Below the pieces are notes generated by a model that had not been told where the DNA came from, did not search any database, and saw nothing but the letters and a program-made list of their open reading frames with translations. A stretch of 64,000 nt of DNA. It comes from Pseudoselenomonas ruminantium. GTDB lineage: Bacteria; Bacillota; Negativicutes; Selenomonadales; Selenomonadaceae. Positions 1 to 64,000 of the stretch are shown here, in pieces. Where the stretch lies: NCBI RefSeq assembly GCF_900104055.1, contig NZ_FNJQ01000003.1:62001-126000 (forward strand), written 5' to 3'. The first letter of the stretch is position 1. Every line of letters begins with the position of its first letter. The translations under genes were made by a program, and so were the position numbers.

Positions 1-997
1 ATACGATGGTGAAGAAGAAGAGCATCCAGGTCTGGAGCATTTCACCGGGCAGCGCCCAGACGAACCAGCTGATAACACCCAGCCCGGAGAAGATGGCATA
101 TACCTTGCGGCGGTTGAATTTATCCGCCGTGTACATAAAGATGATCGTCGTCACGATGCAGACGGCAAAGTTCAGCGCCGTCATGCCGAGGGCCATGGAG
201 TTGCTGAGGTTGCCTACATGCTCATAGACATAAGGCATGAAGAAACCATTGGTGCTGGCGGCCAGATTCCAGAAGGCGTATACGCAGACACAGAGAGCGA
301 CGGTCTTGAAGCTCGTGCCACGCAGGATATCAGCATAGCGGACTTTTTTCTGCTTGATGCCCTTGGCCGCCATCTCTTCTTCCTGCTTCTTGGCTGCGGC
401 CCATTCCGTGGATTCCGGCATCTTAAGGCGCTGATACCAAATCCAGGCGGCTACTACAATGAGGTGGGCGAAAATCAGACGGTTGCCCAGCAGCCCAAAC
501 ATCTCGTTCATGGGAATGGAAGCGGCAAACACTACCACAGGGCCAAGCATCCACGCAATCTGCGCCGAGCCGCAGTGTTTCGCCCGATTCCTTGAAGGCG
601 CTTCTTCGGCGATAAAGGTCCAGGAAGCGACCACATCCGCGCCGACCATTAAGCCGACAATGACATAGCCTAAGAGGAACATGGGGTAGTTGGTAGCCAG
701 ACAGATGATGGCCACACCGATCATGTAGATGAGCAGTGCCCAGTTATAAACGAATTTGCGGCCATACTTATCGCAGATTTTGCCGCCAATCAGTGCACCG
801 ATAGCTGCACCGCCGGTATTGGAGGAGAGTGCGGCCAAAAGCCCCATCTGCACACTGCTCATGCCCAGATAATCCTGCCACATGGTCAGCCCCGAAGCCC
901 CGGCCACAATGGATCCGGCATCAATGTAGCTGATAAGACCGGCAATCAAGGTCTTTTTCCAGGCAGACATGTTGTAATCGAGTTTTACGTCAAACAC
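1..997 (-). CDS. MFS transporter, probable rhamnose permease (3' end beyond window)
   Basis: The reverse strand reads openly from a GTG at 997 to the left edge, about 332 residues. The start is preceded by GGAAGG seven bases upstream. The protein is strongly hydrophobic with repeated helices and carries an MFS motif-A-like loop (GGKICDKYGRKF) after the second helix. It is the last seen gene of the minus-strand rhaB-rhaA-rhaD cluster, about 106 bases after rhaD, so uptake of L-rhamnose is the natural inference. Substrate cannot be read from sequence, and the C-terminal helices are outside the window. Confidence 0.75.
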   Translation of the reverse strand, partial: MFDVKLDYNMSAWKKTLIAGLISYIDAGSIVAGASGLTMWQDYLGMSSVQMGLLAALSSNTGGAAIGALIGGKICDKYGRKFVYNWALLIYMIGVAIICLATNYPMFLLGYVIVGLMVGADVVASWTFIAEEAPSRNRAKHCGSAQIAWMLGPVVVFAASIPMNEMFGLLGNRLIFAHLIVVAAWIWYQRLKMPESTEWAAAKKQEEEMAAKGIKQKKVRYADILRGTSFKTVALCVCVYAFWNLAASTNGFFMPYVYEHVGNLSNSMALGMTALNFAVCIVTTIIFMYTADKFNRRKVYAIFSGLGVISWFVWALPGEMLQTWMLFFFTIV

Positions 998-1103
998 TTC
1001 TTACCCTTCCTTTCGCCGTTTGCTATGCAATTAGCAAACCTTTAAAAATTAAGATAATTTCATCTATTGTTATGGCAGAAGCATTGCTTCCGCCACGACA
1101 ACC

Positions 1104-1922
1104 TTAATCCAAAAGCGCCTCATTCAGGTCAATATGGAATTCCTTGGCCAAATCTAGGAAGTTCTCCCTGGTGATGGTTTGTTTCTTGCCCCCCATGGAG
1201 CGGACTTTGACGCAGATTTCGGCAGCTTTTTCCACCGTATCCATCAGGCCGAAGGCCTCGTCGAAATCATCGCCGCAGACAAAGAGTCCATGATGGGCCC
1301 AGACGACGACACGATATTTTTCCATGAGTTTCGTGGAGGCATCGGCAATGGCCTTGCCACCAGGTACCATCCAGGGGACTACGCCCAGCCCTTCGGGGAA
1401 GATAACGGGGTCTTCCGTCGCCATTTCCCAGAGCTCCCGAGTAAACTCCTTGTCATTTAAGGGCAGGACGAAGGTCAGGGCAATCAGATTGGTGGGATGG
1501 GCATGGTAAATCACCCGGTTCCTGCCTGCGGTAAGTCTTTTCTTCAGTTCGTGATTGCCCAGATGGGTGGGCAGTTCGCTGGTGGGACGGCCGCCATCGG
1601 TCAGGCCCCAGACGATGCCATAGTTTTCGCCCTTGTCGTCCACAAGAATGACCGCGATATTCTTCTCTGGGCACAGCTCTACATTGCGCATATACTTGCC
1701 GCTGCCCGTGACCAGGAAATATTCCCCGGCCAATTCCGGCACGCTATTGCCGATAGGCAGCCACTCATCCACCTGATGCAGCGAGTTCTTAACTTCAGCA
1801 ATCTCCTCTGCGGGGATGCGATAGGTGAGGTTTCCCCCATTGCGTTCATGCCAGCCTTTTCTGAATGCATCCGCGGTCAGACGGATAAAGCCCTCCATAA
1901 ATTTTGCGTCTTTGATATCCAT
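1104..1922 (-). CDS. rhaD: Rhamnulose-1-phosphate aldolase
   Basis: This 272-residue class II aldolase is close to the 274 of E. coli RhaD. It cleaves L-rhamnulose-1-phosphate to dihydroxyacetone phosphate and L-lactaldehyde. The zinc-binding HAHPTN motif lies mid-protein and a third ligand histidine is in VVWAHHGLF. ATG 1922 is preferred over the upstream GTG at 1943 because it has AGGGAG at proper distance and does not overlap rhaA. It is the third gene of the rhamnose operon, 17 bases after rhaA. Confidence 0.93.
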   Translation of the reverse strand: MDIKDAKFMEGFIRLTADAFRKGWHERNGGNLTYRIPAEEIAEVKNSLHQVDEWLPIGNSVPELAGEYFLVTGSGKYMRNVELCPEKNIAVILVDDKGENYGIVWGLTDGGRPTSELPTHLGNHELKKRLTAGRNRVIYHAHPTNLIALTFVLPLNDKEFTRELWEMATEDPVIFPEGLGVVPWMVPGGKAIADASTKLMEKYRVVVWAHHGLFVCGDDFDEAFGLMDTVEKAAEICVKVRSMGGKKQTITRENFLDLAKEFHIDLNEALLD

Positions 1923-1939
1923 GAAAAACAACTCCCTAT

Positions 1940-3199
1940 TCACACGCGCTTTGCCTGCACGTTTCGTTCATATTCTTCCACCTGACGGAACCACTCGCCA
2001 TCCTGGGGTGCATCATTGCGGCTGCAGAACTCTGCCCAGACATCGGCCATGGGCAGAAGTTTCAGTTCCTCCCGCAGAACCATCAATTTGCTGAAGTTCC
2101 CCTTATCCTGCAAAGCCTTGAGTTCCTCCACCGGTTGCAGCATCGCATAGAGCAGGGCCTTCTGGAAATTGCGGTAACCCACCGTCCAGGCTGCCACACG
2201 GTTAATGGAGGCATCGAAGTAATCCAGGGCCATCTTGACCTTGCCATCGAGGCCATCGCAGCGCACAATTTCCCGGGCGATTTCACGCGTCTCATCGTCA
2301 AAGAGCACCACATGGTCGCTGTCCCAGCGCACCGGACGGGTTACATGCAGGGCGATTTCATCGAAGAAGGTCAGCAGGGCCGGAATCTTGTCGCTGACCA
2401 CTTCCGTGGGATGATAATGGCCGTTATCCATCAGCGGAATGCACTTATCCTTGTTCATGGCCGCATAGGTCAGGGCAAATTCCCCGCTGCCCGCCGTATA
2501 GGATTCCACGCCGATGCCAAAGACCTTGCTTTCCACGCAGGGTTTCACCTTTTGGAAATCAAAGGGCTCAACGAGAATCGCATCAATGCTTTCCTTGTAG
2601 CGCTTGCGGGGGCCAAGACGATCACCGGGAATATCCTTGAAACCGTCACCGGTCCAGATATTCATCACGCAGGGCTGACCAAGTTCCTCCGCCAAATAGG
2701 AACTGATGCGGATGGAGGCTTTACCATGGTCAATCCAGAATTTGCGAGTTTCCTCATTGGGCGAAGACAAGGTCAGCGGGTCGCATTTAGGATGGGAGAA
2801 AAAGGTCGGGTTAAAGTCACAGCCCAGCCCCCTCTCCTTGCAGAATTCCACCCACTTGGCAAAATGTTTCGGCTCCAGCTTATCCCGATCCACCCACTCG
2901 CCCTCTTCAAAGATGGCATAATTGGCATGCAGATTCATCTTAGGCTTGCCCGGCACGAGGCTGATGACCTTGTCGATATCCGCCATCAACTCCTGCGGAT
3001 TCCGCGCCCGACCCGGGTAATTCCCCGTAGTCTGAATCCCGCCGGTCAACGGTTTATTCGGGTCCGTATCAAACCCGCGCACATCATCCCCCTGCCAGCA
3101 ATGCAGGGAAATGCTGACCTCCTTCAGCTTCGCCAGCACCTTCTCCACATCAATCCCCAAAGCAGCATATTTTTTCACAGCTTCCTCAAAACGAGACAT
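1940..3199 (-). CDS. rhaA: L-rhamnose isomerase
   Basis: The 419 residues from ATG 3199 match the length of E. coli RhaA exactly. The enzyme converts L-rhamnose to L-rhamnulose in the cytoplasm and needs divalent metal. Family-typical stretches include SISLHCWQGDDVRGF near the N-terminus and the metal-site region around LMDNGHYHPTE. A GGGGG ribosome site precedes the ATG; a longer in-frame extension to 3238 would overlap rhaB and is unlikely. It sits between rhaB (16-base gap) and rhaD. Confidence 0.95.
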   Translation of the reverse strand: MSRFEEAVKKYAALGIDVEKVLAKLKEVSISLHCWQGDDVRGFDTDPNKPLTGGIQTTGNYPGRARNPQELMADIDKVISLVPGKPKMNLHANYAIFEEGEWVDRDKLEPKHFAKWVEFCKERGLGCDFNPTFFSHPKCDPLTLSSPNEETRKFWIDHGKASIRISSYLAEELGQPCVMNIWTGDGFKDIPGDRLGPRKRYKESIDAILVEPFDFQKVKPCVESKVFGIGVESYTAGSGEFALTYAAMNKDKCIPLMDNGHYHPTEVVSDKIPALLTFFDEIALHVTRPVRWDSDHVVLFDDETREIAREIVRCDGLDGKVKMALDYFDASINRVAAWTVGYRNFQKALLYAMLQPVEELKALQDKGNFSKLMVLREELKLLPMADVWAEFCSRNDAPQDGEWFRQVEEYERNVQAKRV

Positions 3200-3215
3200 C
3201 ACAATACCCCCAACA

Positions 3216-4637
3216 TCACAATACGAACTTTCCTTCAACGGCCTTCACATCAAAGGACTTAGCAACCACTTGCCGCGCTTCATTCAAATCAGCGAAGCAT
3301 TTGTCTTTGAGCATCTGCGCCATCATATTCCCCAGCGCCGTAGCCTCCACAGGCCCGGCGAACACCTCTTTGCCCGTTTCCGCAGCCAGCAGTGCATTCA
3401 GGAATTTATCCTGACAGCCGCCACCAACTACATGGATCCGCGTATATTTCCTGCCCGTAACCGCTTCGATTTCCGCCACGGTCTGCGCATAACAGCGGGC
3501 CAGGCTCATATACACACAGTAGAGCAGTTCGCCTTCCGTTTCCGGCACTTCCTGGCCGGTTCTCCGGCAGTACTCCTTGATCGCTTCCGTCATGCTGTCC
3601 GGTGCCAAAAAGGATTCATCATTCACATTGACCACCGACGTGAAGTACCTGCCAATATAGGCCAGCTGGTAAAGCTCCTCGAAGGTGTATTTATGCCGGA
3701 ACTCCCGCCGCAGGGACTGCATCATCCACATGCCCATGATGTTTTTCAGATAGCGGTAGCGGTAATGATAGCCGCCTTCGTTGGTGAAGTTATGTTCCCG
3801 GCTCTTTTCCGTACAATCCGGAATCAGCCGTTCTATGCCCATCAGCGACCAGGTGCCGGAGCTCAGGAAAATCGCATCATCGGATGTCGTGGGCACCGCC
3901 ATCACGGCAGAGCCGGTATCATGGGTAGCTGGCAGGATGACTTCCGTCTGGAAACCAACTTCTGTGGCCATCTTTGCCGAAAGCATCCCGACCACATCTT
4001 TAGGCATATGCAGCTTGCCAAAGATCTTCGCAGGAATCCCTAGCTTTTCTAACAGCTCATAATCCCAGTCCTGGCTTTCTGCGTTGACGAGCTGGCTGGT
4101 CGTGGCATTGGTATACTCGTTGACCATCTGACCGGTCAACAGGTAATTCAGATACTCCGGAATCATCAGGAAATGCTCCGCCTGCTCCAAGAGTTCCGGT
4201 TGGCTCTTTTTTATGGCCATCAGCTGATAGATGGAATTAAAGAGCTGCTTCTGGATGCCGTTGCGGCTGTATAACTCGCTCTCCCCGATAACGCGGTAGA
4301 CTTCCTCATCCATCCCGCGGGTTCGGCTGTCGCGATAAGCCACCGTATCCCCTAACAGATTCCCCTCTTTATCGAGCAGGACAAAATCAACGCCCCAGGT
4401 ATCGATGGCCAGACTTGCCGGAATACGGTTTAACTTCTTACATTCTTTAAGTCCCGCTGTCACTTCTCTAAAAAGATGCTCGATATCCCAGCAAAGATGA
4501 CCGTCACGTTTTATGAGCTTATTTTCAAAGCGGTAGATTTCCTCAATGCGGATCTTGCCGTTCTCCAGCCAGCCCAGGATATGCCGGCCGCTGGAAGCAC
4601 CAATGTCAATGGCCAGATAATATTTCCGCTGTGCCAC
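3216..4637 (-). CDS. rhaB: Rhamnulokinase
   Basis: A FGGY-family sugar kinase of 473 residues that phosphorylates L-rhamnulose at C1. The phosphate-1 motif (AIDIGASSGRH) is at the N-terminus, followed by SLAIDTWGVDF, the substrate/catalytic HDTGSAV region and the adenosine motif VVGGGCQDKFLN. GTG 4637 is chosen because GGGGAG lies eight bases upstream; earlier in-frame codons lack a ribosome site. It is the first gene of the operon and is divergent from the DeoR regulator. Confidence 0.93.
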   Translation of the reverse strand: MAQRKYYLAIDIGASSGRHILGWLENGKIRIEEIYRFENKLIKRDGHLCWDIEHLFREVTAGLKECKKLNRIPASLAIDTWGVDFVLLDKEGNLLGDTVAYRDSRTRGMDEEVYRVIGESELYSRNGIQKQLFNSIYQLMAIKKSQPELLEQAEHFLMIPEYLNYLLTGQMVNEYTNATTSQLVNAESQDWDYELLEKLGIPAKIFGKLHMPKDVVGMLSAKMATEVGFQTEVILPATHDTGSAVMAVPTTSDDAIFLSSGTWSLMGIERLIPDCTEKSREHNFTNEGGYHYRYRYLKNIMGMWMMQSLRREFRHKYTFEELYQLAYIGRYFTSVVNVNDESFLAPDSMTEAIKEYCRRTGQEVPETEGELLYCVYMSLARCYAQTVAEIEAVTGRKYTRIHVVGGGCQDKFLNALLAAETGKEVFAGPVEATALGNMMAQMLKDKCFADLNEARQVVAKSFDVKAVEGKFVL

Positions 4638-4728
4638 ATTACCAACTCCCCTATACAAAACATTACCACTTACAACCGTCAATGTTGTTTCTTCTGTTTT
4701 GTTTTGGCTTATTTTTGCTTACAGGCTT

Positions 4729-4757
4729 ATAATACAACACAATAACAGAAAAATCAA
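4729..4757 (-). promoter_or_regulatory. Promoter of the rhamnose operon
   Basis: On the minus strand TTGATT (4757-4752) is followed after exactly 17 bases by TATTAT (4734-4729), a good vegetative promoter about 90 bases upstream of rhaB. Confidence 0.65.
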
Positions 4758-4790
4758 TAGCAAAAGCAGATATTTTTATGTGTTTTTCTG

Positions 4791-4827
4791 TTTTTATCTT
4801 TGTTTTCTTGCTTTTTTATCTTTGTTT
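4791..4827 (+). promoter_or_regulatory. Candidate DeoR operator: 15-bp direct repeat, 22-bp period
   Basis: The 15-mer TTTTTATCTTTGTTT occurs at 4791-4805 and again at 4813-4827, spaced two helical turns apart. The second copy fills the space between the -35 and -10 of the regulator promoter, and the pair lies upstream of the rhaB promoter. That placement fits autoregulation and control of the rhamnose genes. A weaker third copy may start at 4773. Confidence 0.5.
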
Positions 4828-4836
4828 CAGTATAAT
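4808..4836 (+). promoter_or_regulatory. Promoter of the DeoR-family regulator
   Basis: TTGCTT at 4808-4813 and a consensus TATAAT at 4831-4836 are separated by 17 bases, 35 bases before the start codon. Confidence 0.7.
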
Positions 4837-4870
4837 GTAGTTATAAATAAAGCAATCCGGGGTGATAATC

Positions 4871-5629
4871 ATGTTAGGTATTGAACGACGGCAGTTGATC
4901 ATGGATAAGATAAAACAGGATAAGAAGGTCTATGTGTCCGAGCTCAGCCAGCTGTTCCAGGTAACCGAAGAAACCGTGCGGCGGGATCTGGAAAAGCTCG
5001 AAGGAGACAACCTCCTGCGCCGCAGCTATGGCGGCGCGGTTCTCAACGAACAGAAAGCCAGTGAAGATTTATCCTTCCTTAAACGCAGCACCATCAACAG
5101 CGAGACCAAAGAATATATCGCGCAGAAGGCGCAGGACCTGATCAGCGACGGCGATACCATCATGGTGGACTCCAGCACCACCTGCCTGGCCCTCCTGCAT
5201 CATCTTCAGAAACACAAGGACATCACCATTATCACCAACAGCATACGTCTGGCCTACGATTTTTCCACCGCGCCCTTCCGCATCATCTCTACCGGCGGCT
5301 CCCTGCGGGCTAACTCCATGGCCCTCACCGGCTCTGCCACCTGCACGGCGCTCGAACGGTATTATGCCGATATCGCCCTGATCAGCTGCAAAGGCATCCA
5401 CAAGCAGCTCGGTGTCATGGAATCCAACGAGGAAGAATCCGTGGTCAAACAGATTATGCTGGCACAGGCCAAGAAATCCCTGCTGCTCATCGACAGCTCA
5501 AAATTCGATAAAACCGCCTTTGTCAAGACCTGCGAGCTATCCGCCATCGATACGCTGGTAACGGATAAACGCCCCGAAGACTCGTGGCTGGAAACCCTAA
5601 CCCAAAAACAGGTTGAACTCATATACTGA
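4871..5629 (+). CDS. DeoR-family transcriptional regulator, probable rhamnose repressor
   Basis: The 252-residue protein has an N-terminal DeoR helix-turn-helix (YVSELSQLFQVTEETVRRDL, then LLRRSYGGAV) and a C-terminal DeoRC sugar-phosphate sensor domain with TNSIRLA and STGGSLR loops. ATG 4871 follows GGGGTG at good distance; an upstream ATG at 4862 has none. Divergence from rhaB-rhaA-rhaD implies control of rhamnose use, probably responding to a phosphorylated intermediate. This is inference from context; E. coli uses AraC-type regulators for the same job. Confidence 0.85.
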   Translation: MLGIERRQLIMDKIKQDKKVYVSELSQLFQVTEETVRRDLEKLEGDNLLRRSYGGAVLNEQKASEDLSFLKRSTINSETKEYIAQKAQDLISDGDTIMVDSSTTCLALLHHLQKHKDITIITNSIRLAYDFSTAPFRIISTGGSLRANSMALTGSATCTALERYYADIALISCKGIHKQLGVMESNEEESVVKQIMLAQAKKSLLLIDSSKFDKTAFVKTCELSAIDTLVTDKRPEDSWLETLTQKQVELIY

Positions 5630-5630
5630 T

Positions 5631-5674
5631 AGAACCCCTGTCAGGCAGGAAATCTGCCCGACAGGGGTTCTTTT
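5631..5674 (+). terminator. Rho-independent terminator after the DeoR gene
   Basis: An 18-bp nearly perfect stem (5631-5648 with 5654-5671, loop of five) with core ACCCCTGTC is followed by TTTT. Confidence 0.9.
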
Positions 5675-5678
5675 ATGC

Positions 5679-6221
5679 TTATTTCGTTTTATGTCCCTGC
5701 CAGCGCCAGACTGCATAGCTGCCTAGAAATGCCAGCAGGATGCCCGTCAGCACATCCGAGGGATAATGAACGCCCACATACAGGCGGGAAAAAGCCATCA
5801 GCAGGGCAAAGGCGAACACGGTATAACGAACTGCTTTTCCCTCTTGTGACCAAAGGAGAATCCAGGCCACGGAAAAGGACGAGACCGTATGGACAGAAGG
5901 AAAAGAATAGGAATGCGGCGGCTTAACGAGCGGCACCAATTCTGCCATACTCAGGAACGGCCGGGGACGCATCACCAGATTCTTGATGGTTTCCGCAACG
6001 CCAACGCAGATCAGGAAGGATATCCCCGCCACCATGCCGAGCTTACGGGTTTTCGGATAGATAAGCAGGAACAGCAGCAAAACCAGCCAGATAAGCCCCT
6101 TGTTCCCCATGGTCGTTACCTCACAGATAATCCCCGTCAGCCAGTCGCAGCGTATATTATCCTGTATAAAAAGCAAAATCATCTGGTCCAAAGCCCTAGA
6201 AACCTCCCATAATCGCATCAT
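5679..6221 (-). CDS. PAP2-family membrane phosphatase
   Basis: This 180-residue membrane protein has the three phosphatase motifs: KNLVMRPRP, SFPSVHT, and SRLYVGVHYPSDV. Such proteins dephosphorylate lipid phosphates such as undecaprenyl pyrophosphate or phosphatidate on the outer face of the membrane. About five helices are visible. Two adjacent ATGs (6221, 6218) overlap the stop of the FliB-like gene, so the two genes are translationally coupled. The exact lipid substrate is unknown. Confidence 0.88.
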   Translation of the reverse strand: MMRLWEVSRALDQMILLFIQDNIRCDWLTGIICEVTTMGNKGLIWLVLLLFLLIYPKTRKLGMVAGISFLICVGVAETIKNLVMRPRPFLSMAELVPLVKPPHSYSFPSVHTVSSFSVAWILLWSQEGKAVRYTVFAFALLMAFSRLYVGVHYPSDVLTGILLAFLGSYAVWRWQGHKTK

Positions 6222-7069
6222 AATCCTGCCAGTGATTCCAATAGGATCCTGACATTCTCGGTGCTGTACTCGATCTGCTCGGACCAGCGGCGGATTGACT
6301 CGTCAAGTTGACCGGTCAACCGATACTGCAAATAGATAAAATCGGTATTCAGCTGTGCATAGGACAGCACCGTCCCCCAGTCATACTGTGTCACATGCTC
6401 CAATGCACGATAAAGGATGTACTGATAGATGCGGTCAAAACACTGCGGTACGTCTGCATCGCCTGCCAGCCGTCCCGCACGCAGCTTTGCCAGCTGTGCC
6501 GTCCAGGCCTCATCGATGGGCTCCGTCTTTTGCATGCAATCCAGCACAAAGGCGGCATCATCCGCGGTAAGCCCTGTCTGATAGCCCAGGTCCTCATCAC
6601 TGACCGGCAAAGCTAAACGCTGCAGCACCTCTTGGAACGAGAGCCTCTCTCCGGACTCCGTCCGAAAATGCAGCCACGTTTCCTCCGCCAGCAGCAGCTC
6701 ACAGCTTTTTTCACAGCTAAGCCCGACACCAGCCAGCTCATAATCGCCCAAGGTCACAAAAAACCGCGGGTGGTTCGTGCAGATATCGCATAGTATGGAC
6801 TCATCCGCCTCACGGATCAGTTCACAAAGACCGTCCTCACGCAGGAACGGACAGCGGTCATCCGCACGAAGGCGGAACTGCCAGATTCCATCGACCTCGA
6901 CGATATCCTGCCGGATGGCCTCGCCGAGCGGCCCGGAGAGCTCTCGATATCTTGCTGCTGTTGCGGCATCGATATCGATTTCCCAACCCGCGCAGCAAGT
7001 ATGCTGACATCTATCGGCCTTGCAGCAGAAATCCTTGTAAAACTCAGGATATATTGTAGTCAAACTCAA
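6218..7069 (-). CDS. FliB-like cysteine-rich protein (putative protein lysine N-methylase), short form
   Basis: The 283-residue protein starts with the FliB-family signature: an early CC, then CQHTCCAGWEID, and later CPFLREDGLC and CDICTNHPRF. FliB methylates flagellin lysines in enterobacteria and has about 400 residues, so this copy is short at the C-terminus. TTG 7069 is the best start (AAGG seven bases upstream); the open frame extends into the thioesterase gene but that part reads as a shadow. No flagellar gene is near, so the substrate is open. Confidence 0.7.
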   Translation of the reverse strand: MSLTTIYPEFYKDFCCKADRCQHTCCAGWEIDIDAATAARYRELSGPLGEAIRQDIVEVDGIWQFRLRADDRCPFLREDGLCELIREADESILCDICTNHPRFFVTLGDYELAGVGLSCEKSCELLLAEETWLHFRTESGERLSFQEVLQRLALPVSDEDLGYQTGLTADDAAFVLDCMQKTEPIDEAWTAQLAKLRAGRLAGDADVPQCFDRIYQYILYRALEHVTQYDWGTVLSYAQLNTDFIYLQYRLTGQLDESIRRWSEQIEYSTENVRILLESLAGL

Positions 7070-7082
7070 ATGCTTACCTTCT

Positions 7083-7559
7083 TTATTTGCCTTTTTTCGC
7101 TTCTTCGCGTTGTTTTTTCCGCTGATGATAAAGCTCATGGCGTTTTCTGGCGGCTTCAAAGGCTGCCTTCTCTTCTTCTGTTTCCAGTTCCAACGGCGGC
7201 ACGGCCATGGGACGGCCATTGCGGTCCAAGGCCACCATCGTGAAATAAGCGGACAGGGCATGCTGCGGTCCCTGTTCGGCTTCCAGCACCTCCACTTCCA
7301 CATTGACCGCCACTTCCATGGAAGTATGGCCTACATAGATGACCTCGGCGGTACAGGTCACCAAATCACCAATCAATATCGGGGTATGGAATTCCAGCTC
7401 ATCCACGCGGGCCGTTACCACATTGGAACGGCTATACTTGCGAGCTGCGGCATACGCCGTGGAATCCATCATCTTCATCAGTTCGCCGCCATGAACATTA
7501 CCACTGGGATTCGTCTGGCTGGGCATCATCACTTCACTCAAATAAATCTTAGTCGACAT
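7083..7559 (-). CDS. Acyl-CoA thioesterase, hotdog fold (YciA/BACH type)
   Basis: A single hotdog domain of 158 residues with the family motif NPSGNVHGGELMKMMD, where the asparagine/aspartate pair forms the catalytic site. It hydrolyses acyl-CoA thioesters in the cytoplasm. The last 35 residues are highly charged (Lys/Glu/Arg). GGAGG precedes ATG 7559. It leads the minus-strand group with the FliB-like and PAP2 genes and is divergent from the thiolase operon. Confidence 0.88.
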   Translation of the reverse strand: MSTKIYLSEVMMPSQTNPSGNVHGGELMKMMDSTAYAAARKYSRSNVVTARVDELEFHTPILIGDLVTCTAEVIYVGHTSMEVAVNVEVEVLEAEQGPQHALSAYFTMVALDRNGRPMAVPPLELETEEEKAAFEAARKRHELYHQRKKQREEAKKGK

Positions 7560-7751
7560 AAATCCTCCATTACGCTGATAAATAATTTTACTCGATATTG
7601 TTGCTAATTATAACATAAATCCACCGGAAAACAAGAACATTTGTGACAGGCAGCAAACATTATGCCCATGGCCGCCGCCAATCGCCGTTCACAGCAAAAT
7701 GCGCCCAACCGGAAACCATATTGCTATAGTAAACTTGCCTATTTGTAAAAG

Positions 7752-7780
7752 TTGACGTTAAGTTGACAGACGTTTATAAT
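7752..7780 (+). promoter_or_regulatory. Strong promoter of the thiolase operon
   Basis: TTGACG (7752-7757), 17 bases, then TATAAT (7775-7780), 35 bases before the thiolase start. A second TTGACA at 7762 repeats the -35 sequence as a short direct repeat (GTTGAC twice, 10-bp period), possibly an activator contact. Confidence 0.75.
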
Positions 7781-7814
7781 GAGAGGTGTTTTTGGAAAAA
7801 CAAGGGGTTCAAAA

Positions 7815-8963
7815 ATGGAAGAAGTATATGTATTAGGCGCTATGCGCACACCGATTGTGGGAAAAAACGGCCTGTTCCGCACCATTAGGCCGGAAGTTTT
7901 GGGCGCGGAAGTGATCAAAGCCTTAGCAGCGAAATTTCAGCTGCAGCAGATCGATGGCATCTTCGGGGGCAATGCCGTAGGCACCGGCGGCAATCTCACC
8001 CGCCTGATGGGCCTAATGGCAGGACTGCCTGCCTCCGTGCCTGCCTGTACCGTCGATATGCAGTGTGCCTCCGCGGCGGCTGCCTTGTCCCTGGCGTATG
8101 CCAAGATTGCCAGCGGCCAGGGTGACCTCTATCTGGCCGGCGGCATGGAAAGTTCCTCCCTGCAGCCGCTGCGCATTTATGCACCTGCAGATGAACGCTA
8201 TCACCTGACACCCGCGCAGGACGGCCGCTACTATACCGCACAGTTTGCCCCGGAGGACCTGGCACCGGATACCATGCTGCGGGGAGCCGAACAAACAGCC
8301 CGGCAGGAGGGCATCACCCGGCAGGAATTGGACGAATGGGCGCTGCGTTCCCATAAACGTGCAGCCCAAGCAGCAGCCCAGGGCAGCCTGCAGGACATCA
8401 TCGTCCCAATCCAGGGGCAGACAAAGGATGACGGCATCCGGCCGCGGATGAGTGAAAAACTCCTAAGGCGCCTGCCCCTGCTGCTGGGCGAAGGCACTTC
8501 CCTTACCGCCGGTAATGCCTGCCTGATCAATGACGGCGCCGCTTTTGCCGTACTAGCAGGCAAAAACTATGTCCGGCAACACAGGCTGAAGCCGCTGGCC
8601 AAGATCGTGGGGACCGCCGCTTTGGGCGGCAATCCGGCCGAAAGCCCCCGGGGCGCCATGGCCACTGCCGACAAACTGCTCAATCGCCTGGGCTGGAACT
8701 ATGAGCAGCTGCAGGCCATTGAATTCAACGAAGCCTTTGCCGTGATTGACGTGCTGTTTGCCCGCCAGCACCCGGACTGCCTTGACCGCTATAACCGCTT
8801 CGGCGGGGCACTGGCCTATGGCCATCCCTACGGTGCATCAGGCGGCATCCTGCTGGCGCACCTGCTGAAATCCCTGCAGGCTGCCGGCGGCGGCCGGGGA
8901 ATCCTCGCCATAGCAGGGGCCGGTGGCATGGGGGAAGCAATTGCATTGGAGTGGATTTCATGA
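7815..8963 (+). CDS. Thiolase-family protein lacking the usual second catalytic cysteine
   Basis: The 382-residue protein has thiolase landmarks: the nucleophile motif VDMQCASAAAA near residue 88, NEAFAV, and GHPYGASGG with the catalytic histidine. In canonical thiolases the C-terminal loop reads Cys-x-Gly-Gly-Gly; here it is LAIAGAGGMGEA, with no cysteine. That residue is the acid/base for carbon-carbon bond chemistry, so this enzyme may work as an acyl transferase or have shifted chemistry. AAGGGG precedes ATG 7815. Its stop overlaps the acyl-CoA ligase start in ATGA, a coupled operon. Confidence 0.85.
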   Translation: MEEVYVLGAMRTPIVGKNGLFRTIRPEVLGAEVIKALAAKFQLQQIDGIFGGNAVGTGGNLTRLMGLMAGLPASVPACTVDMQCASAAAALSLAYAKIASGQGDLYLAGGMESSSLQPLRIYAPADERYHLTPAQDGRYYTAQFAPEDLAPDTMLRGAEQTARQEGITRQELDEWALRSHKRAAQAAAQGSLQDIIVPIQGQTKDDGIRPRMSEKLLRRLPLLLGEGTSLTAGNACLINDGAAFAVLAGKNYVRQHRLKPLAKIVGTAALGGNPAESPRGAMATADKLLNRLGWNYEQLQAIEFNEAFAVIDVLFARQHPDCLDRYNRFGGALAYGHPYGASGGILLAHLLKSLQAAGGGRGILAIAGAGGMGEAIALEWIS

Positions 8964-10312
8964 ATTATTACGAACTACTGAAAAAATGGGGAAATGTGCA
9001 GCCGGAGAAAACGCTGCTGACCGTGGATGAAGAAAACTGGAGCTATGGAGATATGCTGGCGCGGGTAAGCAAACTAAGCCAGGATCTTGCTGCCGGCCTG
9101 CTCCCAAGCCTCTACCAGGGCAGTGTCCTGGTAGAGGCCAGCGGAGCGGCCACGCAGATGGCGGCCTTCCTGGCCCTGCAGGCCGTAAAGATCCGCCCTA
9201 TCCTGCTGCATCACGGCCTGACGCCACAGGAAAAGGCCGCTATCCTGCAGGAAAATCAGCTGCAGGGAATACTTAAAGTCCATCAAGATCTGACCGGTCA
9301 ATTTGACTGGTCAATATACGCGACGAAACAGGACAGTCCGGTGCATACAGCCGAGGATATCCTGGGCGTGTTGAGTTCCGGTTCCACAGGCGTGCCCAAG
9401 GTGATGTATCGGACTTACGCAAGCTGGGCAGGCTTTTTTCCCGTACAGAACGAGATTTTCCATATCCGGCAGGATTCGCGATTGTTTTTCCACGGCAATC
9501 TCAGCTTTACGGGCAATCTCAATGCCGTGCTGGGCGTGCTTTACGCAGGGGGGAGCCTGATCACCAGCCGGACGTTCCACTGCCGCCAATGGGAAATCCT
9601 GCTGGAACGAAATCGCGCCGATGTGATCTATCTGCTGCCCACCAAGCTGCAACTCCTCACAGCCAGCACCAAGGGCAGCTGGCCATTGGTCAGAACGATC
9701 TTCACCGGCTCCCAGATGATGAGCCATTGTCATATCCAGAACGTAAAAGCGGCTTTCCCCCAGGCAGAACTCATCATCTATTATGGCGCCAGCGAGCTCA
9801 ACTATATCACCTACACCATCTGCAAGGGAGAAAAACGGGACAGCCGCAACCTGGGACGACCTTTTCCGGGCATTGGCCTGAGCGTCCGGGATGGCATCAT
9901 CTATGTGGATACGCCCTATCATGTCAGCGGGCTGGCCAAACCTTTTACCGTCAGGGATACCGGCTGGCTCAATGAAAAAGGCGAGCTGATTTTCACCGGG
10001 CGGCGCGAGGCCTGGATCAATAAAGGCGGCGTAAAGATCAGCATCCAGCATCTGGAAAACGAACTGCAGGAGATAACCGGCATCGAGCAGGCTGCCGTCA
10101 TCCCCTGTCCGGATGCCCTGCGCGGCAATAATATCGCCGCCTTCTTGGTGAAGGACACGGCGATTGCCGAAAGCACCATACGCCGGGCAATCCGCCAAAA
10201 CCTGAAGCCGGTGGAAATACCGGAGAAGATCACCTTCCTGACACAACTGCCGCTCAATGACCGGGGCAAGGTTGACCGCCGCCAATTGATTGCCCAATGC
10301 CAGCAGAAGTGA
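8960..10312 (+). CDS. AMP-forming acyl-CoA synthetase / adenylate-forming ligase (short)
   Basis: This 450-residue ANL-superfamily enzyme has the P-loop LSSGSTGVPKVM (A3), YYGASELN (A5), RDTGWLNEKGELIFTGRREAWINKGG (A7-A8 region) and the A10 lysine in PLNDRGKVDRR. It should activate a carboxylate as acyl-AMP, then as thioester. It is shorter than typical synthetases (500-550) in the N-terminal domain. Coupled by ATGA to the thiolase and followed 41 bases later by a hotdog protein, so the three probably act on one acyl substrate, not identifiable from sequence. Confidence 0.85.
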   Translation: MNYYELLKKWGNVQPEKTLLTVDEENWSYGDMLARVSKLSQDLAAGLLPSLYQGSVLVEASGAATQMAAFLALQAVKIRPILLHHGLTPQEKAAILQENQLQGILKVHQDLTGQFDWSIYATKQDSPVHTAEDILGVLSSGSTGVPKVMYRTYASWAGFFPVQNEIFHIRQDSRLFFHGNLSFTGNLNAVLGVLYAGGSLITSRTFHCRQWEILLERNRADVIYLLPTKLQLLTASTKGSWPLVRTIFTGSQMMSHCHIQNVKAAFPQAELIIYYGASELNYITYTICKGEKRDSRNLGRPFPGIGLSVRDGIIYVDTPYHVSGLAKPFTVRDTGWLNEKGELIFTGRREAWINKGGVKISIQHLENELQEITGIEQAAVIPCPDALRGNNIAAFLVKDTAIAESTIRRAIRQNLKPVEIPEKITFLTQLPLNDRGKVDRRQLIAQCQQK

Positions 10313-10353
10313 TAAAATTGACCATATCAAAATAAGCAAGGTAGGTTATAGAT

Positions 10354-10749
10354 ATGGCAACCAATGATACACACTGCTTCGCCTGTGGCAAAGCCAATCC
10401 CATCGGCCTGAAACTCAACTTCACGCTGCAGGATGGTCAATATGTGGCGGTAAAAAAATTGTCCACAGATTATCAGGGCTACGATGGCATCGTGCATGGC
10501 GGCATCCTGACCACCATGATGGATGAGGCCATGGCCGGCTACCTCAACAAGGCCGTCTGCCAGAAAGCCGTCACTGCCCGTCTCGATGTCCGCTACCGAA
10601 AGCCCGCTCCCATAGGCGAGGAACTGACCATCAGATGCTGGGAAGACTCCCGCAAGGGCGCTTTCGTCACCATGAAGGCCACCATCTCCCTGACGGATGG
10701 AACCATAACGACAGAAGCAACGGGAAAAATGGCCATCGTTCATCCATAA
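10354..10749 (+). CDS. Hotdog-fold thioesterase, PaaI-like
   Basis: The 131-residue protein carries an N-terminal CFACGKANPIGLKL motif and the hotdog active-site stretch GIVHGGILTTMMDEAM with the catalytic acidic residue. AAGGTAGG lies upstream of ATG 10354. Third gene of the thiolase/ligase operon; a thioesterase could release the product or proofread the CoA esters formed by its neighbours. Confidence 0.85.
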   Translation: MATNDTHCFACGKANPIGLKLNFTLQDGQYVAVKKLSTDYQGYDGIVHGGILTTMMDEAMAGYLNKAVCQKAVTARLDVRYRKPAPIGEELTIRCWEDSRKGAFVTMKATISLTDGTITTEATGKMAIVHP

Positions 10750-10863
10750 CCCAAGCAGACAACACGGCTCTTGGAAAATGTAATTTGCATCTCCTGCCAG
10801 CAGGAAAAATGACATAAATGCAGAATAATTACAACAGATAAAATGAAAGGTGGAGATGCTTTA

Positions 10864-11250
10864 ATGCAAACGATAGCTTTGATTGCTCATGACAAGAAAA
10901 AGGAGGACATGCTGGATTTTGCCTCCCATCATAAGGAACTGTTGTCCAAATTCCATCTGGTGGCCACCCGCACCACCGGCACCCTGCTTAACGAAAAGCT
11001 GGGGCTCAACGTGGAAACCATGATGTCCGGCCCCTTGGGCGGTGACCAGCAGATTGGTGCCCTGGTCGCAACGGAGAAGGTACAATACGTCATCTTCCTG
11101 CGCGATCCGCTGACTTCCCAGCCCCACGAACCGGATATCAACGCCCTGCTGCGCCTCTGCGATGTCCACAACATCCCGCTGGCCACCAACCGCAAGAGCG
11201 GACATATCCTGCTGGAATACGCCGCTAAGAAACTGGAAAGCAATTCCTAA
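10864..11250 (+). CDS. mgsA: Methylglyoxal synthase
   Basis: This 128-residue enzyme converts dihydroxyacetone phosphate to methylglyoxal and phosphate. Typical motifs are [10 protein letters not shown], the phosphate-binding TRTTGT, catalytic [16 protein letters not shown] and IPLATNRKS. The start at 10864 has GGTGGAG upstream. A strong terminator follows. The rhamnose aldolase in this window also yields the substrate, but no co-regulation is visible. Confidence 0.95.
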
Positions 11251-11256
11251 AAAGAA

Positions 11257-11292
11257 AACCGCTGACTCGTTTTGAGACAGCGGTTATTTTTT
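11257..11292 (+). terminator. Terminator after mgsA
   Basis: Stem AACCGCTG / CAGCGGTT (11257-11264, 11278-11285) followed by ATTTTTT. Confidence 0.88.
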
Positions 11293-11352
11293 CTCCTCCC
11301 AATCAACAGGAGCACGTATGATAGATTCTGAAAGGATACCGTAAATGTGTAC

Positions 11353-11392
11353 TTGTCCATTTAAGTTTTGCCTGTTAGAATTGTATCTAACA
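11353..11392 (+). promoter_or_regulatory. Promoter with overlapping palindromic operator, nitroreductase gene
   Basis: TTGTCC (11353-11358), 17 bases, TAGAAT (11376-11381). Across the -10 lies a perfect inverted repeat TGTTAGA-N6-TCTAACA (11373-11392), the size and shape of a MarR/HxlR-type repressor site. No regulator gene is adjacent. Confidence 0.65.
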
Positions 11393-11427
11393 ACAGTTCG
11401 TATCATTTCACGGAAAGGACGATTTTT

Positions 11428-11922
11428 ATGAATCCTATTTTTACCCGCACCAGTATACGCCAGTTTACAGAGCAGCCTGTGGAAGCCAAAAAAATCACCG
11501 CACTGCTGAAAGCGGCTATGGCGGCGCCTTCCGCTATGAATCAGCAGCCATGGGAATTCTATGTGGTGACCAATTCGGAAAAACTGCAGGAACTGCGGGC
11601 TGGCAGCCCTTACACGGCGCCCCTTGCCAGCGCCCCGGCCGCCATTGTCATCTGCTATCGTGATGACCTGAAAATGCCGGAATACGCCCAGATCGACTGC
11701 GCCATCGCTACGGAAAACATCTGGCTGGAAATGGAAAACCAAGGCTTAGGCGGCGTCATGATTGGCATCGCGCCCTTTACAGAGCAGATGGCCGCGGTGG
11801 AAAAGGTACTGGATCTGCCAGCCAACCTGCATGCCTTCACCATCATCCCCTTCGGCTATCCTGCCCAGAAGAAGCCGCAGCAGGACCGCTACGACGAAAC
11901 TCGCATCCATTTCGTGAAATAA
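11428..11922 (+). CDS. Nitroreductase-family flavoprotein
   Basis: The 164-residue protein shows the nitroreductase N-terminus (FTRTSIRQFTEQPV), the FMN-contact AAPSAMNQQPWEF and the C-terminal helix region GLGGVMIGIAPF. It probably reduces quinones or nitro-compounds with NAD(P)H and FMN, as a homodimer. AAGGA precedes ATG 11428. Monocistronic, under the palindrome-bearing promoter described separately. Confidence 0.88.
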   Translation: MNPIFTRTSIRQFTEQPVEAKKITALLKAAMAAPSAMNQQPWEFYVVTNSEKLQELRAGSPYTAPLASAPAAIVICYRDDLKMPEYAQIDCAIATENIWLEMENQGLGGVMIGIAPFTEQMAAVEKVLDLPANLHAFTIIPFGYPAQKKPQQDRYDETRIHFVK

Positions 11923-11949
11923 GTCCTATATTCCTTTTCTCCCATCAAA

Positions 11950-11985
11950 AAACGGCCGCCTGCTGTCAGCAAGCGGCTGCTTCTT
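11950..11985 (+). terminator. Probable terminator after the nitroreductase gene
   Basis: GCCGC / GCGGC arms around CTGCTGTCAGCAAG form a branched stem, followed by TGCTTCTTTG; the T-run is imperfect. Confidence 0.5.
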
Positions 11986-12006
11986 TGTATTGCTTATGCC
12001 TGACAC

Positions 12007-12219
12007 TTATTTGCCGTCCTGCTGATTGCCCCAGCAGCCACCGCCATGTCCCCCACGGTGATGACGGCCGCAATAATAGCCATCGTCAGACTGATCAGCT
12101 GCCTGCCAGCAGTAGCCGGGACGGCTGCTGTCCACACCATTGCCCGTTTCTGCTGCCATGGCGGGTACTACGCTGGCGATAATCATGCCTGCAGCAAGGG
12201 ATGCAAATATCTTTTTCAT
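12007..12219 (-). CDS. Small exported His/Gly/Cys-rich protein
   Basis: The 70-residue product has a clear signal peptide (MKKIFASLAAGMIIASVVPA, then MAAET) and a mature part of about 45 residues rich in His, Gly, Tyr and Cys, with GRHHRGGHGGGCWG near the end. GGAGG precedes the ATG. It is divergent from a two-component system whose sensor domain also contains a histidine cluster. A periplasmic metal-binding or envelope-stress role (like ZraP or Spy in other bacteria) is an inference; no family was recognised. Confidence 0.75.
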   Translation of the reverse strand: MKKIFASLAAGMIIASVVPAMAAETGNGVDSSRPGYCWQAADQSDDGYYCGRHHRGGHGGGCWGNQQDGK

Positions 12220-12368
12220 TGTGAAAACCTCCTAGTAAATCTGTTTTGTTGATGATCTTATTATGACAGGCATTTGTGACAAAAATGTTACGCTGGGAAA
12301 AAAAATTATTTTTTTGCTCCGGGGGATATTTTCTGCTAAACTGTAGGCAATCACGAGGAGGGATGTAC

Positions 12369-13061
12369 ATGACACGGCTATTGATTGCAGATGACAATGC
12401 GGCTATCCGGGATATATTGGAAATCGCCGCCACAGCGGCAGGTTTTGAAACGGTACTGGCCGTTGACGGCGAAGATGCCTGGCAGAAATTTGCGCATGAA
12501 GATATCGACCTGATCCTGCTGGATGTGATGCTGCCCAAGATGGACGGCTTTACCCTGTGCCGCAAGATCCGTCAGGAATCGGCAGTGCCCATCATCATGA
12601 TCACGGCCCGGGGAGACGATTATGACCGCATCATGGGGCTGGATCTGGGGGCCGACGATTATGTGGTCAAGCCCTTTTCCACCGCCGAGGTGATGGCGCG
12701 GGTAAAAGCCGTGCTGCGTCGCTGGCAGAAGGATGCCTCCGATAAAGACCTGATTGCCTGCGGCAATCTGCGCCTGCACGAAAAGCAGGGGCAGGCGCAA
12801 GTGGACGGTTCCCCTCTTTCCCTCACCCACAAGGAATATGACCTGCTCCATTTATTCCTGACGCATCCGCAGCAGATCTTTTCCCGGGAACACCTGCTGG
12901 ATCTGCTCTGGGGCTATGACTACAGTGGCGACACCCGCACCGTGGACACTCATATCCGCCGCCTGCGGGCCAAGCTGGACAAAGCCGGAGTTCAGGGCGG
13001 CAGCATTGCCACCGTCTGGGGCCGGGGCTATCGCTGGGAAAATGAGGACGGCCAATCATGA
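12369..13061 (+). CDS. OmpR-family response regulator
   Basis: A 230-residue protein with an N-terminal receiver domain (DDN acidic pair, phospho-acceptor in LLDVMLPKMDG, KPF lysine) and a C-terminal winged helix ending TVWGRGYRWE. GAGGAGGG precedes ATG 12369; the ATG at 12363 is too close to it. The stop overlaps the kinase start in ATGA. Likely targets are its own operon and the divergent His-rich exported peptide. Confidence 0.93.
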   Translation: MTRLLIADDNAAIRDILEIAATAAGFETVLAVDGEDAWQKFAHEDIDLILLDVMLPKMDGFTLCRKIRQESAVPIIMITARGDDYDRIMGLDLGADDYVVKPFSTAEVMARVKAVLRRWQKDASDKDLIACGNLRLHEKQGQAQVDGSPLSLTHKEYDLLHLFLTHPQQIFSREHLLDLLWGYDYSGDTRTVDTHIRRLRAKLDKAGVQGGSIATVWGRGYRWENEDGQS

Positions 13062-14590
13062 AACAATCCCTGCTCAAGAAAATGCTGCTGTATTTCTCGG
13101 CAGTGCTGCTATTGTTCTCGCTTGCAATCGGCATTGTCTTTTCCCTGCTGTTTGCCCGACACAGCCAGGAAGTGCATCAGGAAGAGATGCAAAAACGCGC
13201 CATGGCGCTGGCGGCAGCGATTCCCGCCATGGAAGAGGCCACGAAGATCCTGCAAGCTGAGGACGAGCGCTACACCGCTGCCGGCAGCCAACCGACAGAG
13301 ATGGTCCCCGGCAGAAGACATGGTCATCATGGACGCATGATGATGCATCAAGGCTGGTGCCGCCGCCAATACAGCGAACCAAACGATAATGCAGCGGCTT
13401 TCTTCCAGCAGCTCAATGAGCTGGGCGAAGGCGATGTCTGGCTGGTATCGGCAGGCAGCCGTATGATCCGCTCCTATGGTGCCGAAAAGGAAGACATCCT
13501 GACCGACCTGCCGCCGGAAGCCGAGGAACTCATCGCCGACGTGCTGCAGGGCGAAGCTGCCCAAAGCCGGGCCTTTTCCCCGCTGCTGGGAACCCCGGCC
13601 ATAACCGTGGCCGCACCGATCTACCAGAACGGTCAGATCAGCGGCGCTGTGCTATTGCATCATCCCCTGAAAAATATGGAAGAGGCCCAATGGCAGGGCA
13701 TACGGCTCTTAGGGCTATCCCTGCTGCTCGCCCTGCTGCTGACGGCGGCGCTGGCCCTGATACTGGCCAGACATTTTACCCGTCCTTTGCTCCGAATGCA
13801 GCAGACGGCCCGCGCCTTTGCCAGTGGTGACCTGACAGCCCGCACGGGCATCCGCCAGCAGGACGAGATTGGCCAGCTGGCGGCTGACCTCGATACACTG
13901 GGCGCAGAACTCGAACAATCCCGCACCGAAAGACAGGATTTCCTGACCGCCATTTCCCATGAACTGCGCACGCCGCTGACCGTCTTGCGGGGAACACTCG
14001 AGCTTCTCTGGCAGGACCTGACCTCCACGCCGGAGCAAAAAAGCCGCTGCCAAAAACAGGCCATGAGCAGTCTGACCACCTTGGAACGGCTGGTCGGGGA
14101 TTTGCTGGAACTCACCCGGCTGCAAAATCCCGGATTCACCCTGCATATAGAAAAACTGAATGTCACCGAGGCCTTTCAGGATGCCATACGGCAGGTACAG
14201 ATCATCGCCGCAGCCAAACAGATCGAGATCGCCGCGGATTTCTCTGCGCCCATGCTCATTGAGGGCGACTATGGCCGCCTGCGGCAGCTGTTGGTCATTC
14301 TGCTGGATAACGCCGTGAAATTCTCCCCGGAAAAAACCGCCATAACCGTTGAGCAGCAGCTCTTGCCAACGGGCTGGCAGGTCAGCGTGACCGACCAAGG
14401 CTGCGGCATCCCGCCGGAAGAACTTCCCCATATCTTTGACAGGTTCCATAGCCGCCAGGGACGGGAAAACAGGCAGGGCACAGGCCTGGGCCTGGCCATC
14501 GCCCAAGAAATCGCCCAGCACCACGGCCTGCAGCTGACCTGTGAAAGCGAGCTCGGCCAGGGCAGCAAGTTCATCATCCGCGCAGAATAA
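13058..14590 (+). CDS. Sensor histidine kinase with His/Met-rich extracytoplasmic domain
   Basis: The 510-residue kinase has TM1 at about 10-33, an extracytoplasmic sensor at 34-205, TM2 at about 215-240, HAMP, then HisKA (SHELRTPL), and the ATPase with N box DNAVKFSPE, G1 DQGCGIP and G2 GTGLGLAI. The sensor contains RRHGHHGRMMMHQGWC around residues 86-101, a plausible metal or proton-sensing site. Coupled to the response regulator by ATGA. Signal is inferred, not shown. Confidence 0.93.
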   Translation: MKQSLLKKMLLYFSAVLLLFSLAIGIVFSLLFARHSQEVHQEEMQKRAMALAAAIPAMEEATKILQAEDERYTAAGSQPTEMVPGRRHGHHGRMMMHQGWCRRQYSEPNDNAAAFFQQLNELGEGDVWLVSAGSRMIRSYGAEKEDILTDLPPEAEELIADVLQGEAAQSRAFSPLLGTPAITVAAPIYQNGQISGAVLLHHPLKNMEEAQWQGIRLLGLSLLLALLLTAALALILARHFTRPLLRMQQTARAFASGDLTARTGIRQQDEIGQLAADLDTLGAELEQSRTERQDFLTAISHELRTPLTVLRGTLELLWQDLTSTPEQKSRCQKQAMSSLTTLERLVGDLLELTRLQNPGFTLHIEKLNVTEAFQDAIRQVQIIAAAKQIEIAADFSAPMLIEGDYGRLRQLLVILLDNAVKFSPEKTAITVEQQLLPTGWQVSVTDQGCGIPPEELPHIFDRFHSRQGRENRQGTGLGLAIAQEIAQHHGLQLTCESELGQGSKFIIRAE

Positions 14591-14633
14591 AGAGGCTGCT
14601 GCACGAAAATATTACGTGCAACAGCCTCTTTTT
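14589..14633 (+). terminator. Terminator after the histidine kinase
   Basis: Arms AAGAGGCTG and CAGCCTCTT enclose an inner TGCACG / CGTGCA stem; TTTTT follows. The inner part closely matches the hairpin at 16118-16150. Confidence 0.88.
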
Positions 14634-14654
14634 CATGTGTCCATGATGACAGTG

Positions 14655-15950
14655 TCAGTTATCGGCAATAAGCTGCTTGCCCGGCTTGATGACCAGCCAG
14701 CAGGCGACTACGATAAGACCGAATAGAGCTGTGATAGAAAATGCGTTGTTCCAGCCGTATGTCTCGACGAGGAATGCCGTAACAATCGGGGCGAGGACGC
14801 CGCCAATATTGCCCCAGAGATTGATCCATCCGGAGACAGAGCCGCTGAAGCGGCCGCCCAGCGACATGACCGATGACCAAGTAGCGCTCATACAAAAACC
14901 GAGGGAGCCGAGAGCCAGCGTCATCCAGAAGATAGCAGCTTCGACGGAAGCCATATGGGATGCTGCGTAAAGACCTACGGAAGTGACAGCGATGCCAAAG
15001 ATAGCTGTAGCCGTGCGCATTGTGTACTGGCGTTCACTGTTCTTGCCCGCAGCCAGGCGGTCAGAAAACCAGCCGGCGAAGAAGACCATAAAGGTTAAGG
15101 CAATCCAGGGGACGGAGGTCCAGAAGCCCATGGATTTGAGGCTTAGGCCATATACTTCGGTGAGAAACATGGGCAGCCAGGAAAGAAAAACATACATGAT
15201 GTAATCGACGACGAGGAACTGAAGGCCGACAGCCCAGAACCGATGGTTTACCAGAAGCTCCTTCCACGGAGCTACTGCTTTTTCCGTTTGGCCGCTGCGC
15301 GCTTCGTTGATGTAGTTGATTTCTTCTTCGCTTACATAAGGACAATCTTCCGGAGTATCCCGGGTGTAGTGATGCCAGGCATAGGCAACGACGATGCCGA
15401 GAAGACCAAAGATTATAAAGACGCCCTGCCAGCCGAGCCACCCCATCAGAGCAACAGTCAGCAGCGGGCCGACGACCGGACCGAAAAAGGTGCCGCCGAG
15501 GATAGAGGAACTGGCTTTGCCTTTTTCGGCATGGTTGAACCACTTATAGCAGGCTGCGCCGAGTGAAGGGAATACCGGTCCCTCGCCAAGGCCGAAGGCC
15601 AGACGAACGGCAGCAAAGCTGAGTTTTCCATGCGCAAAAGCAGTCAGCGCGGTAAAGATTGACCACCAGAGAATGGCAAATGTACCGGTTTTGCGAAGAC
15701 CGAAGCGATCTGCCAAAATGCCTCCAGGAACTTGCATCAGCGCATACCCACCGAAGAAACAGGTTTGGATAAGTCCCATATCGATCTTGGTGAAACCGAA
15801 TTCCTGCATGATGACCGGTGTGGCGACGGAAAGGTTTACGCGATCCATGTAGGCGACAAAACTGACTAGAAAGATTAAGCTGGCGACTTTCCAGCGATAG
15901 TTTGTACTGGCAGGCGCATTGGCACTGCTTATGGCGTTTTCCAGATTCAT
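14655..15950 (-). CDS. MFS transporter, anion:cation symporter (hexuronate/aldarate-like) family
   Basis: The 431-residue protein has 12 predicted helices and ACS-family signatures: YMDRVNLSVATPVIMQEF at the first helix, MQVPGGILADRFGLRK (motif A), and GLGEGPVFPS in helix 4. Relatives carry glucarate, galactarate, hexuronates or related organic anions with protons. ATG 15950 has GGGG upstream. It stands alone between two related hairpins, with an elaborate upstream region holding two palindromes, so expression is probably inducible. No catabolic genes are adjacent to name the substrate. Confidence 0.88.
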   Translation of the reverse strand: MNLENAISSANAPASTNYRWKVASLIFLVSFVAYMDRVNLSVATPVIMQEFGFTKIDMGLIQTCFFGGYALMQVPGGILADRFGLRKTGTFAILWWSIFTALTAFAHGKLSFAAVRLAFGLGEGPVFPSLGAACYKWFNHAEKGKASSSILGGTFFGPVVGPLLTVALMGWLGWQGVFIIFGLLGIVVAYAWHHYTRDTPEDCPYVSEEEINYINEARSGQTEKAVAPWKELLVNHRFWAVGLQFLVVDYIMYVFLSWLPMFLTEVYGLSLKSMGFWTSVPWIALTFMVFFAGWFSDRLAAGKNSERQYTMRTATAIFGIAVTSVGLYAASHMASVEAAIFWMTLALGSLGFCMSATWSSVMSLGGRFSGSVSGWINLWGNIGGVLAPIVTAFLVETYGWNNAFSITALFGLIVVACWLVIKPGKQLIADN

Positions 15951-15973
15951 AAAGATTCCCCACTTTCTATACA

Positions 15974-16000
15974 CTATTGTCTTTTTTAAAAAGACAATAG
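15974..16000. promoter_or_regulatory. Perfect 27-bp palindrome in the MFS leader
   Basis: CTATTGTCTTTTT, one central base, and its exact reverse complement, located between the promoter and the start codon of the MFS gene. It could be an operator or a leader hairpin. Confidence 0.55.
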
Positions 16001-16050
16001 ACTGACTGTTGGTGAAAACATACTGTAAATATGTAAACATCATGTGACTT

Positions 16051-16080
16051 ATTATACTGTATACAGAAATTCTGTCAAGG
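16051..16080 (-). promoter_or_regulatory. MFS promoter overlapping GntR-like palindromes
   Basis: On the minus strand TTGACA (16078-16073), 16 bases, TATAAT (16056-16051). Between them lie CTGTATACAG and ACAGAAATTCTGT palindromes. A GTATAC-centred palindrome in the spacer is typical of GntR/FCD-type repressors of sugar-acid genes. Confidence 0.6.
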
Positions 16081-16117
16081 GGAAATATCATTATCTTTTT
16101 TCAAGAACAACAAAATA

Positions 16118-16150
16118 GACTGCTGCACGTAAATATTACGTGCAGCAGTC
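16118..16150. terminator. Perfect 15-bp stem hairpin, bidirectional terminator
   Basis: GACTGCTGCACGTAA, loop ATA, and the exact reverse complement. T-rich tracts lie on both sides (CCTTTTTT on plus, TATTTTG on minus). It would end the minus-strand gene that stops at 16180. Confidence 0.8.
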
Positions 16151-16179
16151 CCTTTTTTCTTACGTCTGTAATGGAATCA

Positions 16180-16773
16180 CTAGCCTTCGCAAAGGACATA
16201 TTCATTCGGACGGGGAATCGCCAAGGTGAATTTTGTCTGCGACAGGATCCCGGCAATCAGTTGGCTGCGCAGTGCATAATAGTCTTCTGCCCGGCCGCCG
16301 GCCTGTGTCCAGTAAGCCCCATGCACATCAAAGCGCTGTTCCCAGCTAAAATGGTCCTCGCATTTGTCCGTAACGATATTGACACCATCGCATGGCATAC
16401 CGCTCAAAGTGCAATCCTCGATACGCTTATAGCACTGTTCGGCAGAAGCATCCGGCGCTGCGGCCTGTTCTTCCCCTAGCCCATAGGCGATGGCCTTCAA
16501 TTCCTCCAACCGCTCCTCATGACCGGTCAGGATCTTGACCGTCAACTCCGCATAGCGTTTTTCCACGCTTTCGATGCGGCTGCTGAGCCAGCCATGGATA
16601 TTGGCCTCATCAATGATCGCATCCAGCGGCTGTTTCTCGTCATCCACAAAGTCCAAGGCAGAATCCAGCCAGCCGGCACGCTCAGCTTGAACGGCAAAGC
16701 GCCGCAAAAGCTCCTCCTGCATCCTGATCTTATCGTACATCCAATAATGGATTGGTCCTAAAAAAGCACTCAT
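16180..16773 (-). CDS. Conserved-looking hypothetical protein
   Basis: The 197-residue soluble protein begins MSAFLGPIHYWMYDKIRMQE and is mostly helical by composition. Late motifs are CTLSGMPCDGVNIV, DKCEDHFSWEQRFDVH and YWTQAGG, with five cysteines and several histidines, which hints at metal or cofactor binding. ATG 16773 has GGGAGG upstream. It is monocistronic between terminators. I do not recognise the family. Confidence 0.8.
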   Translation of the reverse strand: MSAFLGPIHYWMYDKIRMQEELLRRFAVQAERAGWLDSALDFVDDEKQPLDAIIDEANIHGWLSSRIESVEKRYAELTVKILTGHEERLEELKAIAYGLGEEQAAAPDASAEQCYKRIEDCTLSGMPCDGVNIVTDKCEDHFSWEQRFDVHGAYWTQAGGRAEDYYALRSQLIAGILSQTKFTLAIPRPNEYVLCEG

Positions 16774-16833
16774 CCTGTTACCTCCCACTCACATTAATGT
16801 AACCAATATAGCGAAATAACAGGGAAAAGTCTG

Positions 16834-16874
16834 TAAAAAATGTTACAAGCGCCTTTTACAGGAGCTTGTAACAT
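16834..16874 (-). terminator. Terminator after the YkvI-like gene
   Basis: ATGTTACAAGC / GCTTGTAACAT (16840-16850, 16864-16874) followed on the minus strand by TTTTTT. Confidence 0.85.
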
Positions 16875-16893
16875 TCTATCATGTACGCCAATA

Positions 16894-18192
16894 TCAAAAG
16901 CCGTCCAGAGATAAATGTTTCTCAGCATAGGCCCGCAGGTTATCATGCTTTTGGGCGATGGCCTTTGCATAGGCCTTTATGCTTGCTTTGAGGCTTTCCG
17001 TGTCCGCAGCGGACATTTTCCCCAGTTTATGAAACGCCAGTCTGGTCTTGTTGGTGAACTCATAATCATCATCATATTTGCGGAACAGCAGCCTTATCAT
17101 CTTGCGGCGCAGCATTTTCTCCTGGATGATATTTTCGCGTTCCTTGAACCAGGCCACCGTAAGCACCACCAGCAGCAAGATGCCCATAAAGCCCAGGATG
17201 GGGTACAGGTAGGATACCAGCGTGGTAAAGCCGCCGAAACTGCATACATAGCCCAGCGCCACGATGCCGATCAGCAGGCGGCGCAGTTTCTTCTCATCGT
17301 TGCCGGCGAAGCGTTTGGCCGTGGCGTAGTAAAGGCTGAAGGCCGTGTTGAAAATCAAGGCGAAGATCACCAATGCGTAAGCCAACGCAAAGAGCGGGCT
17401 GATGTGGTTAACGATAACCAGCATGGGAATTTCTGCGTCTTTGACCAGGTCAAGGTTGGCAAAAAGCGTCAGGGCCGCACTGCCTACGATTACGCTGATG
17501 ATGGCACCGCCCAGCGCACCACCCTTTTCCGCATCCGTGATGCGCAGAACCGAACCGCCCAGGACAAAGGCCATGGATACGCCGTTCATGGCGCAGAGCG
17601 CGAAATAGTTGAGCACGGAGAGCCCGACATTGGGCATGACCGGCTTTATGGAAGCCGCAGCGGCATCAAGGACGTCCAGATCAAAAGAGCCATTCCAGAA
17701 GGTGCAGCCTGCAGCAGCCAGGATCATGATGACCACCAGCGGCGTAAAGATGCCCAGCACTTTGGTGATCCGGTCAAAATCCAGGAAGGCAATGACGATC
17801 ACGAGCAGCGAGCAGATAAGCGCCCCCAGCCAAGAGGGCAGGCCGAACTGCTGCTGCAGATTGGCACCAGCCCCGGCAACCATGACAAAGCCCACCACGA
17901 AACACGAAAGGATCAGGGTGACATCAATAATGCGGTTGATAACCGGATGGGCAATCTGTTCCAGCACTTCCTGATGATTGCTGGATTGATAGTGAGAACC
18001 CAGCGTCACGATGATCCGTCCAAAAATGATATTCAAAACGCCCAGCAAGGCAACGCCTAAAAGCCCCATCCTGCCAAAGCTCAAAAAATACTGCAGCAAA
18101 TCCTGACCTGAGGAAAGCCCGGCTCCTACCAGTACTCCCACATAGGCCATAGCCAGAGAAACAGCCTCCCGGCTGATGTTGAATTTCTTCAA
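16894..18192 (-). CDS. YkvI-like integral membrane protein (transporter-like)
   Basis: The 432-residue protein has about ten hydrophobic helices up to residue 350, with glycine-rich early helix LVGAGLSSGQDLLQYF typical of the YkvI/COG3949 group, which is related to the LeuT-fold transporters. The last 80 residues form a charged cytoplasmic tail. TTG 18192 is the start, preceded by GGAGG. Single gene between the ABC operon and a terminator; substrate unknown. Confidence 0.8.
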   Translation of the reverse strand: MKKFNISREAVSLAMAYVGVLVGAGLSSGQDLLQYFLSFGRMGLLGVALLGVLNIIFGRIIVTLGSHYQSSNHQEVLEQIAHPVINRIIDVTLILSCFVVGFVMVAGAGANLQQQFGLPSWLGALICSLLVIVIAFLDFDRITKVLGIFTPLVVIMILAAAGCTFWNGSFDLDVLDAAAASIKPVMPNVGLSVLNYFALCAMNGVSMAFVLGGSVLRITDAEKGGALGGAIISVIVGSAALTLFANLDLVKDAEIPMLVIVNHISPLFALAYALVIFALIFNTAFSLYYATAKRFAGNDEKKLRRLLIGIVALGYVCSFGGFTTLVSYLYPILGFMGILLLVVLTVAWFKERENIIQEKMLRRKMIRLLFRKYDDDYEFTNKTRLAFHKLGKMSAADTESLKASIKAYAKAIAQKHDNLRAYAEKHLSLDGF

Positions 18193-18305
18193 ATAACCGC
18201 CTCCTATAACAAAATAAATTATTTTACATACACATTATATCATAAAATGCATAGATTGTAAAATTCGATCGTTCGTATGGATGGAGAAGGTTATTCTGAA
18301 AAACC

Positions 18306-19082
18306 TCAAATGTAATATTCCGTCTTATCCTCCGGCTTCAGCGAGAAGCACTCAAAGATCTTTTCCCGGATATCCCAAAAGTCCGGGCTGGTCCTGTCGC
18401 GGCGCCCATGCAGGTCCACGGGAATCACGGTCTTGATATGGCCGGGATTCGGCGTCATCACCACGATGCGGTCAGCCAGTACCACCGCTTCATCGATATC
18501 GTGGGTGACAAAGATAATAGTCTTGTGCTGCTCCCGGCAGATGGCCGAAACCTCATCCTGCAGTTTCATCCGTGTCAGGGCATCCAAGGCGGCAAAAGGC
18601 TCGTCCATAAAGATGATTTCCGGATCAACCGCCAATGCCCGGGCAATGGCCACGCGTTGCTGCATGCCGCCGGAGAGCTCTGCCGGATGGCTGTCCGCAA
18701 AATCCTGCAGACCGACGACTTCCAGATAATGCCGGGCAATCTTCTCCCGTTCGTCCCGCGGAACGTCCTGCTCCTCCAGGCCGAGTTCCACATTTTTGAG
18801 CACCGTGCGCCAGGGAAGCAGGCCGTAATTCTGGAAGATTGTCACATACTTGGGGCTGGGCTTTTTCACTTCCTGCCCGTCAATATAGACATCCCCTTCA
18901 CTGGTGCCTTCAAAACCAGCCAATATGTTGAGCAAGGTACTTTTGCCACAGCCGGAAGGCCCCAGCAGGCAGATGAATTCGCCCTGCCTGACCTCCAGAT
19001 TCACATGGTCGAGAGCCTGAAAGCTCGTGCCATCTGCCCGCACGAAGTGCCGGGATACATCCTCTACTTTTATGTAACTCAT
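18306..19082 (-). CDS. ABC transporter ATP-binding protein, SsuB/TauB type
   Basis: 258 residues with Walker A GPSGCGKST, Q-loop, signature LSGGMQQRVAIARAL and Walker B IIFMDEPFAALD. The group serves importers of sulfonates, taurine, nitrate and similar small anions. It is the last gene of the cooS-like operon and overlaps the permease almost directly (one base apart). Confidence 0.92.
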   Translation of the reverse strand: MSYIKVEDVSRHFVRADGTSFQALDHVNLEVRQGEFICLLGPSGCGKSTLLNILAGFEGTSEGDVYIDGQEVKKPSPKYVTIFQNYGLLPWRTVLKNVELGLEEQDVPRDEREKIARHYLEVVGLQDFADSHPAELSGGMQQRVAIARALAVDPEIIFMDEPFAALDALTRMKLQDEVSAICREQHKTIIFVTHDIDEAVVLADRIVVMTPNPGHIKTVIPVDLHGRRDRTSPDFWDIREKIFECFSLKPEDKTEYYI

Positions 19083-19083
19083 A

Positions 19084-19842
19084 TCAGTTCCTCCTTGCCA
19101 GGCCCCAACGGCGGTAAATATGGCTTTCCAGATAGCTTACTATCCCATCCAAAGCCAGCCCTAAAACGCCGATGGTCAGGATGGCTGCCATCAGCCAGTC
19201 AGCCCGCAGGTTATTGCGGGCATCGATGATCAAAAAGCCCAGCCCGGACTGCGCGCCAGCCATTTCCCCGGCTACCAGGAACACCCAGGCCGTCCCCAGT
19301 GCCAGATGCAACCCCGTAGCAATCCGGGGAAATACCGCTGGGAAGACGATCTTGCCCAAAATCTGCGGCTGGCCAATGCCAAAGTTACGGGCTACCTTCA
19401 GATAAACCGCGTCCATGCCCTGCACTGCCGCCACCGTGGCCAGGAGCACCGGGAAAAACGCCGCGATGAAGATGATGACCAGGGCGGGCATTTCGCCAAT
19501 GCCGAAAAACAAGACGATAAAGGGCAGCCAGGCCACGGGTGACACGGGCCGCAGGACCTGCGCTAACGGATTGAGATAATTCCAGATTCCCTTATACCAG
19601 CCCAAGACCAGCCCCAATGCCATGGCCAGCACCACGGCACTGCTGTATCCCAGCGCAAACCGCCCCAGGCTGGCGCCGATATCTGTGGCCAACACGCCGC
19701 TGGCGATGAGTTCGCCTAAGCCTCGCAAGGTTCCCCAGGGAGAAGGAAACAATGCTTCATTCCAGCCCCCCAGCGAAGCCACGATTTGCCAAAACGCCAA
19801 CAGGATAACCAAGGAGCCACCGATATATCTTACTTTTTGCAT
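19084..19842 (-). CDS. ABC transporter permease, SsuC/TauC type
   Basis: The 252-residue membrane protein has six helices and the EAA-like loop (VYLKVARNFGIGQPQILGKI) that docks on the ATPase. AAAGGCGGG precedes ATG 19842. It lies between the binding protein and the ATPase in the same operon. Confidence 0.92.
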   Translation of the reverse strand: MQKVRYIGGSLVILLAFWQIVASLGGWNEALFPSPWGTLRGLGELIASGVLATDIGASLGRFALGYSSAVVLAMALGLVLGWYKGIWNYLNPLAQVLRPVSPVAWLPFIVLFFGIGEMPALVIIFIAAFFPVLLATVAAVQGMDAVYLKVARNFGIGQPQILGKIVFPAVFPRIATGLHLALGTAWVFLVAGEMAGAQSGLGFLIIDARNNLRADWLMAAILTIGVLGLALDGIVSYLESHIYRRWGLARRN

Positions 19843-19873
19843 AAAATCCCGCCTTTCATCCCTGCCCCAAAGC

Positions 19874-20818
19874 TCAAGGCAGCAGTGAACTGTCTACAAA
19901 TTCCTCATAAGCCGGTATCTTTTCGATCAGGCCAGCCGCCGTCATGCGTCTTACCAGTTCCCCATAGGCTTCCGGCGTAATCCGCAGGTCATCATAACGG
20001 ATGAACTGCAGGGACATTTCCACCACTTTTGCCTTGGCCTTCAGATAAAGCTGAGCAATCCGGGGCTGGTCTTCCCTGTGATTCGTCAGGTGTTCCCCGG
20101 CTGCCAGGTATTTGGCCGTTGCCTGCTGCGCCAGTTCATGATGCTTGTCCACAAAATCGCCGTTGAAAACCAGCGCACAGCACAGGCTGTCCGGCCACAA
20201 TTCCTCTGCCTTGGCCAGGATATGACCTTTTCCCAGCGCAATGGCCTTAGCCCCGAAGGGTTCGGCCACACAGTAACCGGCAATCTGTCCCTGAGCAAGG
20301 CCGGCCGGCATTTCTGGCGGCGAAAGTTCTACCACCGTCAAGTCCTGTATGCTCATGCCATGTTCTGCCAGCATCTGCTGCAGGAGCAGATTATGGGTGG
20401 ACTGCTTATGGGGAATGGCAAAGATCTTTCCCCGCAGATCCTCCACTTTCTCAATATCATTGCCGCCGATGATCACATTGCCATCCTTATGCCCGAGCGC
20501 CGCGGCCCGCACATCGATGCCCTGCTCCCTGGCCTTTACCGCTAGTTCAATCAGCACGGACGCTCCATCCACCTTGCCAGTATTCAAGGCATCCATGAGT
20601 TCCGGCCAGGAACCGTACTTGATGAGTTCAATCTGCACATCATCATCGGTCAATAATTCCTTTTCCGCAAACAAGGGCAGGGCATGGGTAATGGGCAGAT
20701 AGGCAATGCGCACCGTGCGCTTCCCCTCTGCCGCACCTTGCTGCCCCGCGGGCAGCATGCTGTAAAGCCCTGCCGCCGCTAACACGATCAGCAATAAGAT
20801 CCAGACTGCTTTCTTCAT
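19874..20818 (-). CDS. ABC transporter substrate-binding protein, NMT1/SsuA-like
   Basis: The 314-residue protein has an N-terminal hydrophobic segment (residues 4-22) without a lipobox cysteine, so it is secreted or membrane-anchored. The body shows NMT1/SsuA features: RIAYLPITHALPLF, KVDGASVLIELAVKAREQG, and AGYCVAEPFGAKA. It begins four bases after the cooS-like stop, so uptake by this transporter is tied to that enzyme. Substrate unknown; metal, sulfur or nitrogen compounds are possible. Confidence 0.9.
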   Translation of the reverse strand: MKKAVWILLLIVLAAAGLYSMLPAGQQGAAEGKRTVRIAYLPITHALPLFAEKELLTDDDVQIELIKYGSWPELMDALNTGKVDGASVLIELAVKAREQGIDVRAAALGHKDGNVIIGGNDIEKVEDLRGKIFAIPHKQSTHNLLLQQMLAEHGMSIQDLTVVELSPPEMPAGLAQGQIAGYCVAEPFGAKAIALGKGHILAKAEELWPDSLCCALVFNGDFVDKHHELAQQATAKYLAAGEHLTNHREDQPRIAQLYLKAKAKVVEMSLQFIRYDDLRITPEAYGELVRRMTAAGLIEKIPAYEEFVDSSLLP

Positions 20819-20822
20819 CGGC

Positions 20823-22868
20823 TCACCTCCATCCCAACTTCTTCCGCGCCAGCTTCATATCGGCCACAATCTTTTCTCCAAGCTCCCGGCCATTGACATT
20901 GACTGTCATCACCGCCCCCAGAAGCTCCTTCGTATCCTCCTTGAGGAATTTTTCCACAGCCGTGGAACCCTGTACCGGCGGTTCTACGCAGTGATAAGAG
21001 TCAATGCCGAACAGGCGGAAAGCCAGGGACGCATCCAGCCCTTTCTCATTCGACCATTCCGGACTGGCAAAAGCATAGGGCATGTCCTTGAGGGCCTGTC
21101 CGGCTTTTCCTGCAACCCCGGCAAAAATGCCCGAGGAACGGGTGTTATCAATGCATTCGCCTACATGCCATACCGGCGGTACATCATATTCCTGCACAAA
21201 GCCCCGCAGGCCTTCCCCACATCTTGCTGCGCCTTCCTTGCTGCAATAACCCAGCTTCAGAAGCGGGAAAGACGCACAGCCATTGGTGAGGATCAGCACA
21301 TTGTTTTCCAGCAGTACATCGGCCACGTCCAACGTGGCCTTTTCGTATACCACCCGGGGATTGCTGCAGCCCACCATATTGACGATTCCCAGGATGCGCC
21401 CATCGCGCAGCGCCTCATACAGAAGCTGGAAGTCCCCAAACTGTTCCGCCACATTCTCCGCCGTAAAGCCAATATCTGCCGTCACCTCATACTGCGGAAT
21501 CGACACGGCTACATCACGGCGAGCGGCAAAACTTTCAATCGCCCGTTCCACAATCTTTCGGGCCAGTTTTTCCGTATCCCCAATGTTGCTATGGCGGTAA
21601 TCATAGGCATAATGCTCGGCCCCAGGCAGCCGCGCCGAATCGCTGGTGGTCACAACTGTCGTTTTGAAGCAGCGGGCCACATCCATAATGGCCGGATAGA
21701 CATCCTGCACATCAGCCACCCACAAATCCAAAGCACCCGTGCCTAAGATAAGTTCAGCACCCACGGCATTGGACAGCGGAATTACCCCTTCATAACGATA
21801 CATCGCCGCCAGACAGGAACAGCATATTCCATAGAACTGAATGCCCTTGGCACCTTTTTCCTGCGCCAGTTTTACCATTTCCGGCAGATGCCCCACCCGG
21901 ACAATCTCACTGACCAACGTGGGCAGATGCCCATGAACGGCGATATTGACATAGCCTTTTTTAAGCGCCCCCACATTGACCTTCGACGTAGCCCGGTGAC
22001 CGGTACCAAAGAGCACATCCGTACCGATATTGGAGGCTACAACCCCTGTAAAGCAGAAGGCCAGCCCACAGCGCAGGAATGCCTTGAGGATGCTTTGATA
22101 ATCCCCATCCGTCCCTACGCCGGTACGGTGATAGGCATCAAAGACTTCCTGATAGGCGCTGATGGGAATAATCCCCAGCTTATCCCATACCTCCTGCCTC
22201 TCTGCCGGAGCCAGGGACCGAATGGTCCGATAATCATCCGGCAGCGGACGGGACAAATCCTCGAGCAGCACATCGGCCAGTTTCCCCACCAGCCGCTTGG
22301 CACTCTGTCCTCTGGTTTCAATGCCAAAGGCCTGGCAGACATTACGCAGTTTCTTCTCGCCTAAAATCGGCAGCTTCAGTTTGCCCTCGGCCACAAACTT
22401 CATGGTCAACAGGATTTCCCGGGCATGCGCACCATGCTGGGCCACACCAGCGGCAGCACTGCGCAGGAGATTGCGGGCCACAATCAAATCCGCATCAGCC
22501 CCGCATACACCTCGCGGACTTTTTTTCGTAATCTTGCAAGGGCCCATATTGCAGATCTTGCAACAGACACCACACAGACCAAAGGAACACTGCGGTTTCT
22601 GCGCATCGAAGCGGTCAAATACCGTTTCCTGTCCCATTTCAGCCAAACGATGCAAGAGTTCTTTCACGGCTGGATCTGGCGTCTGCTCCAGCACATCCTG
22701 TTTCGTGGCAAATGTCTTGCGATACTCAGCCACCGCCTGCATATAATCATTTACACCGCCATGCTCGTGCGGATGGCTGGCATCGTGCTCATGATAATGC
22801 CAATCCGCATGTTCATGTACATGGTCATACTCGTGATGATGTTCCTGCTTATTTTCCTCAGACAACAT
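20823..22868 (-). CDS. CooS-like Ni-Fe carbon monoxide dehydrogenase homologue, non-canonical C-cluster, His-rich N-terminus
   Basis: The 681-residue protein follows the anaerobic CODH catalytic subunit. The D/B-cluster cysteines are intact (CSFGLCGVCCKICNMGPC, then GVCGAD). C-cluster ligands seen are the histidine in AVHGHLP, FYGICC, NMVGCSNPR, LTNGCASF and HVGECIDN, but the position normally Cys in DVQC is Asp (VADVQDVYPA), and the GNE motif after the CC pair is absent. The first 40 residues hold about 13 histidines, as in nickel chaperones. It leads an operon with an SsuABC-like importer. CO oxidation is therefore uncertain. Confidence 0.85.
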   Translation of the reverse strand: MLSEENKQEHHHEYDHVHEHADWHYHEHDASHPHEHGGVNDYMQAVAEYRKTFATKQDVLEQTPDPAVKELLHRLAEMGQETVFDRFDAQKPQCSFGLCGVCCKICNMGPCKITKKSPRGVCGADADLIVARNLLRSAAAGVAQHGAHAREILLTMKFVAEGKLKLPILGEKKLRNVCQAFGIETRGQSAKRLVGKLADVLLEDLSRPLPDDYRTIRSLAPAERQEVWDKLGIIPISAYQEVFDAYHRTGVGTDGDYQSILKAFLRCGLAFCFTGVVASNIGTDVLFGTGHRATSKVNVGALKKGYVNIAVHGHLPTLVSEIVRVGHLPEMVKLAQEKGAKGIQFYGICCSCLAAMYRYEGVIPLSNAVGAELILGTGALDLWVADVQDVYPAIMDVARCFKTTVVTTSDSARLPGAEHYAYDYRHSNIGDTEKLARKIVERAIESFAARRDVAVSIPQYEVTADIGFTAENVAEQFGDFQLLYEALRDGRILGIVNMVGCSNPRVVYEKATLDVADVLLENNVLILTNGCASFPLLKLGYCSKEGAARCGEGLRGFVQEYDVPPVWHVGECIDNTRSSGIFAGVAGKAGQALKDMPYAFASPEWSNEKGLDASLAFRLFGIDSYHCVEPPVQGSTAVEKFLKEDTKELLGAVMTVNVNGRELGEKIVADMKLARKKLGWR

Positions 22869-23281
22869 TGCTCTCCCCTGCTTTCACTTTATATATCCAC
22901 CAATACACAACAAATATATTTTTGTATTTTCAAAAAGTAACAATCTGTTTTATTTTTTTACAAAAACATAGTTGTATTGTATACACTTTTATCCAGTATG
23001 TCAATAGGCAATTTATATAACAAGAAACTGCATGCCCTATCATAAGCAATAGACCATGACAAAACACCATAATATAAGACCAGCTGGTTGAATATTTCCC
23101 ACTCATCTTTAGACTGAATGATTCCAGCCTTTACGATGTAAATACAATGTACCGCCATAATTCCGACATTAGTCGTGAATATGGCGGCACATAATATTTT
23201 TAGGATATCTGTAAGAAGATTTTCATTCTTCGTTCTAAAATTTTAAAATGTGCTCTTGACAAAGAAACCATTTAACACTTT
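22869..23281. other. AT-rich intergenic region upstream of the cooS-like operon
   Basis: About 410 bases with no convincing gene. The half next to the cooS-like gene is very AT-rich and should hold its promoter; a TTGAAA (minus strand, 22936-22931) and several TATA-like hexamers exist without ideal spacing. A GTATAC sequence occurs near 22979. A 66-codon minus-strand frame (22958-23158) has no ribosome site. Confidence 0.5.
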
Positions 23282-23915
23282 TCAAACTTCTCCTAATGCG
23301 ATTGTAACTTTTTCATGTAAATCTCCATTTCTTAAACACCATTCTCCATATTCAAGTGCATATATTGAATCTTTAGACTTTGCAGCCTTTTGATAGTTAT
23401 TATACGCCTCATTTTCCCTTTTTCCCCAACGTCCGTATCCATAGAAACAAATATTCTCTTTGATAAAAAACGCCCAACCATCACCGGCTTCTATTGCCTT
23501 GTTAAGCCATTTAATTTCTTTGTCCAGTTTAATGCTATGGTTCTTTTTCGCCGACTCAGCAAAATTGCCATCTATATACTCATGCCCAAGACGGCCTATT
23601 GTTTCTAAACCGCTATTCTGTACAGCCTTATCCAGCCAAGCCTTGTATTCTTCTGCTAATTTACCAGCCCATACGTCCTTGGCCATTTGAAAATAGTCAC
23701 GCACCCTTTCTTTATCACAGAAGCAAAGACGACCTGTTCCATAAGCTTCAGCCAAAAAGAACATCGCCTCCACATCACCGGCATTCCTCCGCAATTGCTT
23801 CATCTCTAGGAACACCTTGCCCCAACTTATACATCACACCTATCCAATACATGCACCTAGCAGCATAATCATCTGGTTTTGATGTTCCATTAACGATGAA
23901 AAGGAATTCTTCCAT
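23282..23915 (-). pseudogene. Sel1-repeat protein gene, apparently frameshifted
   Basis: From ATG 23915 the frame gives a Sel1-like repeat (YAARCMYWIGVMYKLGQGVP, then RDEAIAEE) and stops at CGGTGA. The next frame, open from 23815, continues the pattern with GDVEAMFFLAEAYGTGRL and further repeats to 23282 (177 residues). The two halves join smoothly across the overlap, so one indel probably split a gene of about 210 codons. Sel1 repeats are helical protein-interaction scaffolds. A sequencing error or a genuine short gene starting at 23815 are alternatives. Confidence 0.6.
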
Positions 23916-23918
23916 AGC

Positions 23919-24227
23919 TTATTTATATTTTCCTCTTAACTTGCAAATCTCTTCTACATAAAAGCATCGTTGAATATATGAAGTATTCGCTATCATCGCC
24001 AATGCGTTTTCAGCCTTCTTATGCCCTTCATTCGCAGCCTGCTTAAACAGCGCTCTAGCTTTATAAATACTTTTCTGAATTCCAGTACCGGATTGATACA
24101 TACGAGTTGCCAAATACATTGCTTGTGTATCACCTTCAGCTATTGCTTTTTCATAATAATCCATCGCAGCATCATAATTCTTCATTCGATAGGCTCTTCT
24201 GCCTTTATATAACCAACTCTTATTCAT
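23919..24227 (-). CDS. Sel1-like repeat protein
   Basis: 102 residues with two Sel1/TPR-like repeats (AMDYYEKAIAEGDTQAMYLA and ARALFKQAANEGHKKAENAL). The stop is 3 bases before the next Sel1 gene. Probably the distal part of the YaaW-PcfJ-FtsZ-like transcript. Likely a cytoplasmic adaptor or immunity-type scaffold; function not known. Confidence 0.7.
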   Translation of the reverse strand: MNKSWLYKGRRAYRMKNYDAAMDYYEKAIAEGDTQAMYLATRMYQSGTGIQKSIYKARALFKQAANEGHKKAENALAMIANTSYIQRCFYVEEICKLRGKYK

Positions 24228-24278
24228 ACCACTGCCCTCATCAATAAGCCATGCTATCTATTATGGCCATCTCCACCA

Positions 24279-24419
24279 TTATCCATCCACTAAGATTCCC
24301 ATAAATACCTTCCCTAGCGCTCTCACAGCCTCTTTTGCATCTTCCCCTTCTGCCTGTGTATAATCCCATAGGATTCTTTTATTGCTTTCTTTGCCCTCAA
24401 TATGGTCCTTGTAATTCAT
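24279..24419 (-). CDS. Small 46-residue protein
   Basis: A short gene with AAAGGTG before ATG 24419; the product begins MNYKDHIEGKESNKRILWDY and is acidic in the middle. It starts 11 bases after the FtsZ-like stop, so it is co-transcribed. No family recognised. Confidence 0.6.
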   Translation of the reverse strand: MNYKDHIEGKESNKRILWDYTQAEGEDAKEAVRALGKVFMGILVDG

Positions 24420-24430
24420 GCTAATCACCT

Positions 24431-25171
24431 TTATTCCCCAATTAAAATAGACACCCGAATCACATCATCCAAAGATTCATCAATAGACGATCCCCAAATA
24501 ATCGCGGCCTGCTTATTCTCCATCCAATCGAGGATTGTTTCACTAGCTTCTTGAATTTCATACATACTTAAATTAGCTTCACTGCCAGTAACATTCAACA
24601 GAACAGACGTGCCTACGCTTTGAGCTTTTTCATTCTGCTTAGTCAGCTTGTTTACGGCCTCCATAGCAGCAATTATACTTGCCTTTTCACCTTCAGCTTC
24701 TCCCGTAGCTATTAATAAGCTTTTTTTATCCTTACATACCGTTTGAACATCACACAAATCTAGATTTACTAATCCTGGAATACAAACGATATCATATATA
24801 GATTTAATAGCATAGTATATACCTTTGTAAATCTCAGACTCTCCTGCATATTTTTCAGGATTTATGGTCATCAATGGCGCTGGTAATTCTATCTGTTCTT
24901 CAGAAATCAATATTGTTATCAATAATATACTTTTATCCTTATTAGCCGCTACCGCTTGCTTAAACTTATTTACATCTTCCTTCTCCCTAACATCGCCGAT
25001 CAAAAAGCAAATGTCTATGCTCCTCCATGTCGAAGGTTCTAATGGATTTCCCTCCAGCAACTTAAATTCTTCAGCAAATTTTTGCCGTTTCCATATCTCA
25101 GCAGTTTTACCGATTAAAGCCACTCTGAGATCACACCCTTTTTCATCAGTATTTTCATTTAACTCAAACAT
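24431..25171 (-). CDS. FtsZ-like protein without a recognisable GTP-binding site
   Basis: The C-terminal 130 of 246 residues align with the FtsZ C-terminal subdomain: PGLVNLDLCDVQTV, ATGEAEGEKASIIAAMEAV, VLLNVTGSEANLSMYEI and IIWGSSIDESLDDVIRVSIL correspond to FtsZ GLxNVDFADV, GTGxASGEDR, VLVNIT and IGTSLDPDMNDELRVT. The N-terminal half is short and lacks the tubulin signature GGGTGTG, so GTP hydrolysis is unlikely. GAGGAGG precedes the ATG. It follows the PcfJ-like gene by 17 bases. Interference with, or mimicry of, cell-division FtsZ is an inference. Confidence 0.7.
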   Translation of the reverse strand: MFELNENTDEKGCDLRVALIGKTAEIWKRQKFAEEFKLLEGNPLEPSTWRSIDICFLIGDVREKEDVNKFKQAVAANKDKSILLITILISEEQIELPAPLMTINPEKYAGESEIYKGIYYAIKSIYDIVCIPGLVNLDLCDVQTVCKDKKSLLIATGEAEGEKASIIAAMEAVNKLTKQNEKAQSVGTSVLLNVTGSEANLSMYEIQEASETILDWMENKQAAIIWGSSIDESLDDVIRVSILIGE

Positions 25172-25188
25172 TTTTAATTCCTCCTCAA

Positions 25189-26670
25189 TTAGTGTCTATA
25201 GAAAATCTTATTTTCTTTTGCCCATTCTGCAATGACTGCACGATAATCTGCTGGTAATCTTTGATTACAATAACCAAGCGCCTGTGTAATTCTGCCCTGT
25301 TTCACCTCAATACAAGCAACGTATTTTTCCTGTTTCTTCATCGCTACGATTAACGACCATTTTGATAGAACATCCGAATTATAACTTGCAACACAGTTAT
25401 GGAATAAATTCCCCCATTTATGTAATTCATTTGTATTTTTAGGCAAATGGAATGTATATTCCCCCAGATGATTTTCTAAGGCCAATTCTTTTTCATTATA
25501 TTCATACATTCTATTCTCACGTTTGTAATTCTCCCCTGCGTTCCTATAACGGTTTACTATATCCGGGCGTGCGATAAACAGCTCATCTACTAATGCATCG
25601 TGGACTTCCTGGCTAAGCCCTTCATTAAGCAATCGCCGATACACTGTCTGGTCTATCAGTCCTTCGTTATTATCCAGTTCAGCTTCCACAAATATTCTCA
25701 ACGTATCTAATGCAGCATAGGTGAAATTATCATTACACCAACGAAGAACACGCGGAGCAATAGCTTTTTCCTCTCGATGACGCAGCAACCAACGACAAAA
25801 CCGTTGAAAACGATTCAGGTCATAGGCTCCTGTTCCTCTTAAATTCAACACACCTACGGTGCCATTGTAACGCATATCCAGTAATCGGTAACCAAAAATC
25901 TCTTCCCGATAGAAAAAACGACGAATGATATTGATATCCGTAAATCCGCATTGACGAAGAAAAATGTATACCAATATGCTTTCCGGGCTCCTCACATAGG
26001 CTTTACGTAAACTGGGTGGCAGATTTTTTATATCCAAATATCTGCACAATTCCCGATAACTATCAAAGCGTCCCTGCTCCTTTATTGCTTTATAAGCCGC
26101 CTGTCCCAAAACATCTTTCAGAATATATATATTTGGATCCAATGCGCTTTCACAAAATGCAATTAAATGCTTTAAGCCATGATCATCACCTAAATAACTG
26201 GGACGAAATCCGTATTTGTCTTCAGCTATTTCCCTCAAATATTCTATGGCCACATCAGTAACCATGGCTGGTATATCAACGTGCCTTGCCGCCAATAATT
26301 CCGGAAATAATATACTCCCCCCACAAACATAGCCATTGCGCCAGTTCCTTATATCATTGCCCACAATGGATGCAGGCCACCCCTGCAGATTGCCATGATC
26401 AATATCACATTCAATCGTCCACTCCTTATCCGTAACCTCAGTAATCGCATTTTCCTCTAAAGTAACCCTTTTGATATGTAAAGCAAGTTCTACCGTTCTA
26501 TTGGAAAACAACTCTACACTCCAGCTCAATGGCAAATAGACATAGGAAAATCGCCAGTCATCTATTCTTAGCTCCTTCATACGATGCTCTAAATCGTCCT
26601 GTGTGCAATCTTTCTCCTGCCAATCGTCTTCTATTGCATTGTAATAAAAACACCTTTTCTTATTGTCCAT
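25189..26670 (-). CDS. PcfJ-like domain protein
   Basis: The 493-residue protein has an unrecognised N-terminal 370 residues and a C-terminal PcfJ-like domain: LGEYTFHLPKNTNELHKWGN, then LFHNCVASY, IVAMKKQEKYVACIEVK and ITQALGYCNQRLPADY. PcfJ proteins occur on conjugative plasmids and other mobile elements; their activity is not established. ATG 26670 (GGGGGAG upstream) is preferred over 26682. Co-transcribed with the FtsZ-like gene. Confidence 0.7.
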   Translation of the reverse strand: MDNKKRCFYYNAIEDDWQEKDCTQDDLEHRMKELRIDDWRFSYVYLPLSWSVELFSNRTVELALHIKRVTLEENAITEVTDKEWTIECDIDHGNLQGWPASIVGNDIRNWRNGYVCGGSILFPELLAARHVDIPAMVTDVAIEYLREIAEDKYGFRPSYLGDDHGLKHLIAFCESALDPNIYILKDVLGQAAYKAIKEQGRFDSYRELCRYLDIKNLPPSLRKAYVRSPESILVYIFLRQCGFTDINIIRRFFYREEIFGYRLLDMRYNGTVGVLNLRGTGAYDLNRFQRFCRWLLRHREEKAIAPRVLRWCNDNFTYAALDTLRIFVEAELDNNEGLIDQTVYRRLLNEGLSQEVHDALVDELFIARPDIVNRYRNAGENYKRENRMYEYNEKELALENHLGEYTFHLPKNTNELHKWGNLFHNCVASYNSDVLSKWSLIVAMKKQEKYVACIEVKQGRITQALGYCNQRLPADYRAVIAEWAKENKIFYRH

Positions 26671-26697
26671 TTTCTCCCCCATGTATCTTTATATAAT

Positions 26698-26736
26698 CCT
26701 GGCTATAGCTACTTTTTCTAAGTTTCTATAGCCAGG
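26698..26736. terminator. 11-bp inverted repeat between the YaaW-like and PcfJ-like genes
   Basis: CCTGGCTATAG / CTATAGCCAGG with a 17-base loop. There is no T-run after it on the minus strand, so it is more likely a processing or partial-termination hairpin inside the operon than a full terminator. Confidence 0.55.
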
Positions 26737-26747
26737 GGTATTCATTT

Positions 26748-27473
26748 TTAATAAGAGTTATACTTCGCACGAATATATGCAACTTGAATCACAGCGGGAA
26801 CTGTTACGCGATACGCAGGTCCGGCAATATCTATAGCCAGCCAAAGGGCATTCAATGCTATGCCTACTGGGCCAGCAAAAACTGAAATTGCCTTCGTCAA
26901 GGCCGCATTTCCAGCCACACTGATTCCTCTACCCAAAAGGGTTCTTGCCACAGCATTGGCCACAATTACGGATATCTTGTATGGCGAGAATCCGGTTTTG
27001 AGAATCATCATCTGCAGAGCAGCTATCACGGCCTGTTTAGTAAAATGATTCACCTTTATATCTAGGTTATCAATCAGCTCCTTCATCTGATCATCATCCA
27101 TTTCATCCAACGCTTTTATCAAGATTTTGCAAAGCAAGTTCATCTCGATAACCGATATGCTCGCATCGGAATTATAGTTCACATTAAGGTAATCGCACAC
27201 ATCGCACAGTACCTCTCGATATGTCACCCCTTCTCCACCACGTAGAAAGTTAACAAAGGTATTGCCGCCAAAGCACTGCAACTCAGCAGCAATATCCTGC
27301 CAATACGCATTGGGATTATTACGATTGTTTTTATAACCAGAGGTAGAAGTTAGTTCTTCGGTAAGCCGCAAATCACCATCTTCATCTCTCGTCAAATAAT
27401 CTACCAAAACTTGCAAATCATCATTTTCAGCAATGGACAGGATTTCCAGATCTTCGTCGTTACGGTACGTCAT
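26748..27473 (-). CDS. YaaW-like protein (UPF0174 family)
   Basis: The 241 residues follow E. coli YaaW along the length: an acidic N-terminus, YWQDIAAELQCFGGNTFVNF with the hallmark GEL-H/CFGG, VTYREVLCDVCDYLNV, and the C-terminal GPVGIALNALW then AYRVTVPAVIQVAYIR. The last 100 residues hold hydrophobic, glycine-containing segments that could enter a membrane. Function of the family is unknown. It has an excellent GGAGG and one copy of the shared island promoter upstream, and leads the PcfJ/FtsZ-like transcript. Confidence 0.82.
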   Translation of the reverse strand: MTYRNDEDLEILSIAENDDLQVLVDYLTRDEDGDLRLTEELTSTSGYKNNRNNPNAYWQDIAAELQCFGGNTFVNFLRGGEGVTYREVLCDVCDYLNVNYNSDASISVIEMNLLCKILIKALDEMDDDQMKELIDNLDIKVNHFTKQAVIAALQMMILKTGFSPYKISVIVANAVARTLLGRGISVAGNAALTKAISVFAGPVGIALNALWLAIDIAGPAYRVTVPAVIQVAYIRAKYNSY

Positions 27474-27510
27474 GATATTTTCCTCCTAAATTCAACAAAT
27501 GATTGACCTT

Positions 27511-27550
27511 CTATCTATATAAACCACTCTTCAGTAGTATTTTTGGCATT
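27511..27550 (-). promoter_or_regulatory. Island promoter element copy e (YaaW-like operon)
   Basis: On the minus strand AATGCCAAAA (27550-27541), 15 bases, then GGTTTATATAG from 27525. It stands 38 bases before the YaaW start codon. Confidence 0.75.
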
Positions 27551-27567
27551 TTGCCTTAAAAATTTTA

Positions 27568-27765
27568 TTATCCGTCTCCAATGAGCCAACTAAGTATCCC
27601 ACCAAGGAGAACTACTTCAGTCACAACAGGTGCGATGACATCTACAACTACACTAGGATCCTCTTTGATAACAGGACATACTGCTGCTGCCAGAATGGCA
27701 CCTGCCGTCGTGTTAGTAATGGCAGTCTCAACTGCACCCACTTCTCTTACTTGATTCATTTTCAT
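27568..27765 (-). CDS. Small hydrophobic peptide, glycine/valine-rich
   Basis: 65 residues: a short polar N-terminus (MKMNQVREVGAVET) then two hydrophobic stretches and the ending LGGILSWLIGDG. AAAGGACG lies upstream of ATG 27765. Its VVDVIAPVV segment and Gly-Trp-Leu ending resemble the 76-residue peptide at 30809-31039 (IVSVIAPTVV, RWLGRD), suggesting paralogy. It is co-transcribed with the 333-residue nuclease-like protein. Membrane-acting effector or small hydrophobic toxin is an inference. Confidence 0.65.
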   Translation of the reverse strand: MKMNQVREVGAVETAITNTTAGAILAAAVCPVIKEDPSVVVDVIAPVVTEVVLLGGILSWLIGDG

Positions 27766-27827
27766 TATGGACACGTCCTTTCTTTTAACATCAAGCATCG
27801 TAACGGTTGGCAGCATACAGGACTGAC

Positions 27828-28829
27828 TCAGTCATCTCCAAAAAAGAAGCTGCCAATAACGCCAATAGCGGCTCCTGCTGCTACGAAGGGTGCGGCGGCA
27901 GCTACGATAGGAGCTGCTGCGGTCAGTCCTATAGCTGCAGTGGCGGCGCCTGCTCCTGCAGAGATAGTTGCTGCTGCGGTGCCTACGGCTGCTGCGCCTG
28001 TGGTGATAGCCGTTCCTATGACTGGCGCTGATGTCACGACGGCAGCAGCCGCTCCAGCAGTTTCGATAGCAGCAGCCCCTGCTGCCGTACTAGCAATGAC
28101 GCTCCCCACTGCTCCAGCTCCGTATCCTACCACTCCTGCCTTAGCAGTATCCACGACTACATCACCAGCAGCTTCGCCCACAGTCTTTTTACCTCTGACC
28201 ACCTCCACGATATTGCTGCCCAGGCTGAACCCGGCTCCAGCAATAGCACCAGATTTAGCAGCTTTCATCCCAACACTGTGGGCTGTGCTTACACGTTTTG
28301 CACCACTGTATAGGTGAGATGTCACAGGTGCATTGGAGTTGCCGGTGATTCTACTCTCACGCTGCATGAAATCTGCCAGTTTCTTGGCTTCACCATCTGT
28401 CACATGACATTCGCGCACTTTCACGCCCACTTTATTGCCGGCTTCCTTAAATGTTTGGAGATGAGCGTTGCCCTTGTCCAGCAAGACCTCCTGCCCAGCG
28501 TATTCGCCAAAGTCAATCTGCTTGGGCTTGTAACCGGACTTCACCTGTTGCAATACTTCAGTGCCGTTTGACTTGATATACCGAAGGTCTGCGATACCAT
28601 TGTTGTTGATAACCTCCGTATGGCGGCCTAGGGCACTGGCATGACCAGCTTCCAGTTCTTCCATTACGAACCCCTTGAAGCCTTTAGTGCCTCCTCGCAT
28701 GGTGTTCAATTTAGCGAGCCCATCCCCCATTCTCTCATAGGCCTGCATCCCCTTGACCGCACGCTTGATTGCACCACTGTTCTGATGGAGGGCTGCCGCT
28801 GCTTCGTTTACATGATTCTTTTTTGCCAT
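27828..28829 (-). CDS. Putative nuclease-like N-terminus fused to a long Ala/Gly-rich membrane region
   Basis: Of 333 residues, the first 180 are soluble and contain GIADLRYIKSNGTEVLQQVK then SGYKPKQIDF, a D-x(n)-QxK arrangement like restriction-endonuclease folds (weak evidence). From about residue 195 the sequence becomes almost pure Ala/Gly/Val/Ile glycine-zipper repeats ending GVIGSFFFGDD. ATG 28829 is preferred (an upstream GTG is too close to the ribosome site). Two tandem copies of the shared island promoter precede it. A membrane-inserting effector is my inference. Confidence 0.7.
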   Translation of the reverse strand: MAKKNHVNEAAAALHQNSGAIKRAVKGMQAYERMGDGLAKLNTMRGGTKGFKGFVMEELEAGHASALGRHTEVINNNGIADLRYIKSNGTEVLQQVKSGYKPKQIDFGEYAGQEVLLDKGNAHLQTFKEAGNKVGVKVRECHVTDGEAKKLADFMQRESRITGNSNAPVTSHLYSGAKRVSTAHSVGMKAAKSGAIAGAGFSLGSNIVEVVRGKKTVGEAAGDVVVDTAKAGVVGYGAGAVGSVIASTAAGAAAIETAGAAAAVVTSAPVIGTAITTGAAAVGTAAATISAGAGAATAAIGLTAAAPIVAAAAPFVAAGAAIGVIGSFFFGDD

Positions 28830-28862
28830 AATAGACACATCCTTTCTTATACGCTTGAAATT

Positions 28863-28905
28863 CTCTCACTTTATTTAACCGTTCCTGGGAACAGTTTTTG
28901 GCATT
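28863..28905 (-). promoter_or_regulatory. Island promoter element copy d2 (proximal)
   Basis: Minus strand: AATG-type start GAAATGCCAAAA (core 28905-28896), 15 bases, GGTTAAATAAAGTGAGAG (28880-28863), upstream of the nuclease-like/glycine-zipper gene. Confidence 0.75.
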
Positions 28906-28934
28906 TCCTGCGAAAAAAGTTTCACATTCTATTG

Positions 28935-28978
28935 CCTTTCACTATATATAACCGTTCCTACGGATAGCTTTTGGCATT
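28935..28978 (-). promoter_or_regulatory. Island promoter element copy d1 (distal)
   Basis: Minus strand: AATGCCAAAA (28978-28969), 15 bases, GGTTATATATAGTGAAAGG (28953-28935). This is the best match to the consensus and is arranged in tandem with copy d2, 73 bases apart. Confidence 0.8.
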
Positions 28979-28985
28979 TTTCGAC

Positions 28986-29019
28986 AAAAAAATAGCCGCA
29001 TGCACATGCAAGCGACTAT
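28986..29019 (-). terminator. Terminator after the sigma-like gene
   Basis: An imperfect stem containing TTGCATG/CATGC and ATAG/CTAT arms, followed on the minus strand by seven T. It directly abuts island promoter copy d1. Confidence 0.65.
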
Positions 29020-29040
29020 AGATATTCATTATGCTATTTT

Positions 29041-30093
29041 TCATTCTTTAACCAAATGCCATTTATTAAACAAATGCCATATATATTTGTTTATTTCAGT
29101 ATAATTTTTTCTCCAAGTATCCGGACGCAAACTGAGTTCATCAGACATTCTAGGCATAAGTATGTTATGTATCTTTTTGACAAGTCTTCTGCGGAGGAGT
29201 ATAAGTTTTTCAGCAATATCTTTATCTATGTCATTATCTTTGTTCAATTCATAAAAAACGATTTTTTTTTCATATTTCTTGTAGAGATACTTATTGGTGC
29301 TATAGAATTCCAAATTAATATAATCCTTCTTTTCTTCCGCTCGTTTCTTTCCTACATCGCCTTTTACAAATTGTATAGCCCAATACCCTTGTGCTTCATT
29401 TTGACGATTCTTCCCCCTCTTATCGGTATAATTATTGGAATTCTCCAATACATAATCTATTGCATCATCATAAAGATATGCCATCTCATTTCCTTCATCT
29501 TCTGCTTTCTTATTTGACGCATCTATTAAAAATGTATTTTTGACGGCTCCATCTTTCAGTTCCGCATTCATCGATCCTGTATATCTTCTATCGAATACAG
29601 TACTTTGAAATTCCTTCCATTCTTCATCAGAATATCCACAATTTGATACTAAAAATTGATGAACACGTTCTCTGTTCAAAAGGTTAAATTTTAATGCCGC
29701 AGTTATATCCTTGGAGTCCATGCCATACTTCAGTGCAATACTGCGCAAAGCCCCCCTAATTTCTACTTTCCTAATTTCCGCTTCATCAGGGTTTTCTTCT
29801 TCGTATTTTTCAGCTTCTAATCCTTTACATTTTAATTTGTAGCGTTTTCTCGTATCCTCCACAAAATCATGATTGTTTTTTTCACAATATTTCTTTACTA
29901 TTTCCTCAAAGGCTTTCCAGTATAATTCACCATCGCTATCTTCATTTTCAGAGAATACCATCCTGTATGTTTTGTCTAACAATAACATTTTCTTATCATG
30001 CAGATCCTTCTTTTCATGGTGATTGAGGCCATCTCTGCTTTGTAGCGCCAAGACCTCCTGCAGCAGCGTGTCTATCTCAGGATTCGCGTTCAT
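29041..30093 (-). CDS. Unrecognised helical protein paired with CARF gene; possible sigma-like factor
   Basis: The 350-residue protein is charged and helical. A stretch at about 55-95 (ELYWKAFEEIVKKYCEKNNH, then DFVEDTRKRYKLKCKG) has the spacing of sigma-70 region 2 (a helical LWKAIEKYDPEKG-like pattern). The part NTFLIDASNKKAEDEGNEMA resembles the linker of diverged sigma factors, and the C-terminus (LILLRRRLVKKIHNILMPRM on) could be a region-4-like helix-turn-helix. Similarity is by eye and weak. It starts 17 bases after the CARF gene and is flanked by copies of an island-specific promoter, which supports a transcription role. Confidence 0.55.
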   Translation of the reverse strand: MNANPEIDTLLQEVLALQSRDGLNHHEKKDLHDKKMLLLDKTYRMVFSENEDSDGELYWKAFEEIVKKYCEKNNHDFVEDTRKRYKLKCKGLEAEKYEEENPDEAEIRKVEIRGALRSIALKYGMDSKDITAALKFNLLNRERVHQFLVSNCGYSDEEWKEFQSTVFDRRYTGSMNAELKDGAVKNTFLIDASNKKAEDEGNEMAYLYDDAIDYVLENSNNYTDKRGKNRQNEAQGYWAIQFVKGDVGKKRAEEKKDYINLEFYSTNKYLYKKYEKKIVFYELNKDNDIDKDIAEKLILLRRRLVKKIHNILMPRMSDELSLRPDTWRKNYTEINKYIWHLFNKWHLVKE

Positions 30094-30110
30094 CACTCTC
30101 ACCGCCTTAT

Positions 30111-30743
30111 TTAACCAATCATAAACCTCAGGAATTCATCCGTGCTCTTTTTCTGGCCGGGCTTAGTATTGTTTACCAGAGTGTTAATATAGAACAGACT
30201 GGTTATATCGATAATATCAGAAGTTGCCGAAGTATTTGAATCTCCTCGATAATACTGGGCATATACCATGCAATCCACGTCAACATCTTTTCCAGCCTTA
30301 GCTGCGTAGGACATGGCAATCAAACTGCAGATGGTATTGCACTTCATACCAAAGGTCATATCAGCATAGATGCGGTCACCATCCTGGAAGTAATCGGAAA
30401 TCTCCTGGAAGTGACGACTGAAGGTCAGCGAATCCATCTCATCGCGTTGTTTCGTGTGGTCAGGTTCATAGATTTCTACGAAAGTAGCCTTTGCCTTATG
30501 GTCTTCCAGAATTTCCTCCATTTCTTTTCTCAAGATTTTATAGTTTTTTTCCGGATTAGTGGTCTGCGTCAGGGTGGTGATGATTAGTATATCATCCTTT
30601 TCATCTATGTTGGCATCCAGCAAATAGGAGATGGGTGCAAAATAATTTCTGTTACCCATGTCAAAATCACGACTTTGGTAGAGTACCCTTTTCTCTGGAT
30701 CATCAGGGGTCATCATAACCGTAGAAAAAAACACCTTTCGCAT
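30111..30743 (-). CDS. Stand-alone CARF-domain protein (TM1812-like)
   Basis: The 210-residue protein has a CARF/Rossmann pattern: strand MRKVFFSTVMM, IIITTLTQ region, and the diagnostic DGDRIYADMTFGMKCNT loop (D-x-T-x-G) that in TM1812/Csx1 proteins contacts cyclic oligoadenylate. No HEPN or other effector domain is attached. It could be a cOA sensor acting on the next gene, or a ring nuclease that ends the signal. ATG 30743 is favoured (GGAG upstream); 30758 is possible. Confidence 0.78.
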   Translation of the reverse strand: MRKVFFSTVMMTPDDPEKRVLYQSRDFDMGNRNYFAPISYLLDANIDEKDDILIITTLTQTTNPEKNYKILRKEMEEILEDHKAKATFVEIYEPDHTKQRDEMDSLTFSRHFQEISDYFQDGDRIYADMTFGMKCNTICSLIAMSYAAKAGKDVDVDCMVYAQYYRGDSNTSATSDIIDITSLFYINTLVNNTKPGQKKSTDEFLRFMIG

Positions 30744-30808
30744 TTCAGTCATCTCCATTTCGTAATCAATATCCTTCTAGGCATATATATTCTACAAAGC
30801 AATCGTCT

Positions 30809-31039
30809 TTACCTGCCCGCAAATGCAATAGGCTTGAGTCCAAAAGAATCTCTGCCCAGCCATCTGCCCACAGCGCCAACTACACCACCTGCAGCTATGA
30901 TGATGGGGACAACAGTCGGGGCAATGACTGATACAATAAATATTGGCGATGAACAATCTATGATAGTACCAACGCCCATCTCCCCACCAATACCAGTTCC
31001 TACTGTCTTTTCACTGCTTGCAATGTTGTTCTTCATCAT
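30809..31039 (-). CDS. Small hydrophobic peptide with glycine-rich segment
   Basis: 76 residues starting MMKNNIASSEKTVG, with a hydrophobic core IVSVIAPTVVPIIIAAGGVV and a C-terminal GRWLGRDSFGLKP. AAGGAGG precedes ATG 31039. It follows glycine-zipper peptide A by 13 bases and precedes the CARF gene in the same transcript. It is related to the 65-residue peptide at 27568-27765. Confidence 0.68.
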   Translation of the reverse strand: MMKNNIASSEKTVGTGIGGEMGVGTIIDCSSPIFIVSVIAPTVVPIIIAAGGVVGAVGRWLGRDSFGLKPIAFAGR

Positions 31040-31052
31040 GATGAATTCCTCC

Positions 31053-31238
31053 TTACTTTTTCTCATCATCAAAAAGTTTGCCAACTTGATTCCCTATAGC
31101 AGCTCCACCGACTGCTGCTACCACTGTAACCGCTGCTGCCGGGATACCTACAGCTCCTCCCATAGCTGCGATTCCGATACCTCCAATAGACCGTCCAACT
31201 AAAACTCCGATGCCACCGCCAATAATTTCTTTCTTCAT
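31053..31238 (-). CDS. Glycine-zipper membrane peptide A
   Basis: The 61-residue peptide begins MKKEIIGGGIGVLVGRSIGG and is an almost uninterrupted glycine-zipper hydrophobic segment ending in KLFDDEKK. Such peptides can oligomerise in membranes. AAGGAGG precedes the ATG and island promoter copy b lies upstream. It heads the transcript carrying the 76-residue peptide, CARF and sigma-like genes. It is a near copy of peptide B at 31375-31557. Confidence 0.75.
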   Translation of the reverse strand: MKKEIIGGGIGVLVGRSIGGIGIAAMGGAVGIPAAAVTVVAAVGGAAIGNQVGKLFDDEKK

Positions 31239-31267
31239 TTCAAGCGCCTCCTTAATAAGTTATTTAA

Positions 31268-31311
31268 CCTTTCACTTAATATAACCATTCCTAGTTACGA
31301 TTTTTGGCATT
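31268..31311 (-). promoter_or_regulatory. Island promoter element copy b
   Basis: Minus strand: AATGCCAAAA (31311-31302), 15 bases, GGTTATATTAAGTGAAAGG (31286-31268), upstream of peptide A and hence of the CARF and sigma-like genes. Confidence 0.8.
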
Positions 31312-31374
31312 TTATCAAAAATTTTTTGCTAACCTCCTGACCAGCTTCATACAATCTCCTATCAATCATCGGTA

Positions 31375-31557
31375 TTACTTCTCATCATCAAAAAGCTTGA
31401 CAACCTGATTTCCCATAGCAGCTCCACCGACTGCTGCTACCATTGTAACAATAGCCGCGGGGATGCCTACAGCTCCTCCCATAGCTGCGATTCCAATACC
31501 GCCAATAGCTCGACCTACTAAAGCTCCGATGCCACCGCCAATAATTTCCTTCTTCAT
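31375..31557 (-). CDS. Glycine-zipper membrane peptide B
   Basis: 60 residues, differing from peptide A at only about seven positions. The duplication includes the promoter, leader and ribosome site, with a period of about 319 bases. It has its own island promoter copy a. Conservation of the reading frame in both copies argues that the product is used. Confidence 0.75.
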   Translation of the reverse strand: MKKEIIGGGIGALVGRAIGGIGIAAMGGAVGIPAAIVTMVAAVGGAAMGNQVVKLFDDEK

Positions 31558-31586
31558 TTCAAGCGCCTCCTTAATAAGTTATTTAA

Positions 31587-31630
31587 CCTCTCACTTAATA
31601 TAACCATTCCCAGCTACGGGTTTTGGCATT
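31587..31630 (-). promoter_or_regulatory. Island promoter element copy a
   Basis: Minus strand: AATGCCAAAA (31630-31621), 15 bases, GGTTATATTAAGTGAGAGG (31605-31587), upstream of peptide B. Confidence 0.8.
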
Positions 31631-31681
31631 TCTTCAAAAATTTATGTTCATCACGCTGCACGCTCCTTTTTGCTCTATTAA

Positions 31682-31726
31682 CCCTTTCATCATATATAAC
31701 CATTCCTGTACTTTCGTTTTGGCATT
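31682..31726 (-). promoter_or_regulatory. Island promoter element copy c
   Basis: Minus strand: AATGCCAAAA (31726-31717), 15 bases, GGTTATATATGATGAAAGG (31701-31683). It faces only a tiny frame of 5-15 codons (31630-31665) before copy a begins, perhaps the remains of a third duplicated unit. Confidence 0.75.
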
Positions 31727-31732
31727 TTAGGT

Positions 31733-31758
31733 AAAAAAAATACAGGCTTGTGCCTGTA
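31733..31758 (-). terminator. Terminator of the type III effector operon
   Basis: TACAGGC / GCCTGTA stem with loop of four (31741-31758) followed on the minus strand by eight T, just after cas6. Confidence 0.88.
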
Positions 31759-31773
31759 TATAGGATACCGTTA

Positions 31774-32589
31774 TCAATTTTTATCTATAATGCGCACCTG
31801 CCCCAACCCATGGGATGTCCAGCGACCTACCCCTGCAAATTCCGCATAAGCGGCAAGTACGGCCAAGATCCCCTTGTATGTATCCGAGAGATTATTCACC
31901 CCATAGGTGAACCTGCCTACAAAACATCTGGCGCTGCGCTGGGGAGATAGCTTAATCCAACAACTTTTCCCCTGCCAGGACAGTGGAAGAATAGCGGAGG
32001 CCGCTTCAGCTACTAACGTCCTCGATATATCCCCAGGCATCCTTAGCGCCGCCCACTTATCTGCCAATGAGCCGAATACATACTCTGGCAAGGGCCAGGG
32101 AAAATCATTTTTGCCTGACCTGAAGGTAGTAGCAGATTGAAAATCCATCGTTATAGATGATGGCAGAGCGCAGGAGAAGCACTCTGCCATCATTTCTGTT
32201 GGTTCTACTACTCCAGAATACTCACATAGTTCCGGGTCTGCATATACACGTTCCACATCCAGCTGCAGATTTCCTAAATAAATCTTATAACCTGGCTGCA
32301 AACTCAGAAATGCCTGCAAAACCTCATCACTCAATGCAGTCACACGCCATCTTAGCAGCTGTCCCTCCTTGATATACAGCCGATTGTTAGTTGCGCTTAT
32401 TTTTCCGTAGAATGCCAACTCTGCAGCGGTAAAAGGCTTGATTAACATTTGATTATGGATGTAGTCAGCCATTACTGGCGAGTAATCTTTTAATATTTTG
32501 AAACACAAGCCATGCATCTGCTGGCCATGATACAATGGCAAGCTGTCAGTGTTTAAAGCTCTCAGCTCATATACTATAGCACCAATCAT
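31774..32589 (-). CDS. cas6: Cas6 CRISPR endoribonuclease
   Basis: The 271-residue RAMP protein processes pre-crRNA at the repeat. Visible features are an N-terminal ferredoxin-like half with HGLCFKIL, the conserved SATTFRSGKNDFPWPLPEYV segment of Cas6 proteins, and the C-terminal glycine-rich loop GVGRWTSHGLGQVRI. The CRISPR repeat has a TACCGC/GCGGTA hairpin suited to it. Last gene of the effector operon. Confidence 0.88.
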   Translation of the reverse strand: MIGAIVYELRALNTDSLPLYHGQQMHGLCFKILKDYSPVMADYIHNQMLIKPFTAAELAFYGKISATNNRLYIKEGQLLRWRVTALSDEVLQAFLSLQPGYKIYLGNLQLDVERVYADPELCEYSGVVEPTEMMAECFSCALPSSITMDFQSATTFRSGKNDFPWPLPEYVFGSLADKWAALRMPGDISRTLVAEAASAILPLSWQGKSCWIKLSPQRSARCFVGRFTYGVNNLSDTYKGILAVLAAYAEFAGVGRWTSHGLGQVRIIDKN

Positions 32590-32610
32590 TGCAATTAACC
32601 ATTCTCCATC

Positions 32611-34416
32611 TTATTTTTTGGCAGCCAATTTACTGCCCTTATTTGAACTTGCTGTAACTAAGCATTCCCAATGCTCTAGCGAATTAAAAATCATTGAGCG
32701 CACCTCATCGACAGAGGTAACATCTTCTGTATTGGCATGATTGATTTGGTTGCGCTCCACACGAATGTTAAAATATTCCTTTAGACATACCAGCATTTCT
32801 TTATAATGATAGTTACTTTTGAGATAATACTTGCTATATAGGGATTCATAGCGAGCGGAGTGCTTGTTCCATTTATCATCCAAAACACTCAAAAATTCAT
32901 TGCGCACATCTTCGGCCATTTTCCCTTCACCATATTCCTCGTTAGGGATTGCAAACAAGTCATAGATTTGTTGCTCTTGCAGTTCGGCTATTCTATTGAC
33001 AATGTTTTCCAAAGCGATGTCATAGCAAAAATCATGAATGGACTTCTTTCTCTTTGTATTACGTTGGCCTTCATGGTGAATAGCCCGCAGGGCTTTCCCC
33101 AACATCGCATATTTCTCTTCAAAGTCCTCAAATGTTAACATTCTGCTTTTTAATAGAATGAAATCGTAATCTGCCTTTTTCAACGCATCGCAAAACGAAA
33201 CCACCTGAGGATACTTAGAGCTTTTCAAGTCTTCTGTATCTTTGTTTCCAGAATTAAATGCTAGAATATCTGCTTTTATGAATTCTGCTAAGGTCAAATG
33301 ATCAGCATCATTTTTCGAATATTTACTGTCTGTATAAGTAGCAATGAAATACTGCTGCCATGAACGTCCCTGCTTCCTGCCTTCTTTCTCGCAGTATAGT
33401 AAAACTCTGGGACTATCCGTGTAAGCTATTTTTTTATTTACCAAATACGACGGCAGCCACTCTGTACAAAGTGTCATAGCCTGTTGCAGAAAGCCCTTGT
33501 TGGTACACCAGCGGATAATATCAAATTCCGTGGCTTCCCCCTGAATCAGCGGCCCGTATTCATTTTGGAGAGTGGTAATGATACTGGCAAAGAGATTTTC
33601 CTGTAGTGTATCTCCATGATTTTCTTGGAAATCCTTCAAGTAGACGTTCAGTGTCTTCAGCTCATCCTTAATGAGACTTGTCCTGCACATCTTGATGGCA
33701 TCAGAGAAACGTTGCATGGCTTTCAGCAAATTGCCGAGTGCCTCTGTTTTCGGTGCTGTCCTGAAGTATTCCTGCAGGCCCTCCACACTACCGAATTTGA
33801 CGAATTCATCTGCACCGTTAATCAGGTTGAACAGCCCCAAGAGCGAGGTGGCATCAAAAACAGTCTGCCTTTCCGGGTCAGAATAGAGAACTTTGCCTAG
33901 CTCGATGCCGTTATACTGCAAAAGTTGCATTATCGTCAGCATTATCACGGAGTTATATCGGAATCCCCCTGTCATATCAGCATAGAGCCTTACCCTGGCA
34001 TTGGGATGCTCCTGGGCATAGGCCATTATCTGCCCCGCAATCTTTGTGACATTTCGCAAGGATTCGTCGATATTGTCCAAGCCGTCATAATATCCTATGC
34101 TGTGCAGTTTATCGGCCAAGCGCTCATCAGCCTCTATGAGCCGCTTCTTGAGGAAATTTATATGGGTGAGCATCCCATACTTCTCAGTCTTTGGAGCATC
34201 ATAAGTCTCCACCTTTTCACTGGACACCAAAAATACGGCATCTAAAGGATTGTCTCCCAACTCGCGCTGTATCGCGATGATGGCAGATTCATTGGTCTGT
34301 ATAGCCTTATAAGGCTTCCCCCCCACTCCCCAGTAGCGTATCGGCTTATCTATGCTCCTTTGCTGCACCAGGCTGACGAAGGCCAGCATGATATTATAAA
34401 CAGGCTTATTCGACAT
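32611..34416 (-). CDS. CARF-HEPN ribonuclease, Csx1/Csm6-like (TM1812 family)
   Basis: 601 residues. The N-terminal CARF domain has the loop RVRLYADMTGGFRYNS near residue 147. The C-terminal HEPN domain has the catalytic R-x4-H at about residues 555-560 (RNQINH). Cyclic oligoadenylate from Cas10 would bind the CARF part and switch on RNA cleavage, the classic type III collateral response. GGGGGG precedes ATG 34416. It lies within the effector operon, between the RAMP gene and cas6. Confidence 0.88.
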   Translation of the reverse strand: MSNKPVYNIMLAFVSLVQQRSIDKPIRYWGVGGKPYKAIQTNESAIIAIQRELGDNPLDAVFLVSSEKVETYDAPKTEKYGMLTHINFLKKRLIEADERLADKLHSIGYYDGLDNIDESLRNVTKIAGQIMAYAQEHPNARVRLYADMTGGFRYNSVIMLTIMQLLQYNGIELGKVLYSDPERQTVFDATSLLGLFNLINGADEFVKFGSVEGLQEYFRTAPKTEALGNLLKAMQRFSDAIKMCRTSLIKDELKTLNVYLKDFQENHGDTLQENLFASIITTLQNEYGPLIQGEATEFDIIRWCTNKGFLQQAMTLCTEWLPSYLVNKKIAYTDSPRVLLYCEKEGRKQGRSWQQYFIATYTDSKYSKNDADHLTLAEFIKADILAFNSGNKDTEDLKSSKYPQVVSFCDALKKADYDFILLKSRMLTFEDFEEKYAMLGKALRAIHHEGQRNTKRKKSIHDFCYDIALENIVNRIAELQEQQIYDLFAIPNEEYGEGKMAEDVRNEFLSVLDDKWNKHSARYESLYSKYYLKSNYHYKEMLVCLKEYFNIRVERNQINHANTEDVTSVDEVRSMIFNSLEHWECLVTASSNKGSKLAAKK

Positions 34417-34441
34417 ATATTGTCCCCCCTGCTATTTGCAG

Positions 34442-36133
34442 CTATACTTTCCTGGCTGTCGGCAGTACCCAGCGATATTGGAACGGCTTTTCCGGATCAT
34501 TAATACTCATGGCAGTGGTTTTATTTTCCCAATCAGGACGCGTGGTGTTCTTCCAGTCCAACATATGCGAAAGTTCGCCTTGAGCAATCTGATAACGGTG
34601 ATAATCCTCTTTGGACAAGCCAGACTTCAGTTTTTCTTCAAATTCTGCCACATACTTGGAAAAATCTGCTGATGTTTCAGCGGTATGCCACTGCCCGCTA
34701 TCATCAAAAAGCTGCTTGTAATAGGAATCCCCATCCAGTTTCAACATAGCTTCCACACGGATGCTACCAAGGCCTATAGATTTCCCCTGTCCAATTTTGA
34801 AGCAAATATCCTTATCTTTCTGAGCAAACTCAAAAACTTTCAACAACGCTCCCAACTCATCCCTGCTGAGTCGCTCAAAGCGTATCCTGCTTTTGAATAC
34901 CTGACCGGACTTTACCGGGTGTATAGGATGGGGGCACATCGTACTATCTTTCTGCTCCTGGTTTTTCCATGACATTCTCTTATGCCAGTACATCTTATAT
35001 CCGCGTATGCGGGCACCATTAGAATCCCAATGCATGATTTGCGTGGGATCATCCTGCTTCAGATAAAGCTGGAAAGATGTGGGTTTAGGATTACTGAGGA
35101 TCCGAGCATAGGCAAGATTTTCCTGAGCAGCCCTGCCGCTGGTGCAGACAGCATTCTCAAAAGAAAGCCTGCTTCCCCATAGCTCCTTACGGCCAAAAAT
35201 AGCATCGGTATAGTCGATAGTATCTGTCTGCAAGCCTTTTGGCACCGCCATGCCAATGGACTGCCTATAAGGTATGCGATAAAACCTGCCATAACCGAAA
35301 TGTCCTATATGTCCATTCTCTTCCATGAAGAAGCAGGGAGCAACGAAGTCAATTTCGGAATCCCCTGTAAAATCAACAGCCTCACCATTTCTCTTGCAAT
35401 ATGGAGATGTAAATATATCTACACCTTTGCGCGTCTCATCCGTTTTATAAGCTTCAACCACCTCCTGCTCCACCAAAACTTTTTGTGACCAGTTTGGCAG
35501 TTCATGGATAGTATAATGACTTTTCGGATTCCGCCCCCCTTTCATAGGCCCCGTATAAGTAGTCACACCGCTATTTTCCCAATATATGCTGGGAGATTTT
35601 GCATTAACCTCTGCTGCCCTGCCTTTCATCTCCTTTACGATGGTATATACCATGTAATATTGGTTTTCAACCTTGTTGTGAATCAAAAAGCCTGCCTGCA
35701 CATTCTCTTTCTTTACGCGAGATGTATATGCCTGGCGGAGATAGCATTTTTTTACGTCTCCCCCCTTCTTTGCAGCCATTGCACGGAAATACAAATGCTT
35801 GTCATTGAAGTCGGAATCTTCCTTATCGCTGCGCATGGCACCACAGGTCACTATCTTAAAGATATTCTTTACCATGCCGCGGATAGAGCTGCCCGGGATG
35901 ACAGGAACTCCATTAGGACTGAAAAACTCACTGCCACCGTTGCCCACGAAAATGCTTGTCATGGTTTTGATGGAAAGGCAAATGTAACCGCTTAATTTCC
36001 CATTTGCCAATACATGGCTGCGGTAGTTCTCTTGCCGCTCCTCATCAGATTCTGCCCCGCCGTCAAAGGGCGCAGGCAATACCTTTGGCGGCAGGGATAC
36101 GAAGTTATATGTGGCTGTTGCTTGCCTGGGCAT
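34442..36133 (-). CDS. RAMP-superfamily Cas7-like protein, type III-D associated
   Basis: The 563-residue protein has RAMP motifs: FVGNGGSEFFSPNGVPVIPG, then SSIRGMVKN (the Cas7 lysine/arginine region), and a second glycine-rich loop GQGKSIGLGSIRVEAML at about 440. The layout matches the large RAMP proteins of III-D loci (TIGR03986 type). It overlaps csx19 by one base (TGATG). It should line the crRNA backbone in the effector complex. Confidence 0.82.
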   Translation of the reverse strand: MPRQATATYNFVSLPPKVLPAPFDGGAESDEERQENYRSHVLANGKLSGYICLSIKTMTSIFVGNGGSEFFSPNGVPVIPGSSIRGMVKNIFKIVTCGAMRSDKEDSDFNDKHLYFRAMAAKKGGDVKKCYLRQAYTSRVKKENVQAGFLIHNKVENQYYMVYTIVKEMKGRAAEVNAKSPSIYWENSGVTTYTGPMKGGRNPKSHYTIHELPNWSQKVLVEQEVVEAYKTDETRKGVDIFTSPYCKRNGEAVDFTGDSEIDFVAPCFFMEENGHIGHFGYGRFYRIPYRQSIGMAVPKGLQTDTIDYTDAIFGRKELWGSRLSFENAVCTSGRAAQENLAYARILSNPKPTSFQLYLKQDDPTQIMHWDSNGARIRGYKMYWHKRMSWKNQEQKDSTMCPHPIHPVKSGQVFKSRIRFERLSRDELGALLKVFEFAQKDKDICFKIGQGKSIGLGSIRVEAMLKLDGDSYYKQLFDDSGQWHTAETSADFSKYVAEFEEKLKSGLSKEDYHRYQIAQGELSHMLDWKNTTRPDWENKTTAMSINDPEKPFQYRWVLPTARKV

Positions 36134-36714
36134 CACCTTGCATCTCCTTTCACGAAAACCGGCAATATTGCCTTAAACCTGTAGTCCACATACCCTGCCT
36201 GGGCAGTCTTCTCATTTATTCCTACATAACTACGGGTTTCTAATGCATAGTATTCTGCATCTTCATCTACTACCGGGAGCAGCATTTGCAGCTTGCGGTC
36301 ACTGTCAACCAGTCTCATGAAACCTTCCGCACACTCCTGAGACTCTGTTTTCCTTCCCCAAAATCTGGAGGCAGAATCTATATACTCAGACTCCGCTCCT
36401 TCGCCATCTTTGCGGTAACGGCCTTGAAAGCTGCCTCCCTGCTTCAACAGGTGAAGTTCTTCATTGTCATTGAACCCCCGCACTTCCAGCAGCAATCCAT
36501 CCCGTGGGACTGCCTTTGAAAAATGCAGCTGACCGCTTTCCCATTTTCCCCAACTAATGGCATCAATCTGCCAAAGGACAAAGAATCCCGTTTGAAAATC
36601 CAATTCCTGCAATTTTACCTGCAAGGCAGCTATGCTAGCAGGAATGGCTATATCTTTTATGAGGCTCTTGCCGGCTTTGATCTCCGTAGGCTTCAAAAGC
36701 GCTTCACGATTCAT
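36133..36714 (-). CDS. csx19: Csx19-like protein of type III-D systems
   Basis: The 193-residue protein has no catalytic motif I can see but sits in the position and size range of Csx19 (TIGR03984): between Cas7 genes, with a QIDAISWGKWESGQLHFS stretch and LLEVRGFNDNEELHLLK typical of the group by my recollection. ATGA overlap with the Cas7-Cas7 gene before it. Its role in the complex is not established. Confidence 0.7.
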   Translation of the reverse strand: MNREALLKPTEIKAGKSLIKDIAIPASIAALQVKLQELDFQTGFFVLWQIDAISWGKWESGQLHFSKAVPRDGLLLEVRGFNDNEELHLLKQGGSFQGRYRKDGEGAESEYIDSASRFWGRKTESQECAEGFMRLVDSDRKLQMLLPVVDEDAEYYALETRSYVGINEKTAQAGYVDYRFKAILPVFVKGDAR

Positions 36715-38099
36715 GCCCCTGCCTCCTTCATATTTATGAACGCATCGACAAATTCCTGCAACTTCCCAGCCTCTTCCGGCTGGATACTTGAGCCAGACAG
36801 GCGTGAGAATGGCTTACCTTTATAGTATAGTTTTGCCTCCAGACCACGCAGTCTGCCATAACCTATAGCTTTGCCGCTGCCAATGGCAATCCTTCCCAAC
36901 CAGGCATCCTTGAGCAGCAACAATGCCAGACCTATTTCCCAAGGCTGGGCATGATGGATTTCCCAGTGCATGGCGAGGGCACACTTATCCATATCCTTTT
37001 GCCAGACAGGCATCGAGGTAAACAGAGCTGAATCTATGGTGCCGCCTGTGAAGCGGTCTACTCTTATGCGTGTCTGCTGATAAGGCTGCACAGCATCGCT
37101 CAAGCGGATTTCATCCACCAAAAAGCGGCTGCGGGATTTTTTGGAAAGATGCTCCCGCATTTTCTGTGGGTCAGGCCCCATAAGGGATTCCAGCATATCC
37201 GTATTCTTTCCCAGGGATTGGAGTATGTACTCACATCGATGACGCAGCACTCCCTTAATACTGGAGCCAGGCACACACCAGTTCCCATCGCTGTCGCGCA
37301 TCATAATGGCATCAATTTTGCCATTCTCTTCCTCGCCGACGACCAGATGGGACTTATCGCTGTCACGAACCATAAGCCCCCCTTCCAGCAGAAAGTCTGC
37401 ATCTACTACAAAACTGTCTGCAGAATAGGCATGTTCAGAAGTATTTCTTTTGAAAGTTTTGTGTTGCCTAGGTGGCCTGTCCATAAAATAGGCTGCCGTA
37501 TCATCTGCATTTTGGAAGTCATACACATCTGTAGTTATATTCTCCAGAACGACCTTGCCAAAACCAATGGCTGTACGCGCTCCCAAATGAAACCCATCTG
37601 CTAGATGGTGCCCCAACCGCATAAGAGTGCTTTCCAGCAAGTCTCTGTCATTTTCATGGATATTTCGCAGAATAATTTCTGCCATAAAGGTGCCATGGGC
37701 TCCCTGATCGATGACCTCATAATCGAACTTGCCATGCTTGATACCAGTCCCCGTCAGTCCATCCAGATTGACGCTATCACGATGGACAAGAGCAACGTCG
37801 CTGAGCTTGATGTCATGGATGATGGTGGAGCTTTGCAGTTCCATTTCATAGGCGGAGGGCTGCTCCAAATCAGTACCGAAAAGCAGTGCCGCTGCCCGGG
37901 GATTCTCCGTCTCAACATATTGGCGCAACACACCTGCCAGAGAGGTGCCGGGGATAAAGGCATCGCCATTCTTATCCTTCATAATCTGAATATCTATCTG
38001 ATTGCCTTCCTCATGACCTCCCATACCTATCAGCAGCGGGGCCTTCAGCACTAGATTTCCCTCTATGCAGAGCTTGCCACGAATGCTTTCCTTATTCAT
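36711..38099 (-). CDS. Fused Cas7-Cas7 (Csm3-like) RAMP protein
   Basis: Two Csm3-like halves are visible in 462 residues. The first has IPGTSLAGVLRQYVE and GARTAIGFGKV; the second has VPGSSIKGVLRHRCEYIL and IGSGKAIGYGRL. Each half keeps the RAMP glycine-rich loop. A conserved aspartate for target-RNA cleavage is plausible near each N-terminal part but not certain. The start at 38099 has AAGGTGG seven bases upstream and overlaps csx10. Confidence 0.85.
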   Translation of the reverse strand: MNKESIRGKLCIEGNLVLKAPLLIGMGGHEEGNQIDIQIMKDKNGDAFIPGTSLAGVLRQYVETENPRAAALLFGTDLEQPSAYEMELQSSTIIHDIKLSDVALVHRDSVNLDGLTGTGIKHGKFDYEVIDQGAHGTFMAEIILRNIHENDRDLLESTLMRLGHHLADGFHLGARTAIGFGKVVLENITTDVYDFQNADDTAAYFMDRPPRQHKTFKRNTSEHAYSADSFVVDADFLLEGGLMVRDSDKSHLVVGEEENGKIDAIMMRDSDGNWCVPGSSIKGVLRHRCEYILQSLGKNTDMLESLMGPDPQKMREHLSKKSRSRFLVDEIRLSDAVQPYQQTRIRVDRFTGGTIDSALFTSMPVWQKDMDKCALAMHWEIHHAQPWEIGLALLLLKDAWLGRIAIGSGKAIGYGRLRGLEAKLYYKGKPFSRLSGSSIQPEEAGKLQEFVDAFINMKEAGA

Positions 38100-39702
38100 C
38101 ATCCCACCACCTTTCCAGCTTCTCGGCTTTACGACCATTGCGGAAGAACCAATGCCAATATTCATAGAAGAGCTTGTCATTCGTTTTCAATTCTTCCAAA
38201 GACAGCTTGTCATCGATGTCTGCCAGAACCTCGTGGATCTTCGGTGACAGCACACTTTGCCAATCATGCTTTTGATTATTGTAAGGCATTTGCGCAAGGG
38301 GAGCATTTTCCAGCAGTTCGCCCAGGCTTGTCCCGCTGACCTCTACTTTGCGCAGCATCCGGGTCAAGGGCGTACTCTCACCACCTTTTTCTGCCTCCAG
38401 GCTATTTTGCATATTACTGCGGCAGTAGGCACTCTTTTCGTCCAACATACTATCCAAACGTGCGAAGAGGTGATTGGCATCCTGTGGAAAATATTTTCTT
38501 GCCTGTTCCACATCTTCTGCGGCAAAAAGTCTGACAGCTTCCCGCATCTTCTTTTTCACAATCTCCTGGGCATACTTGCTTACTTGACTTGATTTGACAG
38601 CCTGTCGTGCCGGTCTTACCTTGTCTGGCGTTTTGGCATATTTCAACTTGGGGCACTGCCATACACGAACCTGCCCATATCCTTCCTCAGTACGGAGTCC
38701 GATACCCTCGTAGCAGAGCCGGATCAGATGCTTCCAGTCTTCATCGTTCCAATCATCTTCCTTCTGAATAATGAAGATAGTACCTGCAGCCAAAGCATTC
38801 AGCCTTGGACACTTCATCCCCCAGACGCCCACAAAGCTGTCAACTTTTTCAGCCTTGGAAAATATCTTCCGTTTCCCGCTCTGAATATGGAACGCCTCTC
38901 TTTGGCAGCACTCATTCATTGCCCTGGCGAATTCGTTCAATCCTTCTTGGGCATCATTGGATAGACCAGCAAGCAGCAGGGGCGTTTCCAGGCGCAGGCA
39001 GACACTTCTGCCCTCTGCCTTCTGCGCCACAGGTAAATCCTCTATCTCGCCTAACTCAATACTGCAACTGCCATACTGCGTGTATTGGGAACGACCTACA
39101 TGAGCCAGCCATACATTCTCCTGTAGCACCTTCATCAGCTTTTCCAGCGCTTCCTGATTGCCAAAGATATATCCTTCAAAGGACTGGCCAGGTGCTATTG
39201 ATTCGTAATTATAGATGCCACCCTTGATGGAACGTCCGGCCAGACGTTCTTTGCCATCCTGGCTGCCACTATCACTACGGCTCATATGCAGGGTGATGTT
39301 TTTCTGTATTTCCGTGGAGTAAATTTTTCCCTGCTCAATGGAGCCAAAGCCCCTAAGAGGCTTGTAGTTTGCCTCTGAATCCTGCTGCAGCAGGTCAATG
39401 ATGCTGTTTCCATCCTTGATTTTTTGCAAAGATAACGGCATGACCATGCTCCTGCATCCTGTAGTTTGGTTTACAGGATAGGCATCTACAAAGCGAAGCT
39501 TTTGGAAAAACAACTCTACAAAATCCGCATTCTCATGAGCTTTCTTTCCTAAGCCCGCCTTCTGGATATAGCGTCCTGCCAGTATTCCCCGCAGGACATT
39601 ACCAGAGAAATAATCATAGGTGGCGGTCATAACGTCGGTATTGCCCCTGGTGGAAAGAATAACCGGCGAAACCGTTTTGATTTTAATGGCCATCTGCCTC
39701 AT
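38092..39702 (-). CDS. csx10: Csx10-like (Cas5 group) protein
   Basis: The 536-residue protein begins with a RAMP strand (MAIKIKTVSPVILSTRGNTD) and contains DYFSGNVLRGILAGRYI and GIGLRTEEGYGQVRVW, as in Csx10 of type III-D complexes. It would cap the 5' handle of the crRNA. The C-terminal 170 residues are helical and could replace the missing small subunit; that is speculation. ATGA overlap with the upstream Csm3-like gene. Confidence 0.85.
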   Translation of the reverse strand: MRQMAIKIKTVSPVILSTRGNTDVMTATYDYFSGNVLRGILAGRYIQKAGLGKKAHENADFVELFFQKLRFVDAYPVNQTTGCRSMVMPLSLQKIKDGNSIIDLLQQDSEANYKPLRGFGSIEQGKIYSTEIQKNITLHMSRSDSGSQDGKERLAGRSIKGGIYNYESIAPGQSFEGYIFGNQEALEKLMKVLQENVWLAHVGRSQYTQYGSCSIELGEIEDLPVAQKAEGRSVCLRLETPLLLAGLSNDAQEGLNEFARAMNECCQREAFHIQSGKRKIFSKAEKVDSFVGVWGMKCPRLNALAAGTIFIIQKEDDWNDEDWKHLIRLCYEGIGLRTEEGYGQVRVWQCPKLKYAKTPDKVRPARQAVKSSQVSKYAQEIVKKKMREAVRLFAAEDVEQARKYFPQDANHLFARLDSMLDEKSAYCRSNMQNSLEAEKGGESTPLTRMLRKVEVSGTSLGELLENAPLAQMPYNNQKHDWQSVLSPKIHEVLADIDDKLSLEELKTNDKLFYEYWHWFFRNGRKAEKLERWWDDE

Positions 39703-40553
39703 TTACTCTTTCCCTCCTTGAACACATCCCTTATCAAGGGAGTACGTATATCTTTGTCACCTTGCAACATAAGACAGTCAATACATCCAAAGCCACGAGT
39801 TCGCTTAACTCCCGCATGGGTCAGATTCTTAAAAGCCAACGCCAATAATTTGAAATGACGCTCTGTACCGCCGAGAATCTCTATTCTCCCCTCAAAGTTC
39901 AGCCCCGCTTCCACTACACGCATATTATGGAGAGATCCATCTGCCGCCGTACCAGTCATCCTGTCCAATCTCGTTTGATAGCGCAGAGATGTATACTGTT
40001 CCAATACATCATTAGCGGTAAAAATCTCAGGATAGGCACTCTGCAAATACTGCCAATCATCCTTCATCTCTTCATAGCCAACAAGATATAAGTTCGGTAT
40101 GATAAGCCGGGCCTCCCCCTGACTGCCGTGGTGGAAAAGAGCCTCCAGCTCCCGCCGTAGTTCTGCACCGTTTCCCATTGGTGTATTCATTTCGGTCACT
40201 TCCAGGGCGCTCTCATACAAAAGCCCCTTCAGTCTTTTGGCAGGGAAATAAGGCAGCCCCACCTCATCATGGACAACCTCTGCATCCACGTTCACATCAG
40301 CCTGACCAGAGCCCAGATGCAACGGTGACAGGGTATGCACCCTTAGGGTAAAGGAATCATAGGTAATTTTCCCCATTTTAGCTTCGTTATCCTTCTCCTT
40401 GTTGCTACGCTTCAACGATGGTTCAGATACAGAATTTTCCTTTTTCTTTTCATGTGCATGTTGGGCTGCATTTTGCGCCTTGACTATGCGTTTTTGTTTT
40501 TCCTGCTCCCGCTGTTCCTTTTTGCTTACCTTTTTCTTATCCTTCCCTGCCAC
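39699..40553 (-). CDS. Csm3-like Cas7 protein with charged N-terminal extension
   Basis: 284 residues from GTG 40553 (GGGAGGTGG upstream, start inside the cas10 gene). The first 60 residues are extremely rich in Lys/Glu/Gln. The RAMP core follows: SPLHLGSGQADVNVDAEVVH, LPYFPAKRLKGLLYESAL and AGVKRTRGFGCIDCLML. It is the second gene of the effector operon, next to Cas10. Confidence 0.85.
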   Translation of the reverse strand: MAGKDKKKVSKKEQREQEKQKRIVKAQNAAQHAHEKKKENSVSEPSLKRSNKEKDNEAKMGKITYDSFTLRVHTLSPLHLGSGQADVNVDAEVVHDEVGLPYFPAKRLKGLLYESALEVTEMNTPMGNGAELRRELEALFHHGSQGEARLIIPNLYLVGYEEMKDDWQYLQSAYPEIFTANDVLEQYTSLRYQTRLDRMTGTAADGSLHNMRVVEAGLNFEGRIEILGGTERHFKLLALAFKNLTHAGVKRTRGFGCIDCLMLQGDKDIRTPLIRDVFKEGKSK

Positions 40554-42174
40554 TATTCTCCACCTCCCTGAATAAACAGAAATCCAGCATCTCAATCATA
40601 TCCAAATATGGTGTACGGTTCTCTGCCCATAGTTCCTTCTCGTAGGTTTTCCATGCTTCCACAGCAGGGAGGCGCATTTTGCTGTTCGGATTGTTGCGTA
40701 TCAGATAATCAAGCTGCTGCTTGAACTGAACCTGCTCGTGCCTGCCTGCGGCCAGGACTCTGCGCATTTCTTTCAACTTGCTCATGGGCATCTTGTGCGG
40801 ACCAAAATGTACCTCCTGCATCGCCAGCAACAGATTATCAAGTGCTTCCGGCATATCCCCGGAAGCATCTACCCGATAAGGGCCAAAGTGCATATTGCGC
40901 CCCAACACATCATGATATTCCTGCTTACGAATTTGTGACAGCTGAGGAGCTTGCTCCCCGTGAAGAATAGTAAAATCCAGCCAGCAGGAGGGAGCATCAT
41001 CCTGACGCATGCGTTTCTTTGCCTCACTGCACAACTGCTCGGTCATCTCATAACCTCTAAAGAATGGGTAGGAAGTAGGAAGAATAGCAATACCTCCACA
41101 GCTGCATATCCCATTTTCCTTCAGTTCTCTCATAACAAAAGCTGTAAATTGCAGGGCAAGCTTCGCATGGCAGACAAAAGTCATATCATCGCCACCCAAA
41201 ATCAAAGGACGAACAGGCAGCAAAGTTTCACCATCTGGACGCACAATCTTCTTTAGGAAGTGCCAATCATCATAGCATGACAAGATATCATCCACCAAGG
41301 CATTGAACGCACAGATAGTTTTCTTGCGAATCGAGATGGAAAGGTTTTTCCGTTGCGTAAGGGTACTGCATTCACGGAACTGCTTGCCCATATTATTGCC
41401 ATCTATGTGGACAACAGCCAGATAATCTTCTGTCTCCTTCTGACCCAGCTCGTCAAACTTCATAGGGAACGCCCATCCTCTCAGATAGTCATCCCTATCT
41501 TCTTCAGCAACAACGCTGCGTAGTTTGTCCAACAGCTCTTTCTCTGCTGGTGCTTCCCGTTCAGCAGTTTTCCTGTCAGCCAAAATTTTCGTCTCTATCT
41601 CCCAGGAATAGAACCGATTATCCTCTTTATCATAAACATTTGCAGTCTCACCATTGCTTGCACAGGACAAAGTCAGTCCTGTATACGGCAGAGATACCTC
41701 AGGAAACACAGTATTCTGTGCATTCTTCAATTCTTCGTGCAACAAATCCAGACCTGTCTTACCATCTGCATTGCCCAAGAAATTCCCATTCTTATCCAGA
41801 GAGATATTGCCAATGGCTGCACCGGTTTTCAATCCAGGGTACTCCACCAAAGCAATTTTCGTAAACGTGCTGACCACATCCCGCAACTTCTGTGTCTCTA
41901 TCTCCGGACGGAACAGCAAAAGCGCATTACCACCGCCGATATACCCCACACGACATGCAGTATACATTGACTCCCAATCCGGTTCTGCCACCTTAAGCCA
42001 GGTTTCTTCATCGATAGAGCCTGCGCCACATACCTCTTCCACTGCACGAATCAAAGCATCAGCAAAAAGATTCTCCACCAAATAGGAGGCACCAATGTTC
42101 GTTTTAAGCTGATTCCCGGAGAAAATATATTGCTGGATTGACCGTGTATCCAAAAGTATCGCCTTAAAATCCAT
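40537..42174 (-). CDS. cas10: Cas10, GGDD palm, no HD domain
   Basis: The 545-residue protein starts directly in the first palm-like domain (FKAILLDTRSIQQYIFSGNQ) with no HD nuclease in front. The cyclase motif ILGGDDMTF is at about 325-333 and a preceding metal-binding strand reads AVVHIDGNNMGK. An intact GGDD implies synthesis of cyclic oligoadenylates on target RNA binding; absence of HD implies no Cas10 ssDNA cleavage. ATG 42174 has GGGAGG upstream. First gene of the minus-strand operon, divergent from cas2. Confidence 0.93.
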   Translation of the reverse strand: MDFKAILLDTRSIQQYIFSGNQLKTNIGASYLVENLFADALIRAVEEVCGAGSIDEETWLKVAEPDWESMYTACRVGYIGGGNALLLFRPEIETQKLRDVVSTFTKIALVEYPGLKTGAAIGNISLDKNGNFLGNADGKTGLDLLHEELKNAQNTVFPEVSLPYTGLTLSCASNGETANVYDKEDNRFYSWEIETKILADRKTAEREAPAEKELLDKLRSVVAEEDRDDYLRGWAFPMKFDELGQKETEDYLAVVHIDGNNMGKQFRECSTLTQRKNLSISIRKKTICAFNALVDDILSCYDDWHFLKKIVRPDGETLLPVRPLILGGDDMTFVCHAKLALQFTAFVMRELKENGICSCGGIAILPTSYPFFRGYEMTEQLCSEAKKRMRQDDAPSCWLDFTILHGEQAPQLSQIRKQEYHDVLGRNMHFGPYRVDASGDMPEALDNLLLAMQEVHFGPHKMPMSKLKEMRRVLAAGRHEQVQFKQQLDYLIRNNPNSKMRLPAVEAWKTYEKELWAENRTPYLDMIEMLDFCLFREVENSGREG

Positions 42175-42421
42175 ATCTTTCCTCCCACCACTCAACTATA
42201 ATAAATCTTCAAAATTTACTGTCCTATATTTAATTAAGAATCTTCGACCTCTTTCAGCTAAATCCTGCCATCTGTGCCTGATATGACCACCTTTTGCCAT
42301 TGTATAGGTAATCCCCACTCTAGCTCTATCAGTCAAACCATTTCACAAAATATTCCCCATCTTTATCAAAAACAAAGGATAAGTTCAATCTTTGAAGAAT
42401 ATTCTTCAGGAGGCGAGACAA
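42175..42421. other. Divergent intergenic region between cas10 and cas2
   Basis: About 250 AT-rich bases that must hold the cas10 promoter (minus) and the cas2 promoter (plus). I could not pick out either with confidence. The island promoter element is absent here; TTTTGCCATT near 42292 resembles one half but lacks the second box. Confidence 0.5.
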
Positions 42422-42697
42422 GTGAAGTATATTATCTGCTATGATATCAAAGAAGACAAAATCCGCAGCCATGTAGTCAAATACCTAGAGGACCGAGCTT
42501 TTCGCATTCAGTTCAGTGTATTCTCCTGTAAATGTGATAACAAAGAAATCAAGAATATCTGGCAGGAACTGAAACAGATAACAGACGGCGCCACCAATCC
42601 ACTCCTGATGATTATTCCTGTATGCAAAGCCTGCGAAAAAGATATTCTGATGCACGGCCGACCACTAGAGGAAGACCGTCCTATTATTGTCGTGTAA
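42422..42697 (+). CDS. cas2: Cas2
   Basis: The 91-residue adaptation protein starts at GTG 42422 with AGGAGG eight bases upstream. The ferredoxin-like N-terminal strand YIICYDIKEDKIR carries the conserved aspartate; the C-terminus reads RPLEEDRPIIVV. It forms the integration complex with Cas1. It is separated from cas1 by the leader and the whole CRISPR array. Confidence 0.92.
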   Translation: MKYIICYDIKEDKIRSHVVKYLEDRAFRIQFSVFSCKCDNKEIKNIWQELKQITDGATNPLLMIIPVCKACEKDILMHGRPLEEDRPIIVV

Positions 42698-42996
42698 ACG
42701 CTATGGCATCCTCAAACCATTCGTGATATAATGCCGGCAGGATAATATTCCTCAACAGAAGAATCAACAAAAAACTGAAAACCTCCCCTACCTGTTCGCA
42801 AGCCCCATTCTACCGTCGAGGTTTTCAGTTTTTTCCGTGGACACGCTGAAGGCTTATTATACAAGAACTGAGAGGCAAAAATTATGGATTTTCAAAACAA
42901 AAACTTTGACAGTAAGCAGGATTTTAACCAAAAATGGCGAAGGTTTTCAAAAATAGGGTTGAGAGGCCAGGCCACACAAGGCTCCTGAGCATCGCC
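42698..42996 (+). promoter_or_regulatory. CRISPR leader with 17-bp stem hairpin
   Basis: The 300 bases between cas2 and the first repeat have a TATAAT-like box near 42725 and a perfect 17-bp inverted repeat (42768-42784 with 42817-42833, core AACTGAAAACCTC). The second arm ends in six T, so it can also terminate cas2 transcripts. About 110 bases of this leader recur at 45678-45788. Confidence 0.75.
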
Positions 42997-43459
42997 GTCG
43001 ACAGTACCCTACTACCGCTTGCGGTATCGTAACCTGCAAGGGTATCTGCTTCGTAGTACTTTCTCATGGTCGACAGTACCCTACTACCGCTTGCGGTATC
43101 GTAACTTCCTTCTTGACGTCCTGAGTGAATTCACTCATCGTCGACAGTACCCTACTACCGCTTGCGGTATCGTAACAGGTTCTCCTTCAGCATAGTTGGT
43201 ATGTTTCCTTGTCGACAGTACCCTACTACCGCTTGCGGTATCGTAACTGTGGATGCTTGTGCTACAATTTTAAAATTTGCTGTCGACAGTCCCCTACTAC
43301 CGCTTGCGGTATCGTAACGTCTCTACTTTAGTAGATGACGGACCACCATTGTTCGTCGACAGTCCCCTACTACTGCTTGCGGTATCGTAACACGTTTGCC
43401 ATAGTGATCAATCTCCTTTCAAATCGACAGTAGCCTATTAGCGCTTACGATATCCCCTA
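42997..43459 (+). CRISPR. CRISPR array, 37-bp repeats, six spacers
   Basis: Seven repeats begin at 42997, 43069, 43140, 43211, 43282, 43355 and 43423. The repeat begins GTCGACAGT, has the palindromic core TACCGCTTGCGGTA and ends TCGTAAC. Spacers are 35, 34, 34, 34, 36 and 31 bases. Repeats 5 and 6 carry a shared A-to-C change, repeat 6 one more, and repeat 7 is strongly degenerate, so the cas1-proximal end is the old end and new spacers enter next to the leader. Confidence 0.97.
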
Positions 43460-43496
43460 AGAAACAAAACTCTACATACCTTAAGGATGATATGCC

Positions 43497-44477
43497 ATGG
43501 GTGTGCTTTATTTACTATCCAAAGGAGCAACTGTCCGCAAAGATGGCGGCAGGCTTGTAATTGAAAAAGAAAACCGGCTGGTTGGACGTATGCCCATCCG
43601 CTCGCTGACTTCAATAGTCGTAGGACCGGCGGCCAATATTTCTACGCCGGCTGTTTTTGCATGTCTGGAAAATAACATCCCCATTTTCTTCTTAAATAAG
43701 AAATGGCAGCTTCTAGGCCAGTTAGCCAATGAACATGCTTCTGTTGCCGTCATTAGGCAACAATTTGCCTGCCTGGAAGATTATGATATGTCCATGCAGT
43801 TAGCAAAATCGGTTGTCAGCGAAAAGATAAGGAATCAATATCGTCTTTTGAAGAGCTACACCCGTTCAAGCCAAAATTCTGCACTAACTAAGGCGCTGAA
43901 GATGCTGAAGGCCGAAAGGAGTAAAGTGGACACGGCAGATTCTGCTGACAGCCTGCGTGGCATCGAGGGAAACTGTGCCCAAAATTACTTTGCCGGTTTC
44001 GGCGCACTCCTCGACAACAGGACATGGCATTTCAAGGGACGTACCCGGCCGGCCACTGACCCGGCCAACGCCCTGCTTAACTTTGGCTATGCCTTTCTGG
44101 AACGTGAAGTACGCATAGCTGTCATTGCCCAAGGACTTGACACCCGCATAGGCTTTCTGCACAGCAACAATGATCGCAAGGACAGCCTGGTCTTCGACCT
44201 TATGGAACTGTTCCGTCAGCCGGTGATTGACCGCTTTGTGCTGAATCTGTTGCGGCTGCAGGTATATAAACCTCAGGATTTTGCCAAAGATGATGAAGAT
44301 ATCTGCCTTCTCAGCGACGAAGCCCGCAATGCCTGGTATCAAAAATACGAAGACTATATGGAAAAGACTTATCAGGAATACGATGGCCTATCGCCACGCC
44401 AGCTGATACAGAAACGGGTGGAAGCATTCCGTCAGGAGCTCCTGTATCCCACTAAACACGATAAAAAAAAACAGTAA
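43497..44477 (+). CDS. cas1: Cas1
   Basis: The 326-residue integrase keeps the active-site residues: Glu157 in RGIEGN, His222 in GFLHSNN and Glu237 in DLMELFRQP. Together with Cas2 it inserts new spacers. It starts 37 bases after the last degenerate repeat, so it is probably transcribed through the array or from a promoter inside it. AAGGA precedes the start. Confidence 0.95.
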   Translation: MGVLYLLSKGATVRKDGGRLVIEKENRLVGRMPIRSLTSIVVGPAANISTPAVFACLENNIPIFFLNKKWQLLGQLANEHASVAVIRQQFACLEDYDMSMQLAKSVVSEKIRNQYRLLKSYTRSSQNSALTKALKMLKAERSKVDTADSADSLRGIEGNCAQNYFAGFGALLDNRTWHFKGRTRPATDPANALLNFGYAFLEREVRIAVIAQGLDTRIGFLHSNNDRKDSLVFDLMELFRQPVIDRFVLNLLRLQVYKPQDFAKDDEDICLLSDEARNAWYQKYEDYMEKTYQEYDGLSPRQLIQKRVEAFRQELLYPTKHDKKKQ

Positions 44478-44486
44478 TCTCCCCAC

Positions 44487-44512
44487 AGGTCTAACCGACC
44501 TATATTTTTTTT
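44487..44512 (+). terminator. Terminator after cas1
   Basis: Short AGGTC / GACCT stem followed by ATATTTTTTTT; it directly abuts the viperin promoter element. Confidence 0.65.
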
Positions 44513-44517
44513 CCAAA

Positions 44518-44561
44518 AATGCCAAAAACCTTTCTTAAGCGCGGTTTTATCTATTAGAAGG
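44518..44561 (+). promoter_or_regulatory. Island promoter element copy g (viperin)
   Basis: AATGCCAAAA (44518-44527), 15 bases, GGTTTTATCTATTAGAAGG (44543-44561), 38 bases before the viperin start. First box is perfect; the second is diverged in the middle. Confidence 0.75.
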
Positions 44562-44598
44562 ACAAACAACCGCTCGATAAAAGAAAGGAGCCGTCATC

Positions 44599-45423
44599 AT
44601 GGCTTACAAAGTAAACCTCCACATCACCCAGAAATGCAACTACGCTTGCAAATACTGCTTCGCCCACTTCGACCACCACAACGACCTGACCTTGGGCCAG
44701 TGGAAACATATCATTGACAACCTTAAAACCAGCGGCCTCGTAGATGCCATCAATTTCGCCGGCGGTGAGCCGGTTCTGCACCGCGACTTCGCAGCAATCG
44801 TCAACTACGCCTACGATCAGGGCTTCAAGCTCTCCATTATCACCAATGGTTCCCTGATGCTGAATCCCAAACTCATGCCCCCGGAACTCTTCGCAAAATT
44901 CGATACCCTGGGAATCTCCGTTGACAGCATCAATCCCAAAACGCTCATAGCACTTGGCGCCTGCAACAACTCCCAGGAAGTATTATCCTACGACAAGCTG
45001 TCGCATCTGATAACACTTGCCCGTTCCGTCAATCCGACCATCCGCATCAAACTGAATACGGTCATCACCAATCTCAACGCGGACGAAGACCTCACCATCA
45101 TTGGCCAGGAACTCGACATCGCCCGCTGGAAAATGCTCCGAATGAAGCTTTTCATCCACGAAGGCTTCAACAATGCACCGCTATTAGTCAGCCAGGCTGA
45201 CTTCGATGGCTTCGTTGAACGACATGCCGAAGTATCCCACGATATCGTCCCCGAAAACGACCTGACCAGATCCTATATCATGGTGGACAATCAGGGCCGG
45301 TTACTGGATGACGAAACCGAAGAATACAAAGTGGTCGGTAGCCTGCTTGCGGAAGACTTCGGCACCGTATTCGATCGTTACCACTTTGACGAAGCTACCT
45401 ACGCCAGTCGCTATGCAGGTTAA
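44599..45423 (+). CDS. Prokaryotic viperin (radical SAM antiviral nucleotide synthase)
   Basis: The 274-residue protein has the radical SAM cluster motif CNYACKYCF (Cys13, 17, 20), FAGGEPVLH, IITNGSLML, GISVDS, and the viperin-specific C-terminal stretch: IKLNTVITNLNADEDL, ARWKMLRMKLF, DFDGFVERHAEVS, SYIMVDNQGRLLD and HFDEATYASRYAG, each matching animal viperin in order. Viperins convert a nucleoside triphosphate to its 3'-deoxy-3',4'-didehydro form, which stops viral RNA synthesis. GGAG precedes ATG. No nucleotide kinase is adjacent. Confidence 0.92.
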   Translation: MAYKVNLHITQKCNYACKYCFAHFDHHNDLTLGQWKHIIDNLKTSGLVDAINFAGGEPVLHRDFAAIVNYAYDQGFKLSIITNGSLMLNPKLMPPELFAKFDTLGISVDSINPKTLIALGACNNSQEVLSYDKLSHLITLARSVNPTIRIKLNTVITNLNADEDLTIIGQELDIARWKMLRMKLFIHEGFNNAPLLVSQADFDGFVERHAEVSHDIVPENDLTRSYIMVDNQGRLLDDETEEYKVVGSLLAEDFGTVFDRYHFDEATYASRYAG

Positions 45424-45452
45424 CAGCATTAATTATTGCTGTTATTCCCTAA

Positions 45453-45617
45453 CGACTTGGCTACTCCAATATAAAACTTGGTAAACCAGCCAATCCCTTC
45501 GGACATCTGAAAGAACCGGCAGCAGCAATATGTGTTTCATTGCTGAAATGTTGCCAGGAAACCATCGAGACCAAAGATATTATTCACGCTGCCGCCAAAA
45601 TTATTCCCAAACATTAA
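45453..45617 (+). pseudogene. Start-less ORF remnant downstream of viperin
   Basis: A frame of 54 codons with gene-like composition (LGKPANPFGHLKEPAAAICV, CCQETIETKDIIHAAAKIIP) but no start codon; a stop lies immediately upstream. It looks like the 3' end of a deleted gene. I could not name the parent. Confidence 0.4.
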
Positions 45618-45677
45618 GATTGCTATGATATAATTTGAATCAGAAGTGATGGCTATAGTTCAGTTCCACTGACTGAT

Positions 45678-45741
45678 AAAAACTGAAAACCTCCCCCACA
45701 TGCCCGCGAGGCCCATTCTACCGTTGAGGTTTTCAGTTTTT
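45678..45741 (+). repeat. Duplicated CRISPR leader hairpin
   Basis: A 16-bp perfect stem (45678-45693 with 45726-45741) almost identical to the leader of the main array, including the loop sequence CCCATTCTACCGT and the following TCCGTGGACACG. Confidence 0.85.
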
Positions 45742-45787
45742 CCGTGGACACGTGTAAGCCTTGATTTACAAGGGATAGAAGCAAAAA

Positions 45788-45878
45788 TACCGCTTGCGGT
45801 ATCGTAACGATCTACGTAAATCCGTAGGCTGAACTGTTTTATTCGACAGTACCCTAATACCGCTTACGGTATAATCTT
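45788..45878 (+). CRISPR. Decayed second CRISPR array, one spacer
   Basis: The last 21 bases of a repeat (TACCGCTTGCGGTATCGTAAC, 45788-45808), a 33-base spacer-like unit, and a degenerate full-length repeat at 45842-45878 (TCGACAGTACCCTA, then TACCGCTTACGGTAT). It lies behind a duplicated leader; the leader-proximal part seems deleted into the first repeat. Confidence 0.85.
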
Positions 45879-45931
45879 ATACCTTGGTTTACAACATTTT
45901 TTACACACTTCAATTTCATATTTTCATCATG

Positions 45932-45957
45932 CAGACCAGCCGGGTCTGTATTTTTTT
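45932..45957 (+). terminator. Terminator upstream of island promoter copy h
   Basis: CAGACC / GGGTCTG stem followed by GTATTTTTTT, again immediately before an island promoter element. Confidence 0.7.
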
Positions 45958-45964
45958 CATAAGG

Positions 45965-46008
45965 AATGCCAAATATACATCATCCACCTGGTTATATATA
46001 GTGAAAGC
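45965..46008 (+). promoter_or_regulatory. Island promoter element copy h
   Basis: AATGCCAAAT (45965-45974), 15 bases, GGTTATATATAGTGAAAGC (45990-46008), 37 bases before the next start codon. Confidence 0.78.
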
Positions 46009-46044
46009 TGGATAATAATGCTATTGTAACGAAAGGAGCTTATC

Positions 46045-46692
46045 ATGGATAATCAGGAACTCCAATATGCGGGCTGTCATTTCGATGTTGTTTTCACCGC
46101 ATATTCCCTTGCCTATATGCAGTCAGAAAGCATTCCTCAGACAGAAGCTCTGCAAATTATTGCCAAATCCCTGCCCATGTTCTTCAATTCCTACTCCGGC
46201 AAAGACCATTTTCTTCTCAGCAATAAAAGTGACCTAGGCATCACGTGCAAATGCAGTTATACAAAAGGAAAAATTTTCACTATTAATATCAACTTTGTAT
46301 TCAGACTTTCCTCAGAAGACTTATTTTTTTCCTATAACGACCAAAAAGTTCACCTTTTCTATGCACCAGGTCACTTTGCATCTTTTCCCGGAGGAACTCA
46401 GCCACAGCGCCCGCGAAAAGAAAGTTCCTTATTTAAGAAGTACAAAAAAAAGAAAAAATATCCCCGCGTTGTCTGCGAAGCATCCATAAAAATGGATACC
46501 AAGCCCAGAAAATGCATTCCTGCCGATGGTTTCGTTACCGTACTTTCCTTCCTAGATAAGCTTATAGGCAAGAAGGATAACGACGATCTCATACTAACAG
46601 ATATCATCACACTTGCCCTTAGTCACTATATGCTGGATGATGTACTACAACTTGAAATAATCGCAGCTCCTATTGCAGTCCATCGGATATGA
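46045..46692 (+). CDS. Unknown 215-residue protein under the island promoter
   Basis: AAAGGAG precedes ATG 46045. The product (starting MDNQELQYAGCHFDVVFTAY) is soluble, with a beta-rich first half, a very basic loop (FKKYKKKKKYPR near residues 130-142) and a helical end. I recognise no family. The shared promoter and position next to viperin make it a candidate defence effector; the basic loop hints at nucleic-acid binding. Confidence 0.7.
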   Translation: MDNQELQYAGCHFDVVFTAYSLAYMQSESIPQTEALQIIAKSLPMFFNSYSGKDHFLLSNKSDLGITCKCSYTKGKIFTININFVFRLSSEDLFFSYNDQKVHLFYAPGHFASFPGGTQPQRPRKESSLFKKYKKKKKYPRVVCEASIKMDTKPRKCIPADGFVTVLSFLDKLIGKKDNDDLILTDIITLALSHYMLDDVLQLEIIAAPIAVHRI

Positions 46693-46709
46693 TGCTTACA
46701 CCCTGAGTC

Positions 46710-46734
46710 ACAGGTCAATATGACCTGTATTTTC
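46710..46734 (+). terminator. Terminator after the 215-residue gene
   Basis: ACAGGTCA / TGACCTGT perfect stem with a three-base loop, followed by ATTTTCC. Confidence 0.75.
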
Positions 46735-46831
46735 CCCAAAAATGCCAAAAACAAAACTGAAAGTTCATACCTACGAAATCATGTTTTGCGACAACTATAA
46801 TTTGGCCAAAAATTTTATTTGTTTTCATAAA

Positions 46832-46886
46832 TTTATCCCAACCGCTGTCCCCTAGTCTTAGCTATAGAAACGGTGGTTGGGATAAA
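46832..46886. repeat. 12-bp inverted repeat in intergenic DNA
   Basis: TTTATCCCAACC / GGTTGGGATAAA with a 31-base loop, followed by CTTTTC; possibly a second terminator or a remnant of a mobile element end. Confidence 0.5.
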
Positions 46887-46959
46887 CTTTTCTCTACATT
46901 AACTCGCAAGTTATCACTTTTAGACAATACTCAGAGCATTTACCTTTATACATATCACC

Positions 46960-47136
46960 TTAAAATTCTTCTGACCGCCATAAGACAGGAATGGCATCGG
47001 CCTCATGATGTCCCATATATACCGCCGGCTCGATCAACATCGGACTTCCCTGGCCATCCGGCATGACATTGCCACTCCACAGATCACCATGGAACAGCGA
47101 AGGAAAGGTCGGCTCAATGATATCCCCATCCACCTC
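46960..47136 (-). pseudogene. Fructosamine-kinase fragment
   Basis: The minus strand encodes EVDGDIIEPTFPSLFHGDLW then SGNVMPDG and MLIEPAVYMGHHEADA, the catalytic-loop region of fructosamine/ketosamine 3-kinases (HGDLWSGN, DPAVYYGHREAD). A stop precedes the fragment at its 5' side and the C-terminal third is missing, so only about 58 codons of a roughly 280-codon gene remain. Confidence 0.75.
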
Positions 47137-47173
47137 TTAAACAAACGTCAGTTCCTATAGCTGCCACACAGAT

Positions 47174-47944
47174 CTATCTTGGTGAACGGGAAAACTTCAT
47201 GGCAAAAACACCAAACAGCGGTGTTTCGCCATATAACAGGCGTTCCTTCTCGTCCCATAGCCGTTCTGTCAGGTCAAATTCCGCATGCACTTCCCCAAAG
47301 CCCAGGCTGCGCAGCAATTCCACATCCCAGTAAGGACGCTTGGTCCCGCTAAGCGGAAGTTCCAAGGGATCGAATGGTTCGGTAATATCCGCTGCGCATT
47401 CCAGCGCATCGCCATATTTTCGCAGACATTCCTGTCTCCGCAATTCTGCCCGCTCTGCCATAGCTTCATCATATAATGGCATATTCCAATTAGCATCGAA
47501 CAGCAGCAGACGCCCCTGAGGACGCAGCAGGCGCAGGCACTCGCCATATACCTGCCAGGGGCTCAACAGTGTCCAGGTAACATTGCGGCTCACGATGGCC
47601 TCGAATGCTTCCTCAGGAAAGTCCATATGGTTGATGTCCATCTGCTGCAGGTTGACTTCAACGCCTGCCCCTTCAATCATCGCCCGCGCCTGTTCCAACA
47701 TCCCCGCCGAACAGTCCACGGCTGTTACCTCATAGCCCATCCTGGCTAAGATTATCGAGAAAAAGGCCGGGCCACAGCCTAAATCCAACACCTTTTTCGT
47801 ACCGGCAGGTAACTTTTCCCGCAAAAGTTTCTGCCAGGCCTCCACCCGGAAACTGGCCAGTTCATCCGCAATGATGTTACCATAGTTTTCCGCATCCTGA
47901 GACCAATAGCGGGCCATACTGTCAATATTCAAACCAATCACCAT
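47174..47944 (-). CDS. SAM-dependent methyltransferase (class I)
   Basis: The 256-residue protein has motif I VLDLGCGPAFFSIILA, motif II acidic VTAVDCS, DINHMDF and the post-motif ALL-type VSRNVTWTL region. The substrate is not evident; small-molecule or quinone-like methylation is typical for this group. AGGA precedes ATG 47944. It borders the fructosamine-kinase remnant and is divergent from pdxS. Confidence 0.85.
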   Translation of the reverse strand: MVIGLNIDSMARYWSQDAENYGNIIADELASFRVEAWQKLLREKLPAGTKKVLDLGCGPAFFSIILARMGYEVTAVDCSAGMLEQARAMIEGAGVEVNLQQMDINHMDFPEEAFEAIVSRNVTWTLLSPWQVYGECLRLLRPQGRLLLFDANWNMPLYDEAMAERAELRRQECLRKYGDALECAADITEPFDPLELPLSGTKRPYWDVELLRSLGFGEVHAEFDLTERLWDEKERLLYGETPLFGVFAMKFSRSPR

Positions 47945-48008
47945 CTTTTCCTAGCTTTTTCTTGCTGCTATCCATATCGATTATTATAACACGGAATACA
48001 AAAGTCTA

Positions 48009-48044
48009 AGGTCAGCTGGGAGATTTTTTCACCATCTGACCTTA
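48009..48044. promoter_or_regulatory. Inverted repeat upstream of the pdxST promoter
   Basis: AAGGTCAG (48009-48016) and CTGACCTT (48037-48044) lie just upstream of a -35-like TTTACT (48051) and TATAAT (48074-48079, 17-base spacing). Candidate site for the MocR-type regulator encoded downstream. Confidence 0.5.
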
Positions 48045-48140
48045 TAATATTTACTTGTATTGGATATTTTAATATAATCAGATAAAGTCTATGATAGGAA
48101 CTGTCAACCGAAACATGCGAAATCAAAGGAGGCAGTTCAC

Positions 48141-49028
48141 ATGGCTGAATTAAAAGAGAATAATCGTTATGAACTGAACAAGGAGTTGGCCCAGATGCTA
48201 AAGGGCGGCGTAATCATGGATGTGACTACGCCGGAGCAGGCGAGAGTGGCAGAAGCGGCCGGAGCCTGCGCGGTTATGGCCTTGGAGCGGATTCCGGCGG
48301 ATATCCGGGCTGCCGGTGGCGTGGCCCGCATGAGCGATCCGGCTATGATCAAGGGCATCCAGCAGGCGGTGAGCATTCCGGTCATGGCAAAATGCCGTAT
48401 CGGTCATTTTGTGGAAGCTCAGCTCCTGCAGGCCATCGAAATTGACTACATCGATGAAAGCGAAGTCCTTTCCCCGGCAGATGATGTCTACCATATCAAC
48501 AAGCGCGACTTTGCCGTGCCCTTTGTCTGCGGTGCCCGGGATTTGGGCGAGGCCCTGCGGCGCATCAATGAAGGCGCTTCCATGATCCGGACAAAAGGCG
48601 AACCGGGGACCGGCGATGTGATTCAGGCCGTACGTCATATGCGGGCCATCAACAAACAGATGAAAGAGCTGACCGTACTGCGGGAGGATGAACTCTTTGA
48701 AGCAGCCAAGACATATCAGGTGCCCTATACACTGGTGAAATATGTCCATAAGTACGGCCGCTTGCCCGTGGTCAATTTCGCTGCCGGCGGCGTGGCCACC
48801 CCCGCAGATGCCGCGTTAATGATGCAATTAGGTGCTGACGGTGTCTTTGTGGGTTCCGGCATCTTTAAATCCGGCAATCCGGCTAAACGCGCAGCGGCCA
48901 TTGTCGAAGCCGTGACCAACTATCAGGATGCAGAGCGGATTGCCAGACTCTCGGAAAATCTCGGCGAAGCCATGGTGGGCATCAACGAGGACGAGATCCA
49001 GCTGCTCATGGCCGAGCGCGGAAAATAA
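48141..49028 (+). CDS. pdxS: Pyridoxal 5'-phosphate synthase, synthase subunit
   Basis: This 295-residue TIM barrel makes PLP from ribose 5-phosphate, glyceraldehyde 3-phosphate and ammonia. Typical motifs: [55 protein letters not shown] and [20 protein letters not shown]. Co-transcribed with pdxT 13 bases later. The dodecamer receives ammonia from PdxT. Confidence 0.97.
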
Positions 49029-49041
49029 GGAGGACTTTTCC

Positions 49042-49623
49042 ATGGCAAAAAAGACAATCGGTGTGCTGGCCCTGCAGGGTGCTTTTCAGGAACACGAGCA
49101 GATGCTTGCCAGACTGGGCGCAGATTATCGTGAGATCCGTCAGACGGCGGATTTCACGGCAGATATTGCAGGGCTCATCCTGCCCGGCGGAGAAAGCACC
49201 ACCCAGCGCAAACTAATGTATAGTACGGGGCTTTTGGCCCCGTTGCAGCAACGGATAAGAGAAGATATGCCCGTAATGGGAACTTGTGCCGGACTGATTC
49301 TCTTAGCTCAGGAACTCAGCAATGACGAAGAAACTGGCCTTAGCACTCTGCCCGTACGCGTCAAGCGCAATGCCTACGGCCGGCAGCTGGGCAGCTTTGC
49401 CGCAGATATATCCTTGGCAGGCATAGGCAAATTTCCGATGCGTTTCATCCGTGCCCCCTACATTGAGAAAATCCTGCAGCCGGATGTGGAGGTACTAGCC
49501 ACGTATCAGGGACAGATTACGGCGGTACGCTATCACAAACAGCTGGCCATGTCATTTCATCCGGAACTTACGCAGGATTTACGCGTGCATCGCTTATTTT
49601 TACAGATGGCAGCATCAGCCTGA
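49042..49623 (+). CDS. pdxT: Pyridoxal 5'-phosphate synthase, glutaminase subunit
   Basis: This 193-residue class I glutaminase has the early GVLALQGAFQEHEQML, the oxyanion/nucleophile region LILPGGESTT and MGTCAGLILLA (catalytic Cys), and the C-terminal His-Glu pair in MSFHPELTQD. AAGGAGG precedes ATG 49042. Pairs with PdxS. Confidence 0.97.
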   Translation: MAKKTIGVLALQGAFQEHEQMLARLGADYREIRQTADFTADIAGLILPGGESTTQRKLMYSTGLLAPLQQRIREDMPVMGTCAGLILLAQELSNDEETGLSTLPVRVKRNAYGRQLGSFAADISLAGIGKFPMRFIRAPYIEKILQPDVEVLATYQGQITAVRYHKQLAMSFHPELTQDLRVHRLFLQMAASA

Positions 49624-49643
49624 ACGAAAGGAGCTGTATCTTA

Positions 49644-51053
49644 TTGTTGACCTATTCATTTGAACAGCTGGAGGGTGAACCCCTATACGAACATCTTTAC
49701 CGTTGTATCCGGCAGGATATCCTGACCGGAAAACTGGCACCGGGAGAAAAACTGCCATCCAAGCGGACTCTGGCGCGCAATTTGGGCATCAGTGTGATCA
49801 CCGTGGAGGGAGCCTATAATCAACTGACCGCGGAGGGGTATTGTGAGTCACGGCCCCGCCGCGGCTATTTTGTCGTGGCGATACCGCCCCGAAATATGTC
49901 TGCAGGAAAAAAGGCGGCCCATGCGAATATGCCAAAATCGAGATTTCAGGCAGAGGATATGCATGTCATCGATCTGACGGCCAGCAGCCTGCGATCTGCT
50001 GATTTTCCCTTTACCGTTTGGTCAAGGCTGCTACGGCAGATCCTTTCGCAGCAGGCAGAGAAAATTATGGAACGTTCACCAGGACAGGGCATTCTGGAAC
50101 TACGCCAAGCTATTGCCGGGCATCTGCAAAGTTTTCGAGGACTTAATGTTGAACCTGAACAGATTGTCATTGGGGCGGGGACGGAATATCTCTATATGCT
50201 GCTGATCCAGCTTTTGGGGCGGAGAAAAAAGTACTGTATCGAAGATCCCGGCTATGAACGTATCGGCATGATCTATCGGGCCAATGGGGCAGATTGTGCT
50301 GCCATCGGTTTGGATATGCAGGGAATCCGGCCGGCAGATTTGCGGGCCGAAGGAGCAGACGTCGTTCATATCAGCCCTTCCCATCATTTCCCTACGGGCA
50401 TCGTGATGCCCGTCAGCCGGCGATATGAATTATTAGACTGGGCTGCCGAACAAAAAGGCCGCTATATCATCGAAGACGATTACGACAGTGAGTTCCGCCT
50501 GATTGGCCGGCCAATCCCGACACTGATGGAAAGTGATATCCATCAGCGTGTCATCTATATGAATACCTTTTCCAAAAGCCTCACCCCCACCATCCGCATC
50601 AGCTATATGGTACTGCCCCCCACTCTGGTACAGGTCTTCGCAGAAAAGATGAGCTGCTACAGCTGCACTGTGGCCAATTTCGAGCAGTACACGTTGGCCA
50701 AATTCATTGGCGAAGGTTATTTCGAGAAGCATATCAACCGCATGCGCACGACTTACCGGCACCGTCGGAAACGCTTTATGGAACTCCTGCAGGAGTCACC
50801 TGTCCGGGATTACAGCACCCTGATTGAACACGGCTCCGGCCTGCATCTGCTGCTGCGCTTGGCCGTAGATGATGATGACGATGTCTTGCAAGCTAAGATG
50901 CTGGCAGCTGGCCTGCGCATCAAAGCACTGAGCGAATATTATACAAAAAAAATCCCCCAGAGCGCCATACACACGTTCATCGTGAATTACGCGAATCTGG
51001 AGGAATCGGAGATTAAACTGGCGCTGCAGCGGTTGGAAACTGTCTTCAATTGA
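49644..51053 (+). CDS. MocR/PdxR-family regulator (GntR helix-turn-helix fused to aminotransferase fold)
   Basis: 469 residues. The N-terminal GntR wing reads YRCIRQDILTGKLAPGEKLP, then SKRTLARNLGISVITVEGAYNQL. The rest is an aminotransferase-I fold with ISPSHHFPTGIVMP, EDDYDSEFR and the PLP lysine in NTFSKSLTPTIR. TTG 49644 is the start. Lying directly behind pdxST on the same strand, it probably senses PLP and controls them; PdxR genes are more often divergent. Confidence 0.9.
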   Translation: MLTYSFEQLEGEPLYEHLYRCIRQDILTGKLAPGEKLPSKRTLARNLGISVITVEGAYNQLTAEGYCESRPRRGYFVVAIPPRNMSAGKKAAHANMPKSRFQAEDMHVIDLTASSLRSADFPFTVWSRLLRQILSQQAEKIMERSPGQGILELRQAIAGHLQSFRGLNVEPEQIVIGAGTEYLYMLLIQLLGRRKKYCIEDPGYERIGMIYRANGADCAAIGLDMQGIRPADLRAEGADVVHISPSHHFPTGIVMPVSRRYELLDWAAEQKGRYIIEDDYDSEFRLIGRPIPTLMESDIHQRVIYMNTFSKSLTPTIRISYMVLPPTLVQVFAEKMSCYSCTVANFEQYTLAKFIGEGYFEKHINRMRTTYRHRRKRFMELLQESPVRDYSTLIEHGSGLHLLLRLAVDDDDDVLQAKMLAAGLRIKALSEYYTKKIPQSAIHTFIVNYANLEESEIKLALQRLETVFN

Positions 51054-51126
51054 ATCCTGCGTACATGCTGCTGCGCCTCCTGACAGGATACCTGCTCCCA
51101 TCGCCGTGGGGCATTATCCTGTAATT

Positions 51127-51930
51127 CTACATATTTCCCTTGCTGTCCTGTTCTGCTTTGCGGATATCTTCTTTCATATCCTTGGCCAGATCTATTTTAT
51201 GGAATGTCTTGTCCGCAGGCAGGTGCATGGAAAAGTTATCCGTTTTATCCAACTGCGCTTCTCCTTGTCGGATGGAAAGCTCCAGAATATGCCCACCGTG
51301 CTTCTTATCATCGGAAATGAAATGGAAATGCCAGCCCGCAGAATTCAGACCGCTCATATAGCTTGGGCAATACAAACCGACCAAAGTTCCAGTCATATCC
51401 TTATGCGTGAATTCCGTCTGCTTATCCTTCAGTGCCTCTACCAAGGTTGGATAGGGCTTCTTGCTGCCGTATTCACTGCGGAAAAGAATGTGCGGGAAGG
51501 TGGTGTGAAGTTTCACCAAATAGAAGCTATTTTCGCCATTTTCCTTGACGGCTTGATTCAGGCGCTGCTCCAGTGCAGCCTTGTTGGCAACATCACGGAG
51601 ATTGACGGAAATATCGTTCTCGAAGAACGTCACATTAGCAAAAGGTACCTTGGTCTTATCTGCAGCGACAACAACTTTACCGCTGCCCAAAGCCTGATAG
51701 ACCGTCCCATCCAACACGATCATCTCACCATTTACGCCTTCAAAAGTACCAATACCGGTATCACCCCAAGTGCGCAGTTCCCCTACTGTCACGGTTCCAC
51801 CGAGATATCCCTGTGCCAACGACTGCAAAAGGGCGACCTGATTCACGGTCTCTCTGTCGGCTTGCGCAGCATAACCTGTACCGCAAGTTATCATGCCAGC
51901 TAAGAAAGCAGCCATCATCTTCTTTTTCAT
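51127..51930 (-). CDS. Alpha-acetolactate decarboxylase, exported
   Basis: The 267-residue protein has a signal peptide (MKKKMMAAFLAGMITCGTGY, cleavage about AQA) and the acetolactate decarboxylase body: GDTGIGTFEGVNGEMIVLDG, the HTTFPHILFRSEYG stretch, and zinc ligands in WHFHFISDDKKHGGH. The family converts acetolactate to acetoin. Secretion is unusual for an enzyme acting on a cytoplasmic intermediate. GGGGGA precedes ATG 51930. No acetolactate synthase gene is adjacent. Confidence 0.9.
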   Translation of the reverse strand: MKKKMMAAFLAGMITCGTGYAAQADRETVNQVALLQSLAQGYLGGTVTVGELRTWGDTGIGTFEGVNGEMIVLDGTVYQALGSGKVVVAADKTKVPFANVTFFENDISVNLRDVANKAALEQRLNQAVKENGENSFYLVKLHTTFPHILFRSEYGSKKPYPTLVEALKDKQTEFTHKDMTGTLVGLYCPSYMSGLNSAGWHFHFISDDKKHGGHILELSIRQGEAQLDKTDNFSMHLPADKTFHKIDLAKDMKEDIRKAEQDSKGNM

Positions 51931-52157
51931 CAATGAATCCCCCTTTATCAAATCCTTCAACTTGTGTTATCTTCTGCAAAACCTTCTCACATTCCTGCTA
52001 ACCTCACGACAAACTTCCTGACAAAAAATGCTGCTGATATGGATCTTACAGACAGGATTTTCCTAGCATTTAGAGAATTTCATTATCAGGAGCCTTACCT
52101 GAAAAATCAGGAACGACTTCTGGCAAAATTTAGATTCCTGCAAAGGAGGCTATGAAT

Positions 52158-53093
52158 ATGACATATAGAAGATTGACTGCAACAGCCATAGCGGCATGTG
52201 CCTTTTTTATCCCCTGGGGAAGTTGCGCAGCAGCTGATGAAAGTACAACTCCAGCCAGTTATGCAGCGAGTTGTGAAGACCAGATCTATCGTCAGGATGG
52301 CCTTCGCCTGCGTATCCCTCGTGACTATAAGCCCCTCCTCCTGACGAAGGTCGGAACCGGGCAACAACTCTTTTCTGTGGCAGAACTTGCTTCTATTGAA
52401 GCAGCTAAAAAGGAATACACGGATTATGAAGGTGCAGGATGGCTATTTGGCATCGGCAAGGTATCTGCCCAGGAACTCCATGAAATGCTCTGCGAGGATA
52501 TGTCTGGCCGGAAGCTCTTTGCCCAGGATGATGCCGGAAATTATTACATCTTCTATCATCCTACGGACGTGCGCTATATGCGTGAAACGCCAGCAGCTAT
52601 GCAAAGGGATCAGGAAATCTGGAGCCAGCTATGCGCCTGGGCCTGGAACGATGTTCCCCAACATTTCATTGCTGATAATGAACTAATATCCATAACGGCA
52701 GACAACAGTTCTGTGGGCATCCGTCTGGCCCAGATCATCTATAAGCCCGAAAATAGTTATACTTTAACTGTAAAAGGAAAGCAGGCCAAAACTGGAAATC
52801 TGGAACAAACCACACCTTTCGTTAATATGCTGCTTTACGGCAATTCCTATGAAATAGTCCAAGAAAAGAAGAAGCCCCAAGGCGAATATACGACCTTAAT
52901 CTTGCCAAACAATAAAACTTCCCTGATTTTTTTCCAAAGTGAGGGAAGCACCTATGTTTTGGAAAGACAAAGGGGACAAGAGGAGCATCTCTATAAGAGC
53001 ATTCCCATCGAAGAACATGCCGAGGCATTAACCGTTACATTGGATTGGTATGCAAATCTTTCTGGTGAAAAAGCACTCTCTGATGGCATCTAA
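52158..53093 (+). CDS. Exported protein of unknown function
   Basis: 311 residues with an N-terminal signal peptide (TATAIAACAFFIPWGSCAAA). The mature part is soluble with no family recognised; stretches include LRLRIPRDYKPLLLTKV, HPTDVRYMRETP and LRIPRD-like strands. AGGAGG is eight bases before ATG 52158, better than the ATG at 52152. It ends before a giant hairpin that marks the border of the plasmid core. Confidence 0.75.
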   Translation: MTYRRLTATAIAACAFFIPWGSCAAADESTTPASYAASCEDQIYRQDGLRLRIPRDYKPLLLTKVGTGQQLFSVAELASIEAAKKEYTDYEGAGWLFGIGKVSAQELHEMLCEDMSGRKLFAQDDAGNYYIFYHPTDVRYMRETPAAMQRDQEIWSQLCAWAWNDVPQHFIADNELISITADNSSVGIRLAQIIYKPENSYTLTVKGKQAKTGNLEQTTPFVNMLLYGNSYEIVQEKKKPQGEYTTLILPNNKTSLIFFQSEGSTYVLERQRGQEEHLYKSIPIEEHAEALTVTLDWYANLSGEKALSDGI

Positions 53094-53125
53094 ATTTATC
53101 TAACATATGGATATATAACGGATAC

Positions 53126-53187
53126 AAAAGAAATTCGCTGAGCGAATACTTTAGTTGGTTAAAGTATTCGCTCAGCGAATTTCTTTT
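53126..53187. terminator. Perfect 28-bp stem hairpin between convergent genes
   Basis: Arms 53126-53153 and 53160-53187 are exact reverse complements around a six-base loop GTTGGT. Inside each arm is the odd palindrome ATTCGCT-S-AGCGAAT. A-runs and T-runs flank it on both sides, so it can terminate transcription in both directions. Part of the sequence recurs at 57711-57735. Confidence 0.8.
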
Positions 53188-53211
53188 CTGCTTTGTGGAG
53201 CAAAGCATTTA

Positions 53212-54582
53212 TCATATCATGCTATCCATTGTTATATAACCTGACATAAGGCGTTGGGCCAGATGTTCCCGGAAGAGCATCGTCTCCTTGTTGCGAAGGT
53301 CACGCTTTTGAATCTTGATCCTGGCTTCATCAATATCATAAGGAATTCCCATATTGGCAGCCATGTTCTGCATGGATATGGCTGCTACGTCGAAGATTTC
53401 TAGGAGTTTTTGTATCTTTCCTTTTTTAATCAGTACACCTGCGTTGTTCTTGCATGTCTTATAAACATCTTCTAACTGCAAATCGGTTTTTTGCAATTCA
53501 GTTTCCACACTGCCGTTCGTATTAGCTTGGCGAAGCCATTTTTTGCGTTGAGATTTTGCAAAGTCTTTTTTGACGCAGGTAATCAGATAACCTGCACTAA
53601 GTGGTTCCTGATTCGGCTTGCGCTTTTTCAACTGATCCTTGTAATAAACAAGATTGCTTTTCAATATATCCAGGCTATAGCTGGTGATGAGTTCCAAGCA
53701 GGTAGATTCCGGCTTGATTCCAAAGGAGGAATATTCATCAAAGAGGCTCAGATGTTCAGCATCCAGGTTGGCAATTTTATCTTCCGTGGTGAGTATCTTT
53801 ACTGGAGCCGGCAGAACCTTGGCATCCACATCTGTAAGATGGATGGTGATATTTTGTGCAGGCCTGCGGCCCTTTCCATCGTGAGTGAAGTGAAAATTCT
53901 TAAGAGAAGTGTTCTTGCGAATCTGTTGCTCTGCTTTCTTTAATACATCACGCTGAAAATCACGAAAGTTCGCATACGATGAAATTGGCATATTCAAACG
54001 TTCCTTGAAGCGTTCAATGCTGATCGTATAGGTTCCTTCAGCAATCAGTTCCTTGACAACCATGAATACTTTCAACTGAGTTATGCCACGTATAGCCAGC
54101 ATCTCATCGATATCGACTTCGGTGAATTTTTCTGTGAAGTCTTGCAGATAGGGGAGCATCTTCTGGTTTATGGATACAGAAACCGTGTCGTTAAAATCAT
54201 TGTACTCAACAGAATTGTACAATGGTATTTTCAGCCAATTATGTTTATCTTCTTCACTAGAGTAGCGTTTGACAATTTTCAAACTTTTGTCGGATACATG
54301 ATCGATGGCTTCCCGAATGATGTTCCGCCAGCCTTTATCCTTGTTGATGTTGAGTTTGTCAGCTAAGACGGAGATGTTATATTCGTAGAGAACATCATGA
54401 TTGAGATTCTGCTCTTTGGCTAGAGAAGCTACGGTGAGCAGCCAGATCTTCATCTCGTTTTCTTTTAGCGAATGTTTGGCAAACATCAGCTCATTGGCAA
54501 ATTTAGTTGGTGTATCAAACTCCAGGTTCTGGTATAGATATTCAGTTGGTTGTGATACGGAAAAGCTCATTTTGGCAGACAT
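53212..54582 (-). CDS. Replication initiator, RepB/Rep_3 family
   Basis: The 456-residue protein has the Rep_3-type N-terminal winged helices: FANELMFAKHSLKENEMKIW, NISVLADKLNINKDKGWRNI, and the second wing RFKERLNMPISSYANFRDFQ then RDVLKKAEQQI. The C-terminal 200 residues are variable. It would bind the iterons that lie just upstream (54731-55337). ATG 54582 is preferred over a GTG two codons earlier. Confidence 0.9.
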   Translation of the reverse strand: MSAKMSFSVSQPTEYLYQNLEFDTPTKFANELMFAKHSLKENEMKIWLLTVASLAKEQNLNHDVLYEYNISVLADKLNINKDKGWRNIIREAIDHVSDKSLKIVKRYSSEEDKHNWLKIPLYNSVEYNDFNDTVSVSINQKMLPYLQDFTEKFTEVDIDEMLAIRGITQLKVFMVVKELIAEGTYTISIERFKERLNMPISSYANFRDFQRDVLKKAEQQIRKNTSLKNFHFTHDGKGRRPAQNITIHLTDVDAKVLPAPVKILTTEDKIANLDAEHLSLFDEYSSFGIKPESTCLELITSYSLDILKSNLVYYKDQLKKRKPNQEPLSAGYLITCVKKDFAKSQRKKWLRQANTNGSVETELQKTDLQLEDVYKTCKNNAGVLIKKGKIQKLLEIFDVAAISMQNMAANMGIPYDIDEARIKIQKRDLRNKETMLFREHLAQRLMSGYITMDSMI

Positions 54583-54730
54583 AAGCACATATCCTTTCTG
54601 AGTATGCCAAGTTCCTTTATTATTATACTATTTGCGGTAGAATTAAGCAATATTCTTTTTCCACAATAAATAATCTGCTTATATATTATTTAAATAAAAT
54701 AAATATATAATAATATATATAGGGAGAGTT

Positions 54731-55337
54731 GCGGTGGTATGATTTGTCGGAAAGGCTGTCAGCCTAGTATTGGCAAGGGTTCCGGGATTTCAGCAGCGTT
54801 CTGGTCATGTGTTTATGGTGGGGGGAAATGTCGGAAAATGTGTTGTGGTGGTATATTTTGTCGGAACAATGATGAATCCCTTATGGCTCTAAGTGGGAAG
54901 GCTTATTTGGCCGTTTATGGTGGGGGAAAATGTCGGTAATCTGCACTTTGTGGTGGGGGAATTTGTCGGTTGTAGTGGGGGAATTTGTCGGTGGATAACT
55001 TTGGTAAACGAAAGTGAAGGGTTTCAAAGCCAGATATGACAGGCATTGTGCGGTTTTTTTATGGTGGGAGGAAATGTCGGAAAAGGCGTTGTGGTGGTAT
55101 TTTTTGTCGGTGAAGGAAGTGGGAAATTTGAGCAGGATCTTTTTATGGTGGTATGATTTGTCGGTTTTACTGTTATGGTGGGGGAAATTGTCGGAATTAT
55201 CCACATTACATTGTTGATAATTCAAGTGAGCCTTGAAAATAAAGGAGGAAAGTTATCAACAACCTGTTGATAACTACTCTAAGTCCAATTTTCCAATTTG
55301 TAAAACAAGGTTTTTCCGACAAAAGTACCCACCATAA
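54731..55337 (+). other. Iteron-type replication origin with DnaA box
   Basis: Ten plus-strand iterons start near 54731, 54812, 54842, 54913, 54947, 54970, 55057, 55088, 55141 and 55172, each about 22 bases like TTATGGTGGGGGAAATGTCG plus a final G, or the variant GTGGTGGTATTTTTTGTCGG. One inverted copy is at 55316-55337. A perfect DnaA box TTATCCACA is at 55197-55205, and a GTTATCAACA / GTTGATAAC inverted pair at 55251-55274. AT-rich DNA adjoins at 54620-54720. Confidence 0.93.
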
Positions 55338-55352
55338 CGGCTTTTTATGAGA

Positions 55353-55386
55353 AAAGACCTGATTTAAGATGGAAAATCAGGTCTTT
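55353..55386 (-). terminator. Terminator after parB
   Basis: AAAGACCTGATTT / AAATCAGGTCTTT perfect stem; on the minus strand it ends in TCTTTTCTC. Confidence 0.8.
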
Positions 55387-55395
55387 GGGGGTTAA

Positions 55396-56553
55396 TTAGG
55401 TATCTTTTGACGGTGTTTCGATGATGAAATCCTGATATTTATTGCGGAAAGCTTTGGCCTTCTTATTGGGAAGGTACATGACAATGAGCTGAGAGGCCTC
55501 AGGAGCCTTGCCAGAGAGGTGAAGGGTATAACCATCTGCATCTTCTTCCAGCGAGTCGATACAGCCGATTCTGAGGGCTTCCGCATGTTCTTCCTGGCTG
55601 GCGGCAGTAAGTTCCTGAAATTTAGCAATAACCATATCAGAAGGTGTTTTGGCAGGGATGGCCATAATGATTTCCTCGGTAAGCTGCTCAGACTGCATAT
55701 AGAGTTCTTCCTGTACCTCATGTGGCCAGGCAGCAATGCGTGTGGCTGTTTTCTGGGAAAGCTGGCCCTCGTCGAACATATCGAAGAAAGCTGGTATCAG
55801 ATTGGCCATCTTATTCCAGCTGAAGGCTGCAGTGCGTTTCATGCCCATTTGCGCGGCAGCTTTTTCCAGGATCTGTTTTTCCCCACGTTTTTTGAGGATA
55901 TTCAGCTTGGTACGGACGGCGAAACTCTTGTCGCGGCCGGTGAGGTTCGCACGCTGGACGTAGTTGGTATCCGAGGCGATTTCTCTGGCCTGGTCGTCAC
56001 TGAGTTCCTGATAGCCATAGACCTTGCATTCGATGGATTGGTATTTTTCCTCATTTGTCAGGTCGTAGAGGACTTCATAGATGCTTTTGCGGGTGTTGCC
56101 GGCGAGAATCTGATAGGTTGAGCCGGCCTCATCCATTGCCCTGACCACGATGGGCTGCTGCAGGCCATTGCGGTAGATGCTGTCGGCCATGAGCACCTTT
56201 TTTTCATTGGAGATGGAGGAGAACTGATTCCATTCCGCAGGGGTGGGGGTGAGGACGGATAAGGGCAGGACGGCATAGGAGCCAGTGTTTCCTGCAATCT
56301 CGGTCAGCACCTTGTCTGTCTTTTGCGTGGTTTCCTGTATGGCTGCTGCGGTTTCAGCGTTGGGGGCAGTTTCCCTGGGTTCAGCAGGGGCATTGTTCTG
56401 TCCCATCAGGCGTTTGCGCGTCATTTCGCGGAATTCTTCATTTTCGAAGCGATTGCTTACGCCCACAGGCATACTGGAAGTATCTTCAGTCTGGCCGGAC
56501 AGGTCCACGAAGGAAATGCCCATCATGTCGTTGTTATTCTTATTGCTGCTCAA
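55396..56553 (-). CDS. parB: ParB-like partition protein
   Basis: The 385-residue protein contains the ParB/Spo0J N-terminal domain: VLPLSVLTPTPAEWNQFSSI, LMADSIYRNGLQQPIVVRAM and ILAGNTRKSIYEVLYDL (CTPase/ParBc core), then EIASDTNYVQRANLTGRDKS and the HTH-like QMGMKRTAAFSWNKMANLIP. Start uncertain: TTG 56553 has GAGGTGGTGG upstream and overlaps parA by 14 bases; ATG 56526 lacks a site. Partner of ParA in plasmid segregation. Confidence 0.87.
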   Translation of the reverse strand: MSSNKNNNDMMGISFVDLSGQTEDTSSMPVGVSNRFENEEFREMTRKRLMGQNNAPAEPRETAPNAETAAAIQETTQKTDKVLTEIAGNTGSYAVLPLSVLTPTPAEWNQFSSISNEKKVLMADSIYRNGLQQPIVVRAMDEAGSTYQILAGNTRKSIYEVLYDLTNEEKYQSIECKVYGYQELSDDQAREIASDTNYVQRANLTGRDKSFAVRTKLNILKKRGEKQILEKAAAQMGMKRTAAFSWNKMANLIPAFFDMFDEGQLSQKTATRIAAWPHEVQEELYMQSEQLTEEIIMAIPAKTPSDMVIAKFQELTAASQEEHAEALRIGCIDSLEEDADGYTLHLSGKAPEASQLIVMYLPNKKAKAFRNKYQDFIIETPSKDT

Positions 56554-57541
56554 TTCTAGCCACCACCTCGTCACAAAGTTTTACATATGCTTTTGATGCC
56601 TTGCAGGCAGGTTTCCGATAGGTCACAGGGGCACTGAGGTTTTCGGAGTTGATGACATCCTGGTTATAGGGGATGCGGGTTTCAAAGAGCATCTTATCCC
56701 AGCCGTTCTGTACCATCGGCAGGAAGTCGTGGAAGGATTTTGTGCGGTCTACGACTTTGGTCATGAAGGCACCCAGGATTTTCAGGCTGGGGCGCTGCTT
56801 TGCCGTAGTCAGGACGAAACGGGCCATGGCATTGGCACCGAGAATGGCATGTTTAGCCGGTTCGACCGGGATGATGACATAATCGGTACCCAGCAGGAAC
56901 ATGGCTACTTCATTATTCATGGCTGGTCTGCTGTCCACGAGGATGTAGTCGTATTTGTCCATGGCCTTTGCTTCTTCGATGATATCGGCGATGATGTAGG
57001 CATAGCGAACGCCGCCGGCATTGAGTTCGGCATAGGTGCCGTCGAGGCGGATATCCGAGCAGATCAGGTCGATGCGGGGAAATTCAGTGGAGTTCAGGAT
57101 GTAGTAGTCCAGCTTCACGCATTTATCCGGCGCATCATCCTGTACAGCCCGCATCCGGTCTTTGAGGAGGTTGCCCAGATAGTTATCCAGGATCTGATTC
57201 TGACCTGCGCCCATGTAGTTGAAGGTGTTGGAAAGGTTGCCCTGGGGATCGGCGTCAATCATGAGGACGTTCTTGCCCTTCTTGGAGAGCAGATCCGCCA
57301 ATGCGGCAACCGTCGTGGTTTTGCCCACGCCGCCCTTGTTATTGCTCACGGAGATCACGATTCCCTGGTGTTTCTTGGCTGCTTGTTCCATGCTTTCCTC
57401 CTTTTCATAGAGCGTGTTTACGGCATCGTCCAGAATCTTCGTCTTGGGGACGCCCTTCTTTTCAGAAAGGGTTTTGAGTTTTTCCACATTGTCTTTGGAG
57501 AGGGTAGTGGTGAATGATTTTCGATTGGTTAATTCAGCCAT
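56540..57541 (-). CDS. parA: ParA ATPase with N-terminal ribbon-helix-helix-like segment
   Basis: 333 residues. The first 50 (KSFTTTLSKDNVEKLKTLSE, then KKGVPKTKILDDAVNTLYEK) look like an Arc/MetJ-type DNA-binding segment, allowing autoregulation. The deviant Walker A NNKGGVGKTTTVAAL and Walker B YDYILVDSRPAMNNE follow; DADPQGNLS is also present. It moves plasmid copies with ParB. ATG 57541 is preferred over a GTG at 57553. Confidence 0.93.
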   Translation of the reverse strand: MAELTNRKSFTTTLSKDNVEKLKTLSEKKGVPKTKILDDAVNTLYEKEESMEQAAKKHQGIVISVSNNKGGVGKTTTVAALADLLSKKGKNVLMIDADPQGNLSNTFNYMGAGQNQILDNYLGNLLKDRMRAVQDDAPDKCVKLDYYILNSTEFPRIDLICSDIRLDGTYAELNAGGVRYAYIIADIIEEAKAMDKYDYILVDSRPAMNNEVAMFLLGTDYVIIPVEPAKHAILGANAMARFVLTTAKQRPSLKILGAFMTKVVDRTKSFHDFLPMVQNGWDKMLFETRIPYNQDVINSENLSAPVTYRKPACKASKAYVKLCDEVVARIEQQ

Positions 57542-57694
57542 ATATGCTTTCACTCCCGATAAATATAATTAAAATCTAGAAATTTAACTAAGTTATGTAA
57601 AAATCATAGCATATTTAACGAATATAAGCAAGCAAACTTAATTAAGTTTTATCTTTTTGTTTCAAGAAAACTAAAGAATATTCTGTAAATAAAG

Positions 57695-57735
57695 GCGAAT
57701 GCTTTAGTGTACTAAAGTATTCGCTCAGCGAATTT
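57695..57735. repeat. Hairpin sharing 23 bp with the giant hairpin at 53126-53187
   Basis: GCGAATGCTTTAGT, loop GT, ACTAAAGTATTCGC with one G-T wobble, then ATTCGCTCAGCGAAT (57719-57733). The run TAAAGTATTCGCTCAGCGAA, continuing TTT, is identical at 53160-53182. The two copies flank rep-ori-parB-parA. Confidence 0.85.
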
Positions 57736-57745
57736 TTGGGATATA

Positions 57746-57782
57746 AGAAAAAGTGACTATTCCTATGGGAAGGATAGTCACT
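57746..57782 (-). terminator. Terminator after the Rrf2-family gene
   Basis: AGTGACTAT / ATAGTCACT stem (57752-57760, 57774-57782) followed on the minus strand by TTTTTC. Confidence 0.82.
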
Positions 57783-57817
57783 CATACATGGGAAGGATAT
57801 CGTTTTATCATCGCGCC

Positions 57818-58213
57818 TTATAGCAAGTCGCTTAATTTTTGACCGTAGAAAAAGTCATGTACCAGATTATGGTATTTCGTCCAAAGTGGCAGAGTCTTGC
57901 AGATGTCTTTGCGGGGACATTCGTGCTCTTTGTCAACCAAGCAGGCTACGGAGGCCAGTGTGCCTTCCATGAGTTCGATGATCTCGCCTAAAGTATACTC
58001 TTCCGGACGACGGCAAAGTTTATAGCCGCCGCCTTTGCCGCTGGCTCCGGTCAAGAGGCCGCCTTTCACCAGGTCTTTGACGATAATCTCCAAATATTTT
58101 TTTGAAAGTTCCTGACGAGCAGCAATATCTTTCAAGGGGATATATTTCCCATTTTCATTTTCTGCTAAGTCCAGCATAACGCGCAGAGCATAGCGTCCAC
58201 GGGTGGAAATCAT
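57818..58213 (-). CDS. Rrf2-family transcriptional regulator
   Basis: The 131-residue protein has the Rrf2 winged helix (MISTRGRYALRVMLDLAENE, LKDIAARQELSKKYLEIIVK, GKGGGYKL) and a cysteine triad ACLVDKEHECPRKDICKT, as in Fe-S (IscR-like) or CymR-like members. It lies downstream of the amino-acid ABC operon on the same strand but behind a terminator, so a regulatory link is only suggested. Confidence 0.9.
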   Translation of the reverse strand: MISTRGRYALRVMLDLAENENGKYIPLKDIAARQELSKKYLEIIVKDLVKGGLLTGASGKGGGYKLCRRPEEYTLGEIIELMEGTLASVACLVDKEHECPRKDICKTLPLWTKYHNLVHDFFYGQKLSDLL

Positions 58214-58331
58214 ATAATCAGCTCCATTCCTGCGTAATCTTACTTTATCTGCCTATTATACCGCAAGGTGAATAGGCTTGGCAAGCAGTAGAAGCGTAGA
58301 ATATGCCTGCCTGCGGCGGCTGGATAAACGT

Positions 58332-58370
58332 AAAAGAACTGCAAGCCAATGGATTTCTGGCTTGCAGTTC
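58332..58370 (-). terminator. Terminator of the amino-acid ABC operon
   Basis: GAACTGCAAGCC / GGCTTGCAGTTC stem with an 11-base loop, TTTTA after it on the minus strand. Confidence 0.85.
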
Positions 58371-58390
58371 CTTTAAGGATCGGACAGAGC

Positions 58391-59281
58391 TTACTTCTGG
58401 ATTGGTGTGGCTGCGGCGGCAGCATCCAGCACGCGGTAGTTTTCGGGCAGGTTGTATTTGTCGTAGATGGCCTTGAGGGTTCCATCGGCACGCATTTTTT
58501 CCAGTTCATCGTTTACGGCAGCCAGCAAATCTTTATCGGCAAAGCGGATGGCTGCACCGATGACGCCGCTGCTTTCCGGTTCATAGGGTTCCAGGATGCG
58601 CAGGGCAAGGTCTGCGTTCTGTTTCAGGGTATAGCCGGCCACGATGCCGTCGGTGATGCAGGCATCAATCTTGCCGGTGTTGACGGCCATCATGAGTTCG
58701 GCCTGGCTGTTGAAGACTTTCACTTCCTTGACCTTGCCTTCCTGCTGCCATTTCTGGGCCGTTTCGAGGAAGGTCATGCCCTTCTGGCCGCCGATGGTCT
58801 TGTCTTTCAGGTCTTCTTTGGTCTTGATGGCAGAATCCTTCTTGATGACGACGGCTTCACCTTCGCGGTACCACTGATTGGTGAAATAGGCTTTGCTCAG
58901 GCGTTCCGGCTTGATGTACATTGCGTCGGTCACCATATCGACGGTGCCATTGTTGAGTTCGATCAGCAGGTTTTCAAAGGGGACATGTTTCATTTCCACT
59001 TTGGCAATGCCCAGCCGTTTGGCAATTTCGGTAATGATATCCGCATCAATACCGGAAAAAGCGTTGTTGTTCTTGGCATCTAAATAGGCAAAGGGGGCGT
59101 CGTTGGAGGATGCGACCACCAGCACGCCTTTTTCCTTGACGGCCTGCAGGGTATTGCCGGTGTTGGCGGCGGCAGTCTTTGTGCTGTCGGCGCTGCTTTC
59201 ATCGCCGCCACAGCCCGTCAGGAGCAGGAGGCAGGTCAGAGCGGTGCAAAGGGCGGGGACGAATCTCTTTAGTTTCATCAT
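58391..59281 (-). CDS. Polar amino-acid ABC transporter, substrate-binding lipoprotein
   Basis: The 296-residue protein has a lipobox (LLLLTGCGG), then a family-3 binding-protein fold: GVLVVASSNDAPFAYLDAKN, IDADIITEIAKRLG, DMVTDAMYIKPERL and DACITDGIVAGY. It captures an amino acid outside the membrane. AAAGGTG precedes ATG 59281. Third gene after the ATPase and permease. The PucR/gabT context suggests GABA or a related substrate; polar amino acids or cystine remain possible. Confidence 0.9.
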   Translation of the reverse strand: MMKLKRFVPALCTALTCLLLLTGCGGDESSADSTKTAAANTGNTLQAVKEKGVLVVASSNDAPFAYLDAKNNNAFSGIDADIITEIAKRLGIAKVEMKHVPFENLLIELNNGTVDMVTDAMYIKPERLSKAYFTNQWYREGEAVVIKKDSAIKTKEDLKDKTIGGQKGMTFLETAQKWQQEGKVKEVKVFNSQAELMMAVNTGKIDACITDGIVAGYTLKQNADLALRILEPYEPESSGVIGAAIRFADKDLLAAVNDELEKMRADGTLKAIYDKYNLPENYRVLDAAAAATPIQK

Positions 59282-59320
59282 GGGAATCACCTTTCTTTTG
59301 GTTGGATTTATGGCTTTATG

Positions 59321-60034
59321 TCAACCGCGGCTTTCCGAGAGCTTGTACTCCAGGAATTTTACGCAGCGGGATAAGGGCAGGCTGAGAATGAGATAAGCAA
59401 GTGCCAGATAGGTATAGGCCTCAATGGTCAAAAAAGTCTGGGAGGCAAAGGTCTGGGTGCGCAGAAGCAGTTCATTGACGGCTACATAGGCCAGCAGGGA
59501 GGTGTCTTTTATCATCATCACCAGATAATTGCCTAAGGCGGGGATGATGTTGCGCATGGCCTGTGGCATGATCAGGCGGAACAGGGCTTCCATCTCGCCA
59601 AAGCCAAGGCACAGCGCGGCTTCTGTCTGGCCTTTGTCCACGGACAGGATGCTGCCGCGGATCACTTCGGACATATAGCAGCCATAGTTGAGGGCCAGGC
59701 CGGCGATGCCGGCGGTGAGCGGGGAAATCTGCACATCGGTATGATAGCCGCACATGCCGGCGAGCAGGTTGATCAGCAGGGGAACCACATAGTAGATATA
59801 AACCAGCTGAACCAGAAGCGGTGTGCCCCGGACAAGTTCCAGCAGGCTGTAGAGCATGACGCGGAACGGCCTCCAGGCAAACAGTCGGCCTACGGCGATA
59901 AAGGTACCCACCACGAGGGCCAGCAAAAAGCCCAGCAGGGTGGTTTCAATGACCAAGCCTGCGCCATGCAGCAGGCTCGGGAGCAGGATCTGTCCTGCGG
60001 TGTCGAAGTGTAATTGGGTGATATTGGCGTTCAT
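59321..60034 (-). CDS. Polar amino-acid ABC transporter permease
   Basis: 237 residues of HisM/GlnP type with about five helices, the [20 protein letters not shown] motif and the EAA loop [20 protein letters not shown]. Overlaps the ATPase stop in ATGA. Confidence 0.92.
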
Positions 60035-60768
60035 GCAAAAGCACCTCCAAGTGACAAGCTGCGCAGGAAATTCTGGGTGCGTTCCTGCTGTGGCTGTTCA
60101 AAAATCTGCTGCGGCTGACCTTCCTCCACGATATAGCCTTTATCCATAAAGACGACGCGGTCGGAAATATTGCGGGCAAAATTCATTTCGTGGGTGACAA
60201 TGGCCATGGTCATGCCGTCCTTGCGCAAATCCATCATGACCTTCATGACTTCGCCGACAAGTTCCGGGTCCAGAGCTGAGGTCGGTTCGTCGAAGAGCAG
60301 CATCTTGGGCTGCATGGCCATGGCCCGGGCAATGGCTGCCCGCTGTTGCTGGCCGCCGGATAGCTGGCTGGGATAACTGTCCAGGCGATGGCTCAGGCCT
60401 ACGCGGTCGAGCAGGTCACGGGCCAGTTCCTCGGCTTCTTTGCGGGGTATGTGCTTGACATGCATGGGCGCGTACATGACATTTTTCAGCACCGTGAACA
60501 TGGGAAAGAGGTTGAATTTCTGAAAGACCATGCCCACCTGCTGATGCAGCCATTTGCTGTCCAGGTCCTTGTCCAGCAAGGTATTGTCAAAGTAGATCTT
60601 GCCTCCGGTGGGTTCTTCCAAAAGGTTCAGGCAGCGCAGGAACGTGCTCTTGCCCGAACCGGAAGGCCCGATGATGGTAACGGCTTCCCCATCGTCTATG
60701 CGCAGGCTTATATCCCTTAGAATGGCCGTGGAACCGTAACTTTTCTTGAGCTCTAAGACGTTGTACAT
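60031..60768 (-). CDS. Polar amino-acid ABC transporter ATP-binding protein
   Basis: The 245-residue ATPase has Walker [10 protein letters not shown], signature [15 protein letters not shown] and Walker [15 protein letters not shown], of GlnQ/HisP type. ATG 60768 has GAGGTG upstream. First gene of the operon, behind a leader hairpin and a strong promoter. Confidence 0.93.
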
Positions 60769-60786
60769 AGCAAAACACCTCTTTCT

Positions 60787-60829
60787 GAAAACAAGAAAGG
60801 CGCCCGCACCAATATAAGGTGTGAGCGCC
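60787..60829 (-). promoter_or_regulatory. Terminator-like hairpin in the leader of the ABC operon (possible attenuator)
   Basis: GGCGCTCACACC / GGTGCGGGCGCC (60829-60818, 60810-60799) followed by TTTCTTGTTTTC on the minus strand, between the promoter and the ribosome site. A 30-codon-plus frame starts at ATG 60862 and runs across it, without a ribosome site. Confidence 0.65.
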
Positions 60830-60880
60830 ATTGCTATCTGTGATGAATTTTTGCAAATTCATGAATATGTTGTTAATGTC

Positions 60881-60909
60881 ATTCTATCGGAAAAGGACAA
60901 AAGTGTCAA
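60881..60909 (-). promoter_or_regulatory. Promoter of the amino-acid ABC operon
   Basis: Minus strand TTGACA (60909-60904), 17 bases, TAGAAT (60886-60881), a near-consensus promoter. Confidence 0.78.
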
Positions 60910-60937
60910 GAACGTGTGGCACAAGAAAATCCATGGT

Positions 60938-60958
60938 CATTGTGCTGCTGGCACAATG
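60938..60958. promoter_or_regulatory. Candidate PucR operator 1
   Basis: CATTGTGC-N5-GCACAATG, a perfect inverted repeat about 30 bases upstream of the ABC operon -35. The core TTGTGC-N5-GCACAA is identical to the site at 62175-62191. As an RNA hairpin it may also end the pucR transcript. Confidence 0.65.
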
Positions 60959-60967
60959 GCAGCCACG

Positions 60968-62140
60968 TCATGGACAGTCCTCAGCCGTCAACTGCAGGTA
61001 ATCGGCGATATAGAAGGCCAGCATATAGGAAAAGCGGTCCTCGCTGTCGTCCAGGTCACAGCCAAGCAGTTCTTTTATCTTCCGCAGGCGGTAGCCGATG
61101 GTGTTGCGATGAGTAAAGGTCAGGCGGGCCGTTTCCTGCAGGCTGCTGTTGTGGAACAGATAGGCGCGGAGGGTGGGCAGCAGCTGTGACTGATGCGCCG
61201 CATCGTAATCAATCAGCGGTTGCAGCTTTTCGCGATGCATTTGCTGTAAAAGACTATGCTGTTCACTCATAAATAACAGACGATAGGGGCCCAGTTCGGA
61301 AAAGGACAGGAGCGCCGTCTGCTGCAGCCTGGCTGTGGCAGCAGCGGCCCGCGCCTCTTTTAGGGCGGTGGGCAGGTCTGCCAGATTGTCATAAAGCTGG
61401 CTGAGGCCGATATGGCCGGACAGGCAGTCAGCCGGCAGATCCTGGCTAAGTTCTATAATACAGTTATGGATATCCGCGGGAGGTTGTCCGAAGACCAATA
61501 AAATCTGCCGGGCATGGCAGAGGATACTGTAGAATCTGGTGAAATGGTTCAGCCGCCGCTTGCAGGTCAGACGGATCAGCTGTTCCTGATCGTGGCTCAG
61601 CTGGGCTGCAGTCAAAGGGAAGACGACCAGTTGAAAGGGAAGGTTCAAAAGTCCCCGTGCCGTTAATTCCTGCTGGCATTTTTCGCCCTGGCTGCCGCCT
61701 GATAGCAGTCCAGCCAGCAGATTTTCCAAGCGGCTTTCCTGCTCCTGGGCGTGAAGCAGGCGGCTGCAATAATCCTGCATGATGTCGGCGATATGGATCT
61801 TCCAGGGCATGGTAAATAAGGGAAAATGCTTTTCCTTACAGAAGTCGATGATTTCCGGCGGGATGTCTGCAGGCCGGATGTATTTACCTGTATTGAGGAT
61901 CAGCCCGCATACCCGGTGGCGGATCAGTTCGGTGATGAAGTCCTGCAGCCAGTTCTCCTGCATGGAGGCCAGGCCAGTGGAAATCACCAGCTCGTGCCCC
62001 CGGAAAAAATCACAGTTGCCGATGTCTTCGCAGAGCTGTACCCAGGTGAATTCCCTGGTCAGGCCGTTGGTGCCGGTCAGCAGCTTTAATTGGTATCTTT
62101 CTTTGGTGTGGTTATAGATTTCCTCTAATGAAATCGACAT
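60968..62140 (-). CDS. PucR-family transcriptional regulator
   Basis: 390 residues: an N-terminal PucR sensor domain (LEEIYNHTKERYQLKLLTGT, HELVISTGLA, ICGLIL-type strands), a GGDEF-like middle, and the C-terminal PucR HTH (SLQETARLTFTHRNTIGYRL then RKIKELLGCDL). GGGAGGG precedes ATG 62140. Divergent from gabT; in Firmicutes such regulators often activate purine, GABA or amino-acid use genes. Confidence 0.9.
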   Translation of the reverse strand: MSISLEEIYNHTKERYQLKLLTGTNGLTREFTWVQLCEDIGNCDFFRGHELVISTGLASMQENWLQDFITELIRHRVCGLILNTGKYIRPADIPPEIIDFCKEKHFPLFTMPWKIHIADIMQDYCSRLLHAQEQESRLENLLAGLLSGGSQGEKCQQELTARGLLNLPFQLVVFPLTAAQLSHDQEQLIRLTCKRRLNHFTRFYSILCHARQILLVFGQPPADIHNCIIELSQDLPADCLSGHIGLSQLYDNLADLPTALKEARAAAATARLQQTALLSFSELGPYRLLFMSEQHSLLQQMHREKLQPLIDYDAAHQSQLLPTLRAYLFHNSSLQETARLTFTHRNTIGYRLRKIKELLGCDLDDSEDRFSYMLAFYIADYLQLTAEDCP

Positions 62141-62174
62141 GCAAATCCCTCCCTTGTGAGGAAGTATACTACAC

Positions 62175-62191
62175 TTGTGCAGAAAGCACAA
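62175..62191. promoter_or_regulatory. Candidate PucR operator 2
   Basis: TTGTGC-AGAAA-GCACAA between pucR and gabT, same core and spacing as the site at 60940-60956. Confidence 0.65.
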
Positions 62192-62271
62192 ATGAATGTG
62201 GGAATATAGGGCTCAGCGTACCTTGCATGGTCAATGGACAGGTAGTAGACTATACCCATCGAACAAAAACG

Positions 62272-62330
62272 AAACGGCACAGCAACGGCGCTGACAGCAA
62301 CGCCCGGGCTGTGCCGTTTATTTATTTTTG
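62272..62330 (+). promoter_or_regulatory. Terminator-like hairpin in the gabT leader (possible attenuator)
   Basis: AAACGGCACAGC / GCTGTGCCGTTT (62272-62283, 62308-62319) with an inner GGCG / CGCC stem, followed by TTTATTTATTTTT. It ends about 10 bases before the gabT ribosome site, so it must be read through or refolded for expression. Confidence 0.72.
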
Positions 62331-62345
62331 ACAGGGGGAATCCAT

Positions 62346-63734
62346 ATGTTAAGAGATGCATTACCGGCAATCATTACGGATACGCTGCCCGGCCCGAAGT
62401 CGGCAGAACTCATCAAGCGCCGTGAAGAGGCGGTGCCTTCTGCGATACACTGCATTTATCCTGTAGCCATGAAGCGGGCTGCCGGAGCCATCATCGAAGA
62501 TCTGGATGGCAATCGTTTCCTGGATTGGATTGGCGGTGTCGGCGTGCTGAATATCGGTCACGCGCATCCGGAGGTCATTGCGGCTGTAAAAGAGCAGGCC
62601 GATAAATACTTCCATGGAATGTTCAATGTGGTCACGCATGAGGGCTATGTGAAGCTGGCGGAGAAACTGAATGCGATTGCACCGGTCAAAGGAGAGAAGA
62701 AGCGTACTTATTTTGCCAACAGCGGCGCGGAGGCCGATGAAAACGCCGTGAAGATTGCCAAGGCCTTTACTGGCCGCCCCAATATCATCGTATTTACTGG
62801 CGCCTTCCATGGCCGCACGCTGCTGACCATGTCCATGACGGCCAAGAAAGCCTATGCACGGGGCATGGGGCCGTTCCCGGACGGGGTATATCGGGCCGAG
62901 TTCCCCTATCTCTACCGCCGTCCGCTGGGCATGCCCAAGGAATCCGCCATTGGCTACTATGTGGAAAAATTGCAGGAGGTCTTTGAAAATGCTTCGCCTG
63001 CTGACCAGGTGGCTGCCATGGTGGTGGAACCCCTGCAAGGCGAAGGCGGGTTTATTCCCGCACCAATTGAATGGGTGAAGGCCCTTCGCCGGATCTGTGA
63101 CAAGCATGGCATCCTGTTGATTGCCGATGAAGTACAGTCCGGATTCTGCCGTACCGGGCGCATGTTTGCCTCAGATTACTGGAAGGAAGCAGGCGTGATG
63201 CCGGATATCATCGCCACGGCCAAATCCATTGCGGCAGGCGTTCCACTCAGCGCCATCATTGCCCGGGAGGAAATCATGCAGGCTGTGCCCGGCGGCGTGA
63301 TTGGCGGCACCTTTGGCGGCAACGCGCTGGCCTGTGCAGCCGCTTTGAAGACCATTGAAATCATGGAACGCGACCATCTGGCGGAAAAATCTTTGGCTAT
63401 GGGGCGCAAGGTCATGGCCCGCTATCAGCAGTGGCAGGAAAAATACGATGTTGTAGGCGATGTGCGCGGCCTTGGCGGCATGGTGGGCATTGAATTCGTC
63501 AAGGATTCCTGGAGCAAGGAACCGGCGCCGGAACTGACGGCAGATATTATCAACGAAGCAGCACGGCAGGGCTTGCTGGTGGAAGGCGCCGGCATCCATG
63601 GCAATGTCATCCGTTTCCTGGCGCCGCTGGTAATGAGCGATGAACAGCTCGAAGCGGGCCTGAACATCTTTGAACGGGCCTTGCAGAAGTGCATTGGCTA
63701 TGAAGAGAGCAGCCAGGAAAAAATAACCGGTTAA
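62346..63734 (+). CDS. gabT: 4-aminobutyrate aminotransferase (class III)
   Basis: The 462-residue PLP enzyme has the class-III features: LDWIGGVGVLNIGHAHPEVI, FANSGAEADENAVKIAKAFT, FTGAFHGRTLLTMSMT, LLIADEVQSGFCRTG, the PLP lysine in ATAKSIAAGVPLSA, and GGTFGGNALACAAAL. It transfers the amino group of GABA to 2-oxoglutarate giving succinate semialdehyde. GGGGG precedes ATG 62346. The next gene, a 4-hydroxybutyrate dehydrogenase, would reduce the product. Confidence 0.9.
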   Translation: MLRDALPAIITDTLPGPKSAELIKRREEAVPSAIHCIYPVAMKRAAGAIIEDLDGNRFLDWIGGVGVLNIGHAHPEVIAAVKEQADKYFHGMFNVVTHEGYVKLAEKLNAIAPVKGEKKRTYFANSGAEADENAVKIAKAFTGRPNIIVFTGAFHGRTLLTMSMTAKKAYARGMGPFPDGVYRAEFPYLYRRPLGMPKESAIGYYVEKLQEVFENASPADQVAAMVVEPLQGEGGFIPAPIEWVKALRRICDKHGILLIADEVQSGFCRTGRMFASDYWKEAGVMPDIIATAKSIAAGVPLSAIIAREEIMQAVPGGVIGGTFGGNALACAAALKTIEIMERDHLAEKSLAMGRKVMARYQQWQEKYDVVGDVRGLGGMVGIEFVKDSWSKEPAPELTADIINEAARQGLLVEGAGIHGNVIRFLAPLVMSDEQLEAGLNIFERALQKCIGYEESSQEKITG

Positions 63735-63747
63735 GAGGTGCTTTGCA

Positions 63748-64000
63748 TGCAGTCATTCAAGATATCGCCCCATATTCATCTGGCCGCTTCCTGCGGGGAG
63801 TTTTGTCAGGAATTTCAAGTAGGGGAAGGGGATTTGCTGTTCGCCAGCCGCAGGACGCAGGAGCATTATCTGCAGGGGCTGGGACAGGGCGCCATCCGCG
63901 TGGATTACCGCGATTTTGGCACTGGGGAACCCACGGATAAGATGGTGGAAGGAATTGCCGCGGCTTTGGCCGGACAGGAATACAAGCGGGTGATCGCCAT
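63748..64000 (+). CDS. 4-hydroxybutyrate dehydrogenase, iron-type alcohol dehydrogenase (5' part)
   Basis: The 84 visible codons (starting MQSFKISPHIHLAASCGEFC) match the N-terminus of clostridial 4-hydroxybutyrate dehydrogenases: a short EF/FQVGEGDLLFAS segment, YRDFGTGEPTDKMVEGI, and YKRVIA. AAGAGGTG precedes ATG 63748, 13 bases after gabT. The enzyme reduces succinate semialdehyde to 4-hydroxybutyrate with NADH. The rest is beyond the window. Confidence 0.82.

Follow-up and report, generated by a model that had tools for sequence, protein, structure and literature searches.

Why does a viperin gene lying in a type III CRISPR island carry a promoter-like element of its own, and what might switch that element on? 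Enzymes of the viperin family produce nucleotide analogues by which viral transcription is halted, and in animals viperin expression is interferon-induced. We addressed the question in a 64,000-nucleotide stretch of Pseudoselenomonas ruminantium DNA (here called the window), in which positions 44518-45423 comprise the viperin gene and the two-box element ahead of it. A sequence-only reading of the window had placed viperin after cas1 in a type III CRISPR island, had given it a copy of an element found before small membrane peptide genes near a CARF gene, and had proposed that it is induced by CRISPR signaling through a pair formed by the CARF protein and a sigma-like neighbor. Our search of the open-access literature, a scope that leaves several key papers outside, found no description of a link between viperin and CRISPR signaling.

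The identity and the setting of the gene were both confirmed. Its product scored 266.5 bits against NCBIfam NF038283, passing the curated threshold of 180 bits, matched the PADLOC pVip model at 1.7e-74, and contains the motif CNYACKYC, which we take to be the radical SAM CxxxCxxC motif of viperin. The gene follows cas1, as had been read, and is surrounded by type III-D genes (Table 1). Cas10d, Csx10 (Cas5-like), Csx19, and several Cas7 proteins were all detected using PADLOC, on which the III-D assignment is based; the match to the NCBIfam Csx10 model (TIGR02674) stays below its cut-off. Both marks of cyclic oligoadenylate signaling are found in the window, namely the GGDD motif of Cas10, which is intact (LGGDDMTF), and a CARF-HEPN effector (PADLOC, 3.9e-147). 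Because Cas10 keeps this motif, cyclic oligoadenylate signaling is likely. The open reading frame (ORF) adjoining the array is presumably cas2-like; it matches the ORFs near cas1 in G203, G152, and G191. No match was obtained in Pfam, NCBIfam, or PADLOC for the 215-aa protein encoded at 46045-46692 or for the 336-aa protein, and none in Pfam, the sole library scanned in this case, for the 82-aa neighbor of jukA. A match to viperin was present in 80 plasmid records, and many of the 30 listed were plain radical SAM proteins.

Table 1. Features of the type III-D island in the window, by position (aa, amino acids; nt, nucleotides)
Feature	Position	Strand	Basis or remark
JukA homologue (anti-jumbo-phage sensor family)	26748..27473	-	PADLOC 6.8e-76
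Element before jukA (GGTTTATA, one base more before TATA)	27517..27548	-	
336-aa protein, glycine/alanine-rich C-terminal half, unclassified	27828..28838	-	
Element, one mismatch, before 336-aa gene	28873..28903	-	
Element, exact, upstream of the copy at 28903	28946..28976	-	
CARF partner, 353 aa, unclassified; candidate regulator with putative HTH-like C-terminus	29041..30102	-	
Stand-alone CARF protein, 215 aa, sensor candidate	30111..30758	-	PADLOC
61-aa glycine-zipper-like peptide	31053..31238	-	Pfam match below cut-off
Element, exact, before 61-aa peptide gene; heads run leading to CARF	31279..31309	-	
60-aa glycine-rich, membrane-like peptide	31375..31557	-	
Element, exact, before 60-aa peptide gene	31598..31628	-	
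Element, exact, upstream of the copy at 31628	31694..31724	-	Terminator-like hairpin 31759-31740 ahead
cas6	31774..32589	-	
III-D complex genes (Cas7-like, Csx10, Csx19) and Csx1-like effector	32611..40595	-	
CARF-HEPN Csx1-like effector	32611-34416	-	
cas10 (III-D), GGDD	40537..42195	-	PADLOC, motif
cas2-like ORF adjoining array	42392..42697	+	Matches ORF near cas1 in G203, G152, G191
CRISPR array, 7 repeats, last degenerate	42998..43453	+	Start-to-start spacing 68-73 nt
cas1	43497..44477	+	Precedes viperin
Terminator-like hairpin and T run, between cas1 and viperin element	44487..44512	+	Weak
Viperin element, TGCCAAA-N16-GGTTTTAT, one mismatch from consensus	44520..44550	+	First base to ATG 79 nt
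Viperin (prokaryotic viperin, pVip; radical SAM)	44599..45423	+	274 aa; NCBIfam, PADLOC, motif
Element, exact, before 215-aa gene	45967..45997	+	Terminator-like hairpin 45929-45951 ahead
215-aa gene under element	46045..46692	+	ORF

The element was traced from repeats in the island and has the core TGCCAAA-N16-GGTTATAT. Across the 3.2-Mb genome, all five exact matches at spacings of 15 to 18 fell in the island, as did all seven obtained at spacing 16 when a single mismatch was tolerated; the site before jukA, with a spacing one base longer, is the eighth in the island. When two mismatches were allowed, 14 further sites appeared in the genome, 13 of them outside the island, and a reversed control pattern gave 5 sites. 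In fifteen Markov versions of the window, no site came within one mismatch of this core. Using a scoring matrix built from 17 sites, with viperin sites excluded, we obtained 41.1 bits for the viperin copy in the window; the best site in six Markov-randomized 64-kb windows reached 12.0 bits, and two of the six had no site of at least 5 bits. The viperin copy does resemble those ahead of the peptide genes, which lie on the opposite strand at a distance of about 13 kb, and that viperin has its own copy of the island element is confirmed. When 22 sites of the window's genome and of two relatives (G203 and G152, described below) were aligned, the consensus was aaTGCCAAAa-N9-AGGA-N2-GGTTATAT-N2-aGTGaaAGg, and a T run was conserved as well; by eye, dyad symmetry is absent from it. 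The alignment leaves out window site 32623, G203 site 18474, and G152 sites 31971 and 17018, and the matrix leaves out the same four, G152 sites 18265 and 31691, and three viperin sites. A binomial test of the placement of element copies is optimistic because some of the copies are recent duplicates.

The first base of the element lies 71 to 79 nt from the start codon in the window (six sites, for genes directly behind an element), 70 to 75 nt in G203 (six sites), and 72 to 81 nt in G152 (six sites, weak ones included). A pattern scan found no sigma-70-type pattern between cas1 and viperin. The hairpin located there has a folding z score of -1.8, with 10 of 200 shuffles equally stable, and terminator-like patterns numbered 5 in the scanned region versus 4.9 in shuffles. 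No element within two mismatches was found upstream of the cas10 operon, which would suit a constant sensor combined with inducible effectors; the site at the start of cas6 (10.0 bits) is within noise.

For comparison, we surveyed 300 genomes of the class, the source genome of the window being included in all counts. A similar CARF gene was detected in 11, a viperin in 5, and an exact element match in 10, and the reversed control pattern occurred once each in 5. Among the 10 matching genomes, an exact element lay beside such a CARF gene only in the window, G203, and G152; the other seven had one or two matches each, those of G111 being on different contigs. G203 represents another genus of the same family. 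Its nine sites within one mismatch of the core all fall in the island, where the element precedes the 336-aa gene, viperin (two copies), jukA, csx20, and peptide genes, and the Csx20 ring nuclease gene stands behind an exact element. The G203 viperin is 83% identical to that of the window, and its two sites scored 44.0 and 41.2 bits. Between the viperin promoters of the window and G203, the boxes are identical at 7/7 and 7/8 positions, with identities of 56% in the spacer, 33% upstream, and 56% downstream. In G203, the slot after cas1 is filled by a peptide gene that likewise has the element ahead of it.

G152 belongs to the same genus as the window but has a different III-D complex (Cas10, 43% identical); its CARF protein is 48% identical and its viperin 85% identical to those of the window. 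Of its three sites within one mismatch of the core, two belong to the island, and the 336-aa gene recurs with a weak copy. The G152 viperin is part of a cas6-viperin-csx20 run headed by a weak element site (20.3 bits), and a degenerate copy 72 nt before the gene itself scored 12.6 bits, near noise. The position of viperin varies among the three genomes: after cas1 in the window, between the CARF partner gene and the 336-aa gene in G203, and after cas6 in G152. In G057, from a third genus, the element takes a variant form (TGCCGAA-N16-RGATATA), for which all 8 exact matches and 10 of the 11 matches in total fall on one strand in the 16 kb that precede CARF. One of these copies stands ahead of a 75-aa gene leading into CARF, and several have a common spacer, which suggests duplication. 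Elsewhere the variant was scattered (six matches in G191 and three, one of them exact, in G278), and the reversed control gave three matches in G057.

Four of the five class viperins (window, G203, G152, and G191) lie in III-D islands, and three of these four have a copy of the element. A matrix scan found no element at the G191 viperin; the G278 viperin, with an HmaC-like gene nearby, has neither a CRISPR gene nor an element in the 17 kb examined. At the other viperin loci, the element is clear in G203, degenerate in G152, and absent in G191 and G278.

Given the island-private element, the viperin copies in relatives, and the G057 cluster, a CARF-linked regulon including viperin is well supported by these sequence comparisons. 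We infer that cyclic oligoadenylate drives this regulon. Our main reading, to which we assign a probability of roughly 0.6, is that viperin belongs to a private regulon of the III-D island in which the CARF protein and its partner would read cyclic oligoadenylate. The proposed induction of viperin by CRISPR signaling is supported in part, by its own copy of an island-private element, which is also present (in one case degenerate) at two viperins that have moved; the part assigned to cyclic oligoadenylate stays presumptive. Several points weigh against the main reading: the partner shows no recognized DNA-binding domain and differs strongly among the genomes that share the element, the protein after CARF in G057 escapes the partner profile, most CARF-bearing genomes have no site above noise in the stretches examined, the G191 viperin lacks the element, the G152 viperin copy scores near noise, terminator-like hairpins are no commoner than in shuffles, and some element copies are recent duplicates.

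Under the main reading, target RNA would activate Cas10, which would then produce cyclic oligoadenylate; the stand-alone CARF protein would bind this signal and, with its partner, start transcription at the element. The products might act jointly, viperin through nucleotide analogues directed against viral transcription, and JukA and the peptides at phage vesicles or membranes, where general knowledge of these families places them. An element-driven peptide gene lies ahead of the CARF and partner genes, and a scan showed no terminator-like pattern between that gene and CARF, so that the loop may also reinforce itself. If this is correct, a trigger for a bacterial viperin would be at hand, innate effectors, viperin among them, would be turned on by CRISPR and hence by adaptive immunity, type III signaling would have a protease-free transcriptional arm, and the motif would provide a handle for finding further effectors. 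Csx20 is reported as a cA4 ring nuclease (PMC12409355); as its gene in G203 also stands behind the element, it would provide negative feedback.

The element could also be a real shared promoter under other control, served by the housekeeping sigma factor with an activator or by a general stress- or phage-sensing regulator, with CARF merely its neighbor. This would agree with the overlap, noted by eye, between the second box and housekeeping -10-like sequences (TATATT and TATAAA), and with the Pfam searches, in which neither the partner nor its relatives had a recognized DNA-binding domain. It would also agree with the six of 11 CARF-bearing genomes that had no site above noise in the stretches examined (five without a site of at least 9 bits, and G130 with one of 10.7 bits, which is noise). 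The restriction of exact matches beside CARF to 3 of the 300 class genomes and the clustering of the G057 variant before CARF speak against such control, and we consider it unlikely.

The CARF protein and its partner were compared across the 11 genomes. The CARF protein is covered by CARF models along its 215 aa and has no Pfam match; no CARF gene was found on plasmids, and 3 of the 11 CARF matches (G090, G177, and G273) have one stop inside the aligned stretch. An unclassified protein of 285 to 362 aa follows CARF at a distance of at most 74 nt in 9 of the 11 genomes. The corresponding protein of G130 lies 645 nt off on the other side of CARF and was found using a profile built without G130 (1.1e-16); in G057, CARF is followed by a 642-aa protein that has no Pfam match and was missed by the partner profile. 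The nine rows of the partner alignment (A2) were chosen for their place beside CARF, and similarity searches support only in part that the nine partners form one family. Links were obtained with phmmer for G114-G130-G090, G273-G077, G294-G152, and window-G203, leaving G177 alone; blastp linked the window partner to G114 (7e-11, in a small database), a link that phmmer did not give. Relatives of the window partner were present in 2 of the 300 class genomes, its own included. In 398 genomes of the phylum, there were only its own genome and two marginal local matches (E values of 0.004 and 0.008), and in a sample of 299 phylum genomes the partner profile matched its own genome only, the other profile rows being unmatched as well. 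Searches of our contig collections gave one locus in genome_contigs and none in viral_contigs.

The pair of CARF and a sigma-like protein named in the sequence-only reading stands as far as the CARF gene, which is certain from PADLOC; the sigma nature of the neighbor was unsupported in profile searches. For a sigma-70 nature of the partner, neither Pfam, where it has no match, nor phmmer or a profile search against the PDB gave support. Searching its own genome with Sigma70_r2 gave four matches at E values of 0.001 or less, none of them on the contig of the window. No significant match to sigma factors was obtained with hhalign in two runs of the partner profile (4 proteins, and 29 proteins from 33 loci). 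The best alignments to RpoD, which were not significant, fell in sigma region 2 in the 4-protein run and in the HTH of region 4 in the 29-protein run. In the latter run, RpoD scored 14.2, versus 16.3 for the unrelated Csx19, 15.6 for the 336-aa protein, and 24.6 for the 642-aa protein of G057; because unrelated control proteins score as high or higher, these alignments are no evidence. AlphaFold2 models of the partner were poor (mean pLDDT of 51, both at full length and for residues 1 to 180), and structure searches with the whole model were uninformative, so that these results speak neither for nor against a sigma fold.

Alternatively, the partner may itself be an effector, such as a CARF-gated toxin, the element then being a constitutive or separately controlled promoter. 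Many CARF-linked proteins of type III loci are effectors, and the partner has no recognized regulator domain; between the window and G203, moreover, the partners are 59% identical versus 91% for the CARF proteins. An HTH-like segment of 21 residues at the partner C-terminus argues the other way, with 8/21 residues identical between the window and G152 against 16% for the rest (19% overall), but the argument is weak because the same segment of G294, where no element was found, also gives 8/21. In addition, clusters of the element need a reader, for which CARF and its neighbor are the common candidate. We regard an effector role of the partner as distinctly improbable.

Returning to the regulon read out by CARF and its partner, we put forward a bolder version of it, tentatively and with more doubt than confidence: CARF and its fast-evolving partner might constitute a new two-protein initiation factor, diverged sigma-like or equivalent, that is gated by cyclic oligoadenylate and opens a private class of promoters, so that one CRISPR hit would induce an antiviral battery including viperin. 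If true, such a factor would be a bacterial parallel to interferon-induced viperin.

Known systems place this proposal in context. In the CalpL-CalpT-CalpS system of type III CRISPR, a SAVED-Lon protease frees a sigma factor. Calp leads from cyclic oligoadenylate to a transcriptional response by a small type III gene set (PMC11229360 and PMC12751052), and the locus proposed here would be like it in this respect. Unlike Calp, its sensor candidate is a stand-alone CARF protein without a protease, its partner is not recognizably a sigma factor, and the genes presumed to be its targets lie within the island itself. No Lon or SAVED match was found for CARF and its partner in Pfam, NCBIfam, or PADLOC, or for 20 proteins of the window in Pfam. 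Csa3 is described as a CARF-based transcription factor that binds cyclic oligoadenylate (PMC8699464 and PMC8844856). In Csa3 the CARF domain is fused to a winged HTH, whereas the window has two genes, for CARF and for a candidate DNA-binding protein, and its putative targets are defense effectors. Calp and Csa3 already couple cyclic oligoadenylate to transcription, and the window would be a further variant, protease-free and with its targets at hand. The viperin belongs to the same enzyme family as known pVips (NCBIfam and PADLOC); unlike them, it lies among type III-D genes, and the element ahead of it recurs across the island. Juk is presented as JukA with varied effectors (PMC13282480). The window likewise has a JukA homologue, under the element; neither of its neighbors, the 336-aa and the 82-aa protein, matched a model that would mark it as JukB or another Juk effector. 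Unlike in Juk, the promoter-like element ahead of this jukA is one that CRISPR-island genes carry as well. The jukA gene stands under the element of the CRISPR island in both the window and G203, and a link between anti-jumbo-phage defense (JukA) and CRISPR signaling is possible.

Several observations concern the history of the repeated blocks. Both peptide genes and their elements (31047-31643) form a recent 278-nt tandem duplication with copies 88% alike. At 46711-46752 there is a decayed cassette, consisting of the hairpin CAGGTCAATATGACCTG and the first box, with the second box absent; the same hairpin also precedes an element in G152. We give very little credence to the idea that hairpin and element together are the end of a travelling cassette that moves genes by recombination, whose spread would say little about induction: blocks before many unrelated genes, the decayed copy standing alone, the duplicated peptide genes, and the common spacer of several G057 copies would suit it, but the boxes are conserved between diverging spacers and flanks, and start codons follow at an almost unvarying distance, so that a promoter fits better than a recombination site.

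Other observations were made at individual loci. In G057 (L042:795-14700), about ten copies of the variant lie upstream of CARF, some of them before small membrane-like proteins. The III-D locus of G191 (L058:9501-14228) has a WYL-domain gene, and its viperin directly precedes two CARF-HEPN genes, one of which is fused to Csx20. One contig of G090 ends in tandem repeats with a unit of about 122 nt (L046:1-360) that contain an element-like motif; two copies of this motif within the 122-nt repeat were left uncounted. In G203 (L010 and L011 joined; 25396-27003, 31141-31416, and 34861-35136), csx10 is split into two ORFs, by either an assembly error or a real break, and a 91-aa cas2-like ORF occurs twice. 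Segment 45678-45872 of the window repeats a 64-nt leader-like sequence (first copy at 42770-42833, 89% alike) and continues with two degenerate CRISPR repeats, which places viperin between the array and an apparent array remnant.
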